64,000 nucleotides of DNA from Bacteroidota bacterium. GTDB lineage: Bacteria > Bacteroidota > Bacteroidia > B-17B0 > Aurantibacillaceae. This document shows, in pieces, positions 1 to 64,000 of this stretch. The stretch is taken from NCBI GenBank assembly GCA_030692515.1, contig JAUXZS010000061.1, forward strand, positions 62,001 to 126,000, given 5' to 3'. A program made the position numbers and the translations under genes. The notes under the pieces are model-generated. The model was given only the letters and a program-made list of their open reading frames with translations. It had not been told where the DNA came from and did no database searches. Numbering within the stretch: position 1 is the stretch's first letter; each line of letters starts with the position of its first letter.

Positions 1-3000
1 ACAACCCCATTTATTTTGTACAATCATTGCAACGGGATAACTTCCTGCTTCTTGGAACATATAATTAGTGTTTTGCGATGTACTGGTATAACCATTGTTA
101 TTTACAAAATACCAATTCCAACTTATATTATTTAGTCCTGTAGAGGTATTTGTGAACTCAACATTATCAATATTCTCAACAGGTTTTAATGGCGAGAACT
201 CAAAATCCGCACGTGGAGCTGCATAAGCATTGATGGCAAAAGTTGCTGAACTTGAACAACCATTATTATCCGTAAAACTTGCATTTACTGGATAACTACC
301 AGCGTTTATAAAACAATAATTAATGGATGAACCAACTAGGGTTTGATTGTTTAGCTGCCAGCTCGTAAGTGCTATTGGAGAACTACCAACGCCTGCGGTA
401 ACCGAAAAATTAGCGCAAAATGGCACACAACTATTTTTTCCATCACTAACTAAAGTTCCTACCGGCAATGGATCAATTACAACTAGCGTACTTGTTGAGC
501 CTGTACAACCATTATTATCTGTTACACTATAAACATATAAACCATTTTGACTCATGCTCGTAGCAGTAAAGCCGGTATTTGGATTTGGTGAAATAAAATT
601 ATTGGGCCCTGTCCATTGATACATTAAAAAGCCTGTGCTACCTTGTAAATTAACAGGTGTGTTTAAACAGGTTTTTGCTGTAGAAGTAATTGTTGGAACC
701 GGTAAAGGATTACTTGAAACATTAACCGCTGTAACACTTGTACATGTGTTTACTCCTGTTACTGTAACAGTATAGTTTCCGGTATTGCTGCTATTTACAG
801 AAGGGATTACAGGATTAGCGATATTAGAGGTAAATCCATTTGGACCAATCCAAGAATAACTTGCTCCTCCCGAAGCATTTAAATTTGCTGGTTGACCAAA
901 ACAAACAGTTGCTCCATTCGCTAATGCTGAAGGATTAGCAAGAATAGTTACCGCTGTTGTTGCGGAAGCCTGACAGCCGTTAGCATCTGTAACTGTTAAA
1001 ATATAATTTCCTGAATGTGTATTTAATGCATTTGTGATGGTTGGATTTTGGACAGCACTTGTAAATCCTAAAGGACCCATCCATGAGTAATTTCCACCTC
1101 CATTACCTGTAAGCACTAAATTATTTGTCTCACAAATTGGTGCATTGTTTGCTGCGGCAGGAATTGGTAAAGAGTTTATTGTTATGGCTTGAACTACACT
1201 GGCAGAACAAGTTCCCACTGTTGCAACAAGTGTATAATTTCCATTTGCTGGTAGTGTAACATTTGTAATACTTGGATTTTGTGTAGCACTATTAAATCCA
1301 TTTGGTCCACTCCATGAATAAACAGAACCACCACTTCCATTTAAATTTAATGTTGTTCCTACACATGGGGTATTACTAACAATTGCTGGTGTTGGTAAAG
1401 GTAAAACGGTAACCGTTGAGACTGCTGTATTTGTGCAGCCTAAAGCACTTGTAACAGTTACTGTATAAACACCCGACATTAATGACGTTGCATTTGTAAT
1501 ACTTGGATTTTGAACCAATGAATTAAAACCTAAAGGTCCGCTCCATGCATATCCTACTCCACCATTTGCCGCTAAATTAATTGTTGTATTTAAACACACT
1601 GTTGGATTTGAAAGAGGCGCAATAGTTGGTAAAGAATTTACAACAACATTAGTTGTGATTGTATTTGTACAACTATTTACATCAGTAACACCCAAAGTAT
1701 AAGTTCCTGCATTGGTTAATGCTGCACTTGCTATTGTAGGGTTCTGAGCGTTTGACGTATATGCTCCCGGACCCGTCCAAGTATAAGTCGTTCCTCCACT
1801 TCCTGTAAAATTAATGGGTTGGTTTAAACAAACCGGACTATTACTATTTGCAATTGGAACAGGTAATGGATTTATTACAACCGCACTTGTTGTTGATGCA
1901 GTACAAGTACCAGCTGCTACAATTAAAGTATAATTACCACCGGCTAAGGCACTAACATTGGTTATTGTTGGATTTGTTGCAGAACTTGCAAAACCATTTG
2001 GCCCTGTAATATTAACTGTTCCGCCACTTGCCGTAAAGGTTAAAGCTCCTCCTAAACATACAGGAGAATTACTGGTTAATACAGCAACCGGTAAATTTAC
2101 AACCGCTACACTTGCATTTGCTGATGCTGTACATCCTGCTGCACTTGTTACAGTTACAGTATATATTCCAGACATTGATGTTGATGTGCCCACGAACGTT
2201 GGATTTTGAACTAAAGAAGTATAACCTAACGGTCCGCTCCATGCATATCCTACTCCTCCATTGGAAGTTAGGTTAACATTTGTATTAAGGCAAGCTGTAG
2301 GACTGTTTGTAACTATCACAGGTAAAGAATTTACAACCGCATTAGTTGTGATTGTATTGGTGCAGCCATTTGCATTTGTAACTCCAAGAGTATATGTTCC
2401 TGCATTGGTTAATGCTGCACTTGCTATTGTTGGGTTCTGAGCGTTTGAAGAATAGGCTCCCGGACCCGTCCATGTGTAAGTAGTTCCGCCACTTCCTGTA
2501 AAATTAATAGGTTGGTTTAAACAAACCGGACTATTACTATTTGCAATTGGAACAGGTAATGGATTTATTACAACTGCGCTTGTAGTTGATGCCGTACAAG
2601 TGCCTGCCGTTACAATTAACGTATAATTACCACCGGCTAATGCTGTTACATTGGTTAAAGTTGGATTTGTTGCGGCACTCGCAAAACCGTTTGGTCCGGT
2701 TAAATTTATTGTGCCACCACTTGCAGTAAAAGTTAAGTTAGAACCTATGCAAACAGGGGAATTACTAATCAGAGTCGCAGTTGGATTATTTATAACAGTT
2801 ACACTTGCATTTGCCGATGCTGTACATCCTGCTGCTGATGTTACTGTTACAGTATATATTCCAGACATACCGCCTGTTGCATTTGTAATTGTTGGATTTT
2901 GAACTAAGGATGTATAACCCAACGGTCCGCTCCATGCATATCCTGTTCCTCCAGTAGCAGTTAAATTTATATTCGAACCAACACATGCGGTTGGACTGTT

Positions 3001-4452
3001 TGTAATAATTATAGGTAAAGAATTGACAACAACATTGGTTGTGATTGTATTTGTACATCCATTTCCGTTAGTAACCCCAAGAGTATAAGTTCCTGCATTG
3101 GTTAATACTGCACTTGCTATTGTTGGGTTCTGAGCATTTGAAGTATATGCACCTGGACCTGTCCATGTATAAGTAGTTCCGCCGCTTCCTGTAAAATTAA
3201 TGGGTTGATTTAAACAAACCGGACTATTACTATTTGCAATAGGCAAAGGTAGTGGATTAATAACAACAGCACTCACTGTTGATGCAGTGCAAGTGCCTGC
3301 AGTTACAATTAAAGTATAATTACCATTTGCTAAAGCACTCACATTAGCTATTGTAGGATTTGTTGCGGTACTTGCAAAACCATTTGGCCCTGTTAAATTT
3401 ATGGTTCCGCCGCTTGCAGTAAAAGTTAAATTAGCCCCTAGACAGACGGGGGAATTACTATTTAACAAAGGTATTGGATTTGGTAAAACAGAAATTGTTT
3501 TAACTGCAGTATTAATACAACCACTAGCGCTTGTGCCTGTAACAGTGTAGGTGGTGGTTATCGTAGGAGAAAAAGCCACACCATTTGTAATTCCACCCGA
3601 CCAGGTGTAAGTAACTGCCCCTCCACCATTTAAGGTCGTGGAACCGCCCAAACAAATAACTGAATTCGTAGCGTTTGCTGTAACAGTAGGATTTGGATTA
3701 ATTGTAACGGCTACTGTATTCGAACCAGTGCAACCAGCAGTTGAACCACTTAAGGTATAATTTGTTGTTACGCTTGGTGATAAAGAAATCGAAGCTGTAT
3801 TAATATTACCTGGCATCCAAGTATAAGTCGTTGCTCCACCTCCAAAAACGGTAACACTGGTGCCAGCGCAAATACTTGGTGAACCAGGAGCAATTGTTAT
3901 TGTTGGTGTAGGACAACAGTTATAATACATAAAAATCCGACCGATATTGAAGTTTACTTCTGACCAAATATTAGCCATATTTCCTCCCGCAGCAATACAG
4001 GCTTGCATACCACTTCTACTACATGTTGTGGGATTACCTAAAATATTTGTAGCAAAATTTACCCCGTCATAACTATTAATACAGTTTCCAGCTCTTGCCC
4101 CATAAATACCAATAATATCACCCGCATTTACAGCAATATTACAAGGTACCGTTGTTGTGGCTCCGGCATTAGTAATTGAGAAAAGTTGAACAAAAGCGTT
4201 TGTCACTCCCGGAAATGCAGGAGGAGCTGCTGCTGTAAATCGAACAACTCTAATATGTTGAAGTTGCCCTGCAGCACCTGGAGCATCAGGTGGAATATAC
4301 AATGCACACATATTAAATGCAACAGGAGCAGTAAAATGATACCCCCTAACCATCCCTGCAAAATTAGCATTTTGAGGTCCGATTGGCATAAGCGTTTGAG
4401 ATTTGCCAACGAAAAAAGAAAGAAGAATTAATGTTGTAATTATTTTTTTCAT
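1..4452 (-). CDS. giant secreted Ig/PKD-like repeat protein, 3' end outside window
   Basis: The frame is open from the ATG at 4452 to the window edge (1484 codons, no stop), so only the N-terminal part is seen. Residues 1-19 form a signal peptide (MKKIITTLILLSFFVGKSQ). Residues about 20-178 are a non-repetitive domain. From about 180 on there are tandem Ig/PKD-like domains of 74-80 residues with recurring phrases such as NSNSPVCLNQPINFTGSGG and TYTWTGPG, each with paired cysteines. Residues about 325-1018 are three copies of a 231-residue super-repeat. The family is normally exported by T9SS as adhesin or motility surface protein; the sorting domain would lie beyond the left edge, so T9SS export is inferred. 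It lies 10 bp downstream of a small secreted protein gene. Confidence 0.85.
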   Translation of the reverse strand, partial: MKKIITTLILLSFFVGKSQTLMPIGPQNANFAGMVRGYHFTAPVAFNMCALYIPPDAPGAAGQLQHIRVVRFTAAAPPAFPGVTNAFVQLFSITNAGATTTVPCNIAVNAGDIIGIYGARAGNCINSYDGVNFATNILGNPTTCSRSGMQACIAAGGNMANIWSEVNFNIGRIFMYYNCCPTPTITIAPGSPSICAGTSVTVFGGGATTYTWMPGNINTASISLSPSVTTNYTLSGSTAGCTGSNTVAVTINPNPTVTANATNSVICLGGSTTLNGGGAVTYTWSGGITNGVAFSPTITTTYTVTGTSASGCINTAVKTISVLPNPIPLLNSNSPVCLGANLTFTASGGTINLTGPNGFASTATNPTIANVSALANGNYTLIVTAGTCTASTVSAVVINPLPLPIANSNSPVCLNQPINFTGSGGTTYTWTGPGAYTSNAQNPTIASAVLTNAGTYTLGVTNGNGCTNTITTNVVVNSLPIIITNSPTACVGSNINLTATGGTGYAWSGPLGYTSLVQNPTITNATGGMSGIYTVTVTSAAGCTASANASVTVINNPTATLISNSPVCIGSNLTFTASGGTINLTGPNGFASAATNPTLTNVTALAGGNYTLIVTAGTCTASTTSAVVINPLPVPIANSNSPVCLNQPINFTGSGGTTYTWTGPGAYSSNAQNPTIASAALTNAGTYTLGVTNANGCTNTITTNAVVNSLPVIVTNSPTACLNTNVNLTSNGGVGYAWSGPLGYTSLVQNPTFVGTSTSMSGIYTVTVTSAAGCTASANASVAVVNLPVAVLTSNSPVCLGGALTFTASGGTVNITGPNGFASSATNPTITNVSALAGGNYTLIVAAGTCTASTTSAVVINPLPVPIANSNSPVCLNQPINFTGSGGTTYTWTGPGAYTSNAQNPTIASAALTNAGTYTLGVTDVNSCTNTITTNVVVNSLPTIAPLSNPTVCLNTTINLAANGGVGYAWSGPLGFNSLVQNPSITNATSLMSGVYTVTVTSALGCTNTAVSTVTVLPLPTPAIVSNTPCVGTTLNLNGSGGSVYSWSGPNGFNSATQNPSITNVTLPANGNYTLVATVGTCSASVVQAITINSLPIPAAANNAPICETNNLVLTGNGGGNYSWMGPLGFTSAVQNPTITNALNTHSGNYILTVTDANGCQASATTAVTILANPSALANGATVCFGQPANLNASGGASYSWIGPNGFTSNIANPVIPSVNSSNTGNYTVTVTGVNTCTSVTAVNVSSNPLPVPTITSTAKTCLNTPVNLQGSTGFLMYQWTGPNNFISPNPNTGFTATSMSQNGLYVYSVTDNNGCTGSTSTLVVIDPLPVGTLVSDGKNSCVPFCANFSVTAGVGSSPIALTSWQLNNQTLVGSSINYCFINAGSYPVNASFTDNNGCSSSATFAINAYAAPRADFEFSPLKPVENIDNVEFTNTSTGLNNISWNWYFVNNNGYTSTSQNTNYMFQEAGSYPVAMIVQNKWGC
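1397..3476 (-). repeat. 693-bp higher-order tandem repeat inside the giant Ig-like gene
   Basis: Equivalent phrases recur at an exact 693-bp offset: 1628, 2321 and 3014 (ggtaaagaattt-type); 1869, 2562 and 3255 (ggattta/ttacaac-type); 2090 and 2783. Each 693-bp unit encodes three Ig-like domains of about 80, 77 and 74 residues. The outermost copies are more diverged. Confidence 0.85.
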
Positions 4453-4462
4453 ATTGTTTAGA

Positions 4463-4804
4463 TTAATAAGATTGTACAACATCTTTCCTGTTTTTAAAAT
4501 TTGAAATAATTAAGTTTGGATTTTTTTCAATCCACAATGCTACTTTCTTTTTATATTCTGAATCTATTTTCTCACCATTACTTAATTTAGGAAAACTTTT
4601 TTCTTCGACAATTGATTTAACATCCATATTAGAAGAATTTGGGTTTAATAATCTTTCAAATATTAACTCGTTTGCTTTATCAAAATTGTAAGTGTATCCA
4701 GTAGCAGCATCGCTAGGTGCAGATTTTTTTTTATTTGTTTGTGCCATAGATGAAAATTGCGTTGCAATAATCATAATAGAGCTTAATAAAATTGCTTTTT
4801 TCAT
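4463..4804 (-). CDS. small secreted protein of unknown function
   Basis: 113 residues with a clear N-terminal signal peptide (MKKAILLSSIMIIATQFSSMAQ) and a charged, lysine-rich mature part. No domain is recognised. It sits 10 bp upstream of the giant Ig-repeat gene on the same strand, so the two are probably cotranscribed; a link to export or anchoring of the giant protein is only a guess. No cysteines and no membrane segment besides the signal peptide are visible. Confidence 0.6.
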   Translation of the reverse strand: MKKAILLSSIMIIATQFSSMAQTNKKKSAPSDAATGYTYNFDKANELIFERLLNPNSSNMDVKSIVEEKSFPKLSNGEKIDSEYKKKVALWIEKNPNLIISNFKNRKDVVQSY

Positions 4805-4985
4805 ATTAAAACATTTATGGATAAAATTACTTCTAAATCGTTATAAATATGAATTCTTCACTCATCCAAAACGTCAATTTGCTCAGTATTTATGAGTCTA
4901 AATTATTTAGTAATAAAGCATCCTGAGCCAGATATGGCAGAAAGTAAAAAACTAAAAAATCTAAATTTTTTACGCTGTTTTTTCT

Positions 4986-4993
4986 TACCTTTG
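4986..4993 (+). promoter_or_regulatory. Bacteroidota-type -7 element (TACCTTTG) upstream of clpS
   Basis: TACCTTTG fits the TAnnTTTG -7 consensus of Bacteroidota sigma factor promoters and lies 19 bp before the clpS ATG. A convincing -33 TTG is not visible. Confidence 0.5.
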
Positions 4994-5012
4994 TGTTCTA
5001 AATTACTTATAA

Positions 5013-5303
5013 ATGAATCCATTTGAATCACCAGACCTTCTTGAACAAGAAATTATAGAGATAGTTTTAAAAGAAGAAGCTGTTAAAGCTTTGATTCTAT
5101 ATAATGATGATGTAAACACTTTTGAATTTGTAACCGAATCATTAATAAAAGTATGCGAACATAATTCTCTTCAGGCAGAGCAATGTACATACTTAGTTCA
5201 TTACGCTGGTAAATGTGCTGTAAAAAATGGAACTTTTAAGAAACTAAAACCTCTTTGCGAAGCCTTATTAGAAAGAGGTTTGTCTGCTAAAATCGAAAAC
5301 TAA
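5013..5303 (+). CDS. clpS: ATP-dependent Clp protease adaptor ClpS
   Basis: 96 residues, the usual length of ClpS. The protein carries the family core ALILYNDDVNTFEFV followed by CTYLVHYAGKCAVKNG, which corresponds to the N-degron binding pocket region. ClpS delivers substrates with destabilising N-terminal residues to ClpAP in the cytoplasm. It has its own likely promoter and is followed after 54 bp by the M48 protease gene, so a shared role in protein quality control is plausible. Confidence 0.9.
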   Translation: MNPFESPDLLEQEIIEIVLKEEAVKALILYNDDVNTFEFVTESLIKVCEHNSLQAEQCTYLVHYAGKCAVKNGTFKKLKPLCEALLERGLSAKIEN

Positions 5304-5357
5304 ATTATATTATCATAAAGATTACATTTCAAAAAAAGTAATTTATTTCAATTTTTT

Positions 5358-6155
5358 ATGAAGAACACAATCCTTATTACTTTTATTTCAGCCTCCCTAT
5401 TTTTTTCTTGCACAAAAAATGCCGTAACTGGCAAACGTGCTTTTACACTTTTACCCGAAAGCGAAATGATGGCAATGAGTTTTAGTCAATACGACAAATT
5501 TCTTGCAGAACACCCACCATTATCTGACCATGACGATAGAGTAAAAATGGTGAGAAGTTGTGGGGTAAGAATTCAAAAAGCTGTTGAAAAATTTTATGCC
5601 GACAAAGGCATGTCAAAACAATTGAATGGTTTTAATTGGGCTTTTAATGTTGTGGACGAAAATACAGTTAACGCTTGGTGTATGCCAGGTGGAAAAGTAG
5701 TTGTTTACACTGGGTTATTGCCTGTTACGCAAGATGAGGCTGGTTTAGCTGTGGTAATGGGACACGAAATTGCACACGCAGTTGCTCGCCACGGTAACCA
5801 GCGTATGAGTCAAGGTATTTTATTACAAACTGGTGGTACAGTTTTATCAGTTGCCGTTTCTCAAAAACCACAAGCAACGCAGGCACTATTTAATCAATCA
5901 TTCGGAGTAGCATCGGCATTAGGATCTTTAAAATATAGCAGAGGGCACGAAACAGAGGCAGATAAAATGGGTTTAATTTTTGCAGCCATGGGTGGTTATG
6001 ATCCAGAAGTAGCTGTTGGTTTTTGGGAAAGAATGTCTGCCGGTGGCGGACAGAAACCACCAGAATTATTAAGCACACACCCTAGTGATGAAAGACGTAT
6101 ACAGGATTTAAAAGCTTTTATGCCACAAGCGAAAAAATATTATAAGCCTCAGTAA
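5358..6155 (+). CDS. M48 family metallopeptidase, lipoprotein (BepA/LoiP-like)
   Basis: 265 residues. An N-terminal lipoprotein signal ends in LFFSC (Cys near residue 18). The zinc site HEIAHAVARH lies near residue 137, and the third ligand is expected in HETEADKMG near residue 197, both typical of peptidase family M48. Such lipoproteins act in the periplasm on misfolded outer-membrane proteins; that substrate is family knowledge and not shown here. It lies downstream of clpS and converges on mtaB, with a terminator-like hairpin between. Confidence 0.88.
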   Translation: MKNTILITFISASLFFSCTKNAVTGKRAFTLLPESEMMAMSFSQYDKFLAEHPPLSDHDDRVKMVRSCGVRIQKAVEKFYADKGMSKQLNGFNWAFNVVDENTVNAWCMPGGKVVVYTGLLPVTQDEAGLAVVMGHEIAHAVARHGNQRMSQGILLQTGGTVLSVAVSQKPQATQALFNQSFGVASALGSLKYSRGHETEADKMGLIFAAMGGYDPEVAVGFWERMSAGGGQKPPELLSTHPSDERRIQDLKAFMPQAKKYYKPQ

Positions 6156-6184
6156 GTTATAAAATCACTAATAGGGCCGAATAA

Positions 6185-6230
6185 GTGAGTAATTAATTTT
6201 TTGAGTTTAATTAATTCACAATCTTTTTTT
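6185..6230 (+). terminator. terminator-like hairpin between M48 protease and mtaB
   Basis: An imperfect stem (gtgagtaattaa / ttaattaattcac, 6185-6219) is followed by a run of seven T. It lies between convergent genes, so it may stop transcription of the plus-strand protease gene. Confidence 0.5.
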
Positions 6231-6241
6231 ACTCTAAATTT

Positions 6242-7588
6242 TTAGGCTAAAACACTTTCCTTTAAGGCGCAACTCATATTACCCTCCTCATCAAAATCAC
6301 CAACAGTAACGGTTATTGGAGTATTGCATAAATTAACATCAAAAGGATATTTAACTTTAACATAGTTTTGAGTAAAGCCAAACATAAAACCATTTTTATT
6401 TTCGTGTTCAAATATAACGCTTAGCTCTTTGCCTTTTTGTGTCTCGTAAAAAGCACGCAATTTTTTAGCTGATAAAATACGTAACATTTTATTTCTACGC
6501 TTACGCTCAACTATAGGAACTGGATTTTCCATTTCAATAGCTTCTGTATTATCACGCTCGCTATAAGTAAATACATGTAAATAAGAAACATTTAATCCGT
6601 TCACAAAATTATAAGTATCTAAAAACTCTTCCTCTGTCTCGCCCGGAAAACCAACAATCACATCAACTCCAATACAACAATCCGGCATTAAATTTTTTAT
6701 TTTTAAAATTCTATCAGAATATAATTCTCTTTGGTAACGACGTTTCATGCGCTTTAAAACAGCGTTGTTTCCACTTTGCAATGGAATATGAAAATGAGGA
6801 ACAAAATGACTTGAGGAAGCGACAAATTCAATTATTTCATCTTTTAATAAATTTGGTTCAATAGAAGAAATACGAAAACGTTCTATATTATTAGTTTTAT
6901 CAATTTCGTTAATGAGATCTAAAAAATTATATTCTTTTCTTTTTTTCTCGTCGCCATCAATGTTTTGCCCGTAACCAAAGTCGCCAATGTTTACACCGGT
7001 TAAAACAATTTCTTTAACCCCAGTAGCTGCAATCTTATTTACGTTTTTAATTACATTTTCAATAGTATCACTTCTGCTTTTTCCTCTTGCTAAAGGAATG
7101 GTGCAAAATGTACAACTGTAATCGCAACCATCTTGTACTTTTAAAAATGAACGGGTTCTATCACCAACACTATATGAATCAACAAAAAAATCCGCCTCCG
7201 AAATTTCGCAATTATGTATTTGCGTATGCGTACTCTTTCCGGAGAAATTAATATAATTTAATAATTTAAATTTTTCTGTTGCGCCTAAAACAACATCCAC
7301 ACCTTCTATTTTTGAAATCTCTTCTGGCTTCAATTGAGCATAACAACCAACCACAGCGATAAAGGCTTCTGGATTTTTGGCCAGAGCATTTTTTACGATT
7401 GATTTACATTCTTTATCTGCGTTTTCGGTAACAGAACAAGTGTTAATAACATAAACATCAACAGCCTCCGAAAAATCCTTTTTAATAAATCCTTTTTCTT
7501 GAAACAAGCGGGCAATAGTTGAAGTTTCTGAAAAATTCAACTTACAACCAAGAGTATGAAAAGCAACAGTTTTATCTTGAAAAGACAT
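6242..7588 (-). CDS. mtaB: tRNA t6A37 methylthiotransferase MtaB
   Basis: 448 residues. The N-terminal UPF0004 domain shows three cysteines (TLGCKLNFSE, NTCSVTENAD, VVGCYAQL) that bind the auxiliary [4Fe-4S] cluster. The radical SAM motif CDYSCTFC (CxxxCxxC) follows near residue 154, and the C-terminal part fits a TRAM domain. MtaB converts t6A37 to ms2t6A37 in tRNAs reading ANN codons. MiaB and RimO are related, but the HTLGCKLN start and overall order favour MtaB. The gene is divergent from purB. Confidence 0.9.
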   Translation of the reverse strand: MSFQDKTVAFHTLGCKLNFSETSTIARLFQEKGFIKKDFSEAVDVYVINTCSVTENADKECKSIVKNALAKNPEAFIAVVGCYAQLKPEEISKIEGVDVVLGATEKFKLLNYINFSGKSTHTQIHNCEISEADFFVDSYSVGDRTRSFLKVQDGCDYSCTFCTIPLARGKSRSDTIENVIKNVNKIAATGVKEIVLTGVNIGDFGYGQNIDGDEKKRKEYNFLDLINEIDKTNNIERFRISSIEPNLLKDEIIEFVASSSHFVPHFHIPLQSGNNAVLKRMKRRYQRELYSDRILKIKNLMPDCCIGVDVIVGFPGETEEEFLDTYNFVNGLNVSYLHVFTYSERDNTEAIEMENPVPIVERKRRNKMLRILSAKKLRAFYETQKGKELSVIFEHENKNGFMFGFTQNYVKVKYPFDVNLCNTPITVTVGDFDEEGNMSCALKESVLA

Positions 7589-7651
7589 GGTCTCAAAGAT
7601 ATAAAATTTATCTTTACGAATATTGTTACATTAATTAATGCCTTTTTATAG

Positions 7652-7659
7652 TAAATTTG
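7652..7659 (+). promoter_or_regulatory. -7 element (TAAATTTG) upstream of purB
   Basis: TAAATTTG matches TAnnTTTG and lies 17 bp upstream of the purB ATG. The -33 element is not clear. Confidence 0.4.
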
Positions 7660-7676
7660 TTGTTTAATATTATTTT

Positions 7677-9032
7677 ATGGAATTATCAGCTTTAACTGCA
7701 ATATCCCCTATTGATGGTCGTTATAGAAAAACTACGGAGCCATTAGCTATTTATTTTTCAGAATTCGGTTTAATTAAATACCGCGTTTTAGTAGAAATAG
7801 AATACTTTATTTCTTTAACCGAATTCGGACTTACACAATTACCTGAATTGGATGTCGCTAAAAAAATTGCTTTAAAAGATGTTTATTTAAACTTCTCAAT
7901 TGCTGATGCGCAAAAAATTAAAGACACCGAAAAAATAACCAATCATGATGTTAAAGCGGTTGAATATTTTATTAAAGACAAATTAAACGAACTTGGTATA
8001 AACGAGTATTCAGAGTTTGTTCATTTTGGATTAACCTCGCAAGACATAAATAATACTAGCATACCCTTATCATTAAAAGAAGCAACCATTAACCAATTAT
8101 ATCCAGCACTTAATTCTGTAATAGATAAAATAATAGAACTTAGCAAGGAGTGGAAAGATGTTTCATTACTTGCTAAAACTCACGGTCAACCGGCATCTCC
8201 AACAAAACTTGGAAAAGAAATGTATGTATTTGTTGAACGTTTAAATGTTCAATTAAATCAACTAAAAAATATTCCTTTTTCCGCAAAATTTGGTGGGGCA
8301 ACAGGTAACTTCAATGCACATCAAATTGCCTATCCTTCTAAAAATTGGATTGAATTTGGAAATCATTTTGTAAATAAAATTTTAGGTTTAAACCGTTCAC
8401 AATTCACAACACAAATAGAACACTACGATAATATTGGTGCTTATTGCGATGCCCTTAAAAGAATAAATACAATATTACTTGATTTTAGTCGCGATGTGTG
8501 GACTTATGTTAGTATGGAATACTTTAAACAAAAGCTTAAAGAAGGAGAAATTGGTTCATCTGCAATGCCACATAAAGTTAATCCAATTGATTTTGAAAAT
8601 GCAGAAGGAAATTTGGGAATTGCAAATGCATTACTCGAACATTTCTCGGCAAAACTTCCTATATCAAGACTGCAACGCGATTTAACGGATAGTACAGTTT
8701 TAAGAAATTTAGGTAATCCACTTGCGCACTCTATTATCTCTTATTCAAGTATTTTAAAAGGCTTAAATAAATTAATATTAAACGAAAAAGCATTAATGCA
8801 TGACCTCGAAAATAATTGGGCAGTTGTTGCAGAAGCTATACAAACAGTTTTAAGACGCGAAGGATATCCAAAACCATACGAAGCCTTAAAAGATCTTACA
8901 AGAACAAACACACATATTACTCAAAATTCGCTAATTGAATTTATTAACGGATTAACTATTTCGGAAGAAATAAAAAAAGAACTAAAACAAATTACGCCAC
9001 ATAATTATACAGGAATACATCCCACATTTTAA
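7677..9032 (+). CDS. purB: adenylosuccinate lyase
   Basis: 451 residues, the expected length. The fumarase/aspartase superfamily signature GSSAMPHKVNPIDFEN is near residue 292, with further family motifs KTHGQPASPTKLGKE and TSQDINNT. PurB catalyses two steps: release of fumarate from SAICAR in purine synthesis and from adenylosuccinate to give AMP. The next gene starts 2 bp after the stop, suggesting translational coupling. Confidence 0.95.
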   Translation: MELSALTAISPIDGRYRKTTEPLAIYFSEFGLIKYRVLVEIEYFISLTEFGLTQLPELDVAKKIALKDVYLNFSIADAQKIKDTEKITNHDVKAVEYFIKDKLNELGINEYSEFVHFGLTSQDINNTSIPLSLKEATINQLYPALNSVIDKIIELSKEWKDVSLLAKTHGQPASPTKLGKEMYVFVERLNVQLNQLKNIPFSAKFGGATGNFNAHQIAYPSKNWIEFGNHFVNKILGLNRSQFTTQIEHYDNIGAYCDALKRINTILLDFSRDVWTYVSMEYFKQKLKEGEIGSSAMPHKVNPIDFENAEGNLGIANALLEHFSAKLPISRLQRDLTDSTVLRNLGNPLAHSIISYSSILKGLNKLILNEKALMHDLENNWAVVAEAIQTVLRREGYPKPYEALKDLTRTNTHITQNSLIEFINGLTISEEIKKELKQITPHNYTGIHPTF

Positions 9033-9034
9033 AA

Positions 9035-9493
9035 ATGAACAGAGCTTGGACTTTTATAATCAGTAAATCACTTTCGAGAGACGAATTAAATTCGTTAACT
9101 GAATTAGGTAATAATTTTGTTTTAGGTTGGACTGCTCACGAGAAGCAACTCACTGCAAGTTTTGAAATTTTTAAAGATAAAATTATTATTGTAAAAGTTA
9201 ATGAAGATGTTGCTGGCGCTAGTGGTTGCAGCATTGATAAGCTTACCCGTTTTGTTAAAGATGCCGAAACCAAATTTAATATTGAATTATTAAACAGATT
9301 ATTGGTTGCATACAAAAGCGGAGAAGAAATTGAAATTGTTCATTCGTCAAAAATTAAAGAATTACTTGAACAAAATAAGATTTCAGAAAATACAATTATT
9401 TTTAATACGGCTTCAAATAATCAAAACGAATTAAATAATTGGGAACAAGAATTAAAAAACACTTGGTTAGTTAAGTATTTAGTTAAGAGTTAA
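9035..9493 (+). CDS. conserved cytoplasmic protein of unknown function
   Basis: 152 residues, no signal peptide, no membrane segment and no nucleotide-binding loop. The sequence has an alpha/beta pattern with KIIIVKVNEDVAGASGCSID in its middle. Proteins of this type in Bacteroidota are often labelled ABC transporter ATPase, but nothing here supports that label. It follows purB by 2 bp. Its stop codon overlaps that of the convergent FMN reductase gene. Confidence 0.6.
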   Translation: MNRAWTFIISKSLSRDELNSLTELGNNFVLGWTAHEKQLTASFEIFKDKIIIVKVNEDVAGASGCSIDKLTRFVKDAETKFNIELLNRLLVAYKSGEEIEIVHSSKIKELLEQNKISENTIIFNTASNNQNELNNWEQELKNTWLVKYLVKS

Positions 9494-10017
9494 TATTTTA
9501 AAAAGCCTTCAATTTGAAGTTCGCAGGTTTTTAATACATCTTCAGAAATAAATTTACCTTCTGCATTCATAATTTTATCAACTGTTGAAATAGGTAATTT
9601 ATTATAATAGACATGCATTTTCAAATAATTTAAAACACTTGTTAAATGGTCTATTCCCCGCAAGTTTCCTGCTCTTCCTGCTGAAACTCCAACCAAACAA
9701 GCATCTTTATCTTCCCACATTTTAGGATTTACACTATCCAAAAACAATTTCAAAATACCTGGATAACTACCATTATATTCGGGAACCACAAAAATAAATT
9801 TCTTTGAGTTAACAATGTATTTATCAATTAAAGAAGTATAAGCTTCGCTTCTTTTTCCGTAAACCTCGCCAAACGCTATATTTTCGGGTAATGCACAAAA
9901 ATCTAAAATTTTAACATCTACATTTTTAGATTTTAAAATATCCTGATATATTTTACTCACCATCAAAGTATTACTGTTTGGGCGATTTGTAGAACTTATA
10001 ACAACAATTTCTTCCAT
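9490..10017 (-). CDS. NADPH-dependent FMN reductase-family flavoprotein
   Basis: 175 residues with a flavodoxin-like fold. The phosphate-binding loop SSTNRPNSNTLMVS is near residues 8-21, and VPEYNGSYPGILKLFLD near residue 78 is the family's second FMN contact. Such enzymes reduce FMN, quinones or azo compounds with NAD(P)H; the substrate here is unknown. It converges on the purB-linked gene, with overlapping stop codons at 9490-9493. Confidence 0.85.
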   Translation of the reverse strand: MEEIVVISSTNRPNSNTLMVSKIYQDILKSKNVDVKILDFCALPENIAFGEVYGKRSEAYTSLIDKYIVNSKKFIFVVPEYNGSYPGILKLFLDSVNPKMWEDKDACLVGVSAGRAGNLRGIDHLTSVLNYLKMHVYYNKLPISTVDKIMNAEGKFISEDVLKTCELQIEGFLKY

Positions 10018-10135
10018 AAAAATTTATTAACACTCTGTGTCTTTCTTTCTAGCTTTTGTTAAAAACTAACACCGTTAAAAGTGCCTAATTAGTTTAATTT
10101 TACAAACAACAATTTTAATCAATTGTTTTGATTTT

Positions 10136-10816
10136 ATGAACATTACTTATTACGGACATTCATGCTTTGGTGTTGAAATAAATGGAAAGCACTTACTATT
10201 TGATCCTTTTATTACACCTAATGAATTGGCCAATTTTATTGATGTAGATTTAGTAAGAGCAGATTATATTTTAATTTCGCACGGCCACGAAGATCATATT
10301 GCGGATGCTGAAAGTATCGCGAAGCGAACAGGAGCAAAAGTATTATGTTGTCCAGAAATAGCTGCTTGGCTAGAAAAAAAAGGTGTTGAAAATATCCGTC
10401 CTATGAATATTGGAGGAAAGATAAAATTTGATTTTGGAAGTATAAAGTGCGTTGTTGCGCAACATAGCAGTAGTTTACCAGACGGTTCTTACGGAGGAAA
10501 TCCGATGGGCTTTGTTATTGAGAGCAGCGAGAAGAATTTTTACTATGCTGGTGATACAGCATTAACTTATGACATGAAATTAATTGGTGACTATAGAAAC
10601 ATTGATTTCGCCTTTTTGCCAATTGGTAATAATTATACAATGGGTGTTGATAACGCTATAATTGCTTGCGATTTTATTAAGTGTAACCAAATTATAGGAA
10701 TGCATTATGATACTTTTGGACACATTATGATTGACCAAGATGAAGCTGTTTCAAAATTTGAAAATTCAGGAAAGGCACTTACTTTATTTGAAATAGGTAG
10801 CACAAGAAAAATATAA
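10136..10816 (+). CDS. UlaG-like metal-dependent hydrolase (UPF0173, MBL fold)
   Basis: 226 residues, matching UPF0173. It starts with MNITYYGHSCFGVE and has the metallo-beta-lactamase motif SHGHEDHIADA near residue 48, plus later ligands in YYAGDTALTYDM and IGMHYDTFGH. Members bind two metal ions and hydrolyse phosphoesters or lactones; the substrate is unknown. It ends 25 bp before parA on the same strand. Confidence 0.85.
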   Translation: MNITYYGHSCFGVEINGKHLLFDPFITPNELANFIDVDLVRADYILISHGHEDHIADAESIAKRTGAKVLCCPEIAAWLEKKGVENIRPMNIGGKIKFDFGSIKCVVAQHSSSLPDGSYGGNPMGFVIESSEKNFYYAGDTALTYDMKLIGDYRNIDFAFLPIGNNYTMGVDNAIIACDFIKCNQIIGMHYDTFGHIMIDQDEAVSKFENSGKALTLFEIGSTRKI

Positions 10817-10841
10817 AACAAGAACAAATACAAGGAAGACA

Positions 10842-11678
10842 ATGGGAAAAATAATAGCAATAGCAAATCAAAAAGGTGGTGTAGGAAAAACAACATCTGC
10901 AATTAATTTAGCAGCTAGCTTGGCTGTTTTAGAATATAAAACATTATTAGTTGATGCGGATCCTCAATCGAACGCTACATCTGGTGTTGGTATAGATCCT
11001 GCAAATGTAAAAGCCGGTTTATACGAATGTATAATTGATAGCGTTCATCCAAAAGATGTTATCTTAAAAACTGATACACCTAATTTATTTGTATTACCAA
11101 CAAATGCAGATTTAGTTGGTGTTGAGTTGGAGTTAGTTAATCTAACTAACCGCGAATACATGATGAAAAAGGCTCTTGATAAAATAAAAGATAAGTACGA
11201 TTTTATTATTTTAGATTGTTGTCCATCTTTAGGCTTAACTGTTATAAATGCTTTATCAGCTGCTGATAGCGTTATTATTCCTGTTCAGTGCGAATATTTT
11301 GCATTAGAAGGAATGGGAAAATTATTACAAACAATAAAAATTGTGCAAGCACATTTAAATACAAATTTGGATATTGAAGGTGTATTATTAACCATGTATG
11401 ATGGGCGTTTACGTTTAGCTAACCAAGTTGTTGAAGAAGTAAAAACTCATTTTCAAAATATGGTTTTTGACACAATTATACAACGTAACACTAAATTAGC
11501 GGAAGCTCCAAGTTTTGGTAAAACAATTATAATGCATGATGCTATTGGAAAAGGTTCTACTAATTATTTAAACTTAGCTCGCGAAATTTTACAACGCAAC
11601 GGTTTAACTAAAATTAGCGACAGTGATAGAATGATTAACATTCAAGAATCAGAAGAAGAACTAAGCGAAGACATTTAG
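10842..11678 (+). CDS. parA: chromosome partitioning ATPase ParA (Soj)
   Basis: 278 residues. The deviant Walker A box KGGVGKTTSAINLAA is at residues about 11-25, and LVDADPQSNATSGVG follows, as in ParA/Soj ATPases that dimerise on DNA and move ParB-bound origins. The C-terminus has an acidic tail (ESEEELSEDI). parB follows after 134 AT-rich bp on the same strand. No parS-like palindrome was found nearby. Confidence 0.92.
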   Translation: MGKIIAIANQKGGVGKTTSAINLAASLAVLEYKTLLVDADPQSNATSGVGIDPANVKAGLYECIIDSVHPKDVILKTDTPNLFVLPTNADLVGVELELVNLTNREYMMKKALDKIKDKYDFIILDCCPSLGLTVINALSAADSVIIPVQCEYFALEGMGKLLQTIKIVQAHLNTNLDIEGVLLTMYDGRLRLANQVVEEVKTHFQNMVFDTIIQRNTKLAEAPSFGKTIIMHDAIGKGSTNYLNLAREILQRNGLTKISDSDRMINIQESEEELSEDI

Positions 11679-11812
11679 GGAAATTGGAGATTATAAATTA
11701 AAAATTATAGATTCCTAAAATTATAAAAACAAATAGAATTAAAGATTTAAGATAAAAATTCAGGTTAGACTAATTTTCAACTTTTAATTTTTAATTTTTA
11801 ATTTCAAAAAAA

Positions 11813-12709
11813 ATGAGCAATAATAAAAAACCGGCATTAGGAAGAGGATTAAGTGCATTGTTAGAAAATGCCAGAACTGACATTACCTCCAAGCACATGG
11901 GAGAAGGTGCACCAACCGTTAATTCTGTCTCTACCATTAGTATAAAAAGTATAGAAGCAAATCCGTTTCAACCAAGAACAAATTTTGAAGAAACCGCTTT
12001 ACAAGAACTAAGTGATAGCATTAAACAACATGGCATTATTCAACCTTTAACTGTAAGAAAATTAGGTTACGATAGATACCAATTAATTTCCGGAGAACGT
12101 CGTTTTCGCGCTTCACAATTGGCTGGTTTAACAGATGTGCCTGCATATATTAGAGTTGCTGATGATCAAGCCATGTTAGAAATGGCATTGGTTGAAAATA
12201 TTCAACGTGAAGACCTTGATCCAATTGAAGTTTCATTATCCTATAAACGTTTAATTGATGAGTGTGATTTAACGCAAGAACAGTTAAGCGAAAAAGTTGG
12301 AAAACAACGCAGTACCGTAACCAATTTTTTACGTTTATTAAAATTACCTGCGCCAATTCAAAAAGCATTACGCGACCAAGAAATTACAATGGGTCACGCT
12401 AAAGCTTTAATTAATATTGATAACGAAGATAGACAATTAGCAATTTTTGCATTAGCATTAGAGCAAGAATTATCTGTTAGACAAATTGAAGAATTAGCTC
12501 GCGGCGAAAAATTAAAAGTAACGCCAAAAGTTTCTCGTGTTGAAAGACCACTTACAATCGAAGATAAAACAATCGCTAAAAAATTAGAAAAAATATTTAA
12601 TAAATCGTATAGTTTTAAACGCAATGCAAAAGGCGGCGGTAATCTTACGTTAAGTTTTAGCAACGATAAGGAATTACAACATATTATTTCTTTTTTTGGA
12701 ATTGAGTAA
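11813..12709 (+). CDS. parB: chromosome partitioning protein ParB (Spo0J)
   Basis: 298 residues. After a basic N-terminal leader (KKPALGRGLSALLE), the ParB/Srx-like CTP-binding domain contains the motifs NPFQPRTNF and SGERRFRASQLAG. It is followed by the helix-turn-helix region (LTQEQLSEKVGKQRSTVTNFL) and a C-terminal dimerisation domain. It partners the upstream ParA in segregating the chromosome origin. Confidence 0.92.
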   Translation: MSNNKKPALGRGLSALLENARTDITSKHMGEGAPTVNSVSTISIKSIEANPFQPRTNFEETALQELSDSIKQHGIIQPLTVRKLGYDRYQLISGERRFRASQLAGLTDVPAYIRVADDQAMLEMALVENIQREDLDPIEVSLSYKRLIDECDLTQEQLSEKVGKQRSTVTNFLRLLKLPAPIQKALRDQEITMGHAKALINIDNEDRQLAIFALALEQELSVRQIEELARGEKLKVTPKVSRVERPLTIEDKTIAKKLEKIFNKSYSFKRNAKGGGNLTLSFSNDKELQHIISFFGIE

Positions 12710-12740
12710 AAAGAGGTGTTAAATCGTACTAAAAAAATAA

Positions 12741-12979
12741 GCCACGAATTACACTAATTTCACAAATTAATTATTGAAAAAAAAATATTAATAAGTGATA
12801 GGCAAAATAACCAACTAGAATAAATAAAAAACATTCGTGTTAATTAGTGAAATTAGTGGCTAATTAACTAAACAGAATTAAAGATAAAAACATCTGCGTA
12901 AGTCCTTAGGATCTGTGGCAAAATTGCTAACCAGAATAAACAAAAAGAATTAGTGTTAATTCGTGAAATTAGTGGCTAA
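12741..12979. repeat. 63-nt direct repeats with inverted copy upstream of the phosphoesterase gene
   Basis: Two direct copies of about 63 nt (12801-12863 and 12917-12979) both contain gtgaaattagtggctaa. A third, inverted partial copy (gccacgaattacactaatttcac) is at 12741-12763. The phrase resembles a short intergenic repeat type common in Bacteroidota. The last copy ends 5 bp before the start of the phosphoesterase gene. The 275-bp gap holds nothing else recognisable. Confidence 0.75.
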
Positions 12980-12984
12980 AAATT

Positions 12985-13491
12985 TTGAAAAAAATACTTC
13001 TTATATCCGACACTCACAGTTACCTAGAACCAAAACTTATTAAACACATTAAAGAAGCCGACGAAGTGTGGCACGCTGGTGACATTGGCTCTATTGAACT
13101 TTGTTTGGAAATAGAAAAATTAAAACCTTTCAGGGCTGTTTACGGAAATATTGATGATAAGGATATTAGAATTACCTATCCCGAAAATTTATTTTTTAAT
13201 TGCGAAGAAGTTCCTATTTTTATTACGCATATTGGTGGTTATCCAGGAAAATATCCAAGCAAAATAAAAGAATTAATTAAAGAAAATAAACCAAAACTTT
13301 TTATTTGCGGGCACTCTCATATTTTAAAAGTAATGTATGATAAAGAGTTAGAGCATTTACATATTAATCCGGGAGCATGCGGCGTGCATGGCTTTCACCA
13401 AGTAAAAACAGCAGTTAGATTTGAAGTTGAAGGGAATGAAATAAAAAATTTAGCCTTAATTGAATTAGGAAACAGGACATCATTAGAATAA
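12985..13491 (+). CDS. YfcE/MJ0936-family metallophosphoesterase
   Basis: 168 residues with all calcineurin-like metal-binding motifs: DTHSYLEP, HAGDIGS, GNIDD, ITHIGGYPGKY, CGHSHILK and a final HINPGACG. These enzymes are cytoplasmic phosphodiesterases with two metals; the natural substrate is unknown. The start is a TTG at 12985, because an in-frame TAG lies five codons upstream and no ATG precedes the conserved MKKILLISDTH. Confidence 0.88.
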   Translation: MKKILLISDTHSYLEPKLIKHIKEADEVWHAGDIGSIELCLEIEKLKPFRAVYGNIDDKDIRITYPENLFFNCEEVPIFITHIGGYPGKYPSKIKELIKENKPKLFICGHSHILKVMYDKELEHLHINPGACGVHGFHQVKTAVRFEVEGNEIKNLALIELGNRTSLE

Positions 13492-13500
13492 AAAAATATT

Positions 13501-13673
13501 TGATCCCTACGGGATCACAAAAATTGTCACCATTGTTTCTATGAGATTAAGTCCCTAAAGGGACGATTAAGCTTTTTGGCACTAGTAAAAGTCTGCATAT
13601 TTCTAAAGACTCCATAGGAGTCCAATATTATAGAAAAAAAATATAAATTAATAAAATGAAGTCCCGTAGGGAT
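13501..13673. repeat. cluster of four short palindromes
   Basis: Four small dyads with different sequences lie in one 208-bp gap: tgatccctacgggatca (13501-13517), gtccctaaagggac (13551-13564), gactccataggagtc (13608-13622) and the imperfect gtcccgtagggat (13661-13673). All share the ccc-nnn-ggg or ctc-nnn-gag design. They look like REP-type intergenic palindromes; no transposase gene is near. Confidence 0.65.
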
Positions 13674-13699
13674 GAAATAGTAATACGTAAATTAGCAAC

Positions 13700-14215
13700 A
13701 TGGAAAACGAACAAGTTAAAACATTTTTCACAAACGAAGCATTAGCTAGATTCGCATCAGCACAGGGTAAAACAATAGAAAAAATAGTTTGTCATTTGTG
13801 GCAAAATAAATCTCAACCAAAAGAAGTTGTTGAAGTAATTGATAATGTAGAATTACATTTTACTGACAAACAAAAATTAACTATCTCTTCTACTCCCGAT
13901 GGTGATGGTTTAGATGCTATTGAGTATGATTACAAAACAGCCGCTATTGCCATTGAAAAAGAATTAGGCGGCAAAATAAAAATATATGCTATTGATGCTT
14001 CTGATACAAAAATGTGGCAAGGTGTCATCGGAAAAACCTTAACTAAGGTAGGTATCGAAAAAGAAGGAGACCTTTATAGATCGAATGCTATATTGTTAGA
14101 TTTTGGTGATGAAAAAAGAGAGATTGAAATTAATCCTTTAGATGGAATTATTATTGATCAATACGATGAAGAAGGAGTTTATCAACCCTTTGTGGATGAT
14201 GAGCCTGAAGTTTAA
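13700..14215 (+). CDS. conserved hypothetical cytoplasmic protein
   Basis: 171 residues, acidic, no signal peptide or membrane segment. No family is recognised. The sequence shows alternating beta-strand patterns (VELHFTDKQKLTISS, ALLDFG-like stretches) and ends in the acidic tail FVDDEPEV. It stops 9 bp before the convergent OmpA-family gene. No functional hint comes from the neighbours. Confidence 0.6.
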   Translation: MENEQVKTFFTNEALARFASAQGKTIEKIVCHLWQNKSQPKEVVEVIDNVELHFTDKQKLTISSTPDGDGLDAIEYDYKTAAIAIEKELGGKIKIYAIDASDTKMWQGVIGKTLTKVGIEKEGDLYRSNAILLDFGDEKREIEINPLDGIIIDQYDEEGVYQPFVDDEPEV

Positions 14216-14224
14216 AATAAAAAC

Positions 14225-16267
14225 TTAATCAACATCCTTAGCTGCATTAATAACCTCCACATCCAGCACACCAATAATTTTAAAATCAGTTCGTCGGTTT
14301 TGCGCTCTACCTTCTGGATTATCGCTACCATCTGCATTTTCGTTAGGTGCAACCGGTTTACTTTCACCATAACCCTTTGCTTTTAAACGTTCTGCTTTTA
14401 TTCCTTTACTTATTAAATGTGCAACAACACTTTCTGCTCGCTGCTGCGATAATTTTTCGTTATACTTATCGCTTCCCTTACTATCGGTGTGCGACATAAT
14501 TTCCACAATTAATTCAGGATTGGCTTCCATTAAAGAAAGTACCGTTGTATCAATTGCAATTTTACTTCCTTCTAAAATATTTGATTTATCAAATTCATAT
14601 TGAATGTTAGGAATACGTATTGGTTCTTTTGGTTTTTTAGCTAATAAAACATTTTTTGTAACATCCTGCGAAGTGTTAATACCATGAGTTGTTACATCTG
14701 CAGTAGTTCCTAAAAAATCTGCTTTCTTTATAATTAAAAAATAATCTTGTCCGGCTTCAACTGTTGTTTTAAAATTTCCCTCTTTATTACTTTCTAATTT
14801 TTTAACCAAAAATTTTTCTTTTGTTTTTTTATCAATAATATAAACTTCAACTGTTGCCTGCGGTATTGCAACATCTGGGTCAATCATTTCGCCAACATTC
14901 CCTACTAAATTTATTCTAATATATTCAGAATGTTTATAGGTGTAAATGTCATCGCAGCAAGTACTATTTTTTAATGAATTTCCACCTTTACGATTACTTA
15001 CAAAAAAACCTTCTTCGCGGTTAGGGGAAATCGTGTAAAAAATATCATCGGCACCTGTGTTAATTGGCTGACCAACATTTTCGGCACTCATCCACTTTTT
15101 CCCATCTCCAACTGCTTTAAAAACATCATATCCTCCTAATCCTCCAAATCCATCAGAGCTAAAATATAAGGTGCGCGTTTCGTTATCAAAAAAAGGTGTT
15201 ATTTCGTTTTGAGCTGTATTAATCTTATTCCCCGCATTTTTTGGTGTTTTATACGTTTTAGTTTTTTTATCATACGTAGTATACCAAATATCTAAACCTC
15301 CTCTACCCTCTTTATTATTACTTACAAAATAAATTACATCGTTGCCTTTTGCTGGGTCGGTTGTAACGGCTGGCATTGTAGAAGTAAACTTTGGGTTATT
15401 AATATTCTTTGGTAATTTAACTGGCTCACTCCAATCGTCTCCTGTTTTTTCGGAAACATAAATGGCACAAATCATTTGTTCCTTAAAATTTAATTTGCAA
15501 CGTGTAAAATAAATTCTTTTTCCATCAGGACTAAAACTGGCATTACCATTATTATAATCAGCGTCGTTTAAATTACCGCCGTACTCACCACCAAATTTCC
15601 ATTCGTTATTTTCACGTGTAGCAACGTATAATTTACGTTTAATTGTTTGCGCTGTATCATCTTCTATAACATATTCTTTTTTATCTGTTCTTAAAGACGT
15701 AAACACTAAGGTATTTTCATCAATATTAAATGGTGCACCCTCTGTATTTACTTTGTTAATTGTAGAATCTAAATGACTAACAATAATTTTTTTTTCAGTA
15801 TTTATAATTTTTTGAATAGAATCACAAAACACAATTTCTTTAGTGGCTTGTTTCTTCAATAATTTTTCTGGTCCTTTATATTGCTTTTTAAATTTTTGAA
15901 AATTAATTTTTGCGCTGTCATATAAGCCATTTGATTTTTGCATTTGTGCGTGGTAATACAACGACGTTGGCGCTTTTTCAACATCTGTTTCATATGCATT
16001 TAAAAACATGCGTTGCGCTCGGTCATAATCTCTTATCTCCAAATAAGAATGAGCTAATTGGTCCATTACCTTTGCATCGCGCCTATTATTTTTTAAATAG
16101 GCTTCAAAAAAAGTAATGGCACTTGTAGGGTCGTTTTGCTCCATTGCACTTTTACCCAAACGTTTTAAAACCTTTTGAGAAGAATGTTTAACAAGCATTG
16201 AATCTGTTTGAGCATTAGCAACAAAAGCAAATAAAATAAAAACAACTATGTATTTAATATCTCTCAC
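14225..16267 (-). CDS. OmpA-family protein with TPR, PD40 and carboxypeptidase-like domains (PorE-like)
   Basis: 680 residues. Signal peptide about 1-19, TPR-like helices about 25-150, a WD40/PD40 beta-propeller about 170-440 (repeats such as SFSPDGKRIYFTR and LYFSSDGFGGLGGYD), a carboxypeptidase-regulatory-like domain about 450-540, and a C-terminal OmpA peptidoglycan-binding domain (SHTDSKGSDKYNEKLSQQRA). This is the architecture of PorE-type proteins that tether T9SS machinery or substrates to peptidoglycan. Its start overlaps the end of the PorP/SprF-like gene by 14 bp, so the two are translationally coupled. Confidence 0.88.
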   Translation of the reverse strand: MRDIKYIVVFILFAFVANAQTDSMLVKHSSQKVLKRLGKSAMEQNDPTSAITFFEAYLKNNRRDAKVMDQLAHSYLEIRDYDRAQRMFLNAYETDVEKAPTSLYYHAQMQKSNGLYDSAKINFQKFKKQYKGPEKLLKKQATKEIVFCDSIQKIINTEKKIIVSHLDSTINKVNTEGAPFNIDENTLVFTSLRTDKKEYVIEDDTAQTIKRKLYVATRENNEWKFGGEYGGNLNDADYNNGNASFSPDGKRIYFTRCKLNFKEQMICAIYVSEKTGDDWSEPVKLPKNINNPKFTSTMPAVTTDPAKGNDVIYFVSNNKEGRGGLDIWYTTYDKKTKTYKTPKNAGNKINTAQNEITPFFDNETRTLYFSSDGFGGLGGYDVFKAVGDGKKWMSAENVGQPINTGADDIFYTISPNREEGFFVSNRKGGNSLKNSTCCDDIYTYKHSEYIRINLVGNVGEMIDPDVAIPQATVEVYIIDKKTKEKFLVKKLESNKEGNFKTTVEAGQDYFLIIKKADFLGTTADVTTHGINTSQDVTKNVLLAKKPKEPIRIPNIQYEFDKSNILEGSKIAIDTTVLSLMEANPELIVEIMSHTDSKGSDKYNEKLSQQRAESVVAHLISKGIKAERLKAKGYGESKPVAPNENADGSDNPEGRAQNRRTDFKIIGVLDVEVINAAKDVD

Positions 16268-17258
16268 AAGGAATTACTTTTTTGCTTAAACGTGTATTTT
16301 TTGCCTTGTATATAAGTGCAATTTCAAAAGCTCCTTTACTATCAACAGCAGTTTTAAGTTGAGAGAAAGTAATATCATAACTAAAACCTATTGTATAGTG
16401 AGAATAATTCATGCCTGCAGTAACAATTCCTGCATCTGGATTTCGTTTAAAACCATCTCTCCACATAAACCCTGCAAAAACAGAGTTTGTAAAAAATGCA
16501 TTTTTAGATAGTACATACTCAACATTTAAGCCGCTAACCCAATCGCTCACTTTTGTTGTGTAACCATACATAGTATAACCTCTTAAAATTATTGTGGGAT
16601 TTAAATAATAATTTAATCCAATATTATAGGCCTGGCGCATTTTTAATTTATTATTACTTCCCAAAAAACTTTCTTTAGGCGAGTTAACATGAAATAATGC
16701 ATAAGAAATTTCGGGTTCAAATTTTCCAAACTTTTTAGATGCCGCAAATCCCGTATTTAAATCAAAATAAGTAAAACGCTGACTAACGTTTGATTCAGTA
16801 TTTGTAAGCGTATTATCAAACCTTCCTGTATTCCAATTTAATTGATTGGGAAACGAATGGGAATAAAAATCAATAGATTTAATTACAACCCCTGGCTGAA
16901 TACCGACATGTAAATTATAACCCGCAATTTTTTTATGAAAAGCCGCTGAAGGCATAATTTTCATAATTTGTAAATTACCTCCCGACTTATCATTAATGAA
17001 GATTAAACCGCCACTTACATTTTGATTACTTGGATAAATATTAAAATCGCCACCAGCGCTAAACGTATTATATGCTTTAGAAATATCGCGCCATTGGCTA
17101 CGGTAATTTCCAAAAAAGCGATAATCTCCTTTATAATTTCCTGTATTAGCAGGATTTAATGAAAGAGGCGAAAAATAAAATTGACTAAAATGAATATCTT
17201 GAGAAAATAAATTCTTAGAAAACAAAAAACAAAAAAAGTATAAAATTATTTTTTTCAA
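16254..17258 (-). CDS. PorP/SprF family type IX secretion membrane protein
   Basis: 334 residues with a signal peptide and beta-barrel-like alternation. The conserved PorP start QDIHFSQFYFSPLSLNPANTG follows the signal, with RFFGNYRSQWRD next. PorP/SprF proteins are outer-membrane barrels that serve secretion and anchoring of substrates with type B sorting domains. Here the gene is 3 bp downstream of just such a substrate and overlaps the OmpA-family gene, a classic SprB-SprF-like arrangement. Confidence 0.92.
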   Translation of the reverse strand: MKKIILYFFCFLFSKNLFSQDIHFSQFYFSPLSLNPANTGNYKGDYRFFGNYRSQWRDISKAYNTFSAGGDFNIYPSNQNVSGGLIFINDKSGGNLQIMKIMPSAAFHKKIAGYNLHVGIQPGVVIKSIDFYSHSFPNQLNWNTGRFDNTLTNTESNVSQRFTYFDLNTGFAASKKFGKFEPEISYALFHVNSPKESFLGSNNKLKMRQAYNIGLNYYLNPTIILRGYTMYGYTTKVSDWVSGLNVEYVLSKNAFFTNSVFAGFMWRDGFKRNPDAGIVTAGMNYSHYTIGFSYDITFSQLKTAVDSKGAFEIALIYKAKNTRLSKKVIPCERY

Positions 17259-17261
17259 ATT

Positions 17262-20200
17262 TTATCTTATCAATTTAAATGTTCCTGTTTTTAAAAAAGG
17301 TTTGCCATCACCAACATAAAGCTCTGCGGAAACCTGGTACACGTAAGTTTCTAAATTTTGAGGTACTCCATTAAACATGCCATCCCAACCCATTTTAATA
17401 TCGTTACTTTCAAATAACAGTTGGCCCCAACGATTAAATATTCTAAAATAATTTAATTTTTTTATTCCCCATCCATCAACATAAATAACATCGTTTGTTC
17501 CATCACCATTTGGTGTAAAAGCAGTTGGCACATCAACACTTCCTTTTAATTCAACAATAACAGTGTGCGTATTTACAATTTGAAAGCAACCCATGTTATC
17601 TGCAATAGTAACACTATAAGTAATATTGGCCGTTGTAGTTGATATTGGATTTGGACAATAAGTACAACTTAAATTTGTAATTGGGCTCCAAGTGTAAGTA
17701 AAATTACTTCCTGAATTATTATTAAGCGGAACAATTGAACCTATAACTACAGTTGTATCCCAAACAAAACTTGGTGGTGGCAATTGAATATTTACATTTT
17801 TTGTTGTAGTATTTTTACAATTATTTGCATCGCTTATTGTTAGTGTATAATTGGTAGAATTAGATGCTGTTGCAATTGAACTCGCATTATTTGGATTAAC
17901 AATTCCAGAAGGAGGAGTCCAAGTATAAGTAAATGGAGCTGTACCACTTGTTGGAGTAGAATTTAAAATAAAAGGTGCATTTTGACAAGTATCTTTTGCA
18001 AATGCTACTACACTTGGCAAAGGATTAATCGTCATGTTTTTTATTGCAAAACCCATACAATTATTTACTGGGTCGGTTATTGTTAAAGTAACTTGATAAA
18101 CACCGGCGTTTGGATAAGTATAGCTTGGATTTTGCGCGGTAGAAGTATTGCCGTTTCCGAAACCCCAATTAAAATTAAAGCCAGATGAACCAGGACTTTG
18201 ATTACTAAATTGATCTATCACATTTACACAATGTACACTATCAATTTTTGAAATTTCACTGTTTCTATCAAAATCAGCAACAATTTTTATAATTTGAATT
18301 GGTATTGTAAAAGTACGCGGACATTTAAGTAAATCGGATGATGGATAATAAGAAAAAGAAACAAAAGTATTTCCATTTGGAGGGGGAAAATAATTATAGA
18401 TATGGTTTACAGTTTGAGTTGGAGAAGCATTTGCTGTAAACGTTCCCGTTGAACCATCTCCATAATCAAAGCTCCACATATAAACTTTACTTGAGTCATT
18501 TTTAATACTAAATTTTATAGAATTACCTAAACAAACAATTTGTTTATCTAAATTAAGATTAGCAACTGCACCCAAAATACTTAATGTTTTAGAAATTACC
18601 GCCGCGCATTGATTCGGTGTTGTAGAAACAGTTAAAGTAATAATAGCAATACCGGAAGCAGAATAAGTCCACACGACAGATTCTAATGGAAGAATTGGTC
18701 CACCAGTACTTAAATTCCAATTTAAAGTATATGCAGAAGAAACGGTTGATGTATTTGTAAATTCAACCTGAGAATCTCGGCAAATAACATTTCCTGTATT
18801 AAGTGTAAAATTAGGAGTTGGATAATTTTGAGCACTTATCACAACAGAGCCCGTATTTTTACATCCCCCTAAATTCACAGTTAACACAGCTGTATAAGAA
18901 CCTGCAGCAGTATATGTATGCGGAGGTGATACATTACTAGTTGTTGTATAAGCGGGACTACCATCACCATAATTAAAAGTATAACTTGTATATGCAGAAG
19001 GTGCTGTAAACGTAACTGTATTAGTAGCTAGGTTTGCAGTGCTGGAAGGAATACAAAGTAAAAATTGTGAAGGTAATAAAGTCGCAACAGGATTAACCAC
19101 AGTAATTGTATGTCTAATAGAATCTATACAGCCTTGCGAATTAGTTCCTACTAATAAAACAGAATAATTTTGACTCGGACTTGTGGCACTAAAGTAAGTG
19201 TGAATAGGTGACGTTAAAGTGGTGGTAGTTAAAGATGAAGCATCACCAAAATCCCAATAAAAATTATTTACAGCATCGGGTGATTGAGATGTTGTGTTTA
19301 GCATTTGGACCGTTCCAGTAGATAAACAAATTGGATTGGCATTAAAAGTAAATGTTGGATTTGCATTACTAATTCTAAAAGTATGTTTAGTAGTATCAAT
19401 ACAACTATTATCATCTTTTACCATTAACATAACAGTGTGCGTACCGGTAGTTGCAAATGTATAATTTATAATCGCCGAAGTAGTATCGCGTGGAGGAAAA
19501 TTATCAAAATACCAAGTATAACCCCTCCTGCATCCTATATTAACATCAACCGAAGCAGATCCGTTAAAAGTTTGAGGAATATTTGCACAGCCAACCGAAG
19601 GTAATGTGAAATTTGCTTGAATATCTCTAACGGTCACCAGCATGGTGTATGTATATGGCGAACAACCAGTAGCTCCGTTTGTAGCTGTTAGTATTGCTGT
19701 ATAATTTCCGGAGGCGGAATAGGTATGACTTGCACTATGTGTTGCAACACCTGCTGGTACTCCAATAATCGCAACAGAAGAATTATCTCCAAAATTTAAC
19801 GTAGCATTAGCAACATCTTGTAAATGCGAGAAAAACTTTACCGTTTTCCGTGTGCCTTCAGTACAATTTGTTTCATATCTACTTTGTGCTATTGGTCCTT
19901 TAACAACAACAGATTGAGTTGTAGTTGCAATGCCCTTGCAACTATGCGAATACCCTTCAACCGTAAAAGTATGTATACCAACATGTGTAAAATTCCATGA
20001 TGGATTTGGGTTGTTGATGCAATGCGAAAAGAAACCATTATCGCTATTAACATGCCAATGCTGTACAGGATTTGTTGATGTTGGAGTAATACTTACTGTA
20101 ACTGGCTGGTTCCAACAGACGACACTTGGTGTAACTGCAAAATTAAAAATAGGTGGATTTACAACTGTAACTGTATCAACAAATGAAGTATCAATACATC

Positions 20201-21818
20201 CGGTTGCAGTTTGTATAATTAAATATGGGGTGTATGTGCCAGGAGATGAGTATGTGAAAGTTGGATTTACCATTGGTGGTGGAATATTTCCTGTTATTAA
20301 TACTGGGGGGCTTCCGCCATTATTCCATGTATAACTTGTAATAGGATAAATTGAAGTATTTGTAAAACTTGAATCCCTAAATTTTACAACTAATGGTGCG
20401 CAGCCTTCTTTTTTATCTTTATTAAACCAAGCCGTTGGTCGCCGAATAGAATCATATACATGAGTTGTAAATGTGGAAATACAACCATTGGCAGATTTGG
20501 CTACAAGTGTTACTAAAGAAGAAAATGTATTGTAAATAGTATATGGATTTAAACTTCCCTGAACCAAAGTAAAAGTTGGATTTGTTAAGGTACTTGTAGA
20601 AACTGTGTTGCCATTATAATTGGTGGCTGTCCAAGTATAAGAAACTGCGTTTGATGAAGATTGATTAATATAAGCCGCTGTAAAAGTTGGACTACAAGTA
20701 TATGAAGGAGGTGTATGAGTAAAGTTTGCAACTACCTGTTCAACAAAAATTGTTTTTGTTTGAACTGCCGTACAAGGAAAAGAACCTGCAGAAATATTAA
20801 TTGTATATGTTCCCGGACTAGTATAACCGGGATAAATACTAGATGTTGTTGGGCCAGGACCAGTTGTTAACGCTGTTGGCGAAGAAACTCCAAAATTCCA
20901 AATTGTAAATGGTTGATTAGTTTGAAATCCAACAACAAAAGGTGTGTTTAAACAAACCGTGGCAGGAATTGTGGTAGATAAAGTAGGTTGCGACACAGAG
21001 ACAGGCGTTATGGCCGAAGCGCTGCAATTATTATTATCGGTTACAGTTAATGTTACATTATATACACCTGGTGTATTATAAGTTACAATTCCTGGTGTTT
21101 GTTGAGCAGAAGTTTGTGAGTTTCCGAAATTCCAAGAATACGAAGCTAAAGGCCCGGCAATTGGAGAACCAGATACACAGTTACTTCCACTAAAGGCTGG
21201 TGAAAAAGGTGCCGTACAAGAAGAAAGCGCTAGAGGATTGGAACTAATAACAACAGTTGGTGGCGTTGATACATTTATTGGACCTTGTTGAGTTGATAAA
21301 GCACTAGTACATCCATTAACATCTGTAACAAGTAAAGTTACAAAAAAGCCTCCTTGCAATACGTACGTCCAAATAGGATTTGGACCAGAACCTTGACCAC
21401 CATCACCAAAGTTCCAAGTGTAACTGGCAATTGCAGCTGGGCCAGTGCTTGTACTTGTAAAAGGAACATTCAAGGGCTTACATCTTATTGAAGGAACAGT
21501 ATAGGTGAAGTTTGCAGTTGGCTTTCCATAAACAACTACTAATGCAGTATAAGATACTGGTGAGGCACCAACTGTTGCATTATAGGTTACAATAAAATTT
21601 CCTGGTGATGTATAATTATGAGTTGGAGAAGCAAGATTAGATGTAACAGCATCGCCAAAATTCCAAGTAATGGCAGTAGCACCTGCTGGGCCAGTAAACA
21701 TTACTCCGTTTAAAGGTACGCAACCAACAGTAGGCGAAACAGTAATTTGAGAAAATGAATTATAAAATGCACAAACCGAAAAAAGAAAAATAAATAGTTT
21801 TATCTTTTGTTTGTACAT
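17262..21818 (-). CDS. PKD-repeat surface protein with T9SS type B (gliding motility) sorting domain
   Basis: 1518 residues. A signal peptide ends at about residue 24, followed by about 15 PKD domains with the recurrent YTWNFGDGG-like motif. The C-terminus is the CHU_C/type B sorting domain (FTPNGDGTNDVIYVDG, FRIFNRWGQLLFES, KTGTFKLIR). It is expected to cross the outer membrane by T9SS and stay on the surface as adhesin or motility protein. It heads an operon with the PorP/SprF-like and OmpA-family genes. It is not the same protein as the giant gene at the left edge. Confidence 0.92.
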   Translation of the reverse strand: MYKQKIKLFIFLFSVCAFYNSFSQITVSPTVGCVPLNGVMFTGPAGATAITWNFGDAVTSNLASPTHNYTSPGNFIVTYNATVGASPVSYTALVVVYGKPTANFTYTVPSIRCKPLNVPFTSTSTGPAAIASYTWNFGDGGQGSGPNPIWTYVLQGGFFVTLLVTDVNGCTSALSTQQGPINVSTPPTVVISSNPLALSSCTAPFSPAFSGSNCVSGSPIAGPLASYSWNFGNSQTSAQQTPGIVTYNTPGVYNVTLTVTDNNNCSASAITPVSVSQPTLSTTIPATVCLNTPFVVGFQTNQPFTIWNFGVSSPTALTTGPGPTTSSIYPGYTSPGTYTINISAGSFPCTAVQTKTIFVEQVVANFTHTPPSYTCSPTFTAAYINQSSSNAVSYTWTATNYNGNTVSTSTLTNPTFTLVQGSLNPYTIYNTFSSLVTLVAKSANGCISTFTTHVYDSIRRPTAWFNKDKKEGCAPLVVKFRDSSFTNTSIYPITSYTWNNGGSPPVLITGNIPPPMVNPTFTYSSPGTYTPYLIIQTATGCIDTSFVDTVTVVNPPIFNFAVTPSVVCWNQPVTVSITPTSTNPVQHWHVNSDNGFFSHCINNPNPSWNFTHVGIHTFTVEGYSHSCKGIATTTQSVVVKGPIAQSRYETNCTEGTRKTVKFFSHLQDVANATLNFGDNSSVAIIGVPAGVATHSASHTYSASGNYTAILTATNGATGCSPYTYTMLVTVRDIQANFTLPSVGCANIPQTFNGSASVDVNIGCRRGYTWYFDNFPPRDTTSAIINYTFATTGTHTVMLMVKDDNSCIDTTKHTFRISNANPTFTFNANPICLSTGTVQMLNTTSQSPDAVNNFYWDFGDASSLTTTTLTSPIHTYFSATSPSQNYSVLLVGTNSQGCIDSIRHTITVVNPVATLLPSQFLLCIPSSTANLATNTVTFTAPSAYTSYTFNYGDGSPAYTTTSNVSPPHTYTAAGSYTAVLTVNLGGCKNTGSVVISAQNYPTPNFTLNTGNVICRDSQVEFTNTSTVSSAYTLNWNLSTGGPILPLESVVWTYSASGIAIITLTVSTTPNQCAAVISKTLSILGAVANLNLDKQIVCLGNSIKFSIKNDSSKVYMWSFDYGDGSTGTFTANASPTQTVNHIYNYFPPPNGNTFVSFSYYPSSDLLKCPRTFTIPIQIIKIVADFDRNSEISKIDSVHCVNVIDQFSNQSPGSSGFNFNWGFGNGNTSTAQNPSYTYPNAGVYQVTLTITDPVNNCMGFAIKNMTINPLPSVVAFAKDTCQNAPFILNSTPTSGTAPFTYTWTPPSGIVNPNNASSIATASNSTNYTLTISDANNCKNTTTKNVNIQLPPPSFVWDTTVVIGSIVPLNNNSGSNFTYTWSPITNLSCTYCPNPISTTTANITYSVTIADNMGCFQIVNTHTVIVELKGSVDVPTAFTPNGDGTNDVIYVDGWGIKKLNYFRIFNRWGQLLFESNDIKMGWDGMFNGVPQNLETYVYQVSAELYVGDGKPFLKTGTFKLIR

Positions 21819-21837
21819 ATTGATTTAAATTATAAAT

Positions 21838-22767
21838 TTGATAATCAAATATAATAAATTAACTTACTATTCCTTGAGAAAATTTCTATTTATATATTTT
21901 ATTTTTAGCGTTTTGTTTTTCGATGCCCAAATAAAAAATGGAGGCATTGGCGGTGGTGGAAATGTTCAAAACATGGTTACCACATTAAAGCATGACACTT
22001 GCCTTAATAAAAAATTCTCAATTGTATTTTATGTTGTTCTAGATAGTAATTATTCACCTGGCGTAGCAACTCAACCAACCCTAAATTTAGTGGTGGCTAA
22101 TTTGAATGCAGCCTTTAAACGTATTTGCGTGGAGTTTTTAAATTGTAGCACTGTTTATATCCCTCATTATCCTTATAATAATTGGACTAAAAATATTGTT
22201 GATCCTATTGTAACATCTAATTGGTATACCGATAAAACAATTAATTTTTACATTCCTACACAAGTTACCGGGGCTATTAATGACCCTAACGGATACGCTT
22301 ATCCACCACCAGCAACTGCTACTAGTACGCCTAAAGATGTAATTGTTTGCGATAAAGCAGCGTTATTGTCTACAAACAATGCTAATTTTCAAAGTAGTAC
22401 TCCAATTCATGAAATGGGTCATTTTTTTGGTTTGCCACACACATTTGATGAAATCGGATTACCAATAATTCCTGCGCCACCAGCGGGTGCAATAAGCTAT
22501 GAGTTTTTTAATCGAACAAATTGTTATTCTCAAGGTGATGGGTTTTGTGATACCGAAGCAGATCCTTATCCATTAGGGTATAGTCCAAACACCAATCCTG
22601 TTCCTGTTTGCCATTATCTTACGGGAGTTCAAGATGGAAATGTGGAATATTATGTGCCGCCAGTAGATAATTTAATGTCGCTTTACCCTTGCCGTTGTCA
22701 TTTTTCGCAAGAACAATATAATTATATGGCGCGCATAATCTTAACCAAACGTTTGTATTTACATTAG
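21838..22767 (+). CDS. M43-like secreted zinc metalloprotease
   Basis: 309 residues. The extended metzincin motif HEMGHFFGLPH (HExxHxxGxxH) is near residue 197, preceded by a glycine-rich stretch GGIGGGGN after a signal-like segment. Pappalysin-type M43 proteases cleave secreted or surface proteins. The only start candidates are non-ATG: TTG at 21838 keeps the signal sequence, and no ATG precedes it. It diverges from the PKD operon with just 19 bp between start codons. No sorting domain is visible at the C-terminus. Confidence 0.8.
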   Translation: MIIKYNKLTYYSLRKFLFIYFIFSVLFFDAQIKNGGIGGGGNVQNMVTTLKHDTCLNKKFSIVFYVVLDSNYSPGVATQPTLNLVVANLNAAFKRICVEFLNCSTVYIPHYPYNNWTKNIVDPIVTSNWYTDKTINFYIPTQVTGAINDPNGYAYPPPATATSTPKDVIVCDKAALLSTNNANFQSSTPIHEMGHFFGLPHTFDEIGLPIIPAPPAGAISYEFFNRTNCYSQGDGFCDTEADPYPLGYSPNTNPVPVCHYLTGVQDGNVEYYVPPVDNLMSLYPCRCHFSQEQYNYMARIILTKRLYLH

Positions 22768-22846
22768 TTTTTTTTATTTTATGGATAAGTTGTTAATTGA
22801 CTTACCAAAAGAATATTTAAATTTATAGTCTAAATTAATTCTGTAA

Positions 22847-23494
22847 ATGTCTCATTTAGTTGCGCCCTCCGTTTTATCAGCCAATTTCGCAAATCTTGAA
22901 GCTGATCTTGAAATGATAAATAATAGTGAGGCTGATTGGTTTCACGTAGATGTAATGGATGGTGTATTTGTTCCAAATATTTCGTTTGGTTTTCCTGTAA
23001 TAAAAGCAATAAAAAAAATCGCAAAAAAACCTCTAGATGTTCATTTAATGATTGTGAATCCAGATCAATACGCGCAAACATTTAAAGATTTTGGTGCAGA
23101 CATATTAACTGTACATTATGAAGCTTGCCATCATTTACACCGAAGCATTCAAAACATAAAAAACCTAGGAATGAAAGCGGGCGTTGCAATAAACCCTCAC
23201 ACTTCAATTAATTTATTAGAAGATACTATAGCAGATATTGATTTAGTTTGTTTAATGAGTGTTAACCCAGGTTTTGGCGGACAAAAATTTATTGAGAATA
23301 GCTTCGAGAAAATAAAAAAATTAAAAGCACTTATAACGCAAAAAAATTCTAAAGCATTAATTGAAATTGATGGTGGCGTAGATTTAACTAATTATCAAAA
23401 ATTGATTGATTGTGGCGCGGATGTATTAGTTGCAGGAAATACTGTATTTTCATCAAAAAACCCTTCAGAAACAATAAAATTGCTAAAAAAATAG
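22847..23494 (+). CDS. rpe: ribulose-phosphate 3-epimerase
   Basis: 215 residues, full length for the TIM-barrel enzyme. The motifs LSANFANLEADLEMI, FHVDVMDGVFVPNISFG, DVHLMI and MSVNPGFGGQKFI carry the metal-binding His and Asp residues. It interconverts ribulose 5-phosphate and xylulose 5-phosphate in the pentose phosphate pathway. It is the last chromosomal gene before the tRNA fragment and the integrated element. Confidence 0.95.
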   Translation: MSHLVAPSVLSANFANLEADLEMINNSEADWFHVDVMDGVFVPNISFGFPVIKAIKKIAKKPLDVHLMIVNPDQYAQTFKDFGADILTVHYEACHHLHRSIQNIKNLGMKAGVAINPHTSINLLEDTIADIDLVCLMSVNPGFGGQKFIENSFEKIKKLKALITQKNSKALIEIDGGVDLTNYQKLIDCGADVLVAGNTVFSSKNPSETIKLLKK

Positions 23495-23630
23495 CTTTTT
23501 TAACTCGAAAATTAAGATTTCAAGATTAATATTTAGATTTTTTCTATTTTCTTATTAATTTCCTACTACTTAATAATTATTTAAAAGAATTACAATAATA
23601 TATTGAAAATCAACACTTTAATATAATAAA

Positions 23631-23663
23631 AAAGGAAAATTAACAATTAAGTAATTTTCCTTT
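23631..23663 (-). terminator. strong hairpin downstream of tRNA-Met 3' end
   Basis: Perfect 12-bp stem aaaggaaaatta / taattttccttt with a 9-nt loop. On the minus strand it comes directly after the tRNA 3' end and is followed by a run of T. It would terminate tRNA-Met transcription, which fits a locus that once held an intact minus-strand tRNA. Confidence 0.75.
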
Positions 23664-23668
23664 ATTTG

Positions 23669-23715
23669 TAGCGGAATCGGGACTCGAACCCGAGACCTCA
23701 GGGTTATGAACCCCA
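23669..23715 (-). tRNA. 3' half of elongator tRNA-Met (CAT), partial; attachment-site remnant
   Basis: On the minus strand one reads the anticodon loop TTCATAA (23710-23704), the 3' anticodon stem, variable loop, T-arm tcgggttcgagtcccga, and the acceptor 3' strand ttccgct plus a discriminator A. The D-arm and the 5' acceptor strand (agcggaa expected) are absent; the sequence beyond 23715 is unrelated and AT-rich. The 5' anticodon stem no longer pairs fully. This is what integration by a tRNA-targeting tyrosine recombinase leaves at the end that keeps only the 3' half; the rebuilt tRNA should lie at the other end of the element. Confidence 0.85.
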
Positions 23716-23900
23716 CAATACTCCCCCTTTTAAAAGTTTCAAATCGCTCTAAACCGTTGATGTATCTCAGTTTAATTAGTATTATCAATGATTTTGAATA
23801 TTGGTTTAAACTGGTTAAAATCGGTTAAAAAAGACAAGTTGTGGAAACTATGTGGAAACCAGTTTCCGCAATAATCGTATATTTGTTTCCGAAACATTTT
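23669..23900. other. left attachment junction (att) and candidate integrase arm sites
   Basis: The core of the junction is the tRNA-Met 3' half. Between it and the recombinase gene lie clustered short repeats: ggttaaa-type direct repeats (about 23805-23830) and four copies of gtggaaac / gtttccgc in both orientations (about 23838-23897). Such clusters are where tyrosine integrases bind arm sites. The rest of the 479-bp gap between rpe and the recombinase is AT-rich without a gene. Confidence 0.65.
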
Positions 23901-23973
23901 TAAACTAATCATAATGGTTTCTGTTAAAGTAATACTGTGAACAAGAAAACAAAACTACTAAAATTCTACAATC

Positions 23974-25269
23974 ATGGCTTCATCTAAAATCGTATTATTT
24001 AAAGGCAAGAAATTATCTGACGGTTCGAGGTTTGTTGCTTTGCGTTTAACTTTTGACCGAAAACATAAATTTGTTTTTATCGAGAACGTTTTTGAAAACC
24101 AGTGGGATGCAGCAAATAAGTTAGTCAACCGCTCCCACACGCATTATAAAAGAATTAATAACACCATCAAAGCTAAGGATGCTCTTGCTGCTGATTTGAT
24201 CCTTCAGTACGAATCTGGAAAAAGTGACTTAACACCCGAAAAAATTATAAATACTTTAAAGGATGTAAAAAGTTCGGAGACATTCTTTGATTTTTTTAGC
24301 GATTATGTTGAAGAAAAATTTAAGAAAAACCAAGATCATGAAGCTGCTTCTTTAGATGGCAAAGGGAAAAACATTTGGTCATTTTTTTATGACAAAGATT
24401 TTAATGCTGAATTTCCAAATTTAGAAAGAGAAAATGAAAAATCACTCTTTAGAAAAATAGTAAATAAGGATATTAAATTTACCTCCATTACACCCTCTTT
24501 TCTTAGGAATCTTGCTATTTATTTAGAAATAGAGAGCGAACACTCGGAAAGAAGTGTTTTTAATCACATGAATGTAATTAGGACGGTTTATAACAGAGCA
24601 ATTGAAGCTAAGGCTATTACAAGGGAAAACTATCCCTTTAGTGGAAAAAATGGCTACAAAATGCGTATGCCTGAAAGTCAAAAAATCGCATTGGAAGAAA
24701 ATGAGGTTTTAGCATTAGAAAAAGCAAAACTTAAAGAAAAAACTGATACGTGGATTCATGCAAAAAACTCTTGGATTTTATCTTTGTGTTGGGGCGGAGC
24801 AAGGATTAGCGATGTTCTTCAAACAAAGTGGGAACAAATTAATCCTGAATCGTTAACCTATGTTATGGGCAAAAATAATAAACCGGTAGAAGTTCCCCTT
24901 GTTGATCGGGCTAAAAAAATATTGAAATATTATGAAACATACAAAGATGAAAATAAGGGATATATTTTTCCTGAAATGAGCAAAGCAAATTTAGATGATC
25001 CAAAGGATATTAATATAAAACTAAAAAATGCAATCCGAATTTATAATGTATGGTTGAAAGAACTTGCAGAAGAAGCCGGGATCAAAAAAAGTTTAAATAA
25101 CCATCTTGCCCGTCATACTTTTGGAAATCTCTCAGGAGATAAAATACCAATTCAAACATTGCAGTTGATTTATAGACATTCAGATATTCAGACTACCATT
25201 AACTATCAAAGGCATTGGATGAATAAGCAAAAAGTGGGAGAGGCAGTAAAAACAGTTATGAATTTTTAA
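23974..25269 (+). CDS. tyrosine recombinase/integrase of the element
   Basis: 431 residues. An N-terminal Arm-binding-like domain (about 1-85) and a SAM-like core-binding domain (about 90-225) precede the catalytic domain. The catalytic residues are visible: Arg in GGARISDVLQ, Lys in GKNNKPVEVPL, HxxR in NHLARHTFG, His in YRHSD and the nucleophile Tyr in TTINYQRHW. It belongs to the Bacteroidota phage/ICE integrase group. It stands next to a tRNA-Met 3' half and points into the element, so it most likely carried out the integration. Confidence 0.92.
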   Translation: MASSKIVLFKGKKLSDGSRFVALRLTFDRKHKFVFIENVFENQWDAANKLVNRSHTHYKRINNTIKAKDALAADLILQYESGKSDLTPEKIINTLKDVKSSETFFDFFSDYVEEKFKKNQDHEAASLDGKGKNIWSFFYDKDFNAEFPNLERENEKSLFRKIVNKDIKFTSITPSFLRNLAIYLEIESEHSERSVFNHMNVIRTVYNRAIEAKAITRENYPFSGKNGYKMRMPESQKIALEENEVLALEKAKLKEKTDTWIHAKNSWILSLCWGGARISDVLQTKWEQINPESLTYVMGKNNKPVEVPLVDRAKKILKYYETYKDENKGYIFPEMSKANLDDPKDINIKLKNAIRIYNVWLKELAEEAGIKKSLNNHLARHTFGNLSGDKIPIQTLQLIYRHSDIQTTINYQRHWMNKQKVGEAVKTVMNF

Positions 25270-25381
25270 GGTCAAATGATATGCTTAGAAGTATTGAAAG
25301 TTTCGTAATTTTACAACAATCAATTAAAAACCGAAATAATGTAAAATAGAATATATTAATTTATAGCGCATTGTCGCTTGC

Positions 25382-25505
25382 CTGAGTAAGAAAATCCGCG
25401 AAATTTTAAAACCTCAAAGGCAGATGACAAGGAATGCACACCTATATGGGTGCGTCCTTGCTCATTTGCTTTGAGGTTGGGTCCTCGCGGAACCTTCTTG
25501 CTTGG
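25382..25505. ncRNA. long imperfect hairpin, candidate structured RNA or DNA element
   Basis: Three nested stems form one elongated hairpin: cctgagtaagaa (25382-25392) with ttcttgcttgg (25495-25505), tccgcg (25395-25400) with cgcgga (25486-25491), and a stem of about 30 pairs, 25410-25442 with 25448-25478, broken by single bulges. The left inner arm starts aacctcaaagg and the right arm ends ctttgaggtt. It contains no ORF of note. It lies in a 345-bp gap between the recombinase and a small membrane protein gene. Function unknown: a structured RNA, a transfer origin or a recombination site are possible. Confidence 0.6.
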
Positions 25506-25548
25506 TGAATGTTGTCAGGGTAACGCACCCACCATATTTTATCATGGA

Positions 25549-25585
25549 TGGGGTATGTACCTGAAGGGGGGCATACCCCATTTTG
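25549..25585 (+). terminator. hairpin followed by T-rich tract
   Basis: Perfect 9-bp stem tggggtatg / catacccca (25549-25557 with 25572-25580), 14-nt loop, then ttttgttta. It could end a plus-strand transcript containing the long hairpin at 25382-25505, or transcription from the recombinase gene. Confidence 0.6.
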
Positions 25586-25614
25586 TTTATAAAACTAATT
25601 AAACACGTATAACC

Positions 25615-25938
25615 ATGATATCTTCAACAAGACAAATACTTCTGTTTTTTACCATGAATTTCCTTCTTATAGCTTTTTTTAATATTTTGTTGTTCAAAAA
25701 CATTGACTTTATTACCCATGTAAGATTTTGCAGCATTTTAACGATAAATATCTTTAAAATTGGTATGTTAGCATCAGTCTTTATACTTACGTGTTTTATA
25801 CTAAACTTGCTGTTTTTTTCATTGCTTTTTAAGAATGATTTTAAACGATCACTCTTAAGTACAGTCAGAATGAGTATAGGAATGTTTTTAGGTGGAATTA
25901 TATTTGCGGTGGCAATTAAGTTTATAAGTGAAATTTAA
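25615..25938 (+). CDS. small membrane protein of unknown function
   Basis: 107 residues, very hydrophobic and phenylalanine-rich. About three transmembrane helices are visible (roughly 8-28, 45-68 and 85-105). No family is recognised. It follows the hairpin/terminator region of the element and is followed after 11 bp by a TPR-like protein on the same strand, so the pair may be cotranscribed. Confidence 0.55.
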   Translation: MISSTRQILLFFTMNFLLIAFFNILLFKNIDFITHVRFCSILTINIFKIGMLASVFILTCFILNLLFFSLLFKNDFKRSLLSTVRMSIGMFLGGIIFAVAIKFISEI

Positions 25939-25949
25939 TAATACAGATT

Positions 25950-26375
25950 ATGAGAAGAATGATACTGAGACAACAAATGATCTGTGAATTTTTAGATTCA
26001 TGTAATGAAAAATTAAAGCAAGAACCTGATAATATTAATATTATCAGGATAAGAGGCATATTGTACAATTTGGCGGAGAAATATGATAAAGCAATAACCG
26101 ATTTTGAACGAATTATAGACACTATGCCATCGGATGCAAGCGCCTACTACCTGAAAAGCGATTGCCACTTTAATAAGGGTGAATTTGACCTTGCTAAACG
26201 TGATTATATGAGGGCATTGAAGCTGCAATTTGAAACCAAAATAACGGATAGTTCTATTGAAAATGCTGTTATTTTAGATCAACAGGATTTAAAGGATATT
26301 GAGAAAGTGCTTGAATATGAAAAGAACCAGGCTATTATTAATTACTTGCCAAGCATAATAGAAGAAGGTGATTAA
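25950..26375 (+). CDS. small TPR-repeat protein
   Basis: 141 residues. Two to three tetratricopeptide-like units are visible around residues 28-95 (IRGILYNLAEKYDKAITDFE, then AYYLKSDCHFNKGEFDLAKR). TPRs mediate protein-protein contacts; the partner is unknown. It has no signal peptide. It converges on the last gene of the metal-efflux operon, 17 bp away. Confidence 0.65.
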   Translation: MRRMILRQQMICEFLDSCNEKLKQEPDNINIIRIRGILYNLAEKYDKAITDFERIIDTMPSDASAYYLKSDCHFNKGEFDLAKRDYMRALKLQFETKITDSSIENAVILDQQDLKDIEKVLEYEKNQAIINYLPSIIEEGD

Positions 26376-26392
26376 TTAATTCTGATTTTAAC

Positions 26393-27592
26393 TTACATCT
26401 TTTTCATATCATGCCCTTCCATAGGATTCGTACCTTTCTTAAACATATATTCGCTGTTTAACAAATATGCTCCCGAAACAATTACAATGTCCCCTTTATT
26501 TAGCCCATGCAAAATTTCTGTATATCCATTGGCTTCAAGGCCGGTGTGAACCATCACACTTTTAAATTTGTTATGCCCTGTTTGTAGCCATACGGTAGAT
26601 CCTTTACCATCTTTGATTATCGCATCAGTTGGTAATGAAAGAGTGCTTTTCTGTTTAAGCAATAAACTCACGTATGCCTGCATTCCGGGCTTTATATCCA
26701 GATTAGCGTTTGGAATCTCTACCCTGATTATGTTGATCTTTGAAGACGGATTAAGTTCTGGATTTACAAAAGATAGTTGACCGGAAAATTCCTTTCCTGA
26801 AAAAGCAGGCAACATTACTTTTGCCTCCATTCCATTTTTAATTTCACTTATATAATCTGAATATACCTGGGCTTCCACCCATACAGTTGAGAAATCGGCT
26901 AAATGAAATACATCCCCTCCTTCCATTACATAATTCCCTTCTTTCGTATCAACGGAATAAACAACTCCATTGATCTTACTAAGAATTTTCACAGTATAAG
27001 GTTGTACCTTTTCATTTTCCATTTGCTTTATCTGTTCTTCCGTAAGTCCATATAATAGAAGTTTGTTTCTTGCACTTTGCAAAATTTTATCGTAATCTAT
27101 TTCAATGCTTTTTAATGATTTCTTTTTTTCAGTAGCGAGAAACATTTCCCGGATTATCATATTCAAGTCTTCGCTGTATATTTCATATAGCGGTTGGCCT
27201 TTTGATATAATATCCCCAGTAGTTTTAAAATATAATTTCTCTATTCTACCCATCACCCTTGAACTAATACTTGCAAGTGTATTTTGGTTGACATTAATAG
27301 TTCCGGTTAATAAAATATCTTCTCCGAGCAAATGTTCTTTGAGTGAATCGGTAGTGATATTTCCTAATTGAATTTGCTGGTCACTGAGTTGGAGTTCATT
27401 TTCATTTTTCATCTGCACTTTTTTTACTTCGGTCAGAGGCATTTTACAAATAGGACACTTACCGGGTTTTGATTCCACTACCTGCGGATCCATAGAACAG
27501 GTATAATACACATCGTTCGCTATTTTTTCTTCTTTTCTACCGCAGGAAATGAAGAAAAAAAGCAATAAAATATTTATAGTTCTTTTTAGCAT
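26393..27592 (-). CDS. CusB-like RND efflux adaptor with heavy-metal-binding domain (copy 2)
   Basis: 399 residues. A lipoprotein signal ends in FFFISCG. A heavy-metal-binding domain follows (YTCSMDPQVVESKPGKCPI, about residues 29-50), then HlyD-type barrel-sandwich and beta-barrel domains (MGRIEKLYFKTTGDIISKGQ). CusB-like adaptors join an inner-membrane RND pump to an outer-membrane channel and pass Cu(I)/Ag(I) to the pump. It is the last gene of the long minus-strand array, 1 bp after another adaptor gene. Confidence 0.88.
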   Translation of the reverse strand: MLKRTINILLLFFFISCGRKEEKIANDVYYTCSMDPQVVESKPGKCPICKMPLTEVKKVQMKNENELQLSDQQIQLGNITTDSLKEHLLGEDILLTGTINVNQNTLASISSRVMGRIEKLYFKTTGDIISKGQPLYEIYSEDLNMIIREMFLATEKKKSLKSIEIDYDKILQSARNKLLLYGLTEEQIKQMENEKVQPYTVKILSKINGVVYSVDTKEGNYVMEGGDVFHLADFSTVWVEAQVYSDYISEIKNGMEAKVMLPAFSGKEFSGQLSFVNPELNPSSKINIIRVEIPNANLDIKPGMQAYVSLLLKQKSTLSLPTDAIIKDGKGSTVWLQTGHNKFKSVMVHTGLEANGYTEILHGLNKGDIVIVSGAYLLNSEYMFKKGTNPMEGHDMKKM

Positions 27593-27593
27593 T

Positions 27594-28859
27594 TTATTTA
27601 TTTTCTATTTTAATAAAACTTTCACTATCTATTAGCAATTGCCCATTCTGTGCAATCGTATCTTCCTTGTTAATCCCTGAAATAATTTCAACCCATTCAC
27701 CGGAAGGGATGCCTTTCTGTATTTTTCTTGTTTTGAACAAGCCATCCTGCTTTACGAAAACAATATTATTTAATCCTAAACTTACAATTGCAGTTGATGG
27801 AACAAACAATCCTTTTTGTTTCCTGTCATCTGATTTTGCTTTTACGATTGCCCCGATTTTTATTTCATTAAATGAATTATTCAAAAATACTCTTGCGGTT
27901 ACATTTTTTTGATTATCTCTGATAACCGGCTCAATAAAATCTATTGTAGCTTCCACTTCACGTTCTTTTAATCCATCTATTTCCAGTTTTATTTTTTGAC
28001 CTTTTTTGATGGAACTTTGAGCATCCGGGTAAATGTTCAGTAATGCCCATATTTTCTGTGTATCGTAAATATTGAAAATGGTTTGTCCTTTGGATATATA
28101 CATTCCTTCTTTTATCTGCAATCCCTCTGTTGTTAGATTGGAGGAAGCCATTCCATTTTTCATTCCTCCGGTATTATTTTCTATTGGAATTACATCATGT
28201 AAATGACCGGTATAAGGACTATAAATGGTTATCGTATAAAATATTTTATCTGATGACTTTACCTGACTGATTTGTTCAGTTGTTAATCCAAGCAGTGAAA
28301 GTTTTTGTTCGGAAGATTTTATCAAGGAAAGATTTTCCGAATCATTTTTCAAAAGAAAAAGTAAATTTTGTTGTTCTGTTTCCAGGTCTTTGCTATAAAT
28401 ATCCATTAGTTTTTGGCCTTTACTAACGGGCTGATACCTATATTTTACATAGAGCTTTTCGATTCTGCCGGGAACCCTAGCCGATACAGTGTTGATTTGT
28501 CTTGTATCGTAAGTAATATATCCCATAGCAAATATATTTGCAGACAATTCTTTCTCAACCGGACTTACTGTATTCACCTGACTGATTACATACCTATTGG
28601 TTGGTTTCAGTAATAGTTCTAACTCTTTATTACTTTCCTTTTTACCATCTGTTATTTTCTCCACCAGCTCCATTCCACAAATGGGGCATTGTCCGGGTTC
28701 ATTTCGGATTATTTGCGGGTGCATAGGACAAGTATATACTTTCTGTTCCTGCTGAGTTGAATGGTTTTTGTGCCCATTGTCGGACTTTTTCTCATTATTA
28801 TTGCAGGAGAATATCAACACAATAAGAAACATTAATAATATTTGATTTTTTATTTTCAT
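27594..28859 (-). CDS. CusB-like RND efflux adaptor with heavy-metal-binding domain (copy 1)
   Basis: 421 residues. Lipoprotein signal LIVLIFSCNNN, a His-rich linker (GHKNHSTQQ), and the metal-binding domain YTCPMHPQIIRNEPGQCPIC at about residues 42-61, followed by adaptor domains (VPGRIEKLYVKYRYQPVSKG). It differs clearly from the second adaptor, so this is an old duplication or a functional pair. Its start overlaps the end of the outer-membrane channel gene by 4 bp (ATGA). Confidence 0.88.
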   Translation of the reverse strand: MKIKNQILLMFLIVLIFSCNNNEKKSDNGHKNHSTQQEQKVYTCPMHPQIIRNEPGQCPICGMELVEKITDGKKESNKELELLLKPTNRYVISQVNTVSPVEKELSANIFAMGYITYDTRQINTVSARVPGRIEKLYVKYRYQPVSKGQKLMDIYSKDLETEQQNLLFLLKNDSENLSLIKSSEQKLSLLGLTTEQISQVKSSDKIFYTITIYSPYTGHLHDVIPIENNTGGMKNGMASSNLTTEGLQIKEGMYISKGQTIFNIYDTQKIWALLNIYPDAQSSIKKGQKIKLEIDGLKEREVEATIDFIEPVIRDNQKNVTARVFLNNSFNEIKIGAIVKAKSDDRKQKGLFVPSTAIVSLGLNNIVFVKQDGLFKTRKIQKGIPSGEWVEIISGINKEDTIAQNGQLLIDSESFIKIENK

Positions 28860-30124
28860 TTTATTTCCAATTGTTTTTCATATTGTACCTGAAGTTGCAG
28901 CAAGTCATTTAAAAGATCAAGGTATCCAAGCTGTGATACTTTTAAATTCTGCCATGCATCCAAAGCCATAAATAGTTCTTCTGTATTTTGCTCATACGCC
29001 AGCAGCGTAGCCTGATAATTTTTTCTCATGGAAGGGATAATGGTTTTTTCATAAAGGCTGATTTGCTGCTTTTTATTTTTGATCTGCGATTTTATGTTTT
29101 GAATAAATCCACTTGTATTATTGACTAATGCCTGCTGCTGATTTTTTACTGCTTCTATTTCATAGTTAAGTCCGGCTACTGAGGATTTATACATTTTGGA
29201 TGACCAGGGGGCAATGGGAATGGTCATCATGGCCATCAAACTGAATTGCTGTGGTTGTCTGCCGAAAGCCAACATGTGATCGTATTTCAATCCAAAGTCC
29301 GGTAATCGTTTGGAGTGTTCGTAAAGCTGTTTTGATTTGAGCAAATTGACATTTTGAGACAGTGCTTTATAATCACTGCGATTGGTTGCGATTATCGTTG
29401 TATCAGTGATGGACGTTTCATAATTCTTCAAAACAAAAGTGCTGTCAATATCAAATTCCAACTCTTTGTTTCGGATCATCAATGTGTTTAACTCTATCAT
29501 CTTCTGCCTTATTTCTGTTTCCGTCATAATCTTCATCTGTTGTATATCTCCCAACATGGCTTTAGCCTTGTAATAAGCATTGAGCTTATCCATTCCATAG
29601 GTGTAACGGATTTCGGTCGATTGGATGATATAGCTTAAAAGCTCCTCGCTTTCATTCAGTATTTTTAATTTTTTCTTCATCACTTGCCATTCAGAAAAAC
29701 TCATCTTCGCCATGCTGAACATTTCATTTTTTGTTGCCCCCTTCATTTCTTTTTCCACGTTTGACATACTTTGCATGTAAGTGGAATTGGCATTTAGCTT
29801 TTTAGGATTTGAAAACATTTGCTGGGCAGATATCATAAATGAACCCATTCCATCGCTCATTCCATCAGGTTTCCACATTTGCGTATTATAAGGTGTCATA
29901 AAAAAGCCTGCTCCTGCCTGTGGAGGCTCAAGGGATTTTGCTCCTTTTGCATAGGCATTGTAAGCGTTAATCTGTGCATCGTACATTTTCAGCTCAGGAT
30001 GATTTTTTTCGATAGCATTTAAAACGCTGTCAATCGTTAAAACCTGGGCAGAGATTTTTTGAGAATAAAAAGGTAAACTCAAAACAACGACTATTCCGAT
30101 AATTATTTCTTTTGCTTTAAACAT
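28856..30124 (-). CDS. TolC/CusC-like outer membrane efflux channel
   Basis: 422 residues with a signal peptide (cleavage near SAQ) and two long helical regions typical of the outer membrane efflux protein family. The segment IEKNHPELKMYDAQINAYN opens the first repeat, and a second heptad-rich region is around 340-420. Trimeric channels of this kind complete RND pumps across the outer membrane. It lies between the CusA-like genes and the adaptor genes. Confidence 0.85.
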   Translation of the reverse strand: MFKAKEIIIGIVVVLSLPFYSQKISAQVLTIDSVLNAIEKNHPELKMYDAQINAYNAYAKGAKSLEPPQAGAGFFMTPYNTQMWKPDGMSDGMGSFMISAQQMFSNPKKLNANSTYMQSMSNVEKEMKGATKNEMFSMAKMSFSEWQVMKKKLKILNESEELLSYIIQSTEIRYTYGMDKLNAYYKAKAMLGDIQQMKIMTETEIRQKMIELNTLMIRNKELEFDIDSTFVLKNYETSITDTTIIATNRSDYKALSQNVNLLKSKQLYEHSKRLPDFGLKYDHMLAFGRQPQQFSLMAMMTIPIAPWSSKMYKSSVAGLNYEIEAVKNQQQALVNNTSGFIQNIKSQIKNKKQQISLYEKTIIPSMRKNYQATLLAYEQNTEELFMALDAWQNLKVSQLGYLDLLNDLLQLQVQYEKQLEIK

Positions 30125-30178
30125 TTTTTAATCTTTTTCTTAAAATATTTATCCTCATCAAAAATCGGTCTATGACCG

Positions 30179-32074
30179 TTAATCTTCAAATTCCTGTACT
30201 ATTAACTTTCCATGTTTTCTTAATTCGTACTCTCTAACCAAAGCATATAAAACCGGCAATACGATAAGTACAAACAAGGTGGACGTAATCAACCCGAAAA
30301 CAAAAGGAATGGTTATAGGCTTCATTACATCGCTTCCTGTTCCGGTAGCCAGCAAAACAGGCATTAAGCCAATAATGTCCACCAGCACTGTCATCAATTT
30401 CGGCCTCAATCTTAAAGCCGCTCCGTCATATATCGCATCTTCTATATCCTGCTCTGTCATTGACTTGTTTTCAGTTTTATTCTTGTTCACCTTTTTTAAA
30501 ACCGAGTTGTTCATGTAAACCAGCATCAGCACTCCTGTTTCAACTGCAACACCAAACAGTGCAATAAAGCCAACTGCAACGGCCACAGAAAAATTCACTC
30601 CAAAGAAATGCAGTGAATACGCACCACCGACCAAAGCGACCGGAACGGCAGAAAGTACAATTAATACTTCACGGAAGGTGTGAAATGTAAAATACAGGAT
30701 CACCATAATAATCACTAATACAATGGGAATAATCATTTTTAATCTTTCGTTTGCCCGTACCTGGTTTTCATATTGTCCACTCCAGGATAAAAAATATCCT
30801 TGCGGTAGTTTCTTTACAGCTTCTTCCAACTTCTTTTTGGCATCGTTTACTGTGCTTCCCAAATCTCGTTCACGCACATTAAATAAAAGAGTTCCCCTCA
30901 GCATCGCATTTTCGGAACTTATCATGGGAGGACCTTCTGTAATATTAATATCTGCAACAGCAGAAAGCGGTATGGGGCCATAATCCATTGTTTGCAATTG
31001 CATACGTTTTAGTTTATCAATCTTATCACGGAAATCCTGTGCGAAGCGTACATTGACAGTAAAACGCTGTCTTCCCTCAATGGTTGTGGTTACATTCATT
31101 CCACCGAGAGCTGTTTCAATGAACATATTTACATCATCAACAGAAAGCCCATATCTGCCTATTTCATCCTTTCTTACCTTCATTTCAATGTATTTGCCCC
31201 CTACAATTGGCTCCACATACAAATCTTTCACTCCTTCCACACCTTCGAGTTCCTTTTTAAACTGTTGAGCCAGCTTATTGATGGTGTCAAGATTTTGCCC
31301 ATATACTTTAATTCCCACATCTGTTCTTATTCCGGTGGAGAGCATATTGATACGGTTAATAATGGGTTGTGTCCATCCATTAATAACACCTGGTATTTGC
31401 ATCTTGGAATTTAACTCGTTGATAATATCGTTCTTGGACAAGCCCTCTCTCCATTCGGATTGTGGTTTTAATAAAATGATAGTTTCAATCATGCTGATGG
31501 GTGCATTGTCGGTAGCGGTATTGGCTCGTCCGGCTTTTCCAAGTACGTTTTGCACTTCAGGAATTGTCATAATTAATTTATCCTGCACTTGCATGATGCG
31601 TTTGATTTCAGAGTTAGAAACATCAGGCAAAGTAACAGGCATAAAAAGAAGGGAGCCTTCATCCAACGGTGGCATAAATTCAGTTCCGAGATTAAGCACC
31701 AAAGGAACGCTGCCTAATACCAAAGCAAGGCTTAATGCAAGGGTTGTTTTCTTCCACTTCAAACACCAACGAATTACCGGATTGTACATCCAAAGGAAAA
31801 ATCTTGAAACAGGGTGTTTGCTTTCAGGCCGTACATTTCCTTTCAGAAACATGGTCATAAGTACAGGCACAAGGAATATGGCTACAAAAGCAGAGCCAAT
31901 CATAGCAAAAGTTTTAGTCCATACTAAAGGCGAAAACAGTTTGTGTTCCTGCCCTGTCAGAAAAAGGATGGGACTGAATGACACAAGTGTAATCAGTATG
32001 GAGTTAAATACAGCTTTCCCAATCAGCTTGGATGAAGCCTCAATTTTCTTTTCTCTTTCTTCGTTTGATAACAT
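30179..32074 (-). CDS. CusA-like RND transporter, C-terminal part (split gene)
   Basis: 631 residues covering TM5 to TM12 and the second periplasmic half of a CusA/CzcA protein (LVSFSPILFLTGQEHKLFSP at the start; TGIRTDVGIKVYG and VAVAVGFIALFGVAVETGVL further on). A complete homologue would have about 1040 residues. It is in frame with the N-terminal part, separated only by one TAA and 60 nt. The ATG at 32074 could restart translation. If both parts are made, they would meet in the cytoplasmic loop after TM4. Confidence 0.85.
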   Translation of the reverse strand: MLSNEEREKKIEASSKLIGKAVFNSILITLVSFSPILFLTGQEHKLFSPLVWTKTFAMIGSAFVAIFLVPVLMTMFLKGNVRPESKHPVSRFFLWMYNPVIRWCLKWKKTTLALSLALVLGSVPLVLNLGTEFMPPLDEGSLLFMPVTLPDVSNSEIKRIMQVQDKLIMTIPEVQNVLGKAGRANTATDNAPISMIETIILLKPQSEWREGLSKNDIINELNSKMQIPGVINGWTQPIINRINMLSTGIRTDVGIKVYGQNLDTINKLAQQFKKELEGVEGVKDLYVEPIVGGKYIEMKVRKDEIGRYGLSVDDVNMFIETALGGMNVTTTIEGRQRFTVNVRFAQDFRDKIDKLKRMQLQTMDYGPIPLSAVADINITEGPPMISSENAMLRGTLLFNVRERDLGSTVNDAKKKLEEAVKKLPQGYFLSWSGQYENQVRANERLKMIIPIVLVIIMVILYFTFHTFREVLIVLSAVPVALVGGAYSLHFFGVNFSVAVAVGFIALFGVAVETGVLMLVYMNNSVLKKVNKNKTENKSMTEQDIEDAIYDGAALRLRPKLMTVLVDIIGLMPVLLATGTGSDVMKPITIPFVFGLITSTLFVLIVLPVLYALVREYELRKHGKLIVQEFED

Positions 32075-32137
32075 ATTTATTTTTTTATCAAGTTTAACTC
32101 TCCCTCTCCTTTGGTGAGGGTTGGGGTGAGGCTTTTA
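32074..32137 (-). repeat. stop codon and GC-rich insert splitting cusA
   Basis: On the minus strand the N-terminal part ends GATGATTAA, followed by 60 nt that include cctcaccccaaccctcacc and aaggagagggag, the type of short GC-rich repeat scattered in many Bacteroidota genomes. The 60 nt keep the reading frame and contain no further in-frame stop before ATG at 32074. An insertion of this repeat into an intact cusA explains the split. Confidence 0.65.
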
Positions 32138-33397
32138 ATCATCTTCACCACTTATTGACTTCATTGCATTCTCCACCATCACAATTCCTGCATCCACCAA
32201 ATCACCCACTGCCAAAGCTACTCCAGCCAATGACATAATGTTGGAAGTAATCCCGAACCAGCTCATCATAATAAATGAAATCAGTACGGACATGGGGATA
32301 GTGATAATAACGATCAAGGCACTTCTGACATGAAGCAGAAATATGAGCAGAACAATGGCCACTACTATAATTTCTTCTATTACAGCATCTTTCAGTGTCG
32401 CTATGGTATCATCAATCAGGTTTGAACGGTCATAAGCTACTTTGAACTTTACTCCCGGTGGCAGCCCTTTTTCAATAGCAGGTAGTTTTTCTTTAATCCG
32501 TTCAATTACGTCTTTAGCATTTTCTCCATAACGCATTACAACAATTCCGCCCACTTTTTCTCCGCCACCATTTTCATCAATAATTCCAAGCCTGAGTTCT
32601 CCTCCCATCTGAACGGCTGCAACATCTTTTACCCTCACCGGAACAGAGTTGTTTGTTTTAAGTGGAATATTCTCAATTTCTCTTATGTCTTTGATATATC
32701 CCATCCCTTTTATGATATAGCCAATATCCGATTGCTCAAACTTTCTGCCTCCTACATCATTATTGTTTGCTTTTATTTTTTGAGCAACATCCATTAATGG
32801 AATATCATAATAGCGAAGTTTATAGGGGTCAACTACCACCTGGTATTGACGTTGAAAACCACCGAAAGAAGCCACTTCACTCACGCCTTCCACTGTCTGT
32901 AAAGCAAAACGGACATACCAATCCTGTAATGCACGAAGTTCTCCTAGGTCATAACCGGGAGCATCCAATGTGTACCAGTAAATATGTCCTAATCCTGTTC
33001 CATCCGGGCCAAGTGTGGGAGTGATTCCTTGCGGAAGTAAACGCTGTGCATAATTCAATCGTTCAAGTACTCTTGTCCTTGCCCAATAAATATCCACATC
33101 ATCATTAAAAATTACGAATACAAAACTCATCCCGAACATACTGTTCGCGCGGATGTTTTTTATTTTTGGAATGCCCTGAAGATTACTGACTAATGGGTAA
33201 GTAATTTGGTCTTCAATAATCTGCGGATTACGTCCCATCCATTCCGTAAAGATAATCACCTGGTTTTCTGATAAATCAGGTATGGCATCAACGGGAGTGT
33301 TCTTCACTGCATAAATACCATAAGCAATAACTGCCGCTGAAATAAGCAGTACAATAATGCGGTTTTTAAGCGCCCAGGTAATGAAACTATTTATCAT
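32135..33397 (-). CDS. CusA-like RND transporter, N-terminal part (split gene)
   Basis: 420 residues: TM1 with the first periplasmic porter region (TPVDAIPDLSENQVIIFTEW), TM2, TM3 and TM4 carrying the proton-relay Asp motif AVGDLVDAGIVMVENAMK near residue 400. It ends soon after TM4 with SISGEDD. Its ATG overlaps the stop of the polyphosphate kinase gene by 4 bp. Substrate by family: Cu(I)/Ag(I) or divalent metals. Whether the split pump works is open. Confidence 0.87.
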   Translation of the reverse strand: MINSFITWALKNRIIVLLISAAVIAYGIYAVKNTPVDAIPDLSENQVIIFTEWMGRNPQIIEDQITYPLVSNLQGIPKIKNIRANSMFGMSFVFVIFNDDVDIYWARTRVLERLNYAQRLLPQGITPTLGPDGTGLGHIYWYTLDAPGYDLGELRALQDWYVRFALQTVEGVSEVASFGGFQRQYQVVVDPYKLRYYDIPLMDVAQKIKANNNDVGGRKFEQSDIGYIIKGMGYIKDIREIENIPLKTNNSVPVRVKDVAAVQMGGELRLGIIDENGGGEKVGGIVVMRYGENAKDVIERIKEKLPAIEKGLPPGVKFKVAYDRSNLIDDTIATLKDAVIEEIIVVAIVLLIFLLHVRSALIVIITIPMSVLISFIMMSWFGITSNIMSLAGVALAVGDLVDAGIVMVENAMKSISGEDD

Positions 33398-34140
33398 TTC
33401 GTCTTATTTGGATATTTTAAATTCAATTGTTTTAACTGCTTGACTATGATGGAGGCTACAACATAGTTCCTGTACCATTTATTATCAGCAGGAACTATTA
33501 CCCAAGGTATTTCATGGCTGCAACGATTTAATATCTGTTCATATACCTGAGTGTAGCTTTTCCATTTTTTAGAGGATTTAATATCATCCTCCGAATACTT
33601 CCATTTTTTTATCGGGTCTGTAAGCCTTTCCTGTATTCTTTTCTTCTGTTCATTTTCGCTTATGTGTAAAAAGAATTTTAGAAGCAGAGTTTTGTTATCC
33701 AGTAAATGATGCTCAAAAGCATTAATGAAATCATAACGTTTTTCAATGACTTGTTGGGGCAACGTTTTTTGAATTGTTGGAACCAATATATCTTCATAGT
33801 GTGAGCGATTGAAAATCTGTATCATTCCTTTTTCAGGAAGTTTTTGAAAAATACGCCACATATAATCATGCTCCAGTTCCATATCACATGGCGCTTTGAA
33901 AGATGTTGCATGAACTCCAAGCGGGTTGACATGGGAAAAGACCTGCCGGATGGTACTGTCCTTACCGGAAGTATCTATGCCTTGAAAAATTATTAAAAGG
34001 CTGTATGCGTGTGATGCGTAAAATAAATGTTGTAAAGTGAATAACTCTTTGTGAAGTTTATCCAATTCACGCTTATAGGCTACCTTATCAATTTTTTCAG
34101 GAGCCTGGGTATTAATATTATTAAGTTTTATTTTACTCAT
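33394..34140 (-). CDS. ppk2: polyphosphate kinase 2 family protein
   Basis: 248 residues. Walker A-like IFQGIDTSGKDSTIRQVF near residue 51, the Walker B region with FNRSHYEDILVPT, and the late conserved ADNKWYRNYVV. PPK2 enzymes transfer phosphate from polyphosphate to nucleotides and so regenerate ATP or GTP. The gene overlaps both neighbours by 4 bp (DUF4010 gene upstream, cusA part downstream), which points to tight coupling in the operon. Confidence 0.9.
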   Translation of the reverse strand: MSKIKLNNINTQAPEKIDKVAYKRELDKLHKELFTLQHLFYASHAYSLLIIFQGIDTSGKDSTIRQVFSHVNPLGVHATSFKAPCDMELEHDYMWRIFQKLPEKGMIQIFNRSHYEDILVPTIQKTLPQQVIEKRYDFINAFEHHLLDNKTLLLKFFLHISENEQKKRIQERLTDPIKKWKYSEDDIKSSKKWKSYTQVYEQILNRCSHEIPWVIVPADNKWYRNYVVASIIVKQLKQLNLKYPNKTK

Positions 34141-35417
34141 GTGTTTGTTTTTAAATAAATACCTGCTATTCCTAACAGAGCTATAATAATAGATGGTATC
34201 AGTCCAATCAGTACTTTCTTTCTTAGTTCTTTGGATCCCTTAAAATAAGTTTCACCTATTTTGAAAATAGTATTACTCAATACTGCGATTAGAATTACAA
34301 TGGCAGCCATTGAAGAATTAATTTGAACTAAACTAAGTTTCGACATGGATATATTAATGGCATCTACATCTGCAAGACCGGAAATAAACCCGGTAATAAG
34401 TAATCCTTTCGTTCCAAAGTAAATATTGGCATAATAGACAAATAGGGTAATACCTACGTATTGAATGCCAAACAAAATAGCATTAGTTACATCAAGTGGA
34501 TTTCCCAATTGAATTGAGGCAGGTGTTGTTAGGGATGCTGTTTTTCTCTTTAGAATGTAAGCTATAATGGAGTTACTTACTATCATTAAAGAACAGGGGA
34601 TCAGGAGCCATCGGAATACTGAAATGTTAAATAATCCGGCAACCACTAATACACGGGCAAACATCACAGCACAGGCAATTATAATCCCGGTTGCATATTG
34701 TGTTGATAGATTTTCGTTTTCTTTGCTTCGATTACTGAAAACCCATGTTACTGCCGTACTTGAAAATGTACCGCCAAAGAAGGCAGTAAACAGTATCCCT
34801 TTTTCTGCACCGAAGAACTTGATTATAAAGTATCCGATAAAACTTAGTGATGATACAATAACTATAACAAAACCTATACTTCTTGGATTGATTATTTCGC
34901 CTGGCCCATAATTTTTATCAGGCAAAAAAGGCAAAAGTAAAAGAGAAAGAATAATGAATTTAATAAAAGCAAATAATTCATCCTGAGTAATGCGACTAAG
35001 TGTTTCACGGAACTTAGTTTTGAGTGTTAAAAGGGTAGAGACAATTACGGCTACTGCTAAGGCTTCTTTAATATAGTGAAGACCGGAAAGAACCCCAAGA
35101 AAAAACACCAGTGCCAGCGACAATTCCGTTACTATCCCAAAATTTCCCTTTTGAATTTTTGAGTAGTGAAATACGCTGATGAAAATAAATATCGCAGGTG
35201 AAACCACTAATAAGAGATTTACATTGAATTGCTCTGCCAAAAAAGTAACAATACATCCCAACATTGACATGATTGCAAACCCCCGCATTCCTGCAAAGTG
35301 TTCCTTGCCGGACAGGTTTTCAAATTCCCGCTCCATACCCACAATTAACCCTATACCCAAAGCCACAATCAGGCTGAGTAAAAAAGGTGTGAGTAGGTTC
35401 ATTAATAAATCGTGCAT
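34137..35417 (-). CDS. MgtC/DUF4010 family membrane protein
   Basis: 426 residues. The N-terminal half has an MgtC-like domain (GIGLIVGMEREFENLSG, then AGMRGFAIMSMLGC), and the C-terminal half fits DUF4010 with about six more membrane helices. The function of the family is not established; MgtC relatives are linked to magnesium limitation and ATP synthase control. It follows pfkA by 4 bp and overlaps ppk2 by 4 bp. Confidence 0.82.
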   Translation of the reverse strand: MHDLLMNLLTPFLLSLIVALGIGLIVGMEREFENLSGKEHFAGMRGFAIMSMLGCIVTFLAEQFNVNLLLVVSPAIFIFISVFHYSKIQKGNFGIVTELSLALVFFLGVLSGLHYIKEALAVAVIVSTLLTLKTKFRETLSRITQDELFAFIKFIILSLLLLPFLPDKNYGPGEIINPRSIGFVIVIVSSLSFIGYFIIKFFGAEKGILFTAFFGGTFSSTAVTWVFSNRSKENENLSTQYATGIIIACAVMFARVLVVAGLFNISVFRWLLIPCSLMIVSNSIIAYILKRKTASLTTPASIQLGNPLDVTNAILFGIQYVGITLFVYYANIYFGTKGLLITGFISGLADVDAINISMSKLSLVQINSSMAAIVILIAVLSNTIFKIGETYFKGSKELRKKVLIGLIPSIIIALLGIAGIYLKTNT

Positions 35418-35421
35418 GTTA

Positions 35422-36417
35422 TTAGCTCGTTAAAGTTATTATCATTTTCAATAAATTATCATTGATGTCTAAATGATGTCGTTTTACTTTTTGTAAAGGA
35501 GTAAAATGTATTTCATTTCTTTTTATCCCGACCATAACATTCCTTTTTCCCTTCAACAATCCTTCAATTGCCTCAAATCCAAGTTTTGAGGCTAAAATTC
35601 TATCGGCAGCAGAAGGGCTTCCTCCTCGTTGTATGTGCCCTAAAATGCAAACTCCTACATAGTGTGAGGGCATATACTTTTTAACATCATCAGCTACTTT
35701 TAAAGCTCCACCGCTTTCATCTCCCTCTGCAACAACAATTATCAATGAGGATTTATTTCTATTCCAACCATGCCTAAGAACCTCTTTTAGATTTTTATCA
35801 TCCGCTTTTGTTTCAGGAACCAAAATGGCTTCAGCACCTCCTGCAAGACCTGCTCCATAAGCTATGTACCCCGAATCTCTGCCCATTACTTCCACTATAA
35901 AAATTCGTTCGTGAGATTGAGCCGTATCTCTTATTTTATCTATTGCCTGAGTAGCTGTATTGAGAGCAGTATCGTAACCGATACACACATCCGTACCGAA
36001 AATATCATTATCAATTGTTTTAGGAATGCCAATAAAAGGAATGTCATGTTCTTTGGTAAATGTTTTTGCTCCTTCAAAAGACCCGTCTCCGCCAATTAAA
36101 ATAATAGCATCAATATTTTCCTTTTTAATTTTTTTATATGCCATTAATCTTCCTTCTTTGGTTTTAAACCGTTCGCTCCTGGAGGATTTAAGTATTGTGC
36201 CTCCCAATTGAATGATGTTACTCACAGTATTTGCATTCATTGGAATAAAATCGCCTGAAATCAAACCCTCAAAGCCATGTTGAATCCCTACAATTTTTAA
36301 TTTATTAAAAATTGCTGTTCTTACTACAGCTCTTATACAGGCATTCAATCCGGGAGCATCCCCACCCGATGTCATTACAGCAATTTTTTTTATTTTTTTA
36401 TTTTCTGATTTAGCCAT
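35422..36417 (-). CDS. pfkA: ATP-dependent 6-phosphofructokinase
   Basis: 331 residues, usual bacterial length. Motifs: MTSGGDAPGLNACIRAVVR at the nucleotide site, LIGGDGSFEGAKTF, the catalytic PKTIDNDIFGTD, and GRDSGYIAYGAGLAGGAEA. Gly in GGDGS instead of GGDDS suits ATP-using enzymes. It phosphorylates fructose 6-phosphate in glycolysis. It is in the metal-efflux array, 6 bp after a small membrane protein gene, which is unusual for a housekeeping enzyme. Confidence 0.92.
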   Translation of the reverse strand: MAKSENKKIKKIAVMTSGGDAPGLNACIRAVVRTAIFNKLKIVGIQHGFEGLISGDFIPMNANTVSNIIQLGGTILKSSRSERFKTKEGRLMAYKKIKKENIDAIILIGGDGSFEGAKTFTKEHDIPFIGIPKTIDNDIFGTDVCIGYDTALNTATQAIDKIRDTAQSHERIFIVEVMGRDSGYIAYGAGLAGGAEAILVPETKADDKNLKEVLRHGWNRNKSSLIIVVAEGDESGGALKVADDVKKYMPSHYVGVCILGHIQRGGSPSAADRILASKLGFEAIEGLLKGKRNVMVGIKRNEIHFTPLQKVKRHHLDINDNLLKMIITLTS

Positions 36418-36423
36418 CGTCTT

Positions 36424-37005
36424 TTAATAAGTAAAGAATTTAATTTCGGATAAAGTCATTTTTGAATAAAAGTCAAGTTCTTTTTTTGTTTCCTTTGAAG
36501 AATACACCAAGTGGTCAAGCCCTGCCCACAATAAAAACCAACCTGCCGGTTCAAACAACACAAGCACTAAATGCACATGATATTTTTCCGGTTTCATAAA
36601 AGAAATATAGCTCGCTGCAATCATTATGGCAATTCCAACTAATGTCAAAATCAATCCTCTTGAATTTGTTTTTCTTACCTCGGTTCCCAATTGCTCATGA
36701 ACGCTTTTAAAATAAGAGTGCAGTCTTTTAATAATCACCTTTTCTTCCTGTTCATTTCGTTTATTTGCAGGTAAAAGAAGCCTTAACGACATTTTTTTGT
36801 TTCCGCTTTTATTCCTGGAAAATTTTTTAGTCTGTATAATAAAGTCATCTGACATTGTTCTTTCAGAATACGCACTTGGATCAAAATCAGAAAAAATATC
36901 ATCGTAAGAATCAAGCAAAATGCTAACCTCGGCAAGCTCAAGTAATGATTGCTTTGGCACTGTGTTTAGCTTCTCTTCCTGCTTATGTTTATTCAATGAT
37001 TCCAT
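36424..37005 (-). CDS. small membrane protein of unknown function
   Basis: 193 residues. The N-terminal about 110 residues are charged and soluble; two membrane helices follow (about 116-136 and 143-165), then a short cytoplasmic tail. No family is recognised. It lies between the lactate dehydrogenase gene (9 bp) and pfkA (6 bp) in the long array, so it is probably made with them. Confidence 0.6.
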   Translation of the reverse strand: MESLNKHKQEEKLNTVPKQSLLELAEVSILLDSYDDIFSDFDPSAYSERTMSDDFIIQTKKFSRNKSGNKKMSLRLLLPANKRNEQEEKVIIKRLHSYFKSVHEQLGTEVRKTNSRGLILTLVGIAIMIAASYISFMKPEKYHVHLVLVLFEPAGWFLLWAGLDHLVYSSKETKKELDFYSKMTLSEIKFFTY

Positions 37006-37014
37006 TATGCACCT

Positions 37015-38001
37015 TTATATTTCATTTTTGTTGCTAATAGCTTTTTCAAAACAATCCAAATTGTAAAGGGTTGTTTCTGCAATATTTTTTAATGCTGTGT
37101 CTGTCAAAAAGGCTTGGTGGCTGGTTATTAAAACATTATTAAATGTCATCAATCTGGCAATCATATCATCTTGTAAAATTTCTTCGGAACGATCTTCAAA
37201 GAACAAACCGCTTTCTTCTTCATAAACATCTATTCCTAAATACCCAATTTGACCAGCTTTAAGAGCTTCTATTACTTCCTTAGTATTAACCAATGCTCCC
37301 CGGCTTGTGTTAATCAGCATTACGCCTCGTTTCATTTTTGAAATACAATTTTTGTCAATTAAATATTTTGTTTCAAGTGTCAAAGGAATATGGAGAGTTA
37401 TTATATCTGATTCTCTGCATAATGTTTCGCAATCCGTGTATATCGCACCGTATTTATTTTTCAATTCATCATTCTCAATTTTATCATGTACAAGAATGCG
37501 ACAACCGAATCCGTGCATTATCCTGGCGACAACACTCCCGATTTTTCCAGTACCGATAATCCCAACTGTTTTCCCGTGCATATCAAATCCGACTAATCCG
37601 TCCAATGAAAAGTTTTGCTCCATGACCCTGTTATGGGCACGTATTAGTTTGCGGTTTAATCCCAACATAAGAGCGACAGCATGTTCCGCAACTGCATAAG
37701 GAGAATATTCCGGAACACGGGCTACTTTTATATTCAGTCTTTTAGCTTCCGCAAGATCCACATGGTTATAACCAGCAGAACGAAGTGCAAGAAATTTAAC
37801 TCCTGCCTTGCTTAAAATTTGAAGTACAGGAGCAGAAGCGTTGTCACTCACGAAGACAGAAACAACCTCGTTTCCTTCCGCAAGAGAGGCAGTTTCAATA
37901 GTAAGCGGACTGCTGATGTATTTTACATCATGTTTTCCGCTGAAAACTTCCTCCAGGTATGCTCTTTCAAATTTGTGCGTACTATATATAGCTACTTTCA
38001 T
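37015..38001 (-). CDS. ldhA: D-lactate dehydrogenase-like 2-hydroxyacid dehydrogenase
   Basis: 328 residues from the ATG at 38001 (MKVAIYSTHKFERAYL); an upstream in-frame ATG would add 41 residues that overlap the preceding gene and match no family. NAD-binding GKTVGIIGTGKIGS is near residue 145, with NTSRGALVN and the catalytic His in SHQAFLTDTAL. The resemblance to E. coli LdhA runs along the whole length. It reduces pyruvate to D-lactate and reoxidises NADH in fermentation. Confidence 0.88.
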   Translation of the reverse strand: MKVAIYSTHKFERAYLEEVFSGKHDVKYISSPLTIETASLAEGNEVVSVFVSDNASAPVLQILSKAGVKFLALRSAGYNHVDLAEAKRLNIKVARVPEYSPYAVAEHAVALMLGLNRKLIRAHNRVMEQNFSLDGLVGFDMHGKTVGIIGTGKIGSVVARIMHGFGCRILVHDKIENDELKNKYGAIYTDCETLCRESDIITLHIPLTLETKYLIDKNCISKMKRGVMLINTSRGALVNTKEVIEALKAGQIGYLGIDVYEEESGLFFEDRSEEILQDDMIARLMTFNNVLITSHQAFLTDTALKNIAETTLYNLDCFEKAISNKNEI

Positions 38002-38011
38002 TGGGATGATT

Positions 38012-38641
38012 TTATTTTTTCGGACGTTTATGTTCTTTAACAGGTTTAACCGGATAATTGTCAAGAATATCATATACAGCAGGATGCAGGTTGTCTCCGA
38101 TATAAGAAGGGTCGTATAAATCACCTTTAGCGGTTCCGCTCCATACCAGCTTATTCAGTTTCCTGTCAATTATATTCAGCGTGATTGCTCCTTCTGTATA
38201 TTCTACCTTTTGAGTTACATAAGTAGTATAGTTGTAATTATAGTTGTAGCGGTAATAATAAGTGCTTGGATAAGGGTAATAATAGGGGTTGTGGTAATAC
38301 CAGTTGGAAGGATAAGTGGAAACAGGAGTTGTAACTGTTTTTTGCTTTTTAGCAGCTGTAATTACTAAGTCAAGAAATACATCCGGTGTATCAATGCTTG
38401 CCTTATATCCTCTTTCTCCCATACAATGAGTGAAATAGTTGCGGGTATTGTTGCGAATAATCTGGTTGTTATATTCGCTTTTGGACGTGTCTTTATCCGG
38501 CAGCCATGCAAACGTTTTATATTTTGTAAAATCAACGCTCCGGTCATAATCGGAAGTGATGTCGGTATATACTCCGCATCCGGCAATAGCCAGGAAAAGA
38601 ATACCAGTTAAATAGGAAAATAATTTTGTATGTGTTTTCAT
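38012..38641 (-). CDS. DUF4136 lipoprotein
   Basis: 209 residues. The lipobox is in FLAIAGCGVYTD, and DYDRSVDFTKYKTFAW opens the DUF4136 domain. The middle is tyrosine-rich (YYHNPYYYPYPSTYYYRY). The family is envelope-localised and of unknown function. It stands between a YceI-like secreted protein gene and ldhA in the array. Confidence 0.8.
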   Translation of the reverse strand: MKTHTKLFSYLTGILFLAIAGCGVYTDITSDYDRSVDFTKYKTFAWLPDKDTSKSEYNNQIIRNNTRNYFTHCMGERGYKASIDTPDVFLDLVITAAKKQKTVTTPVSTYPSNWYYHNPYYYPYPSTYYYRYNYNYNYTTYVTQKVEYTEGAITLNIIDRKLNKLVWSGTAKGDLYDPSYIGDNLHPAVYDILDNYPVKPVKEHKRPKK

Positions 38642-38662
38642 TTTTTTAAAAGATTTGATTAA

Positions 38663-39214
38663 TTATTGGTTTGGTTTTTTAAGCACTGCCTGAGCAATTT
38701 GTATTGTTATTTCGTTGTTCCATCCTTCCGGCAAAATGATTTCAAAATCGCTTAGCCCTAATTTAAAGTTGAGTGTAAGCAAACAGGAAATAGTTCCATT
38801 GCTGGCAATGTGTTTAAGCTCTCCTGTTACATACATTGATTTTACGATACCATTCAAATGCAGCTCTGCTTCAAAATTTAATTTATGGTCAGGATGCTTT
38901 AGCGTATTTACATAGGGTATATTCAGTTTTCCTTTCAGGGTTGCAGGCCCTATGGATGAATTAAGAAGTTTTACATTCAATGAATCTGTTGTAGTACGTA
39001 AAGTAGCCGGATAAAGCGTTAATTCGATTTCCGCAGTTTCATAATTGATTAAAGCAAACAACTGATTGCTATTGGCAATTGTTTTAGCATCCTTGTACAA
39101 GCCAATCACACCAATACTTCCTTCCCTGGTTTGATATATTTGTTGTGCCTTACCTGAAAGGCTGCATAATAATACTAATGCGCTTACCAATATTGTTTTA
39201 AAATTTTTTATCAT
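38663..39214 (-). CDS. secreted YceI-like protein
   Basis: 183 residues from ATG 39214; a start 24 nt upstream overlaps ppsA and gives a poorer signal peptide. The signal peptide MIKNFKTILVSALVLLCSLS precedes a beta-rich domain resembling the YceI lipocalin-like fold. YceI proteins bind polyisoprenoids; the ligand here is unknown. It follows ppsA by 7 bp. Confidence 0.65.
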   Translation of the reverse strand: MIKNFKTILVSALVLLCSLSGKAQQIYQTREGSIGVIGLYKDAKTIANSNQLFALINYETAEIELTLYPATLRTTTDSLNVKLLNSSIGPATLKGKLNIPYVNTLKHPDHKLNFEAELHLNGIVKSMYVTGELKHIASNGTISCLLTLNFKLGLSDFEIILPEGWNNEITIQIAQAVLKKPNQ

Positions 39215-39221
39215 TGTCTTT

Positions 39222-41636
39222 TTAATTATCAGATACATTGATTTGTAATTGTATTTCTGAATTTGAAATATTCTCTATTCCTTTTAAAAGTGCATCGGGG
39301 TTAAAGGAAATGCTGTCAATGCCGCATTCTACAAGAAATTTTGCGTATTCAGGATAATCGCTTGGAGCCTGGCCACATAAGCCGATTTTAATTCCTGCTG
39401 CTTTTGCTTTTTCAATAGACATACTGATAAGCTGCATCACAGCCGGATCAAAAGGACTGAAAATATCACTTAGTAATGTGGAATCACGATCAGCGCCCAA
39501 TGTAAGCTGAGTAAGGTCGTTAGAGCCAATGGAAAATCCATCAAAGTGTTTTGCAAATTCTCCAGCTAATAAAGCATTGCTTGGAATTTCAACCATCATG
39601 TATAATTCCAACGAATCTTTTCCTCTTTCCAAGCCATACTCTTTCATAAGTCCGCTTACTTTTTTCGCCTCGTCCACAGTGCGACAAAAAGGGATCATCA
39701 GCTTTACGTTTGTAAACCCCATTTCTTCCCGCACCAATTTCATCGCTTTACACTCCATTTCAAAACCTTCTTTGTAAAGTGGATGATAGTATCGTGAAGC
39801 TCCCCTGAAACCTATCATCGGGTTTTCTTCATTCGGCTCAAATTGTTTACCGCCAATGAGATTAGCATATTCATTGGATTTAAAATCGCTCATGCGAACA
39901 ATCACATCTTTTGGATAAAAGGCTGCTGCAATAAAACTGGTGGCTTCAGCAAGGCGATGAATAAAATAATCTCTTTTATCAGAGTATTGATGTGTTCTTT
40001 TTTCTATAAGTTCCCTAACTTTTTCATCTGTTATTTTTTCAAAATGCTGCAATGCCATTGGATGAATACCGATGGCATTATTGATAATGAACTCCATTCT
40101 CATTAATCCAACTCCATTATTTGGAAGAAAGGAATACTTAAACGCCTGTTCAGGATGACCTAAAATGAGCATTGCTTTAGTATCCGGCATTTTAATGTGG
40201 CTGATGTCGGTTGTTTTTTCTTCCCACTCCAGTTTTCCTTCGTACACATAACCGGTATCACCCTCCGCAGCAGAAACCGTGATTATCTGACCATCTTTAA
40301 TTGTACTTGTAGCATTGCCTGCTCCAACAATAGCTATTGCACCCACCTCCCGTGCAACAATAGCAGCATGGGAAGTTCGTCCGCCCTGGTCGGTTATAAT
40401 AGCCGTTGCCTTTTTTAATACCGGATCCCAATCGGGGTCGGTACGTTCAGTAACTAATATTTCTCCGTCATTCAATTTTGAAATTTCAGACGGAGAATGA
40501 AGTATTCTTGCTTTACCCGATGCAATGCGGTTCCCAAGCCCAACGCCTTTACAAAGCACTTTGCCTTTTTCTTTTAAAGTATATTGTTTGAATAAATTTT
40601 TGTTTTTATTACTGTGAACAGTTTCCGGCCTGGCTTGAACTATATATAGCTTTCCATTTCCACCATCTTTTGCCCATTCAATATCCATGTGGCATTTGTA
40701 ATGCTCCTGAATTTTACAAGCCCAATCAGCTAATTGAATTATTTCCTTATCCTCCAAAACAAACTGCTCCTGCTTTTCAACAGAGGTATCTAAATTTATT
40801 ACAGCATCCTCCGGTTTTAAAATTTCGTTTTCACTTTTTGTTGAGTAAATCATTGTTTTCATTTTACTGCCCAGCTTGTGAGAAATAATCGGTTGATTAA
40901 CCTTGCCCAACAAAGGCTTAAAAACAAGAAACTCATCTGTATTTACACTTCCCTGTACCACATTTTCACCCAATCCCCATGCTCCAGAAACCAATACTAC
41001 ATTTTCAAAACCTGAATCGGGATCCATTGTAAACATCACACCTGAACTGGCTAAACCAGAACGAACCATTACTTGTACGCCAATGGACAAGGCAACTTTC
41101 ATGTGTTCAAAACCATTGTCAACCCTGTATTTTATTGCTCTATCAGTAAAAAGAGAAGCATAACAACGCTGACATGCTTTTATCAAATTTTCTTCGCCTT
41201 TAACATTCAGGTATGTTTCCTGCTGACCCGCAAAACTTGCGTTGGGTAAGTCTTCCGCTGTTGCGCTGCTACGAACTGCAAGAGAAATATTATTGCCTGA
41301 ACGCTCACATAATTGCTTATACGCTATGATAATTTCATCTTTTAATTCTTTTGGAAAGGATGCTTTAAGCAAAATATTTCTTGCTTTAGAACCAATATCA
41401 GACAGGTTATTAAATGTTTTACTATCAAGTTGTGAAAGTAGAGTAGTCAGTTGTGGAACGATTTTATTATGATCCAGGAAATTCCAATACCCCTCAGATG
41501 TAACAGCAAATCCATCCGGTACTCGAATACCTTTTGATGAAAGTGAGCTGAACATTTCGCCAAGTGAAGCATTTTTGCCTCCAACAAGGGGAAGGTCTTT
41601 AAGTCGTATTTCAGAAAAGTTTTTTATTGATTTCAT
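39222..41636 (-). CDS. ppsA: phosphoenolpyruvate synthase
   Basis: 804 residues, close to the known length of about 790. The N-terminal ATP-grasp domain has GGKNASLGEMFSSL and AVRSSATAEDLPNASFAGQQ; the phosphohistidine domain has TDQGGRTSHAAIVAREVG with the catalytic His; the C-terminal PEP-binding barrel ends in GLCGQAPSDYPEYAKFL. It makes PEP from pyruvate and ATP. It lies between gpmA and the YceI-like gene in the array. Confidence 0.94.
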   Translation of the reverse strand: MKSIKNFSEIRLKDLPLVGGKNASLGEMFSSLSSKGIRVPDGFAVTSEGYWNFLDHNKIVPQLTTLLSQLDSKTFNNLSDIGSKARNILLKASFPKELKDEIIIAYKQLCERSGNNISLAVRSSATAEDLPNASFAGQQETYLNVKGEENLIKACQRCYASLFTDRAIKYRVDNGFEHMKVALSIGVQVMVRSGLASSGVMFTMDPDSGFENVVLVSGAWGLGENVVQGSVNTDEFLVFKPLLGKVNQPIISHKLGSKMKTMIYSTKSENEILKPEDAVINLDTSVEKQEQFVLEDKEIIQLADWACKIQEHYKCHMDIEWAKDGGNGKLYIVQARPETVHSNKNKNLFKQYTLKEKGKVLCKGVGLGNRIASGKARILHSPSEISKLNDGEILVTERTDPDWDPVLKKATAIITDQGGRTSHAAIVAREVGAIAIVGAGNATSTIKDGQIITVSAAEGDTGYVYEGKLEWEEKTTDISHIKMPDTKAMLILGHPEQAFKYSFLPNNGVGLMRMEFIINNAIGIHPMALQHFEKITDEKVRELIEKRTHQYSDKRDYFIHRLAEATSFIAAAFYPKDVIVRMSDFKSNEYANLIGGKQFEPNEENPMIGFRGASRYYHPLYKEGFEMECKAMKLVREEMGFTNVKLMIPFCRTVDEAKKVSGLMKEYGLERGKDSLELYMMVEIPSNALLAGEFAKHFDGFSIGSNDLTQLTLGADRDSTLLSDIFSPFDPAVMQLISMSIEKAKAAGIKIGLCGQAPSDYPEYAKFLVECGIDSISFNPDALLKGIENISNSEIQLQINVSDN

Positions 41637-41658
41637 TTTTCTATGTTGTTTATTATTT

Positions 41659-42264
41659 TCATAAAATCTTTCTGGTAATTATTTTTAAATCCTTATCAAA
41701 CTGATACAAATAAATTTTCCCTGTATCAATATTCAGCCTCACAATATCTTCATCATTTATTGTATCTAATTCTTTAATGATGGCCCGAAGACTATTGCCA
41801 TGAGCAACGATCAACACATTCAAGCCCTGGCTTATATTTGCACAAATCATAGAGCGAAAGAATGGAATTACACGGGATGCTGTATCTTTAAGACTTTCTC
41901 CTCCGGGAGGAGCTATGTTGTAACTTCTTCTCCATAATAATACTTGGGCTTCACCGTATTGTTTAGCTATGTCCGCTTTATTTAATCCTTGTAAATCACC
42001 ATAACTTCTTTCATTCAAGGCTTCATTTTTAATGACTGGAATATTCTCATGTTTCTTTGAATTCAGAATGATTTGGAGTGTGTCAATAGCTCGCTTTAAT
42101 TTCGAGGTATAAGCAATATCAATTTTATGTTCTTTCAGTTTTATCGCTGCATTTTTAGCTTCTTCAATACCAATACTACTTAATGGCACATCTAACCACC
42201 CTGTAAAACGATTTTCCAAGTTATAGGTACTCTGACCGTGTCGTATCATTAATAAATCAGGCAT
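41659..42264 (-). CDS. gpmA: 2,3-bisphosphoglycerate-dependent phosphoglycerate mutase
   Basis: 201 residues. RHGQSTYNLENRFTGWLDVP holds the catalytic His, with ERSYGDLQGLNKADIAK and AHGNSLRAIIKEL for the second His. It lacks some C-terminal and insert segments of the roughly 250-residue E. coli enzyme, which is known for short members. It interconverts 3- and 2-phosphoglycerate. Its start overlaps the end of the copper ATPase gene by 8 bp. Confidence 0.88.
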   Translation of the reverse strand: MPDLLMIRHGQSTYNLENRFTGWLDVPLSSIGIEEAKNAAIKLKEHKIDIAYTSKLKRAIDTLQIILNSKKHENIPVIKNEALNERSYGDLQGLNKADIAKQYGEAQVLLWRRSYNIAPPGGESLKDTASRVIPFFRSMICANISQGLNVLIVAHGNSLRAIIKELDTINDEDIVRLNIDTGKIYLYQFDKDLKIITRKIL

Positions 42265-44287
42265 AGGTTTTAATTTTTCTTTTTAAAAGTTGTGCGTTTA
42301 CTGCAACAATCACAGTGCTTAAACTCATTAATACCGCACCCACAGCCGGACTCATCATTATACCATAAGAATATAAAACACCAGCAGCTAATGGGATAGA
42401 AAATGAATTGTAAGCTGTTGCCCAAATTAGGTTCTGAATCATTTTCCGGTAAGTTTCTTTGCCGAATAAAATAAGGTTAAGAATATCCTGCGGATTGCTA
42501 TTGACAAGAATAATATCTGCTGTTTCTGCTGCTACATCGGTTCCGCTTCCCACTGCAATACCCACATCTGCCTGTGCAAGGGCAGGGGCATCATTTATCC
42601 CATCTCCGGTCATAGCTACAAACTCACCTTTCGATTGCAAGTCTTTTACAATTTCTACTTTTTGATGAGGCAGAACTTCCGCAAAGTATCCGTCTAATCC
42701 AAGTTCCTTACTTACTGCTTCTGCAACAGTTTTATTATCACCAGTTGCCATCATTACCTTAATTCCGTTCTCCTTGAATTTATTAACCGCTTCAATGGAT
42801 TCAGGCCGGATCGCATCAGCAAGCGCTATAAAGCCTGCCAATTGCTCATTGATGATGACAAATACAACTGTTTCTGCTGCGCTGGTATAAGCGTTTTGTG
42901 GAATTGCAATGCCTTTGTCATTCAGATAACCAGGGCTAACTACTTTTATGTTTTTACTTTCTACTGTTGCTTCAACACCTTTTCCGGTTATAGCATTAAA
43001 ATTTACAGTGTCAGGAACTTTCAGGTTTAGTTCCTTTACTTTGTTAACTACTCCAATAGCAATTGGATGTTCTGAATTATTTTCTAAAGCTGAAGCAATT
43101 CGTAAAACGTCTTCTTTATTAAGGTCTGCTAAAACACTTTCATAGCGGGTAACTCCGAATTTTCCTTTAGTGAGCGTTCCTGTTTTGTCAAAAACAATGG
43201 TGGTAATTTTTCTTGATTCTTCAAAGGCTGTACGGTTACGGATCAGCAAACCCTTTTGTGCGGAAACAGCCGTTGATATGGCAACTACTAAAGGAACAGC
43301 AAGCCCTAATGCGTGAGGGCAGGAAATAACCATTACTGTTACCATCCGTTCCAATGCAAATGAAAATTCCTTTCCTGCTGCCAGCCATACAACGAGTGTA
43401 ACTAAACCTGCCGAAATCGCAATGAATGTGAGCCATTTTGCAGCCCGGTCGCTCAGGTTTTGCATTTTAGATTTTGCTTTTTGTGCTTCCTGTACCATTG
43501 CAATCACTTTGCTCAGGTAGCTGTCTTTTCCTGTATGAAGCACTTTTACTTTTAAGGAGCCATTTCCATTAATGGAACCGCCAATCACTTTTTGCTCTTT
43601 TCCTTTTTTTACCGGCTTGGATTCCCCCGTGAGCATGGATTCGTTGAGATAACTTTCTCCCTCTATAATTATTCCATCTGCCGGAACTTTTTCTCCGGGT
43701 TTAATCAATATGGTATCTCCTTCATTTAATTCTTCCAGTTTTATATCCATAATATGTTCTCCATGAACTTTATGAGCGGCAGAAGGCATAAGGCTTACAA
43801 GGAGTTCCAACGAACGGGATGCACCCATTACAGATTTCATTTCAATCCAATGCCCTACAAGCATTATATCTATCAATGTTGCGAGTTCCCAAAAGAAATC
43901 CATCCCGCTAAGGCCAAAAATGACAGCCGAACTATACAGGTAGGCTACGGTGATGGCCATACCGATTAAAGTCATCATACCCGGATTCTTTTCTGAAATT
44001 TCATCACGTAACCCTTTCAGGAAAGGCCAGCCCCCATAAAAGAATACAATGGAAGAAAGAGCAAATAAAATATACTTGTCTCCGGTAAATGATAAATGAA
44101 AGCCAAAGAACATCTGAATCATTTCGGAAAGGAGAAGTACAGGAATGGTAATGACCATTGAAATCCAAAACCGCTTTTTAAAACCCTCAATCATCATGCT
44201 ATGGTGGTCATGCCCCACATGGCCATGAGCAGGATTATGTCCCTGATGTTCCGTGTGAATATGTTGATTATGTCCGTGTTGTTCCAT
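42257..44287 (-). CDS. copB: CopB-type copper-translocating P-type ATPase
   Basis: 676 residues. The N-terminus is a His-rich tail (MEQHGHNQHIHTEHQGHNPA) in place of HMA domains. The membrane motif is CPH (VISCPHALGLAVPL), typical of the CopB subgroup. TGES, DKTGTLTKG (phosphorylated Asp), SEHPIA and GDGINDAPALA are all present. CopB pumps export Cu and Ag. It lies between the MerC-like gene (18 bp) and gpmA (8-bp overlap). Confidence 0.92.
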   Translation of the reverse strand: MEQHGHNQHIHTEHQGHNPAHGHVGHDHHSMMIEGFKKRFWISMVITIPVLLLSEMIQMFFGFHLSFTGDKYILFALSSIVFFYGGWPFLKGLRDEISEKNPGMMTLIGMAITVAYLYSSAVIFGLSGMDFFWELATLIDIMLVGHWIEMKSVMGASRSLELLVSLMPSAAHKVHGEHIMDIKLEELNEGDTILIKPGEKVPADGIIIEGESYLNESMLTGESKPVKKGKEQKVIGGSINGNGSLKVKVLHTGKDSYLSKVIAMVQEAQKAKSKMQNLSDRAAKWLTFIAISAGLVTLVVWLAAGKEFSFALERMVTVMVISCPHALGLAVPLVVAISTAVSAQKGLLIRNRTAFEESRKITTIVFDKTGTLTKGKFGVTRYESVLADLNKEDVLRIASALENNSEHPIAIGVVNKVKELNLKVPDTVNFNAITGKGVEATVESKNIKVVSPGYLNDKGIAIPQNAYTSAAETVVFVIINEQLAGFIALADAIRPESIEAVNKFKENGIKVMMATGDNKTVAEAVSKELGLDGYFAEVLPHQKVEIVKDLQSKGEFVAMTGDGINDAPALAQADVGIAVGSGTDVAAETADIILVNSNPQDILNLILFGKETYRKMIQNLIWATAYNSFSIPLAAGVLYSYGIMMSPAVGAVLMSLSTVIVAVNAQLLKRKIKTYA

Positions 44288-44305
44288 TTGTTATAAATAT
44301 TTATT

Positions 44306-44911
44306 TTAACAACATGCTGTTCCTGCTTGTTTTGAAGGGCATTTAACTGTTCCATAAGAACAATAGACACAGCAATCGCCCTTCTTTGGTTTTATAACTT
44401 GTTTACAATTTTCACATTCATAAAAGAACTGGCAAGCATCTGTTGGCATTATTTCAGCCTTTTTATGCCCACAGTGAGGACATGTAATTACAGATTGAAG
44501 TTCTATTGTTTTTCCATCAATTACCGAACAGGTTGAACAAGCCAGCTTTTGTTTACGTGTTATGTAATAATTCAAGCCTGTTGCTATCAGAAGGGTAAAC
44601 ATTCCGACATAGAGTATGAATGTCCAGTTGTCAGATTTATCAAGGTAATAAGCATAAATAACCAGTCCCAAACTGATTATTCCTATTAGAAATGGGAAAA
44701 TATTTTTATGTTTCCGATACGACAAATAAAATCCTATCAGAGAAAGTAATACTAATCCCTGAAAAATATACATTGTCCATCCGCCAAAAAGCTCAAAACT
44801 TCCTAATCCCAATGCGGATAGAGCAAAGGCAAACAAAGGAAAACAGCAGGGAGATAACATCGCTGTTACGAAAATTCCAATAGTTCCTATTCTGTCAAGT
44901 TTTATATTCAT
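44306..44911 (-). CDS. MerC-like membrane protein fused to a GDCCVxC domain
   Basis: 201 residues. Residues about 1-130 hold four membrane helices with the MerC-type cysteine pair in SPCCFPLFAFALSALG. The rest is a Cys-rich cytoplasmic domain with CSTCSVIDG, CPHCGHKK and the signature GDCCVYCSYGTVKCPS. GDCCVxC proteins include selenoprotein forms; here the positions are cysteine. MerC transports Hg(II) inward in mercury resistance, but no merA or merR is in the window, so a role in copper or other soft-metal handling is as likely. Confidence 0.8.
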   Translation of the reverse strand: MNIKLDRIGTIGIFVTAMLSPCCFPLFAFALSALGLGSFELFGGWTMYIFQGLVLLSLIGFYLSYRKHKNIFPFLIGIISLGLVIYAYYLDKSDNWTFILYVGMFTLLIATGLNYYITRKQKLACSTCSVIDGKTIELQSVITCPHCGHKKAEIMPTDACQFFYECENCKQVIKPKKGDCCVYCSYGTVKCPSKQAGTACC

Positions 44912-44914
44912 TTT

Positions 44915-45787
44915 TTATATATTGCTTGCAATTAATTCTGTAATATCAATTTCATTGGATGAATGGGGAATCGTATTGCAGGTAACAACCTTGTCAACTC
45001 CTGATTTTTTCAGTTCTTCAAAAGCATTTCCGGCAAACACCGCATGAACACCGATACATATTGGCGCTTTCATTCCTGTATTTTTAAGATGGCCAACTGT
45101 TTCAATCATGGTTCGGGCAGTTGAAATAATATCATCTACCAATACAGGAGTATGATTCTTAAATTTTTCCACTTGCGGAACCGTAACTTTTACATCCCTA
45201 TCACCTAATCTTGTTTTTTCAAGAACAATAAAAGGAGCGTTAGCATTTTTTGCAACCTCTGAAACCCACTGTTCACTTTCTGCATCAGGCCCTATTAATA
45301 ATGGATTGGTGATATGTTCACTTATATATGCAGAGATGAGCGATGAGGCATGAATCACTTTACATGGAATTGAATAAATTTCAGACATGGAATGCCTGCG
45401 GTGCAAGTGTGGATCAATGGTGATGAGTGTATCAGCAAATCCTGAAATTAATGATGCGAAGTATTCAGAAGTTACGCCTTCGCCCTCATTAAAAACTTTA
45501 TCTTGGCGCATATAAGCAAGATAAGGCGCTACCAGGCAAGTGCAATCTGCGCCTAATGATTTTAGTGTTTTTGAAAGAAAATACAGAGGTAATAGTTTTT
45601 CATCGGGATGTGCCAATGTACATACCATAATAGTTTTCCTATTCTTTACTTCACTTAGCACACGCACGTATGTTTCTCCATCTGGAAATTGACGAATAAC
45701 CGTTTCGCCTATATCGGCCTGTATCGCATTGGCAATGCTTTTTGCCAAAACTTCATTTCCGGGTAATGCAAATACAATTGGTTTCAT
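44915..45787 (-). CDS. prs: ribose-phosphate pyrophosphokinase
   Basis: 290 residues, a bit shorter than the usual 310. The PRPP-binding motif VLVDDIISTARTMIE is near residue 213, with FPDGETYVR and PYLAYMRQDKVF earlier. It forms PRPP from ribose 5-phosphate and ATP. Its neighbour, 0 bp away, is a nucleoside-phosphate phosphorylase gene, suggesting a joint ribose-phosphate salvage step. Confidence 0.9.
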   Translation of the reverse strand: MKPIVFALPGNEVLAKSIANAIQADIGETVIRQFPDGETYVRVLSEVKNRKTIMVCTLAHPDEKLLPLYFLSKTLKSLGADCTCLVAPYLAYMRQDKVFNEGEGVTSEYFASLISGFADTLITIDPHLHRRHSMSEIYSIPCKVIHASSLISAYISEHITNPLLIGPDAESEQWVSEVAKNANAPFIVLEKTRLGDRDVKVTVPQVEKFKNHTPVLVDDIISTARTMIETVGHLKNTGMKAPICIGVHAVFAGNAFEELKKSGVDKVVTCNTIPHSSNEIDITELIASNI

Positions 45788-47293
45788 TTAATCTATGCTT
45801 ATGATATTGTTATTACTTTTCATATAATCTATGGCGTATTCCAATTCCCCTTTAGCCTCAGCATAAATAGTAAATAAGACTTCGCCCTTACTAATTTTTT
45901 TACCAAGTGGAGACATGAATAAAATTCCTGCCGATGGTGATTTGGGCGCACCAGCGAGTTTCGCAACAAGTGCCAGCTTTCGATTATCAATGGACTTTAC
46001 GATTCCTTCTCTTTCCGATAATATCTCCTGCTTGTGTATTGCGTATTGAGGTTCTCTGAATCCTCCCTGCCTTTCGCAAATAGCTTGAAATTTTGTTAAT
46101 GCTTTTCCCGTTTCAAGAATTTCTTTTGCTGCCTGATTTCCTTCACCAACCGCATATTTTCCTGATAATTCAAGCAGCATACCTGCCAATACAATTGCTC
46201 TTTCTTTTAAGTCCTGTGGTGCGATTTTTTCATTTCTTAGTACAGATAATACATCCATTGCTTCTAATGATGGCCCAATGCCTTTGCCTACGGGTTGAGA
46301 GCCATCTGTTAGTATTACTTTCACCTGTAACCCAATCACTTTACCGACTGCTTCAAAGTGAGCTTGTAATATTCTTGCTTCTCCCTTAGATCTCACCTTA
46401 GCAGTATCACCAACAGGAATATCAATGACTACATGGGTTGAACCTGCTGCCGCTTTTTTTGATAAAACAGAGGCAATCATCTGTCCTTCACTATCCACAT
46501 CCAATGATTTTTCTACTGAAATAAGAATATCATCTGCCGGACTTAACTTTACTGCTCCACCCCAAACAATACAGCCATTTTCCTGTCCAACTACTTCTTT
46601 TATTTTATCCAATCCAAGATTCACAGGAGCCATTGTTTCCATTGTATCTGCGGTTCCGGCAGGGGATGTAATGGCCCTTGAAGATGTTTTTGGGATGGTT
46701 AATCCGGCTGCCGCAACAATGCTCACCACAATAGGAGTAGTACGGTTACCGGGAAGCCCGCCAACACAATGTTTGTCAAAAATCATCGTATTGTTCCATT
46801 TTATTTTTTGCCCACTGTTAATCATTGCTTTTGTTAAACCGATTATTTCATTCAGTGAAAGATTGTTGCCTGAACAAGCTGAAATAAAAGCTGCCAGTTC
46901 GATATTGGAGTATCTGCCAGCAACCACATCTGTGATAATTTCATTAAACGCCTGTTCCGTTAATTCTTTGTGATACATCTTTGCCCTCACGTAACTTAAG
47001 GAACTAAGGTGTTTTAAATGAGAAAAAGTCAAGCAATCTCCCTCTTTTACTGCCAGCCTTTTCATGGCTTCCATTGATAGGCCAGCTTCTTCATGTTGCA
47101 GTAATTCAGAATGAACGACATTTAACGTTGCAATTATACTTCTATCGTTATGATGAACCACTATCCGGGTTAAGGCAGTAAAACCTTCTGATTGGCATAT
47201 ATGACAATCAGCTCTCATATAAATGATATTTTCACGGTATGTATCTATACCGATGTTTTTTGCAGTTAAATTATTTGAGGAGTGATGATGCAT
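45788..47293 (-). CDS. thymidine/AMP phosphorylase family protein
   Basis: 501 residues with the archaeal-type extra N-terminal domain (about 1-85). The catalytic part shows KHCVGGLPGNRTTPIVV (phosphate loop), SSRAITSPAGTADTMET and DGSQPVGKGIGPSLEA. AMP phosphorylases release adenine and ribose 1,5-bisphosphate from AMP; thymidine phosphorylases yield deoxyribose 1-phosphate. The N-terminal extension favours the AMP type, but the substrate is not settled by sequence. Adjacent prs supports a nucleotide-ribose pathway. Confidence 0.85.
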   Translation of the reverse strand: MHHHSSNNLTAKNIGIDTYRENIIYMRADCHICQSEGFTALTRIVVHHNDRSIIATLNVVHSELLQHEEAGLSMEAMKRLAVKEGDCLTFSHLKHLSSLSYVRAKMYHKELTEQAFNEIITDVVAGRYSNIELAAFISACSGNNLSLNEIIGLTKAMINSGQKIKWNNTMIFDKHCVGGLPGNRTTPIVVSIVAAAGLTIPKTSSRAITSPAGTADTMETMAPVNLGLDKIKEVVGQENGCIVWGGAVKLSPADDILISVEKSLDVDSEGQMIASVLSKKAAAGSTHVVIDIPVGDTAKVRSKGEARILQAHFEAVGKVIGLQVKVILTDGSQPVGKGIGPSLEAMDVLSVLRNEKIAPQDLKERAIVLAGMLLELSGKYAVGEGNQAAKEILETGKALTKFQAICERQGGFREPQYAIHKQEILSEREGIVKSIDNRKLALVAKLAGAPKSPSAGILFMSPLGKKISKGEVLFTIYAEAKGELEYAIDYMKSNNNIISID

Positions 47294-47296
47294 GGC

Positions 47297-48271
47297 TTAT
47301 ATTTCATTATTTAAAATCCTACTTGTATCATTCAGTATAGGTTTTATACCTGCTTCAATATTTTTATTTTTTACATTATTTATCCATTTTATAATTATTT
47401 CTGTTGCCTTCTCCGGATTTGAAAGCATCCAAAAAACGCCTCCATCAACCTCTTCAAGATGTTTTTCTTTCATTGTCAGTCTTTCAAAAAGCGTTTTAAA
47501 ATAAACTGGAATAAGTCCTCTCTTAGCAAAAATGAAAAGGGTTGGAATATTCAGATTTTCAAGGTTACCGGGAGGGGGAGTATCGACTAAAGACATTACA
47601 GCCTTTAAAGGATAGCTTTTATCAAAGTCAGGATCATAGTCGTATGCCTTTACTAATTTTTCCTCCTTCTCATAATTCTTTAAGTCTTTATCAATCACTT
47701 CATGCCAGGCCAAATAGGTTCTGATAGGGATAAGGAGATTTGGCAATATTTTTACAAGCAATTTAAACAGTGGTAATAAAAATGCTCTACGTCTTCCCGC
47801 TTTTCCATCCATCTTCATAGCATGGTGAAAAGCTGATTCGGTTAAGATTGCAGGAGAATTTTCAAACAAAAAACTTTTTATTTTGATGCCTTTAAGCGCA
47901 AGATAGAAAACCGACAAGCCTCCTAAACCTTCACTGTATATGTGAATATTCTCTCCATAAAATTTCTGTAAATACTTAACAGCATCCTCATGTCTGATAA
48001 CAAGCTCTGAAATTGTATGTGGACCATGTTTAGGCATAATAAACACATCAGTACCTTTTTTGTAAATCAGATAAGCAAGCTCTGCAAAAACATAAGCATG
48101 ACCACCTGAACCCATTGATATAAGCAGGCAAGAATTGTTTTGGGAATGCTTCATTGTCAACAATTCGCAATTTTTATCTTCAGGAACAAAATATTCTTTC
48201 CTAATAACTTTTTCAATGTCATCCGGGTTAGTAACTATGGGATATTGTTTCCAATAATTCTTATTTTTCAT
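47297..48271 (-). CDS. alpha/beta-hydrolase-like protein lacking the nucleophile serine
   Basis: 324 residues with the order of an alpha/beta-hydrolase fold: an oxyanion region (LISMGSGGHAYVFAEL), a nucleophile elbow (IYSEGLGGLSVFYLA) and a late His-containing loop. In the GxSxG elbow the Ser position is Gly (SEGLGG), so classic esterase chemistry is unlikely unless another residue serves. No signal peptide. It overlaps the upstream hypothetical gene by 11 bp and ends 3 bp before the phosphorylase gene. Confidence 0.7.
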   Translation of the reverse strand: MKNKNYWKQYPIVTNPDDIEKVIRKEYFVPEDKNCELLTMKHSQNNSCLLISMGSGGHAYVFAELAYLIYKKGTDVFIMPKHGPHTISELVIRHEDAVKYLQKFYGENIHIYSEGLGGLSVFYLALKGIKIKSFLFENSPAILTESAFHHAMKMDGKAGRRRAFLLPLFKLLVKILPNLLIPIRTYLAWHEVIDKDLKNYEKEEKLVKAYDYDPDFDKSYPLKAVMSLVDTPPPGNLENLNIPTLFIFAKRGLIPVYFKTLFERLTMKEKHLEEVDGGVFWMLSNPEKATEIIIKWINNVKNKNIEAGIKPILNDTSRILNNEI

Positions 48272-48845
48272 TTTCTTTTGAAATATTTAATACCCGGTTA
48301 ATTTTCATTATTTTATGAAAAGTGTCGTAGGCGGCTAATTCATCATTACTGTGAAATTCCATATCAACTAAATCATGGAATTTATGGTTATCGGGGAACG
48401 CTGCTTTGATATTGTAAATCGTTAGTTCCTGTATTTTACCGTTGGCATCTTTGCTGAAATAATACCTTGTTATGGAGGGGCTTCCTTTGGTTGCAGGCCC
48501 GGATATTATTTTATAAATCATTATTTTTTCATCGGGATTAATTAACGGATATTCTGAGTTGTTATAAACTCTCACGATTGAACCATCACAATATTTAATT
48601 CCATAAATAGAATCTTTAGGATAAGTGTAAGTGGAATCGGCATGTTTGATTGAAATTTCTTTGGGATGAAAAATCATATCCGATTTTATTTTATGCTTTT
48701 GAGTTTCGCAGTTAATAGCAAAACTTAACTTATGCTTTACATAATCATTGGCTGTAAAATAAATTCCACTGCTGTCCTTTTGTGAGAATCCTAAAGTTGA
48801 CTTTAAAATCAAAAAGGTTACTGCTATAATGAGTTTTCTTTTCAT
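48261..48845 (-). CDS. secreted protein of unknown function
   Basis: 194 residues with a signal peptide (MKRKLIIAVTFLILKSTLGF). The mature part is rich in beta strands, tyrosine and lysine, with NDYVKHKLSFAINCETQK near its start. No family is recognised. It starts 1 bp after the beta-CASP nuclease gene and overlaps the next gene by 11 bp. Confidence 0.6.
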   Translation of the reverse strand: MKRKLIIAVTFLILKSTLGFSQKDSSGIYFTANDYVKHKLSFAINCETQKHKIKSDMIFHPKEISIKHADSTYTYPKDSIYGIKYCDGSIVRVYNNSEYPLINPDEKIMIYKIISGPATKGSPSITRYYFSKDANGKIQELTIYNIKAAFPDNHKFHDLVDMEFHSNDELAAYDTFHKIMKINRVLNISKENEK

Positions 48846-48846
48846 A

Positions 48847-50214
48847 TTAATTGATTTTAATTATTTCATTTAAAGAAGGGATTACACTGTCCCATCCATA
48901 CACATCCTTAATTTTTACCCGCAGCGCATCAGCAGATTGAGGTTCACCATGCACAATAAAAATCTTCTCCGGTTTTTTCTTTAACTGGCTCATCCAGTCA
49001 ATTAATCCTTTCTGGTCGGCATGTGCAGATAGCCCTTCTACATTTTCGATTTTCGCTTTAACAGAATAATATTTTCCATAAAGTTTTATTTCTTTTGCTC
49101 CTTCCAATAATTGCCTTCCTCTTGTTCCCTCGGCCTGGTATCCCACGAGTAAAATGGTTGCTGAGGGATCTCCCAGGAATTGCTGAAAATAGGTAAGCAC
49201 ACGACCTCCCGATGCCATACCGCTACCAGCAATAACAATTTTTGAACTCTTATCGGTAGCCAATTTTAATGTTTCCTGCATAGTCTTAATGAGTTTTATA
49301 TCACGGCACATTTCAGTGCATTGATCGGCAGGAAGTTTATGCCATGAAGTGTTATGGTGAAAAATATCCAACACATTTCTTCCCATCGGGCTATCCATAT
49401 ATATTGGGATAGCAGGAATATTTCCTTTCTTCTTTAATTGCCAAAGCAGGTACATCAACATCTGAATGCGTTCAACAGCAAAACCCGGAACGATGATAGT
49501 TCCATTCATTTTAGCTGCTGTATTGATTATTTCCTCTAACTGTTTTTCCGAATGATTGGGATGAAGACGATCTCCATAAGTGGATTCGATAAAAAGAATA
49601 TCGGCAGTTTCAGGTTTTTGAGGAGGATACATTAATAAATCATTATCCCTTCCTATATCTCCTGAAAAAACAATTGTTTTATCTCCGATTTTTAACTCAA
49701 TGAATGTTGCCCCGATAATGTGACTATTGTACTTAAAACGACAAGAAATCCCTTCGCTGATCTCAATCCATTTATCGAGTGGCTTCGGGTTGAAATGAGG
49801 TAAGGTTTTCTCAACATCTTTCAGGTCATACAATGGTTGAGCCGGTTTGTGTTTTGAGTATCCCTTTGCATTAGCCCTTGCCGCATCTTCCTCCTGAATT
49901 TTCGCACTGTCTTCAAGAATAATTTTTGCAATTTCAAGTGTCGGTGCTGTTCCCCATATTGGTCCGGCAAACCCTGCTTTGACAAGCCTTGGTAAATAAC
50001 CTGTATGATCGAGATGGCCATGTGTCAATAATACGATGTCGATTGTTGAAACATTAAAAGGAAGTGGCTCCCAATTCAGTAAACGAAGTTTTTTTAATCC
50101 CTGGAACATACCGCAGTCCACCAGGATATTTTTATCATTGGTTTGGATAAGATACTTTGAACCTGTTACGGTTTCTACTGCACCTAAAAACTGAATCTTT
50201 ATATTATTTTTCAT
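48847..50214 (-). CDS. MBL-fold beta-CASP ribonuclease-like protein
   Basis: 455 residues. MBL motif 2 LTHGHLDHTGYLPRL is near residue 61 and FSGDIGRDNDLL later; the beta-CASP region has IVPGFAVERIQMLMYLL, and the C-terminal RMMBL region has GLSAHADQKGLIDWM and FIVHGEPQSADALR. This is the CPSF73-like RNase architecture, also widespread in bacteria as YsH1-type proteins. Its start overlaps the SRPBCC gene by 11 bp. RNA targets are unknown. Confidence 0.9.
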   Translation of the reverse strand: MKNNIKIQFLGAVETVTGSKYLIQTNDKNILVDCGMFQGLKKLRLLNWEPLPFNVSTIDIVLLTHGHLDHTGYLPRLVKAGFAGPIWGTAPTLEIAKIILEDSAKIQEEDAARANAKGYSKHKPAQPLYDLKDVEKTLPHFNPKPLDKWIEISEGISCRFKYNSHIIGATFIELKIGDKTIVFSGDIGRDNDLLMYPPQKPETADILFIESTYGDRLHPNHSEKQLEEIINTAAKMNGTIIVPGFAVERIQMLMYLLWQLKKKGNIPAIPIYMDSPMGRNVLDIFHHNTSWHKLPADQCTEMCRDIKLIKTMQETLKLATDKSSKIVIAGSGMASGGRVLTYFQQFLGDPSATILLVGYQAEGTRGRQLLEGAKEIKLYGKYYSVKAKIENVEGLSAHADQKGLIDWMSQLKKKPEKIFIVHGEPQSADALRVKIKDVYGWDSVIPSLNEIIKIN

Positions 50215-50803
50215 GTATATTTTTTTTAAAATGTTTCTTTGTATCTTTTAACATACTTTTTACGCACCATTTGGAATAGCTTTTGCCAAGCAGGAATCCA
50301 AGAAATTTCCCTTTTGGCTTAGTGTAATAAATGCCGAGTTGAGCCTGTGTTTTACCATTTTCGTAAGGGCTGAGAACGAGATACATTTCAAACCAGTCAA
50401 TCACAATCATTTTTGCATCGCCAACTGTTCCCCAAACTTTCTCCTTTCCTTCGACCCATTTGCTAACTTCAACTGTGAAGTCCATTTTCATTCCTACAAC
50501 CTTTCCTGTCCATCTGTATTTAGTACCTAATCCGGTCTTGTGATCTGATAACCATTCAATCTTTAATTTACTTCCTGCCATTGCTCCGCTACTCTCCGTC
50601 ATGTGCCTGCCGGTATTTCTGATGTCATCCATAAAAGCAAATACATCTTCAGGCATCCCGTTGATTACCATTGTTCTTTCAAAATGCCTGATTTTCTTGT
50701 TTTTTACAGCTTCATTTTTTACAACTTTGCTTATTGTGTCCTGTGCAAATAATGCCGGGGTTATAACTATAATTGCTAACAAGACTATAAGATAATTTTT
50801 CAT
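50204..50803 (-). CDS. exported SRPBCC-fold protein
   Basis: 199 residues from ATG 50803, which shares its A with the TAA of the upstream ATPase gene; a longer reading would reach into that gene and spoil the signal peptide MKNYLIVLLAIIVITPALFA. The mature part fits a START/SRPBCC hydrophobic ligand-binding fold (EDVFAFMDDIRNTGRHMTES, TGLGTKYRWTGKVVG). The ligand is unknown. Confidence 0.78.
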   Translation of the reverse strand: MKNYLIVLLAIIVITPALFAQDTISKVVKNEAVKNKKIRHFERTMVINGMPEDVFAFMDDIRNTGRHMTESSGAMAGSKLKIEWLSDHKTGLGTKYRWTGKVVGMKMDFTVEVSKWVEGKEKVWGTVGDAKMIVIDWFEMYLVLSPYENGKTQAQLGIYYTKPKGKFLGFLLGKSYSKWCVKSMLKDTKKHFKKNIHEK

Positions 50804-53433
50804 TATTGTTGTGCAATTTTTAATTTCTTTCCTACCTGGATAATTATCAACGAAACAACACTTGCCCCCACTGAAATAAGCCAATCATTTGCTGACATTT
50901 CATAAAGCGACAACACTTTCCTGACAGGTTCAATGGCATACATGCCAATTAAAATAGCTACCGAAAGAGCGATTGCCCCCCATACATATTTATTTCTGAA
51001 TACTTCCGATTTGAAAAAAGACGAATGGTTGCCTCCCATGTTTAGTACATGAAGAAGTTGGGAAAAAATAAGGGTAAAGAATAGAATGTTGTTGCAAAGC
51101 TCAGGGTTCCATAATTCTGTTTTATGCACTGTAAAATGACTAACAAATACAGCGCCTACGCTTATTGCACCAATCACAATAGAATAGAAGAAAATAGTTG
51201 TCCATCTTTTTCGGTCAATAATGGGTTCATTCATGTTTCTTGGCGGCCTCTGCATAATATCAGGGCTGCCTTCACTAACGCCCAATGCAAGTGCTGGCAG
51301 CACATCCGTAATGAGGTTGATGAAAAGAATCTGGAGTGCGAATAACTGAAAATGCAAGTTGAATACAGAGGCAGTAGCAATCACTATTAATTCACTCAGG
51401 TTACAGGAAAGCAGAAAAATGACGAACTTCCTTATGTTATCAAAGATGATGCGCCCCTGTTTAATAGCTATTACAATGGATGAAAAAGAATCATCTTTTA
51501 AGACCATGTCAGCCACTTCCTGAGATACCTGTGTCCCCCTCAATCCCATTGCAATACCTATATCTGCTTTTTTCAATGCTGGAGCATCGTTTACTCCGTC
51601 TCCGGTCATTCCTACAATATATTTTCTTTCCTGTAAAACAGCTACGAGATCAAGCTTTTGTTTAGGACTTACCCGTGCAAATATTTTGGTATCCAGCCAA
51701 TTTGATTTTTCCTGTTCTGTTAAGTGTTCATAATCTCCCATTTCTTTTCCCACCATTGCTTTAATATTATTATTGTCAGCAATTCCAAGCTTCATAGCAA
51801 TATTTTTGGCTGTGGCAGGGTGATCTCCTGTTATCATTATTACATTAATACCTGCGCTTTTACATTCTTCAATGGCAGCGAAAACTTCCTCTCTTGGCGG
51901 ATCAATCATTCCAAACAGCCCGACAAATACAAGGTTTTCAGTCATGTTTCCTTCCGTTGGAGCATTGGGTTTATATGCCCCTGCAATTACCCTTAATCCT
52001 GAATTAGCCAGCTCCTCCGCTTTTTGCATCCAACGCTCTCTTTTTTCAGCATTAAGTTCTGTGATGCCTTCTTTTTCCACAACACGATCACAGTGCTTTA
52101 ACAATTCTTCAGAGGCTCCTTTGGCATAGATGGTAAGATCATTTTCGGTTTTATGAAGGGTCGCCATTATTTTAGTTTCGGAAGAAAATGGTTCTTCTTT
52201 TATTTTAGGGAATTGACTTCGGCAATTCTGAATATTAAAATTGTTTTTCAAAGCGAATTTGAGCAAGCCTGTTTCCAGAGGATCACCAATTTCTTTAACA
52301 CTGCCATTGCTGTTTTGTAATTCTGCGGTATTGCATAAAACGGCTATGCGGTTGATAATTTCCAACGCCTCTGCATTATCAGCAGGGGTAACTATTTTAT
52401 TTACTTCTATTTTATTTTGCGTAAGTGTTCCTGTTTTATCCGTGCAAATCACATTAGTTCCGCCCAGCGTTTCAACAGCTGAAAGTTTTTTTACAATTAC
52501 ATTATATTTTGCCATTTTCATCATTCCCTGAGCCAAAGCCATTGTCGCAACAATTGGCAATCCTTCAGGTATGGCTGCAACAGCAAGGGCAATAGATGTT
52601 TCAAGCATTTCAAGAAATTTCTGACCGTTCAAGATTCCGGCAACAAAAATTACCACTACTAATCCTACCGTTATCCAAATCAATTTTTTGCTGAAATCTT
52701 CCAGCTTTTTTTCGAGTGGTGTAGCCGCTTGTTCTGCCGATTGAACCATTCTTGCAATCTTTCCAAGTTCCGTATCCATTCCGGTATCAGTAACGACCAT
52801 ATAGCCATTCCCTTTTGTAGAATAAGTGCCTTTATACAGCATATTATTTCGTTCGGCAAGCGTGGTATCAGCCTGTATTTTTTCAATTTGCTTTTCCACT
52901 GGTACAGATTCACCTGTTAATGCTGATTCATCAATTTGTACCTGTGAGGCGTTAAAAATTCGCCCATCAGCAGGAACCATATCGCCAGCTTCAATATAAA
53001 TCACATCACCGGGAACTATATCTTCGGCATTTATTTCTTCAAGTTTTTTATCACGTAGGACTTTTGCCGGAACAGCAGATAATTTTTTCAGTGCATTCAT
53101 GGAACGCTCTGCCTGGTATTCCATGTAAAAGCCAATGAGTGCATTAATAAGTATTACCGTAAGAATGGCAATCGCATCGAGTATTTCTCCAAAATAAAAA
53201 GATAGCCCGGCAGCGAAGACAAGAAGCCATACAATAGGGCTTTTGAATTGGCTGAGGAAAATAAGCCATACGCTCTTTCCTTTTTTCGATTCAATTTTAT
53301 TTGCTCCATATTCTTTAAAACGTTTCTGCGCCTCTGATGCAGATAACCCATTTGTGCCATCTGATTGCAACGCAGAAATCACCGCTTCAGGTTCAACTGA
53401 ATATGGAATGATATTTAATTTAATGTTTCCCAT
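50803..53433 (-). CDS. P2A-type (calcium-like) cation-transporting P-type ATPase
   Basis: 876 residues with a cation-ATPase N-domain (SASEAQKRFKEYGANKIES), ten membrane helices, TGES, the SERCA-like ion motif AAIPEGLPIVATMAL, DKTGTLTQNKIEV and GDGVNDAPALKKADIGIAMG. PEGLP is typical of Ca2+ or Mn2+ pumps, not copper pumps. It overlaps the ATP-cone gene by 14 bp. Which ion it exports is not settled. Confidence 0.92.
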   Translation of the reverse strand: MGNIKLNIIPYSVEPEAVISALQSDGTNGLSASEAQKRFKEYGANKIESKKGKSVWLIFLSQFKSPIVWLLVFAAGLSFYFGEILDAIAILTVILINALIGFYMEYQAERSMNALKKLSAVPAKVLRDKKLEEINAEDIVPGDVIYIEAGDMVPADGRIFNASQVQIDESALTGESVPVEKQIEKIQADTTLAERNNMLYKGTYSTKGNGYMVVTDTGMDTELGKIARMVQSAEQAATPLEKKLEDFSKKLIWITVGLVVVIFVAGILNGQKFLEMLETSIALAVAAIPEGLPIVATMALAQGMMKMAKYNVIVKKLSAVETLGGTNVICTDKTGTLTQNKIEVNKIVTPADNAEALEIINRIAVLCNTAELQNSNGSVKEIGDPLETGLLKFALKNNFNIQNCRSQFPKIKEEPFSSETKIMATLHKTENDLTIYAKGASEELLKHCDRVVEKEGITELNAEKRERWMQKAEELANSGLRVIAGAYKPNAPTEGNMTENLVFVGLFGMIDPPREEVFAAIEECKSAGINVIMITGDHPATAKNIAMKLGIADNNNIKAMVGKEMGDYEHLTEQEKSNWLDTKIFARVSPKQKLDLVAVLQERKYIVGMTGDGVNDAPALKKADIGIAMGLRGTQVSQEVADMVLKDDSFSSIVIAIKQGRIIFDNIRKFVIFLLSCNLSELIVIATASVFNLHFQLFALQILFINLITDVLPALALGVSEGSPDIMQRPPRNMNEPIIDRKRWTTIFFYSIVIGAISVGAVFVSHFTVHKTELWNPELCNNILFFTLIFSQLLHVLNMGGNHSSFFKSEVFRNKYVWGAIALSVAILIGMYAIEPVRKVLSLYEMSANDWLISVGASVVSLIIIQVGKKLKIAQQ

Positions 53434-54286
53434 TTTTTATTAATTGATTACAAAGCTGATGGCCTTCTTCAAGTATTGATTTAATCCGTGAAGGTTTTAC
53501 TCCAATATTGTTCAAATGATTTTCGTTATCACAGATTTCTTTGCATAGCACTACATTGTTTTCCAATAATTGTTGTTTTTCAATTTTTGTAAGCGTAGTA
53601 AGGCAGGTAACAGGATATAATCCCAATGTATCAATCTGTTCTTTTAAACTATTCTTTTTCGGAAAGTCCCATCCAAGCAGGTTAAGTCCGGCACAAGTTC
53701 CATACTGGATCGCATCACTTGTAAATCGTGTATTTGTTACTACCCATCCCTGGTGAAATTTAGTTCCATGACCGGGAAGCTGAATCCATGCCGCTTCCAC
53801 ATCTTTAAAACGTGCTTGTATGTAAAGCGGAATTTTTACATCGCTTATCGTTCCGGGTTGGTTATGGTATTTACATTCAATCATAAAATGATGGTGGTCT
53901 TTTTCAGCGATCACATCAATTTCATGGTTCACACATTTGCCTTTTACAATTTCACCCACCTTAACGGAATACCCTTGATGTTTAAGGATTTCACCTATAA
54001 ATCTTTCAAATGGATAACCTGACGGCCCTAACTCCATAATACCTCTTTTAAGATGATACTTTGCTGCAAGCGGGCTTGAAGTACCTTTAAGCAGATTAAA
54101 TGCGATACGATAGATTTTTTTAGTTGAAATACCTCCGTATAGTTTTGGCTGTATTTCATCCACGATTGATTCCGCCAATTCTTCGGAAGCTCCTGCATTC
54201 AATAAAGAACGTTTTAACTTTTCGGGAGAAAAGGGAGCTTGCATTCCACTTGCCTTGGTTACAACTATTTGATTTCTTTTTCTCAT
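53420..54286 (-). CDS. ATP-cone domain fused to Mrr-like restriction endonuclease domain
   Basis: 288 residues. Residues about 5-90 are an ATP-cone (VTKASGMQAPFSPEKLKRSL), a nucleotide-sensing domain best known from ribonucleotide reductases. Residues about 95-200 hold an Mrr-like nuclease core with Asp and ExK (EIDVIAEKDHHHFMIECKYH). The fusion would make a nuclease controlled by adenine nucleotides. It overlaps the ArsR gene by 4 bp. Whether it cuts DNA or RNA is unknown. Confidence 0.83.
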   Translation of the reverse strand: MRKRNQIVVTKASGMQAPFSPEKLKRSLLNAGASEELAESIVDEIQPKLYGGISTKKIYRIAFNLLKGTSSPLAAKYHLKRGIMELGPSGYPFERFIGEILKHQGYSVKVGEIVKGKCVNHEIDVIAEKDHHHFMIECKYHNQPGTISDVKIPLYIQARFKDVEAAWIQLPGHGTKFHQGWVVTNTRFTSDAIQYGTCAGLNLLGWDFPKKNSLKEQIDTLGLYPVTCLTTLTKIEKQQLLENNVVLCKEICDNENHLNNIGVKPSRIKSILEEGHQLCNQLIKNGKH

Positions 54287-54603
54287 TTAACAGATATACG
54301 ATTATGTTCAGTAAACTTATTTACACAGGTTGAAATGCAGCTTACAAAAGAATGATTAGCGTTTATAAAGTAATGTGAACTATTCCCTTGCTTTTCGTAT
54401 TGAATAACAGAACCATTTTTCATTATTATCAAATGTCTTGAAGTTTCCGGCTGTGTTAATCCAAGACGTTCTTGAATCTCTTTTACAGACATCTTTATGT
54501 TTTTTTTATTACTGAGCAGATTAAGAATTTGGATACGAACAGGATGACCCAATGCCTTAATAATTTCAGAAACTTTGATAATAGATTCGTTTATCGGTTT
54601 CAT
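54283..54603 (-). CDS. ArsR/SmtB-family transcriptional regulator
   Basis: 106 residues with a winged helix-turn-helix (ALGHPVRIQILNLLSNKK, VKEIQERLGLTQPETSRHL). A C-terminal SCISTCVNKF gives a cysteine pair that could bind metal or sense thiols, but the ELCVCDL metal box of ArsR is missing. It heads the long minus-strand array and overlaps its second gene by 4 bp, so it probably represses the whole operon. Confidence 0.88.
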   Translation of the reverse strand: MKPINESIIKVSEIIKALGHPVRIQILNLLSNKKNIKMSVKEIQERLGLTQPETSRHLIIMKNGSVIQYEKQGNSSHYFINANHSFVSCISTCVNKFTEHNRISVK

Positions 54604-54614
54604 GTTTGAGTTCT

Positions 54615-54659
54615 TGAATATATTTTAATATGCAAATATTCAGATACTCAAATATTGAG
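54615..54659. promoter_or_regulatory. candidate ArsR operator
   Basis: Just upstream of the arsR-like ATG are a tgaatat/atattca dyad (54615-54621 with 54636-54642), two direct copies of caaatatt (54633-54640, 54649-54656) and the perfect palindrome ctcaaatattgag (54647-54659). The segment caaatattcagat resembles SmtB/CzrA-type operators as I recall them. Confidence 0.5.
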
Positions 54660-54910
54660 CCTATGACCCTAATCATGGAAACAGATGATTATTCTCAGTT
54701 TTATGTAGAATATAATACCCAAAGTACCCACACACACATCCGCATAACATAAAAACCAACATCATCTTTTCAATTTTTTTTGTTAGAGTAACGGTTAATC
54801 CCAATCAACAAAGAAAAACAACTAAAGACTAGCAAGTGTTGTAAAATATTTGTAATAAGTTACATCATTCACACATTAAAGTTTTCGTTTTCCAAAAGTT
54901 AGAATCAATA
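54660..54910. other. intergenic region, no gene
   Basis: AT-rich gap between the arsR operator and the DUF3347 gene. No ORF, RNA gene or clear terminator is visible. It should hold the promoter of the long array and the end of the DUF3347 transcript. Confidence 0.5.
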
Positions 54911-55492
54911 TCATTTTATTGTCTCTTTAACTTCCCCGCAATTGAGCATTTCATCCCCGAAATACGGATTTTTCACTTCTTCAATTTCACTGATCCAATG
55001 GCCGCCATTGTTGTTATTTGCCATTGGGCAGAACTCATAGTATAAAGTTTTTTCACTGCCAAAAGATTTAATTAGATTATAAATACTTTTAGAAAGGGAG
55101 TTGAGATGCCCACGCTGATGCGCTATCTCCTCGTTGTCAATAATATGCATTGCATCCTCCTTAATTTTTTCAATTTGAGCATTTAAAACCGGTTTTTGTT
55201 CGGCAGTCAGTTTTAGAGTATCAATAGTGGCAATCGCATCGAGCATTCCCTTAGCCCCGGCTTTCGCTTCAACGCTATTTGAAGCAACCATAGCGTTTTT
55301 AAGATGAATATAATGTTCTACCATTTGATTAAATTGTGCAGCAACCGTTACATCAACATCTTTAAATGTTTCAATGTTTGTTGTTGCTGTTGTCTCCTCA
55401 TGGTTTTCGTGTGATTCATTATTTTCTTTGTTTGAGTTATTACTGCAAGACCAGAGCAATAAGCTCAAGGCAATTATATTTAAGTATTTCAT
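54911..55492 (-). CDS. DUF3347 copper-related lipoprotein
   Basis: 193 residues. The lipobox is in LLLWSCSNNS, followed by a His/Glu-rich linker (ESHENHEETT). The DUF3347 core shows EFCPMANNNNGGHWISEI and a final FGDEMLNCGEV; the Cys, Met and His residues suit copper binding, and the family is found beside copper exporters. It follows the multicopper oxidase gene by 11 bp, so the two are probably cotranscribed. Confidence 0.85.
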   Translation of the reverse strand: MKYLNIIALSLLLWSCSNNSNKENNESHENHEETTATTNIETFKDVDVTVAAQFNQMVEHYIHLKNAMVASNSVEAKAGAKGMLDAIATIDTLKLTAEQKPVLNAQIEKIKEDAMHIIDNEEIAHQRGHLNSLSKSIYNLIKSFGSEKTLYYEFCPMANNNNGGHWISEIEEVKNPYFGDEMLNCGEVKETIK

Positions 55493-55503
55493 AGATGTTT
55501 TTT

Positions 55504-57219
55504 TTATTGAATGATTAATTTTTTATGAATTATTCGTTGTCCTTCATAGATGTTTGCTGTATAAAAACCTTTGCTCCATTGAGAAACATCTATGCTTGTA
55601 TCGGATGTGTTTGTAATAGTTTGAAAAATCAATCTGCCAGTCTGATCGTAAATAACAATACTGAGCTGCTTAATAGTTGAAATATCCTTAATCTTGAAAT
55701 GTATTTTTTCAGTAGTAGGATTTGGATAAACAACTAAAGCATCGTCTTCTGTATCAATTTCTGAAACTCCAACGGTACTTGGGATCACAACAAACTGCCC
55801 CATCATACCATCATCTTCGTGCATTAAAATATGACAATGGTACATGAACGGAACAACTGTGTCTGCGAAATCTTCAAACTTTGTAATGAACATTAGTGAA
55901 TCTCCGGGAGGTACAAGCACAACATCTTTTCTTCCACTTTCTTCAGGCCCCGGAGGGTTTCCATTTCTGTCAATCACATAAAATTGTACATCGTGAATAT
56001 GGAAAGGGTGCGCCACCATTGTTTCATTTACCAATTTCCAAATTTCAATGTTATTGATAGGAATTTGATAATCAATACGCATCATATTAAAAGAGCTGTC
56101 GTTAAAATAGAATGGCCCATCCATTACCATTAAACTATCCGCAGTAAAACGTATGGTTCGTGTTACGTTCGCCATGCCGGAAGTATAAGGTGAATTGGTT
56201 GTAAGTGTAGTGGGTATTGTTGTAACTGGGTTAATCGTTTGAGGAACAACATTAATTTGCATAATGTTAAAATCAATTCCGTTTAAAGGACTATCCATTG
56301 GCGGTCCACCTGGCATTGGCATAGTTGGTCCGCCTTGTATTCCCATCGAAAATTCGGAAGCATAACTCATTAAATAAAGAGTTTGTCCGTTCATTCCTGT
56401 CAGGTCTAACAATATTTCAGCACGTTCTCCGGGAGCTAAACGAACTCTTGTAGTTAAATAAGGATTATCGAGTAAACCTCCATCAGATGCAATTTGATAA
56501 AACTGTTTATTACCGCTGAAACCAAAATTGAATGCACGTTCACCGGAAGCATTCAGAATACGCATTCTTACAACCTGCGCAGGAAAATTGCCATAAACTG
56601 AATTGCCCCCATAATTTGCTCTTGCGCCATTTACTAATATGGTGCTGTCCTGCATACCAAGGGGCATTGCCTGGTTGCTTGAATCATACTGTTGACATTG
56701 CACCACTAATGGAAAATCATCAACTCCATATTTTCTTGGCAAGGTTAAAGCCGCTTCAATCGGATCTCTCACAATGATTAATCCTGCTGCACCTTTTATG
56801 GCTTGCTCAGCCGTTTTCATGTGCATGTGAGGATGATACCAATAGGTAGCTGCATTATCCATTACCGTAAACTGAGGATTCCAAATTGCACTTGGTAAAA
56901 TGGGTGTATGTGGACCACCATCCCATTTTGATGGAAGATGTATTCCGTGCCAATGCACTGTTGTTGTATCACCAATTTGATTATTTACCGTAATGTTTGC
57001 ATTGGTTCCTTTATTGAAAATAAGGGTTGGCCCTAAATACTGGTATTGGTTAAATCCGTAAGTCTGCGAGATATTTCCGGTTGGAAAAAACTGTACACTG
57101 TCCTTGTGCATATTCAGCGTATAGCTTGGGCCAACAAGTGTATCAGGGATTGCCAATTGAGTTTGTGCAAAAACAGTTAAGTTAAATGCGGTCAAACATA
57201 TTACAATTACTTTTTTCAT
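55504..57219 (-). CDS. T9SS-exported multicopper oxidase
   Basis: 571 residues. Signal peptide about 1-19. All copper motifs are present: VHWHGIHLPS, YWYHPHMHMK, AHPFHIHDVQF and MYHCHILMHEDD. A Met/Pro-rich loop (GGPTMPMPGGPPMDS) recalls the Met-rich segment of CueO. The C-terminal about 80 residues form a T9SS type A sorting domain (VVYPNPTTEKIHFKI). It probably oxidises Cu(I) at the cell surface. It lies between another T9SS substrate gene and the DUF3347 gene. Confidence 0.92.
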   Translation of the reverse strand: MKKVIVICLTAFNLTVFAQTQLAIPDTLVGPSYTLNMHKDSVQFFPTGNISQTYGFNQYQYLGPTLIFNKGTNANITVNNQIGDTTTVHWHGIHLPSKWDGGPHTPILPSAIWNPQFTVMDNAATYWYHPHMHMKTAEQAIKGAAGLIIVRDPIEAALTLPRKYGVDDFPLVVQCQQYDSSNQAMPLGMQDSTILVNGARANYGGNSVYGNFPAQVVRMRILNASGERAFNFGFSGNKQFYQIASDGGLLDNPYLTTRVRLAPGERAEILLDLTGMNGQTLYLMSYASEFSMGIQGGPTMPMPGGPPMDSPLNGIDFNIMQINVVPQTINPVTTIPTTLTTNSPYTSGMANVTRTIRFTADSLMVMDGPFYFNDSSFNMMRIDYQIPINNIEIWKLVNETMVAHPFHIHDVQFYVIDRNGNPPGPEESGRKDVVLVPPGDSLMFITKFEDFADTVVPFMYHCHILMHEDDGMMGQFVVIPSTVGVSEIDTEDDALVVYPNPTTEKIHFKIKDISTIKQLSIVIYDQTGRLIFQTITNTSDTSIDVSQWSKGFYTANIYEGQRIIHKKLIIQ

Positions 57220-57258
57220 TTTTCAAGTATTTGATTCCGTTGTAAAAACAGAAAATGT

Positions 57259-58149
57259 TTATTCAATTATTACTTTTCTAATTTCAGTAGCTTGCTCACC
57301 AATCACTCTTACTAAATAGGTTCCCTTTGCAATACCCGAAACATTTATTGTTTGTATTGATTCGCCTTGCAACGTGCCAACATTTTTTGAACTGATTAAT
57401 TTTCCGGTCAGATCAGTTATCTCAATTGTAATTTGTTGTGAGGATTTCAGGTTGAGATTCAGCGTAAGGCTTTCAGTGGAAGGGTTAGGATATACATTCA
57501 TATTGCTTAAAAACGAATCGTATTTTTCAATTCCTGTTACAGTTCCCGAAAAAGCAAGATTATCTACCCATAAATAATCGTTATTTGTTGGAGCGCTTCC
57601 ACTTGCCTTTAAAACAATAATACAGGTATCAGGATTATTCCCATCTGTATAAGTAAATGGGATAGTAAAATTAGCCCAACTCATTGCCATGCCTGATAAA
57701 GTTTGATTCGCAGTTGCAACAGTTACTCTTTGATTTAATCCGGTATCCCAACGGGTTAATGTAACTCCTATTGAACCTTGACTGCTTCCATAAATCATGT
57801 GCTGCCACTTTCCCGTGAAATTTGCTGAACGTATATTATATGCAAATCCAGACTTTGGCATCATCGTAATTGAATCTAATACACCACTTACTGCTATTCC
57901 ATTAACAACAGTTGTACTGACTGTTTTAGAAGTTAATTTAAGGTATGCAGTTCCAGGGCTGCCCGGAGTGCCTTTGGTTGCAGTATAAACACTTGCAATG
58001 GCAGTTGTGTTATTCATTGTTCCCCAACCATCAGGATTAACATAAGAACCAACAGTTGTCCAGTTTTCAAAACCGTTATTAGGGATTTGTGCCATTGCTA
58101 CTCCTGAGTATAACGCACCACATATAATAGAAAAAATTATTTTTTTCAT
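57259..58149 (-). CDS. secreted protein with T9SS type A sorting domain
   Basis: 296 residues. Signal peptide about 1-20, then an N-terminal beta-sandwich beginning IPNNGFENWTTVGSYVNPDG, resembling the PCMD-type carbohydrate-binding domain of Bacteroidota. The C-terminal sorting domain has VYPNPSTESLTLNLNL and ends TEIRKVIIE. It lies 39 bp upstream of the multicopper oxidase on the same strand. Its ligand is unknown. Confidence 0.85.
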   Translation of the reverse strand: MKKIIFSIICGALYSGVAMAQIPNNGFENWTTVGSYVNPDGWGTMNNTTAIASVYTATKGTPGSPGTAYLKLTSKTVSTTVVNGIAVSGVLDSITMMPKSGFAYNIRSANFTGKWQHMIYGSSQGSIGVTLTRWDTGLNQRVTVATANQTLSGMAMSWANFTIPFTYTDGNNPDTCIIVLKASGSAPTNNDYLWVDNLAFSGTVTGIEKYDSFLSNMNVYPNPSTESLTLNLNLKSSQQITIEITDLTGKLISSKNVGTLQGESIQTINVSGIAKGTYLVRVIGEQATEIRKVIIE

Positions 58150-58235
58150 TTGTTTTAATTTTTAAAAAGTTTGAATTAGAAAAATAGAATGTCCTTCAGC
58201 AGTTTATGCCGAAAGACAATAGGAGATAATGGCTT

Positions 58236-58634
58236 TCAAATTCTGAAAACCCGGTTGGTTAAATATATAGGATTTGACGAAACAAGAAAGGGTGGTGAGT
58301 GTGAAACTTCATCTTTCCTGGTAAGATAAAATCCGGGAATAAATACATTGTGAAGAATTACCGGATGCAACAGCAAATTTTTTGCGGTATGATTTGGATT
58401 AATGGTTGTAAAATGCTGTGCTTTTTGTTCGGCTTTATACTGAAAGTGGACTGATTTGTTCTTGCAACAGCCTTTTTTCATGGCTTTGCTGCCACAAGCG
58501 CATGGATGTTCTTCGCTGCTTATTGATAAATCAATAGAGGCGAGTTTGCCCCCACAGTAATGCCAATTAACAGTGAATCCACAGATAACTGTGGTGTATA
58601 TTATTAATAACGCTATTGAAAATAATCTTCTCAC
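58236..58634 (-). CDS. HYC_CC_PP family small exported protein
   Basis: 132 residues with an N-terminal signal and a His/Cys pattern typical of this family: NWHYCGGKLASI, HPCACGSKAMKKGCC. The Cys and His residues suggest metal binding; the function is not established. Family members sit near copper and T9SS genes in Bacteroidota, as here. A TATTTTTG -7 element lies 20 bp upstream. Confidence 0.78.
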   Translation of the reverse strand: MRRLFSIALLIIYTTVICGFTVNWHYCGGKLASIDLSISSEEHPCACGSKAMKKGCCKNKSVHFQYKAEQKAQHFTTINPNHTAKNLLLHPVILHNVFIPGFYLTRKDEVSHSPPFLVSSNPIYLTNRVFRI

Positions 58635-58653
58635 TCTAAATTATTTAACTAAA

Positions 58654-58661
58654 CAAAAATA
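58654..58661 (-). promoter_or_regulatory. -7 element (TATTTTTG) upstream of the HYC_CC_PP gene
   Basis: TATTTTTG on the minus strand matches TAnnTTTG and lies 20 bp before the ATG at 58634. No firm -33 element. Confidence 0.4.
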
Positions 58662-58807
58662 CCAAATGCTGAAAAGTGCTAAATGATTTTCATCAACAAT
58701 TTGGCAGCATTAATATGATATTAATCAGTTTTTATTTTAATATTTTCTTGTTGCTCCTCAAACAATAGTTTCCATATTGTTCTTTCATAATGTCTTTTTT
58801 CTCCAAA

Positions 58808-59233
58808 CTAATTCTGATATTTAAAAGGTTCCAACCATTTTAATCCAGCTTCTTTATTTGTAAAAACTTTAACGGGAATTAATGGCTCATCAAGAAGGAT
58901 CCAGGCATTGCCCAAAAAAGCTAATAATTTATTGTGTGTATATATTGCTCCGGCACTTAAAAATTCACAACCATCAGCACTTGCCAAATATTTTCTTGCT
59001 TTAGCATCAACGGATACCAACTCCGTAATATCAATCAGAAAGGGTTTGCTTATACCGTTTGATATTTTTTTTCGGTCATTTACAGCTTCTTTTGCAACTT
59101 CAAGATTAATAACAAGACCAGGTTTGTATTTTCCAAAAATGACATCATCCTCTATCCAAAAAAAGGAATGATAAAACTCCTTTATCTCGAAAAGTCCCTC
59201 TGGAACGAAAAGAAACTGTTTTTTCTTACTCAT
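58808..59233 (-). CDS. conserved hypothetical protein (STAS-like, DUF7793-type)
   Basis: 141 residues from ATG 59233 (MSKKKQFLFVPEGLFEIKEF); an ATG at 59308 would add 25 residues without family support. The pattern KPFLIDITELVSVDAKARKY followed by ILLDEPLIPVKVFTNKEAGL recalls STAS/SpoIIAA-like proteins. No signal peptide. It stands alone between the HYC_CC_PP gene (173-bp gap) and the AraC-like gene. Confidence 0.6.
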   Translation of the reverse strand: MSKKKQFLFVPEGLFEIKEFYHSFFWIEDDVIFGKYKPGLVINLEVAKEAVNDRKKISNGISKPFLIDITELVSVDAKARKYLASADGCEFLSAGAIYTHNKLLAFLGNAWILLDEPLIPVKVFTNKEAGLKWLEPFKYQN

Positions 59234-59388
59234 AGCTATTTTACTAAACCCACGTTTTATCACGGAAAATCTCCTTACGGAAAGACCTAAATCAGAAGGC
59301 TTAAACATAGTTATGGATAACGGTTTTTGTATTATACATTATTGCTATTTGTTATATTCTATTGCAAAAATATTTTGCTCACATTTCT

Positions 59389-59958
59389 CTAAATTTCATC
59401 TATGGATTTTCGTTCATTTGTTTTTAACCTTTGGTATTCTGTTTTTGACATCCCCACTATTTCTTTGAATTGCATAGATAGGTGCTGTACGCTTTTATAA
59501 CCTAAACGATAAGCTATTTCAGAAAACGTTAATTCTTCATATTCCATAAATTCCTTTACTTTTTCAATTTTTTGCAGAATGAAATACCTTTCAATTGTAA
59601 TTTTTTTATTGCGGGAAAAGGCTTTGCTTAGATATGGATAGGGCTTACCGATGACTTCTGCCAGGTATATAAAAGTTTTTTCATTTAATAATATTTCAGG
59701 CCGGTTATTTATTATATCCAGCACGGTTATTTTAATTAATTCAACCAATTGTTCATCTTTTTTCAAAATGATTTCAAACCCGTTTTTTTCTAAAACCTTT
59801 TCAATGGAATTACTGGTTATGAAAGGTGAATCTATATAGGTCGCTTTCCCAAACTTTACTTCAATTACCTGTAATCCCAATGCTTTCAACTCATCAGTTA
59901 CAACCTTGATGCACCTGGTACATACCATATTTTTAATATGAATTGCGGTTTTCTTCAT
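59389..59958 (-). CDS. HMA-like metal-binding domain fused to AraC-type HTH regulator
   Basis: 189 residues. Residues 1-70 form a ferredoxin-like HMA domain with the CxxC metal site MVCTRC; residues about 80-175 hold an AraC-type DNA-binding domain (FSEIAYRLGYKSVQHLSMQF). The fusion suggests direct sensing of Cu(I) or a similar metal. It starts 7 bp after the RND pump gene and is probably made with it. This architecture occurs in other Bacteroidota next to Cus genes. Confidence 0.82.
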   Translation of the reverse strand: MKKTAIHIKNMVCTRCIKVVTDELKALGLQVIEVKFGKATYIDSPFITSNSIEKVLEKNGFEIILKKDEQLVELIKITVLDIINNRPEILLNEKTFIYLAEVIGKPYPYLSKAFSRNKKITIERYFILQKIEKVKEFMEYEELTFSEIAYRLGYKSVQHLSMQFKEIVGMSKTEYQRLKTNERKSIDEI

Positions 59959-59965
59959 TAGAATT

Positions 59966-62900
59966 TTATAACTCTTTCGATTGCTTACTTTTTAAATATT
60001 TTTTTAATGCTTTCTCTCCGAACAGATGAAACACAATGGGTGTTACAATCATGTCAAGAAGCGTTGAACTTAATAAACCACCAAGGATAACAGTTGCAAC
60101 AGGATAAAGGATTTCTTTACCAGGTGCAGTTTTATCAAGCGTAAGTGGTATTAGAGCTAAAGCTGCTACCAATGCGGTCATCAATACGGGAACCAAACGT
60201 TCCAGTGATCCGCGAATAATCATTTTCTTATCAAATTGCTCTCCTTCGTGTTCTACAAGATGTATATAATGCGAAATCATCATAATGCCGTTTCGTGAAG
60301 CAATTCCGGTAAGCGTAATAAATCCTACCATTGAGGCAATAGAGAAAGTTCCACCAGTGAGCATAACAGCGACAACGCTGCCAATCAGTGCTAATGGGAT
60401 GTTCAACATGATTTGTAATACTATCCGACCGGATTTAAAGTGAGAATAAAGCACAAGGAAAATACCAATCAAAGAAAATATACTTAGTATTAGAATTAAT
60501 TTTGAAGCGGATTTTTGGCTTTCAAACTGTCCGCCATACGTTATAAAATAGCCTTGTGGTAATTTTATTTCTTTTTTTATCTTGTCTTGAATTTCCTGAA
60601 CCGTACCTCCTAAATCACGTTCTGCTATATTACATGAAACAATAATCCTGCGCTGCGTATTTTCATGGTTAATGGTATTAGGGCCATTTTCCTCATAAAT
60701 ATCCGCAACCTGTTTTACTGGTATCATTCCTCCCGAAGGAGTTTCAATCAATGTATTTTCGATAGCTGTAATATCGTTTCTTTGGTCTTCCGATAGTTTT
60801 ATCACCATATCAAAACGTTTTTGTCCATCCAGCATTTGAGAAACAGTAGTTCCCTGGAATAAACTTTCCAAATCTTTTACCACATCTCCTCGTTTCATTC
60901 CAAAATTTCTCAATGCACCTTCCTTTACACGTATAAGTAATTGGGGGATTTGTACTTGTCTTTCAACCTGCAAATCAACAACACCTCGAATGGAAGTCAT
61001 TGTATTTTTTATTTCGTTTGCTGTTTTTCGCAGCTCCATTAAATCGTTGCCGAAAACTTTGATAGCCACCTGTGCCCTTACCCCTGAAAGTAAGTGATCC
61101 AAACGATGCGAAATAGGCTGTCCGATATTTATTGCAACTCCGGGTAAAAGAGCGAGATTGTCTCTAATGTTTTTCATAATCTCATCCCGGCTTCTTTGTG
61201 ATTTATCATTTTTAAAAGCAACATCCATTTCTGTATAATGCACACCTTCCGCATGTTCATCTAATTCTGCCCGACCTGTCCTTCTTCCTGTAAAGGACAC
61301 TTCAGGCACTTTTAAAATAAGCTGTTCTGCAATTGTCCCAATTTTGTTGGATTCATCCAAAGAAGTTCCCGGCTCTGCCTGAATATTAATGGTTAACGAA
61401 CCTTCATTGAAAGGAGGTAAAAATTCTGTTCCAAAAAACGGGATCAACGATGCCGCAATAAGAAATAATATGGCTGTAACAGTTAGAACTTTTTTATGAT
61501 TGCTTAAACCATAGTTCAACAATTTAGTGTCTTGCTTTTTTAACCATCTTACAAGGAAGCTATCTTTTTCTTCTTTCATCTGCTTCATATTAGGAAGCAG
61601 ATAATAACACATTGCCGGTGTAAGGGTTAATGAAATGAATAGGGATGCTATAATGGAGGTGATGTATGCAATACCTAACGGAGCAAATATTTTCCCTTCC
61701 ATTCCGCTTAATGCGAACAAAGGAATGAATACTAATACTACAATAATTGTAGCATAAACAATAGAGTTACGGACTTCGCTTGAAGCATCATAAATAACTT
61801 TTATTGCAGGCTTTGGATTAACAGCATGTTTATTTTCCCGCAATCTTCTGAACACGTTCTCTACATCCACAACGGCATCATCTACCAGTTCGCCAATGGC
61901 AATGGCAAGTCCTCCCAATGTCATGGTGTTAATACCTATTCCAAAATATTTGAACACCAACGCTGTAACTACCAGTGATACGGGGATAGCGATAAGAGAG
62001 ATAAGCGTAGTTCGGAAATTTAACAGAAACAAAAACAGGATAATGATAACAAGTATAGCACCGTCCCTGAGCGCTTCTTCAACATTTTTAATTGCTGATA
62101 TAATGAAATTAGATTGCCGGAAAAGTTCTGTATTGATGGTTACGTCTCCCGGTAGCGATGACTTTAGTTCATCAAGTGCTTTAACAATATTATCAGTTAG
62201 CTCAACTGTTGAAGCGTTTGGTTGTTTTTCAACCGATAAGATAACGGCAGGTTTTCCATTCATGCTTCCATCACCTCTTTTCAAACGTGCTCCGAATTGT
62301 ACATCAGCTACCTGTGATAACAATACCGGAGTATCATGGTTATAGCCCACCACAATATTTTGCATTTCTTCCAGCGATCTTAAGCGCCCTAAATTTCGTA
62401 TCAGAATTTCGGTTCCGCTCCGGTTGAAGAAGTTGCCGGTAGTATTAAGATTGGAATTTCTAAGGGATTCTTCTACCTGGTTAAGTGATAGTCCGGCTGC
62501 ATTCAGGCGGGGCAATGAAATTAATACCTGGTATTGTAATACATTCCCACCAATAGGAATTACCTGCGAAACACCTTTTACTGAAAGTAGCCTTCTGCGA
62601 ATAGTATAATCAGCCAGCGTTCTTAAATCTGATTGAGAGGTAGTATCTGATGAAAGACCGATCAGCATAATTTGCCCCATTACAGATGAAATAGGCCCCA
62701 TTACTGGCGTGATACCATCCGGCAATTGACTTTGTATGGTTTGCAGCTTTTCCGCCACAATCTGCCGGGCTTTCATAATATCTGTGCCGTAATCAAATTC
62801 AACGAATATCATTCCTAAACCCACCGTTGAGTTGGAACGAACTTGTTCTACTCCAGTAGCTCCATTTAATGAAGTTTCAACCGGTAATACTACCAAAGCC

Positions 62901-63085
62901 TCTACTTCTTCAGAAGCCATTCCCCCGGCTTCGAGAAATATAGTTACTCGTGGCCTGTTTAAATCGGGCAATACATCAACCGGTAATTGCAAGGCTGTAT
63001 ATGCTCCAGCAACCATCAATGCTATGGAAAATGCCATAATAATGAGGCGGTTGGATAAGGAAAATTTTATGATTCTATTTAACAT
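59966..63085 (-). CDS. CusA/CzcA-family heavy-metal RND transporter
   Basis: 1039 residues, full length. The TM4 proton-relay motif AIGELVDDAVVDVENVFRRL is near residue 404. Substrate-channel segments such as GVRAQVAIKVFGNDLMEL and the final GLLSSTLLDMIVTPIVFHLF are present. The DD in LVDDAVVDVENV is the CzcA-like variant, so Co, Zn, Cd or Cu are possible substrates. No adaptor or channel gene adjoins it in the window; it may use the Cus-like adaptors at 26-30 kb. Confidence 0.9.
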   Translation of the reverse strand: MLNRIIKFSLSNRLIIMAFSIALMVAGAYTALQLPVDVLPDLNRPRVTIFLEAGGMASEEVEALVVLPVETSLNGATGVEQVRSNSTVGLGMIFVEFDYGTDIMKARQIVAEKLQTIQSQLPDGITPVMGPISSVMGQIMLIGLSSDTTSQSDLRTLADYTIRRRLLSVKGVSQVIPIGGNVLQYQVLISLPRLNAAGLSLNQVEESLRNSNLNTTGNFFNRSGTEILIRNLGRLRSLEEMQNIVVGYNHDTPVLLSQVADVQFGARLKRGDGSMNGKPAVILSVEKQPNASTVELTDNIVKALDELKSSLPGDVTINTELFRQSNFIISAIKNVEEALRDGAILVIIILFLFLLNFRTTLISLIAIPVSLVVTALVFKYFGIGINTMTLGGLAIAIGELVDDAVVDVENVFRRLRENKHAVNPKPAIKVIYDASSEVRNSIVYATIIVVLVFIPLFALSGMEGKIFAPLGIAYITSIIASLFISLTLTPAMCYYLLPNMKQMKEEKDSFLVRWLKKQDTKLLNYGLSNHKKVLTVTAILFLIAASLIPFFGTEFLPPFNEGSLTINIQAEPGTSLDESNKIGTIAEQLILKVPEVSFTGRRTGRAELDEHAEGVHYTEMDVAFKNDKSQRSRDEIMKNIRDNLALLPGVAINIGQPISHRLDHLLSGVRAQVAIKVFGNDLMELRKTANEIKNTMTSIRGVVDLQVERQVQIPQLLIRVKEGALRNFGMKRGDVVKDLESLFQGTTVSQMLDGQKRFDMVIKLSEDQRNDITAIENTLIETPSGGMIPVKQVADIYEENGPNTINHENTQRRIIVSCNIAERDLGGTVQEIQDKIKKEIKLPQGYFITYGGQFESQKSASKLILILSIFSLIGIFLVLYSHFKSGRIVLQIMLNIPLALIGSVVAVMLTGGTFSIASMVGFITLTGIASRNGIMMISHYIHLVEHEGEQFDKKMIIRGSLERLVPVLMTALVAALALIPLTLDKTAPGKEILYPVATVILGGLLSSTLLDMIVTPIVFHLFGEKALKKYLKSKQSKEL

Positions 63086-63116
63086 CTGCTTTTTTGTTTT
63101 TTAGTATTTACTTCAT

Positions 63117-64000
63117 TTATGCAAGTACAGCCTCTTTTGCTATTTTTTCCATTATTAAATGATTGTCTCCGAGTTTGCAAAGAGCATCACAATGTTGTCG
63201 TAAATCAGAAAATAAAATGTATTTAATTTTGACTTTGTTATTTCTTATAGCAGGGCGAGAGAGCTGCAATTGAACATCTTTTTCCCTGCTGTTGGGAGCA
63301 ATCAGATAAAATATTTCATCTCCATCAGCAATTGTATAAGACAGATCAGTTAATCTTAATATACCGGAATAAATACTGGTAGATTTTTCTACCTCAAATG
63401 CTGCAATAACATTGTTGGTTCCTTTTTCAAACCACAAAACATCAATCAGTTTAATAGTTGTGGTGGTATCGGCATCTGCGTTAATATCAGGAAATTTTGG
63501 TAAGCAGAGGAACGAAAAATTATTTCCATTAAATGACCTGGACTTGTCGTTTGAAGCGCATATAACATCATAACCTAATGCGCTCCCGATTTTAAGCAGG
63601 TGGTATTGCATTTCTGAATGTAGGTTTTCATCTTCTTTTTCAGTCTGAATATCCTTATGGCGTTTTTCCATCAGCTTTTCAAGTTTGTTTCTTTCATGCT
63701 CGGATAAATATTCATCGCCTCCAATAACTAACTTTTGCATTCCTATCTCAAACAGCAAACCCGCTATTGCACCTAAGTCGTTGGACAATTCGGATTTGTG
63801 CGCATTGTTTTTTTCAACCAAGACCTCTCGTATTTTTAAATATTCCATCCATGAACCTAATTTTTTCTTGTCTTTGAATAAATAATTAAAGCCATTGATA
63901 ATAGCAGTATTGAAAGGAGGTATAATAGTTGGGTGCAAAAAATAGAGAATGCTTGCAACAGCGGGGCCAAGTCCTTTAATTTTCAAAGCATCGAGCTTCA
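63117..64000 (-). CDS. restriction-endonuclease-like protein, 5' end outside window
   Basis: The frame is open to the right edge ([16 protein letters not shown]), so the true start lies beyond 64000. The N-terminal part resembles a helix-hairpin-helix segment ([18 protein letters not shown]); the C-terminal part has a nuclease-like core with Asp and ExE/K in [21 protein letters not shown] type II restriction endonuclease-like or DNA-repair-like nuclease is the best guess. No methyltransferase is in the window. Confidence 0.6.

What the first reader, a model, noticed from the sequence alone, without database searches (positions are those of the whole stretch)
30179..33397. CusA pump split by one in-frame stop at a short GC-rich repeat
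The two parts are in frame, separated by TAA plus 60 nt that contain cctcaccccaaccctcacc. The break is in the cytoplasmic loop after TM4, a natural joint, and the second part has its own ATG. It may be a working two-piece pump, a stop read-through case, or a recent pseudogene.
Basis: seen in the sequence. Interest (0 to 1): 0.65.

Follow-up and report, generated by a model that had tools for sequence, protein, structure and literature searches.

The report
Two-gene copper pump in Bacteroidota
What looked like a copper-export pump gene broken by a stop signal is one example of a long-conserved design in which the pump is encoded as two separate proteins, shared by many bacteria of one phylum.

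Summary
In detail: on the minus strand a CusA-like RND pump is encoded as a 420-aa N-part (32135-33397), TAA, a 60-nt spacer and a 631-aa C-part (30179-32074). The stop is not recent damage. Homologues across Bacteroidota are cut in the same TM4-TM5 loop. Of 80 relatives kept from one scan, 70 have adjacent N and C genes, 2 have genes between them, 3 have the order reversed (C first), 3 are fused and 2 end at a contig end. In 80 of 100 distinct split copies C is in another frame than N, so read-through cannot be the general mechanism. Both parts evolve under strong purifying selection. The relay aspartate is on N and the three-methionine metal site on C; all four residues are kept in 108 of 108 rows. 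The tree gives one fission and three later re-fusions. The GC-rich repeat is a dispersed palindrome; of the 100 split copies only the window has it at the junction. Most likely two separately made chains assemble into one Cu(I)/Ag(I) pump; assembly and transport are inferred. The listings of nine literature searches showed no description. New variant of a known kind.

The parts
32135..33397 (-). CusA N-part, 420 aa: TM1-TM4 and first periplasmic domain (TM labels recalled); carries the equivalent of CusA Asp405 (N-part D402). Its ATG overlaps the end of the upstream PPK2 gene by 4 nt
32075..32134 (-). 60-nt spacer between the TAA of the N-part and the ATG of the C-part, open in the N frame
32100..32133 (-). 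Copy of a dispersed palindromic (REP-like) repeat, consensus CTCACCCCnnCCCTCTCCaaaGGAGAGGG; among 100 distinct split copies only the window has it at the junction
   Evidence: weak hairpin, z -1.2
30179..32074 (-). CusA C-part, 631 aa: TM5-TM12 and second periplasmic domain (TM labels recalled); carries equivalents of Met573, Met623, Met672, Glu939, Lys984
28856..30124 (-). Outer-membrane factor (CusC/TolC-like, Pfam OEP)
27594..28859 (-). Periplasmic adaptor 1 (CusB-like)
26393..27592 (-). Periplasmic adaptor 2 (CusB-like)

Best explanation
It is a naturally two-gene CusA: a copper/silver RND permease whose reading frame was cut once, long ago, in the cytoplasmic TM4-TM5 loop in Bacteroidota. 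The N-part (TM1-4 plus first periplasmic domain) and C-part (TM5-12 plus second periplasmic domain) are translated as separate polypeptides, usually from overlapping or nearly touching cistrons. They assemble in the inner membrane into one RND protomer, three of which would form the pump (N3C3) with the CusB-like adaptors and CusC-like channel encoded downstream. Shown here: conserved two-ORF architecture, variety of frame and gene order, purifying selection, conserved functional residues divided between the two chains, matching divergence of the halves, one fission with later re-fusions. Inferred: both chains are made, translation is coupled, they assemble, and the assembly pumps Cu(I)/Ag(I). 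The palindromic repeat in this genome's spacer is a later passenger.
For: Same cut in relatives without the repeat. Phylum survey of 395 genomes: 24 genomes (29 listed loci) have an N-part frame of 422-475 aa; every listed match of 61% identity or more is of this kind. 80 named loci: 70 adjacent split, 2 with genes between, 3 reversed order, 3 fused, 2 at a contig end. Two more reversed loci, G278 and G294. Order C-OMF-adaptor-adaptor-HMBD-N read out in L184. Frames: 80 of 100 out of frame; the first usable ATG overlaps the N stop in 36 and lies 0-15 nt beyond it in 56 of 100. Equivalents of Asp405, Met573, Met623, Met672 in 108 of 108 rows. dN/dS 0.011-0.051 in 14 of 26 half-gene comparisons, the other 12 having saturated dS. 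C-parts are 613-637 aa in 104 of 108 rows. Distance matrices of the halves agree, r 0.94 over 103 rows, 0 of 1000 permutations as high; in 4 of 4 two-copy loci tested each half groups with its own copy type. Tree: one clade, fewest changes 4; AU test rejects a clade of the split rows alone, p 0.0001. The window's tail plus head (9+15 aa) equals the 24-aa loop of four fused relatives. Two complete plasmid records are annotated with two consecutive CDS.
Against: No expression or transport data. E939 is Q in 3 of 105 rows and K984 is L or V in 8 of 104 rows that have a residue there, so some subclades may work differently. The copy in G071 (L013) has a frameshifted, internally deleted C-part. 18 of 100 split copies, the window included, are in frame with a single stop, so read-through in those is not excluded. 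Agreement of distances is also expected from shared descent in one operon; only 62 of 103 rows have the same nearest neighbour in N and C. The AlphaFold2 model of the joined chain had low confidence and gives no support.
Confidence: 0.9

Rival explanations
1. Recent pseudogene: a stop or repeat insertion has just broken a normal cusA.
For: A stop and a dispersed repeat do lie in the middle of the frame; one relative (G071, L013) has a damaged C-part.
Against: Adjacent split genes in 70 of 80 related loci, and the repeat at the junction in only the window among 100 distinct split copies; dN/dS 0.011-0.051 in both halves where measurable; C-part length 613-637 aa in 104 of 108 rows; one clade with loci assigned to six NCBI classes.
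Confidence: 0.02
2. Programmed stop read-through or re-coding makes a full-length CusA.
For: In the window and 17 other copies of 100, N and C are in one frame with a single TAA.
Against: 80 of 100 copies are out of frame and 36 of 100 overlap; 5 loci have C upstream of N; spacer sequence and length vary widely.
Confidence: 0.03
3. Sequencing or assembly error created the stop.
For: No raw reads could be examined.
Against: Many independent genomes and two complete plasmid records (Runella, Haliscomenobacter) have the same two-gene structure.
Confidence: 0.01
4. The halves are made separately but are no longer one pump: each has its own new role.
For: Gene order can be reversed and genes can sit between the halves; some rows lack the K984 equivalent.
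Against: Residues of one proton relay are divided between the chains and kept in most rows; divergence of the halves matches; three lineages re-fused them.
Confidence: 0.04

Closest known systems
E. coli CusA (HME-RND Cu(I)/Ag(I) permease; PDB 3k07, 3t51, 4dnr)
   Same: The two parts together cover nearly the whole chain; metal methionines and relay residues conserved; encoded beside CusB-like and CusC-like genes
   Different: CusA is one polypeptide; here it is two, cut in the TM4-TM5 loop
SecD/SecF (RND superfamily; passages of PMC8277102)
   Same: RND-fold membrane protein that can be made as two chains (heterodimeric 2 x 6 TM set-up)
   Different: Cut between the two 6-TM repeats; here the cut is 4 + 8 TM, inside the first repeat, in a permease of a tripartite efflux pump
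MdtB/MdtC heterotrimer (PMC8277102 passage)
   Same: RND pump needing two different gene products
   Different: Each of those is a complete 12-TM permease (recalled); here each is a fragment
REP / REPIN palindromic repeats (abstracts in the search listing)
   Same: Short dispersed GC-rich palindrome
   Different: No transposase link tested; REPs are described there as high-copy, whereas this genome has 2 matches and two further weaker ones

Membership tests
HME-RND / CusA (TIGR00914, PF00873) | Full-length RND permease profile | tested here: met
   N and C together cover TIGR00914 1-422 and 432-1039, but each part alone is below the curated cut-off of 701 bits, at 464 and 618; PF00873 2-414 and 418-1021, both above its cut-off
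HME-RND / CusA (TIGR00914, PF00873) | Three-methionine metal site (Met573, Met623, Met672) | tested here: met
   108 of 108 ingroup rows (104 with separate parts, 4 fused), window included; residue names recalled, positions
HME-RND / CusA (TIGR00914, PF00873) | Proton-relay residues Asp405, Glu939, Lys984 | tested here: met
   All three in the window; over the rows D 108/108, E 102/105, K 96/104
HME-RND / CusA (TIGR00914, PF00873) | Single polypeptide of about 1000-1100 aa | tested here: not met
   Two ORFs, 420 and 631 aa; hence 'variant', not an ordinary member
HME-RND / CusA (TIGR00914, PF00873) | Adaptor and outer-membrane channel genes in the operon | tested here: met
   Two CusB-like adaptors and an OEP protein downstream on the same strand
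HME-RND / CusA (TIGR00914, PF00873) | Homotrimeric pump exporting Cu(I)/Ag(I) | not testable with these tools
   Needs biochemistry
Stop-codon read-through gene | Downstream part in frame and spacer conserved among relatives | tested here: not met
   80 of 100 out of frame; reversed order in 5 loci
Pseudogene | Relaxed selection or further lesions | tested here: not met
   dN/dS 0.011-0.051 where measurable; C-part 613-637 aa in 104 of 108 rows; the 4 short ones are three at the end of the stretch held (L143, L145, L079) and one frameshifted copy (L013)
REP/RAYT element (spacer repeat) | Dispersed palindrome with a cognate TnpA-REP transposase | tested here: inconclusive
   Dispersed palindrome shown; transposase not searched

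The most novel reading that the evidence does not exclude
A phylum-wide obligate two-chain RND pump in which the cut is put to use: assembly of the N and C chains (with lengthened tails and heads in many lineages, and in some with a heavy-metal-binding protein gene between or beside them) is a control point for switching copper/silver export on, giving an N3C3 heterohexamer whose halves can be dosed, reordered or exchanged independently.
Probability: 0.2. Interest if true: 0.8.

Novelty: new variant of a known kind. Interest (0 to 1): 0.6.

Why it matters
RND permeases of tripartite pumps are known as single-chain, 12-TM proteins (established knowledge, recalled). A natural fission inside the first repeat, kept across many lineages, with reversed gene order in some and three re-fusions, indicates that the fold tolerates two-chain assembly in vivo. 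It would offer a ready-made split pump for studying insertion, assembly and proton coupling: the relay Asp is on one chain, the relay Glu and Lys on the other. It also suggests that automatic annotation, which scores each half below the CusA family cut-off, may under-report copper/silver pumps in Bacteroidota.

Tried and rejected
Considered and rejected: the repeat as cause of the split; read-through as the general mechanism; pseudogene; split as a feature of one genome. Considered: independent fissions in several lineages; the tree needs only four changes, read as one fission and three re-fusions because the outgroups are fused; a count of changes alone cannot tell gain from loss.

Led nowhere: AlphaFold2 on the window gene read through its stop, aligned with three fused relatives, gave mean pLDDT 44.9, too poor to use; no fold search was made. 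RNA folding of the junction was unremarkable (z -1.8 and -1.2). Literature: nine searches of a library of openly licensed PMC papers. I saw only the listed top rows with abstract starts (for example 20 of 70, 20 of 366, 15 of 69 and 10 of 328 papers), plus passages of PMC4446572 and PMC8277102. No listed title or abstract start or passage described a split CusA; one search concerned REP elements, and one search found 0 papers.

Rows dropped: one search dropped 4 short rows (L131 second copy, L137, L164, L199) and duplicate rows; L176 and L192 (no C-part, contig end) never entered. One row (second L108 row, labelled permuted) was an artefact pairing a 39% paralogue with another gene's C-part; with it one search counted 5 changes; it was left out. 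One search was thinned to 50 rows with L013, L143, L079 and L145 barred as partial or frameshifted. G314 (N-part at a contig end) was not counted as split.

Full report
WHAT IS THERE. On the minus strand two ORFs follow each other: 33397-32135 (420 aa) and 32074-30179 (631 aa), separated by TAA and a 60-nt spacer that stays open in frame. Together they cover one heavy-metal RND permease: TIGR00914 1-422 and 432-1039, Pfam ACR_tran 2-414 and 418-1021. In phmmer against solved structures the best matches are E. coli CusA: N-part residues 3-415 to chain 10-425 (E 9.6e-126), C-part 2-614 to chain 437-1046 (E 3.4e-168). The chain numbering looks like native plus 7 (my inference). The 11 chain residues between lie in the loop between TM4 and TM5 (TM labels recalled). 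Upstream lies a PPK2 gene overlapping the N-part by 4 nt; downstream an outer-membrane factor and two CusB-like adaptors.

THE REPEAT IS A PASSENGER. The nearest homologues found in the family (71-75% DNA identity) end the N-part at the same place with TAA and begin the C-part in the same context, without the repeat: spacers of 24, 24, 25 and 9 nt. Among 100 distinct split copies only the window has a match to the repeat (up to 4 mismatches) near the junction. The consensus CTCACCCCnnCCCTCTCCaaaGGAGAGGG gave 36 matches (up to 2 mismatches) in 13 of 87 genomes of the family, 2 of them in this genome, and none for the reversed-pattern control. The window's copy differs from the pattern by one base. 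It is a REP-like dispersed palindrome; whether a transposase moves it was not tested.

THE SPLIT IS OLD AND WIDESPREAD. In a survey of 395 genomes of the phylum with the N-part as query (the table of matches was cut), 155 had a match at E 1e-120 or better. In 24 genomes (29 listed loci) the open frame is only 422-475 aa. Every listed match of 61% identity or more is of this kind; at 60% one is split (G208) and one fused (G392, 1081 aa). The listed matches below 60% have frames of 797-1777 aa, except G093 (57%, 426 aa, split) and G314 (57%, 426 aa, cut by a contig end, not counted). In the family, 11 of 87 genomes match; by frame length 10 are split and 1 (G032) is fused. The 75 loci with separate parts are all Bacteroidota by their record titles: 60 fall in six NCBI classes and 15 have no class given. 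The two oddly titled MAGs, 'Actinomycetota' L159 and 'Ignavibacteria' L176, are among the fused and undecided loci. The plasmid collection holds 185 matching records at E 1e-100; 14 lie in the 60-80% band, and the 13 of these that I saw listed (60.8-68.3%) are all Bacteroidota by name, as I know the genera. I looked at two of them: on Runella pRUNSL02 and Haliscomenobacter pHALHY01 two consecutive 'efflux RND transporter permease subunit' genes are annotated.

SEPARATE POLYPEPTIDES. Among 100 distinct split copies, C is out of frame with N in 80. The first in-frame ATG (not more than 30 nt before the end of the N stop) overlaps the N stop in 36, lies 0-15 nt beyond it in 56, farther in 7, and is missing in 1; stops are TAA 70, TGA 27, TAG 3. 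18 copies, the window included, could be read through one stop. Five loci have the reverse order: L181, L184 and L199, and G278 and G294, where C lies upstream of N on the same strand of the same contig. In L184 the run is C (719-2617), an outer-membrane factor and an adaptor (by sequence likeness), a CusB-like adaptor, a heavy-metal-binding (HMBD) protein, then N (6998-8275). In L177 and L191 an HMBD protein is encoded between N and C, and in G457 about 620 nt lie between. Read-through cannot join the parts in the out-of-frame and reversed loci.

STILL ONE MACHINE. Equivalents of Asp405 (on N) and Met573, Met623, Met672 (on C) are present in 108 of 108 ingroup rows (104 with separate parts, 4 fused); Glu939 in 102 of 105 and Lys984 in 96 of 104 with a residue there. 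The exceptions are Q in L119, L177, L191; L in L084, L101, L158, L175, L185; V in L142, L161, L182. Residue names are recalled from the CusA literature. dN/dS (NG86) was 0.011-0.051 in 14 of 26 half-gene comparisons (13 pairs, one of them a fused pair); in the other 12 synonymous sites were saturated. Between the window and six relatives dN is 0.047-0.128. C-parts are 613-637 aa in 104 of 108 rows; three of the four short ones reach the end of the stretch held, and one (L013) is frameshifted. N and C distance matrices agree (r 0.94, 103 rows, 0 of 1000 permutations as high), though only 62 of 103 rows have the same single nearest neighbour in both; in 4 of 4 two-copy loci tested the halves keep to their own type. 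Distance agreement is also expected from shared descent in one operon, so it supports but does not prove assembly.

HISTORY. All split rows and four fused ones form one clade (SH-aLRT 100, 99) whose neighbours are fused. The fewest changes are four (five, which still held an artefact row): with fused outgroups, one fission and three re-fusions (L132; L115 from G032; L152 with L159). A tree holding the 37 rows with separate parts together without the fused ones is rejected (AU p 0.0001; the group was set by gene state, the test run after the first trees). In the 50-row tree the four reversed-order rows form one clade. The window's N-tail plus C-head (9 + 15 aa) equals the 24-aa loop of fused relatives L108-L111; the median sum over 96 split copies is 43 aa, so many lineages have longer ends.

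MECHANISM. Most likely the two cistrons are translated one after the other by coupling, inserted separately (both new ends would be cytoplasmic, so topology is unaffected) and assembled into one protomer, three of which form the pump. Shown: sequence, order, selection, residues. Inferred: coupling, assembly, transport. A joined-chain AlphaFold2 model was too poor to help.

NOVELTY. The listings of nine searches in an openly licensed PMC library (capped lists) showed nothing on a split CusA; most subscription papers and all preprints of bioRxiv are outside it. SecD/SecF is the nearest precedent for a two-chain RND protein (passages), cut at a different joint.

Noticed in passing
window 32100-32133, and G000:C41:120049-120077 (L212): Dispersed REP-like palindrome (CTCACCCCnnCCCTCTCCaaaGGAGAGGG), up to 10 matches per genome in the family (G066).
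   Followed up: partly
L133, L134, L135, L084 (and by N-part L131): Two different types of split CusA (37-39% apart in N, 42-48% in C) sit in the same locus; each type keeps its own N and C partner.
   Followed up: partly
L084, L101, L158, L175, L185, L142, L161, L182: Split CusA copies with L or V in place of the relay lysine (K984 of CusA); L119, L177, L191 have Q for E939. Possible change of energy coupling or substrate.
   Followed up: no
L013 (G071:C53): A close relative's C-part is frameshifted and lacks about 77 residues: local decay or an assembly fault.
   Followed up: no
L113 (G353:C33), TM4-TM5 loop: A fused relative has a short in-frame insert (LPAGKQG) in the same loop that is cut in the split clade; it may be a translated repeat.
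   Followed up: no
window 33394-41636: PPK2, MgtC/DUF4010, phosphofructokinase, 2-hydroxyacid dehydrogenase, DUF4136 and PEP-synthase-like genes directly upstream of the pump on the same strand.
   Followed up: partly
window 23974-25269: Tyrosine integrase about 1.1 kb beyond the end of the efflux operon; an annotated tyrosine recombinase also lies near the split genes on Runella plasmid pRUNSL02 (L207). Suggests mobility.
   Followed up: no
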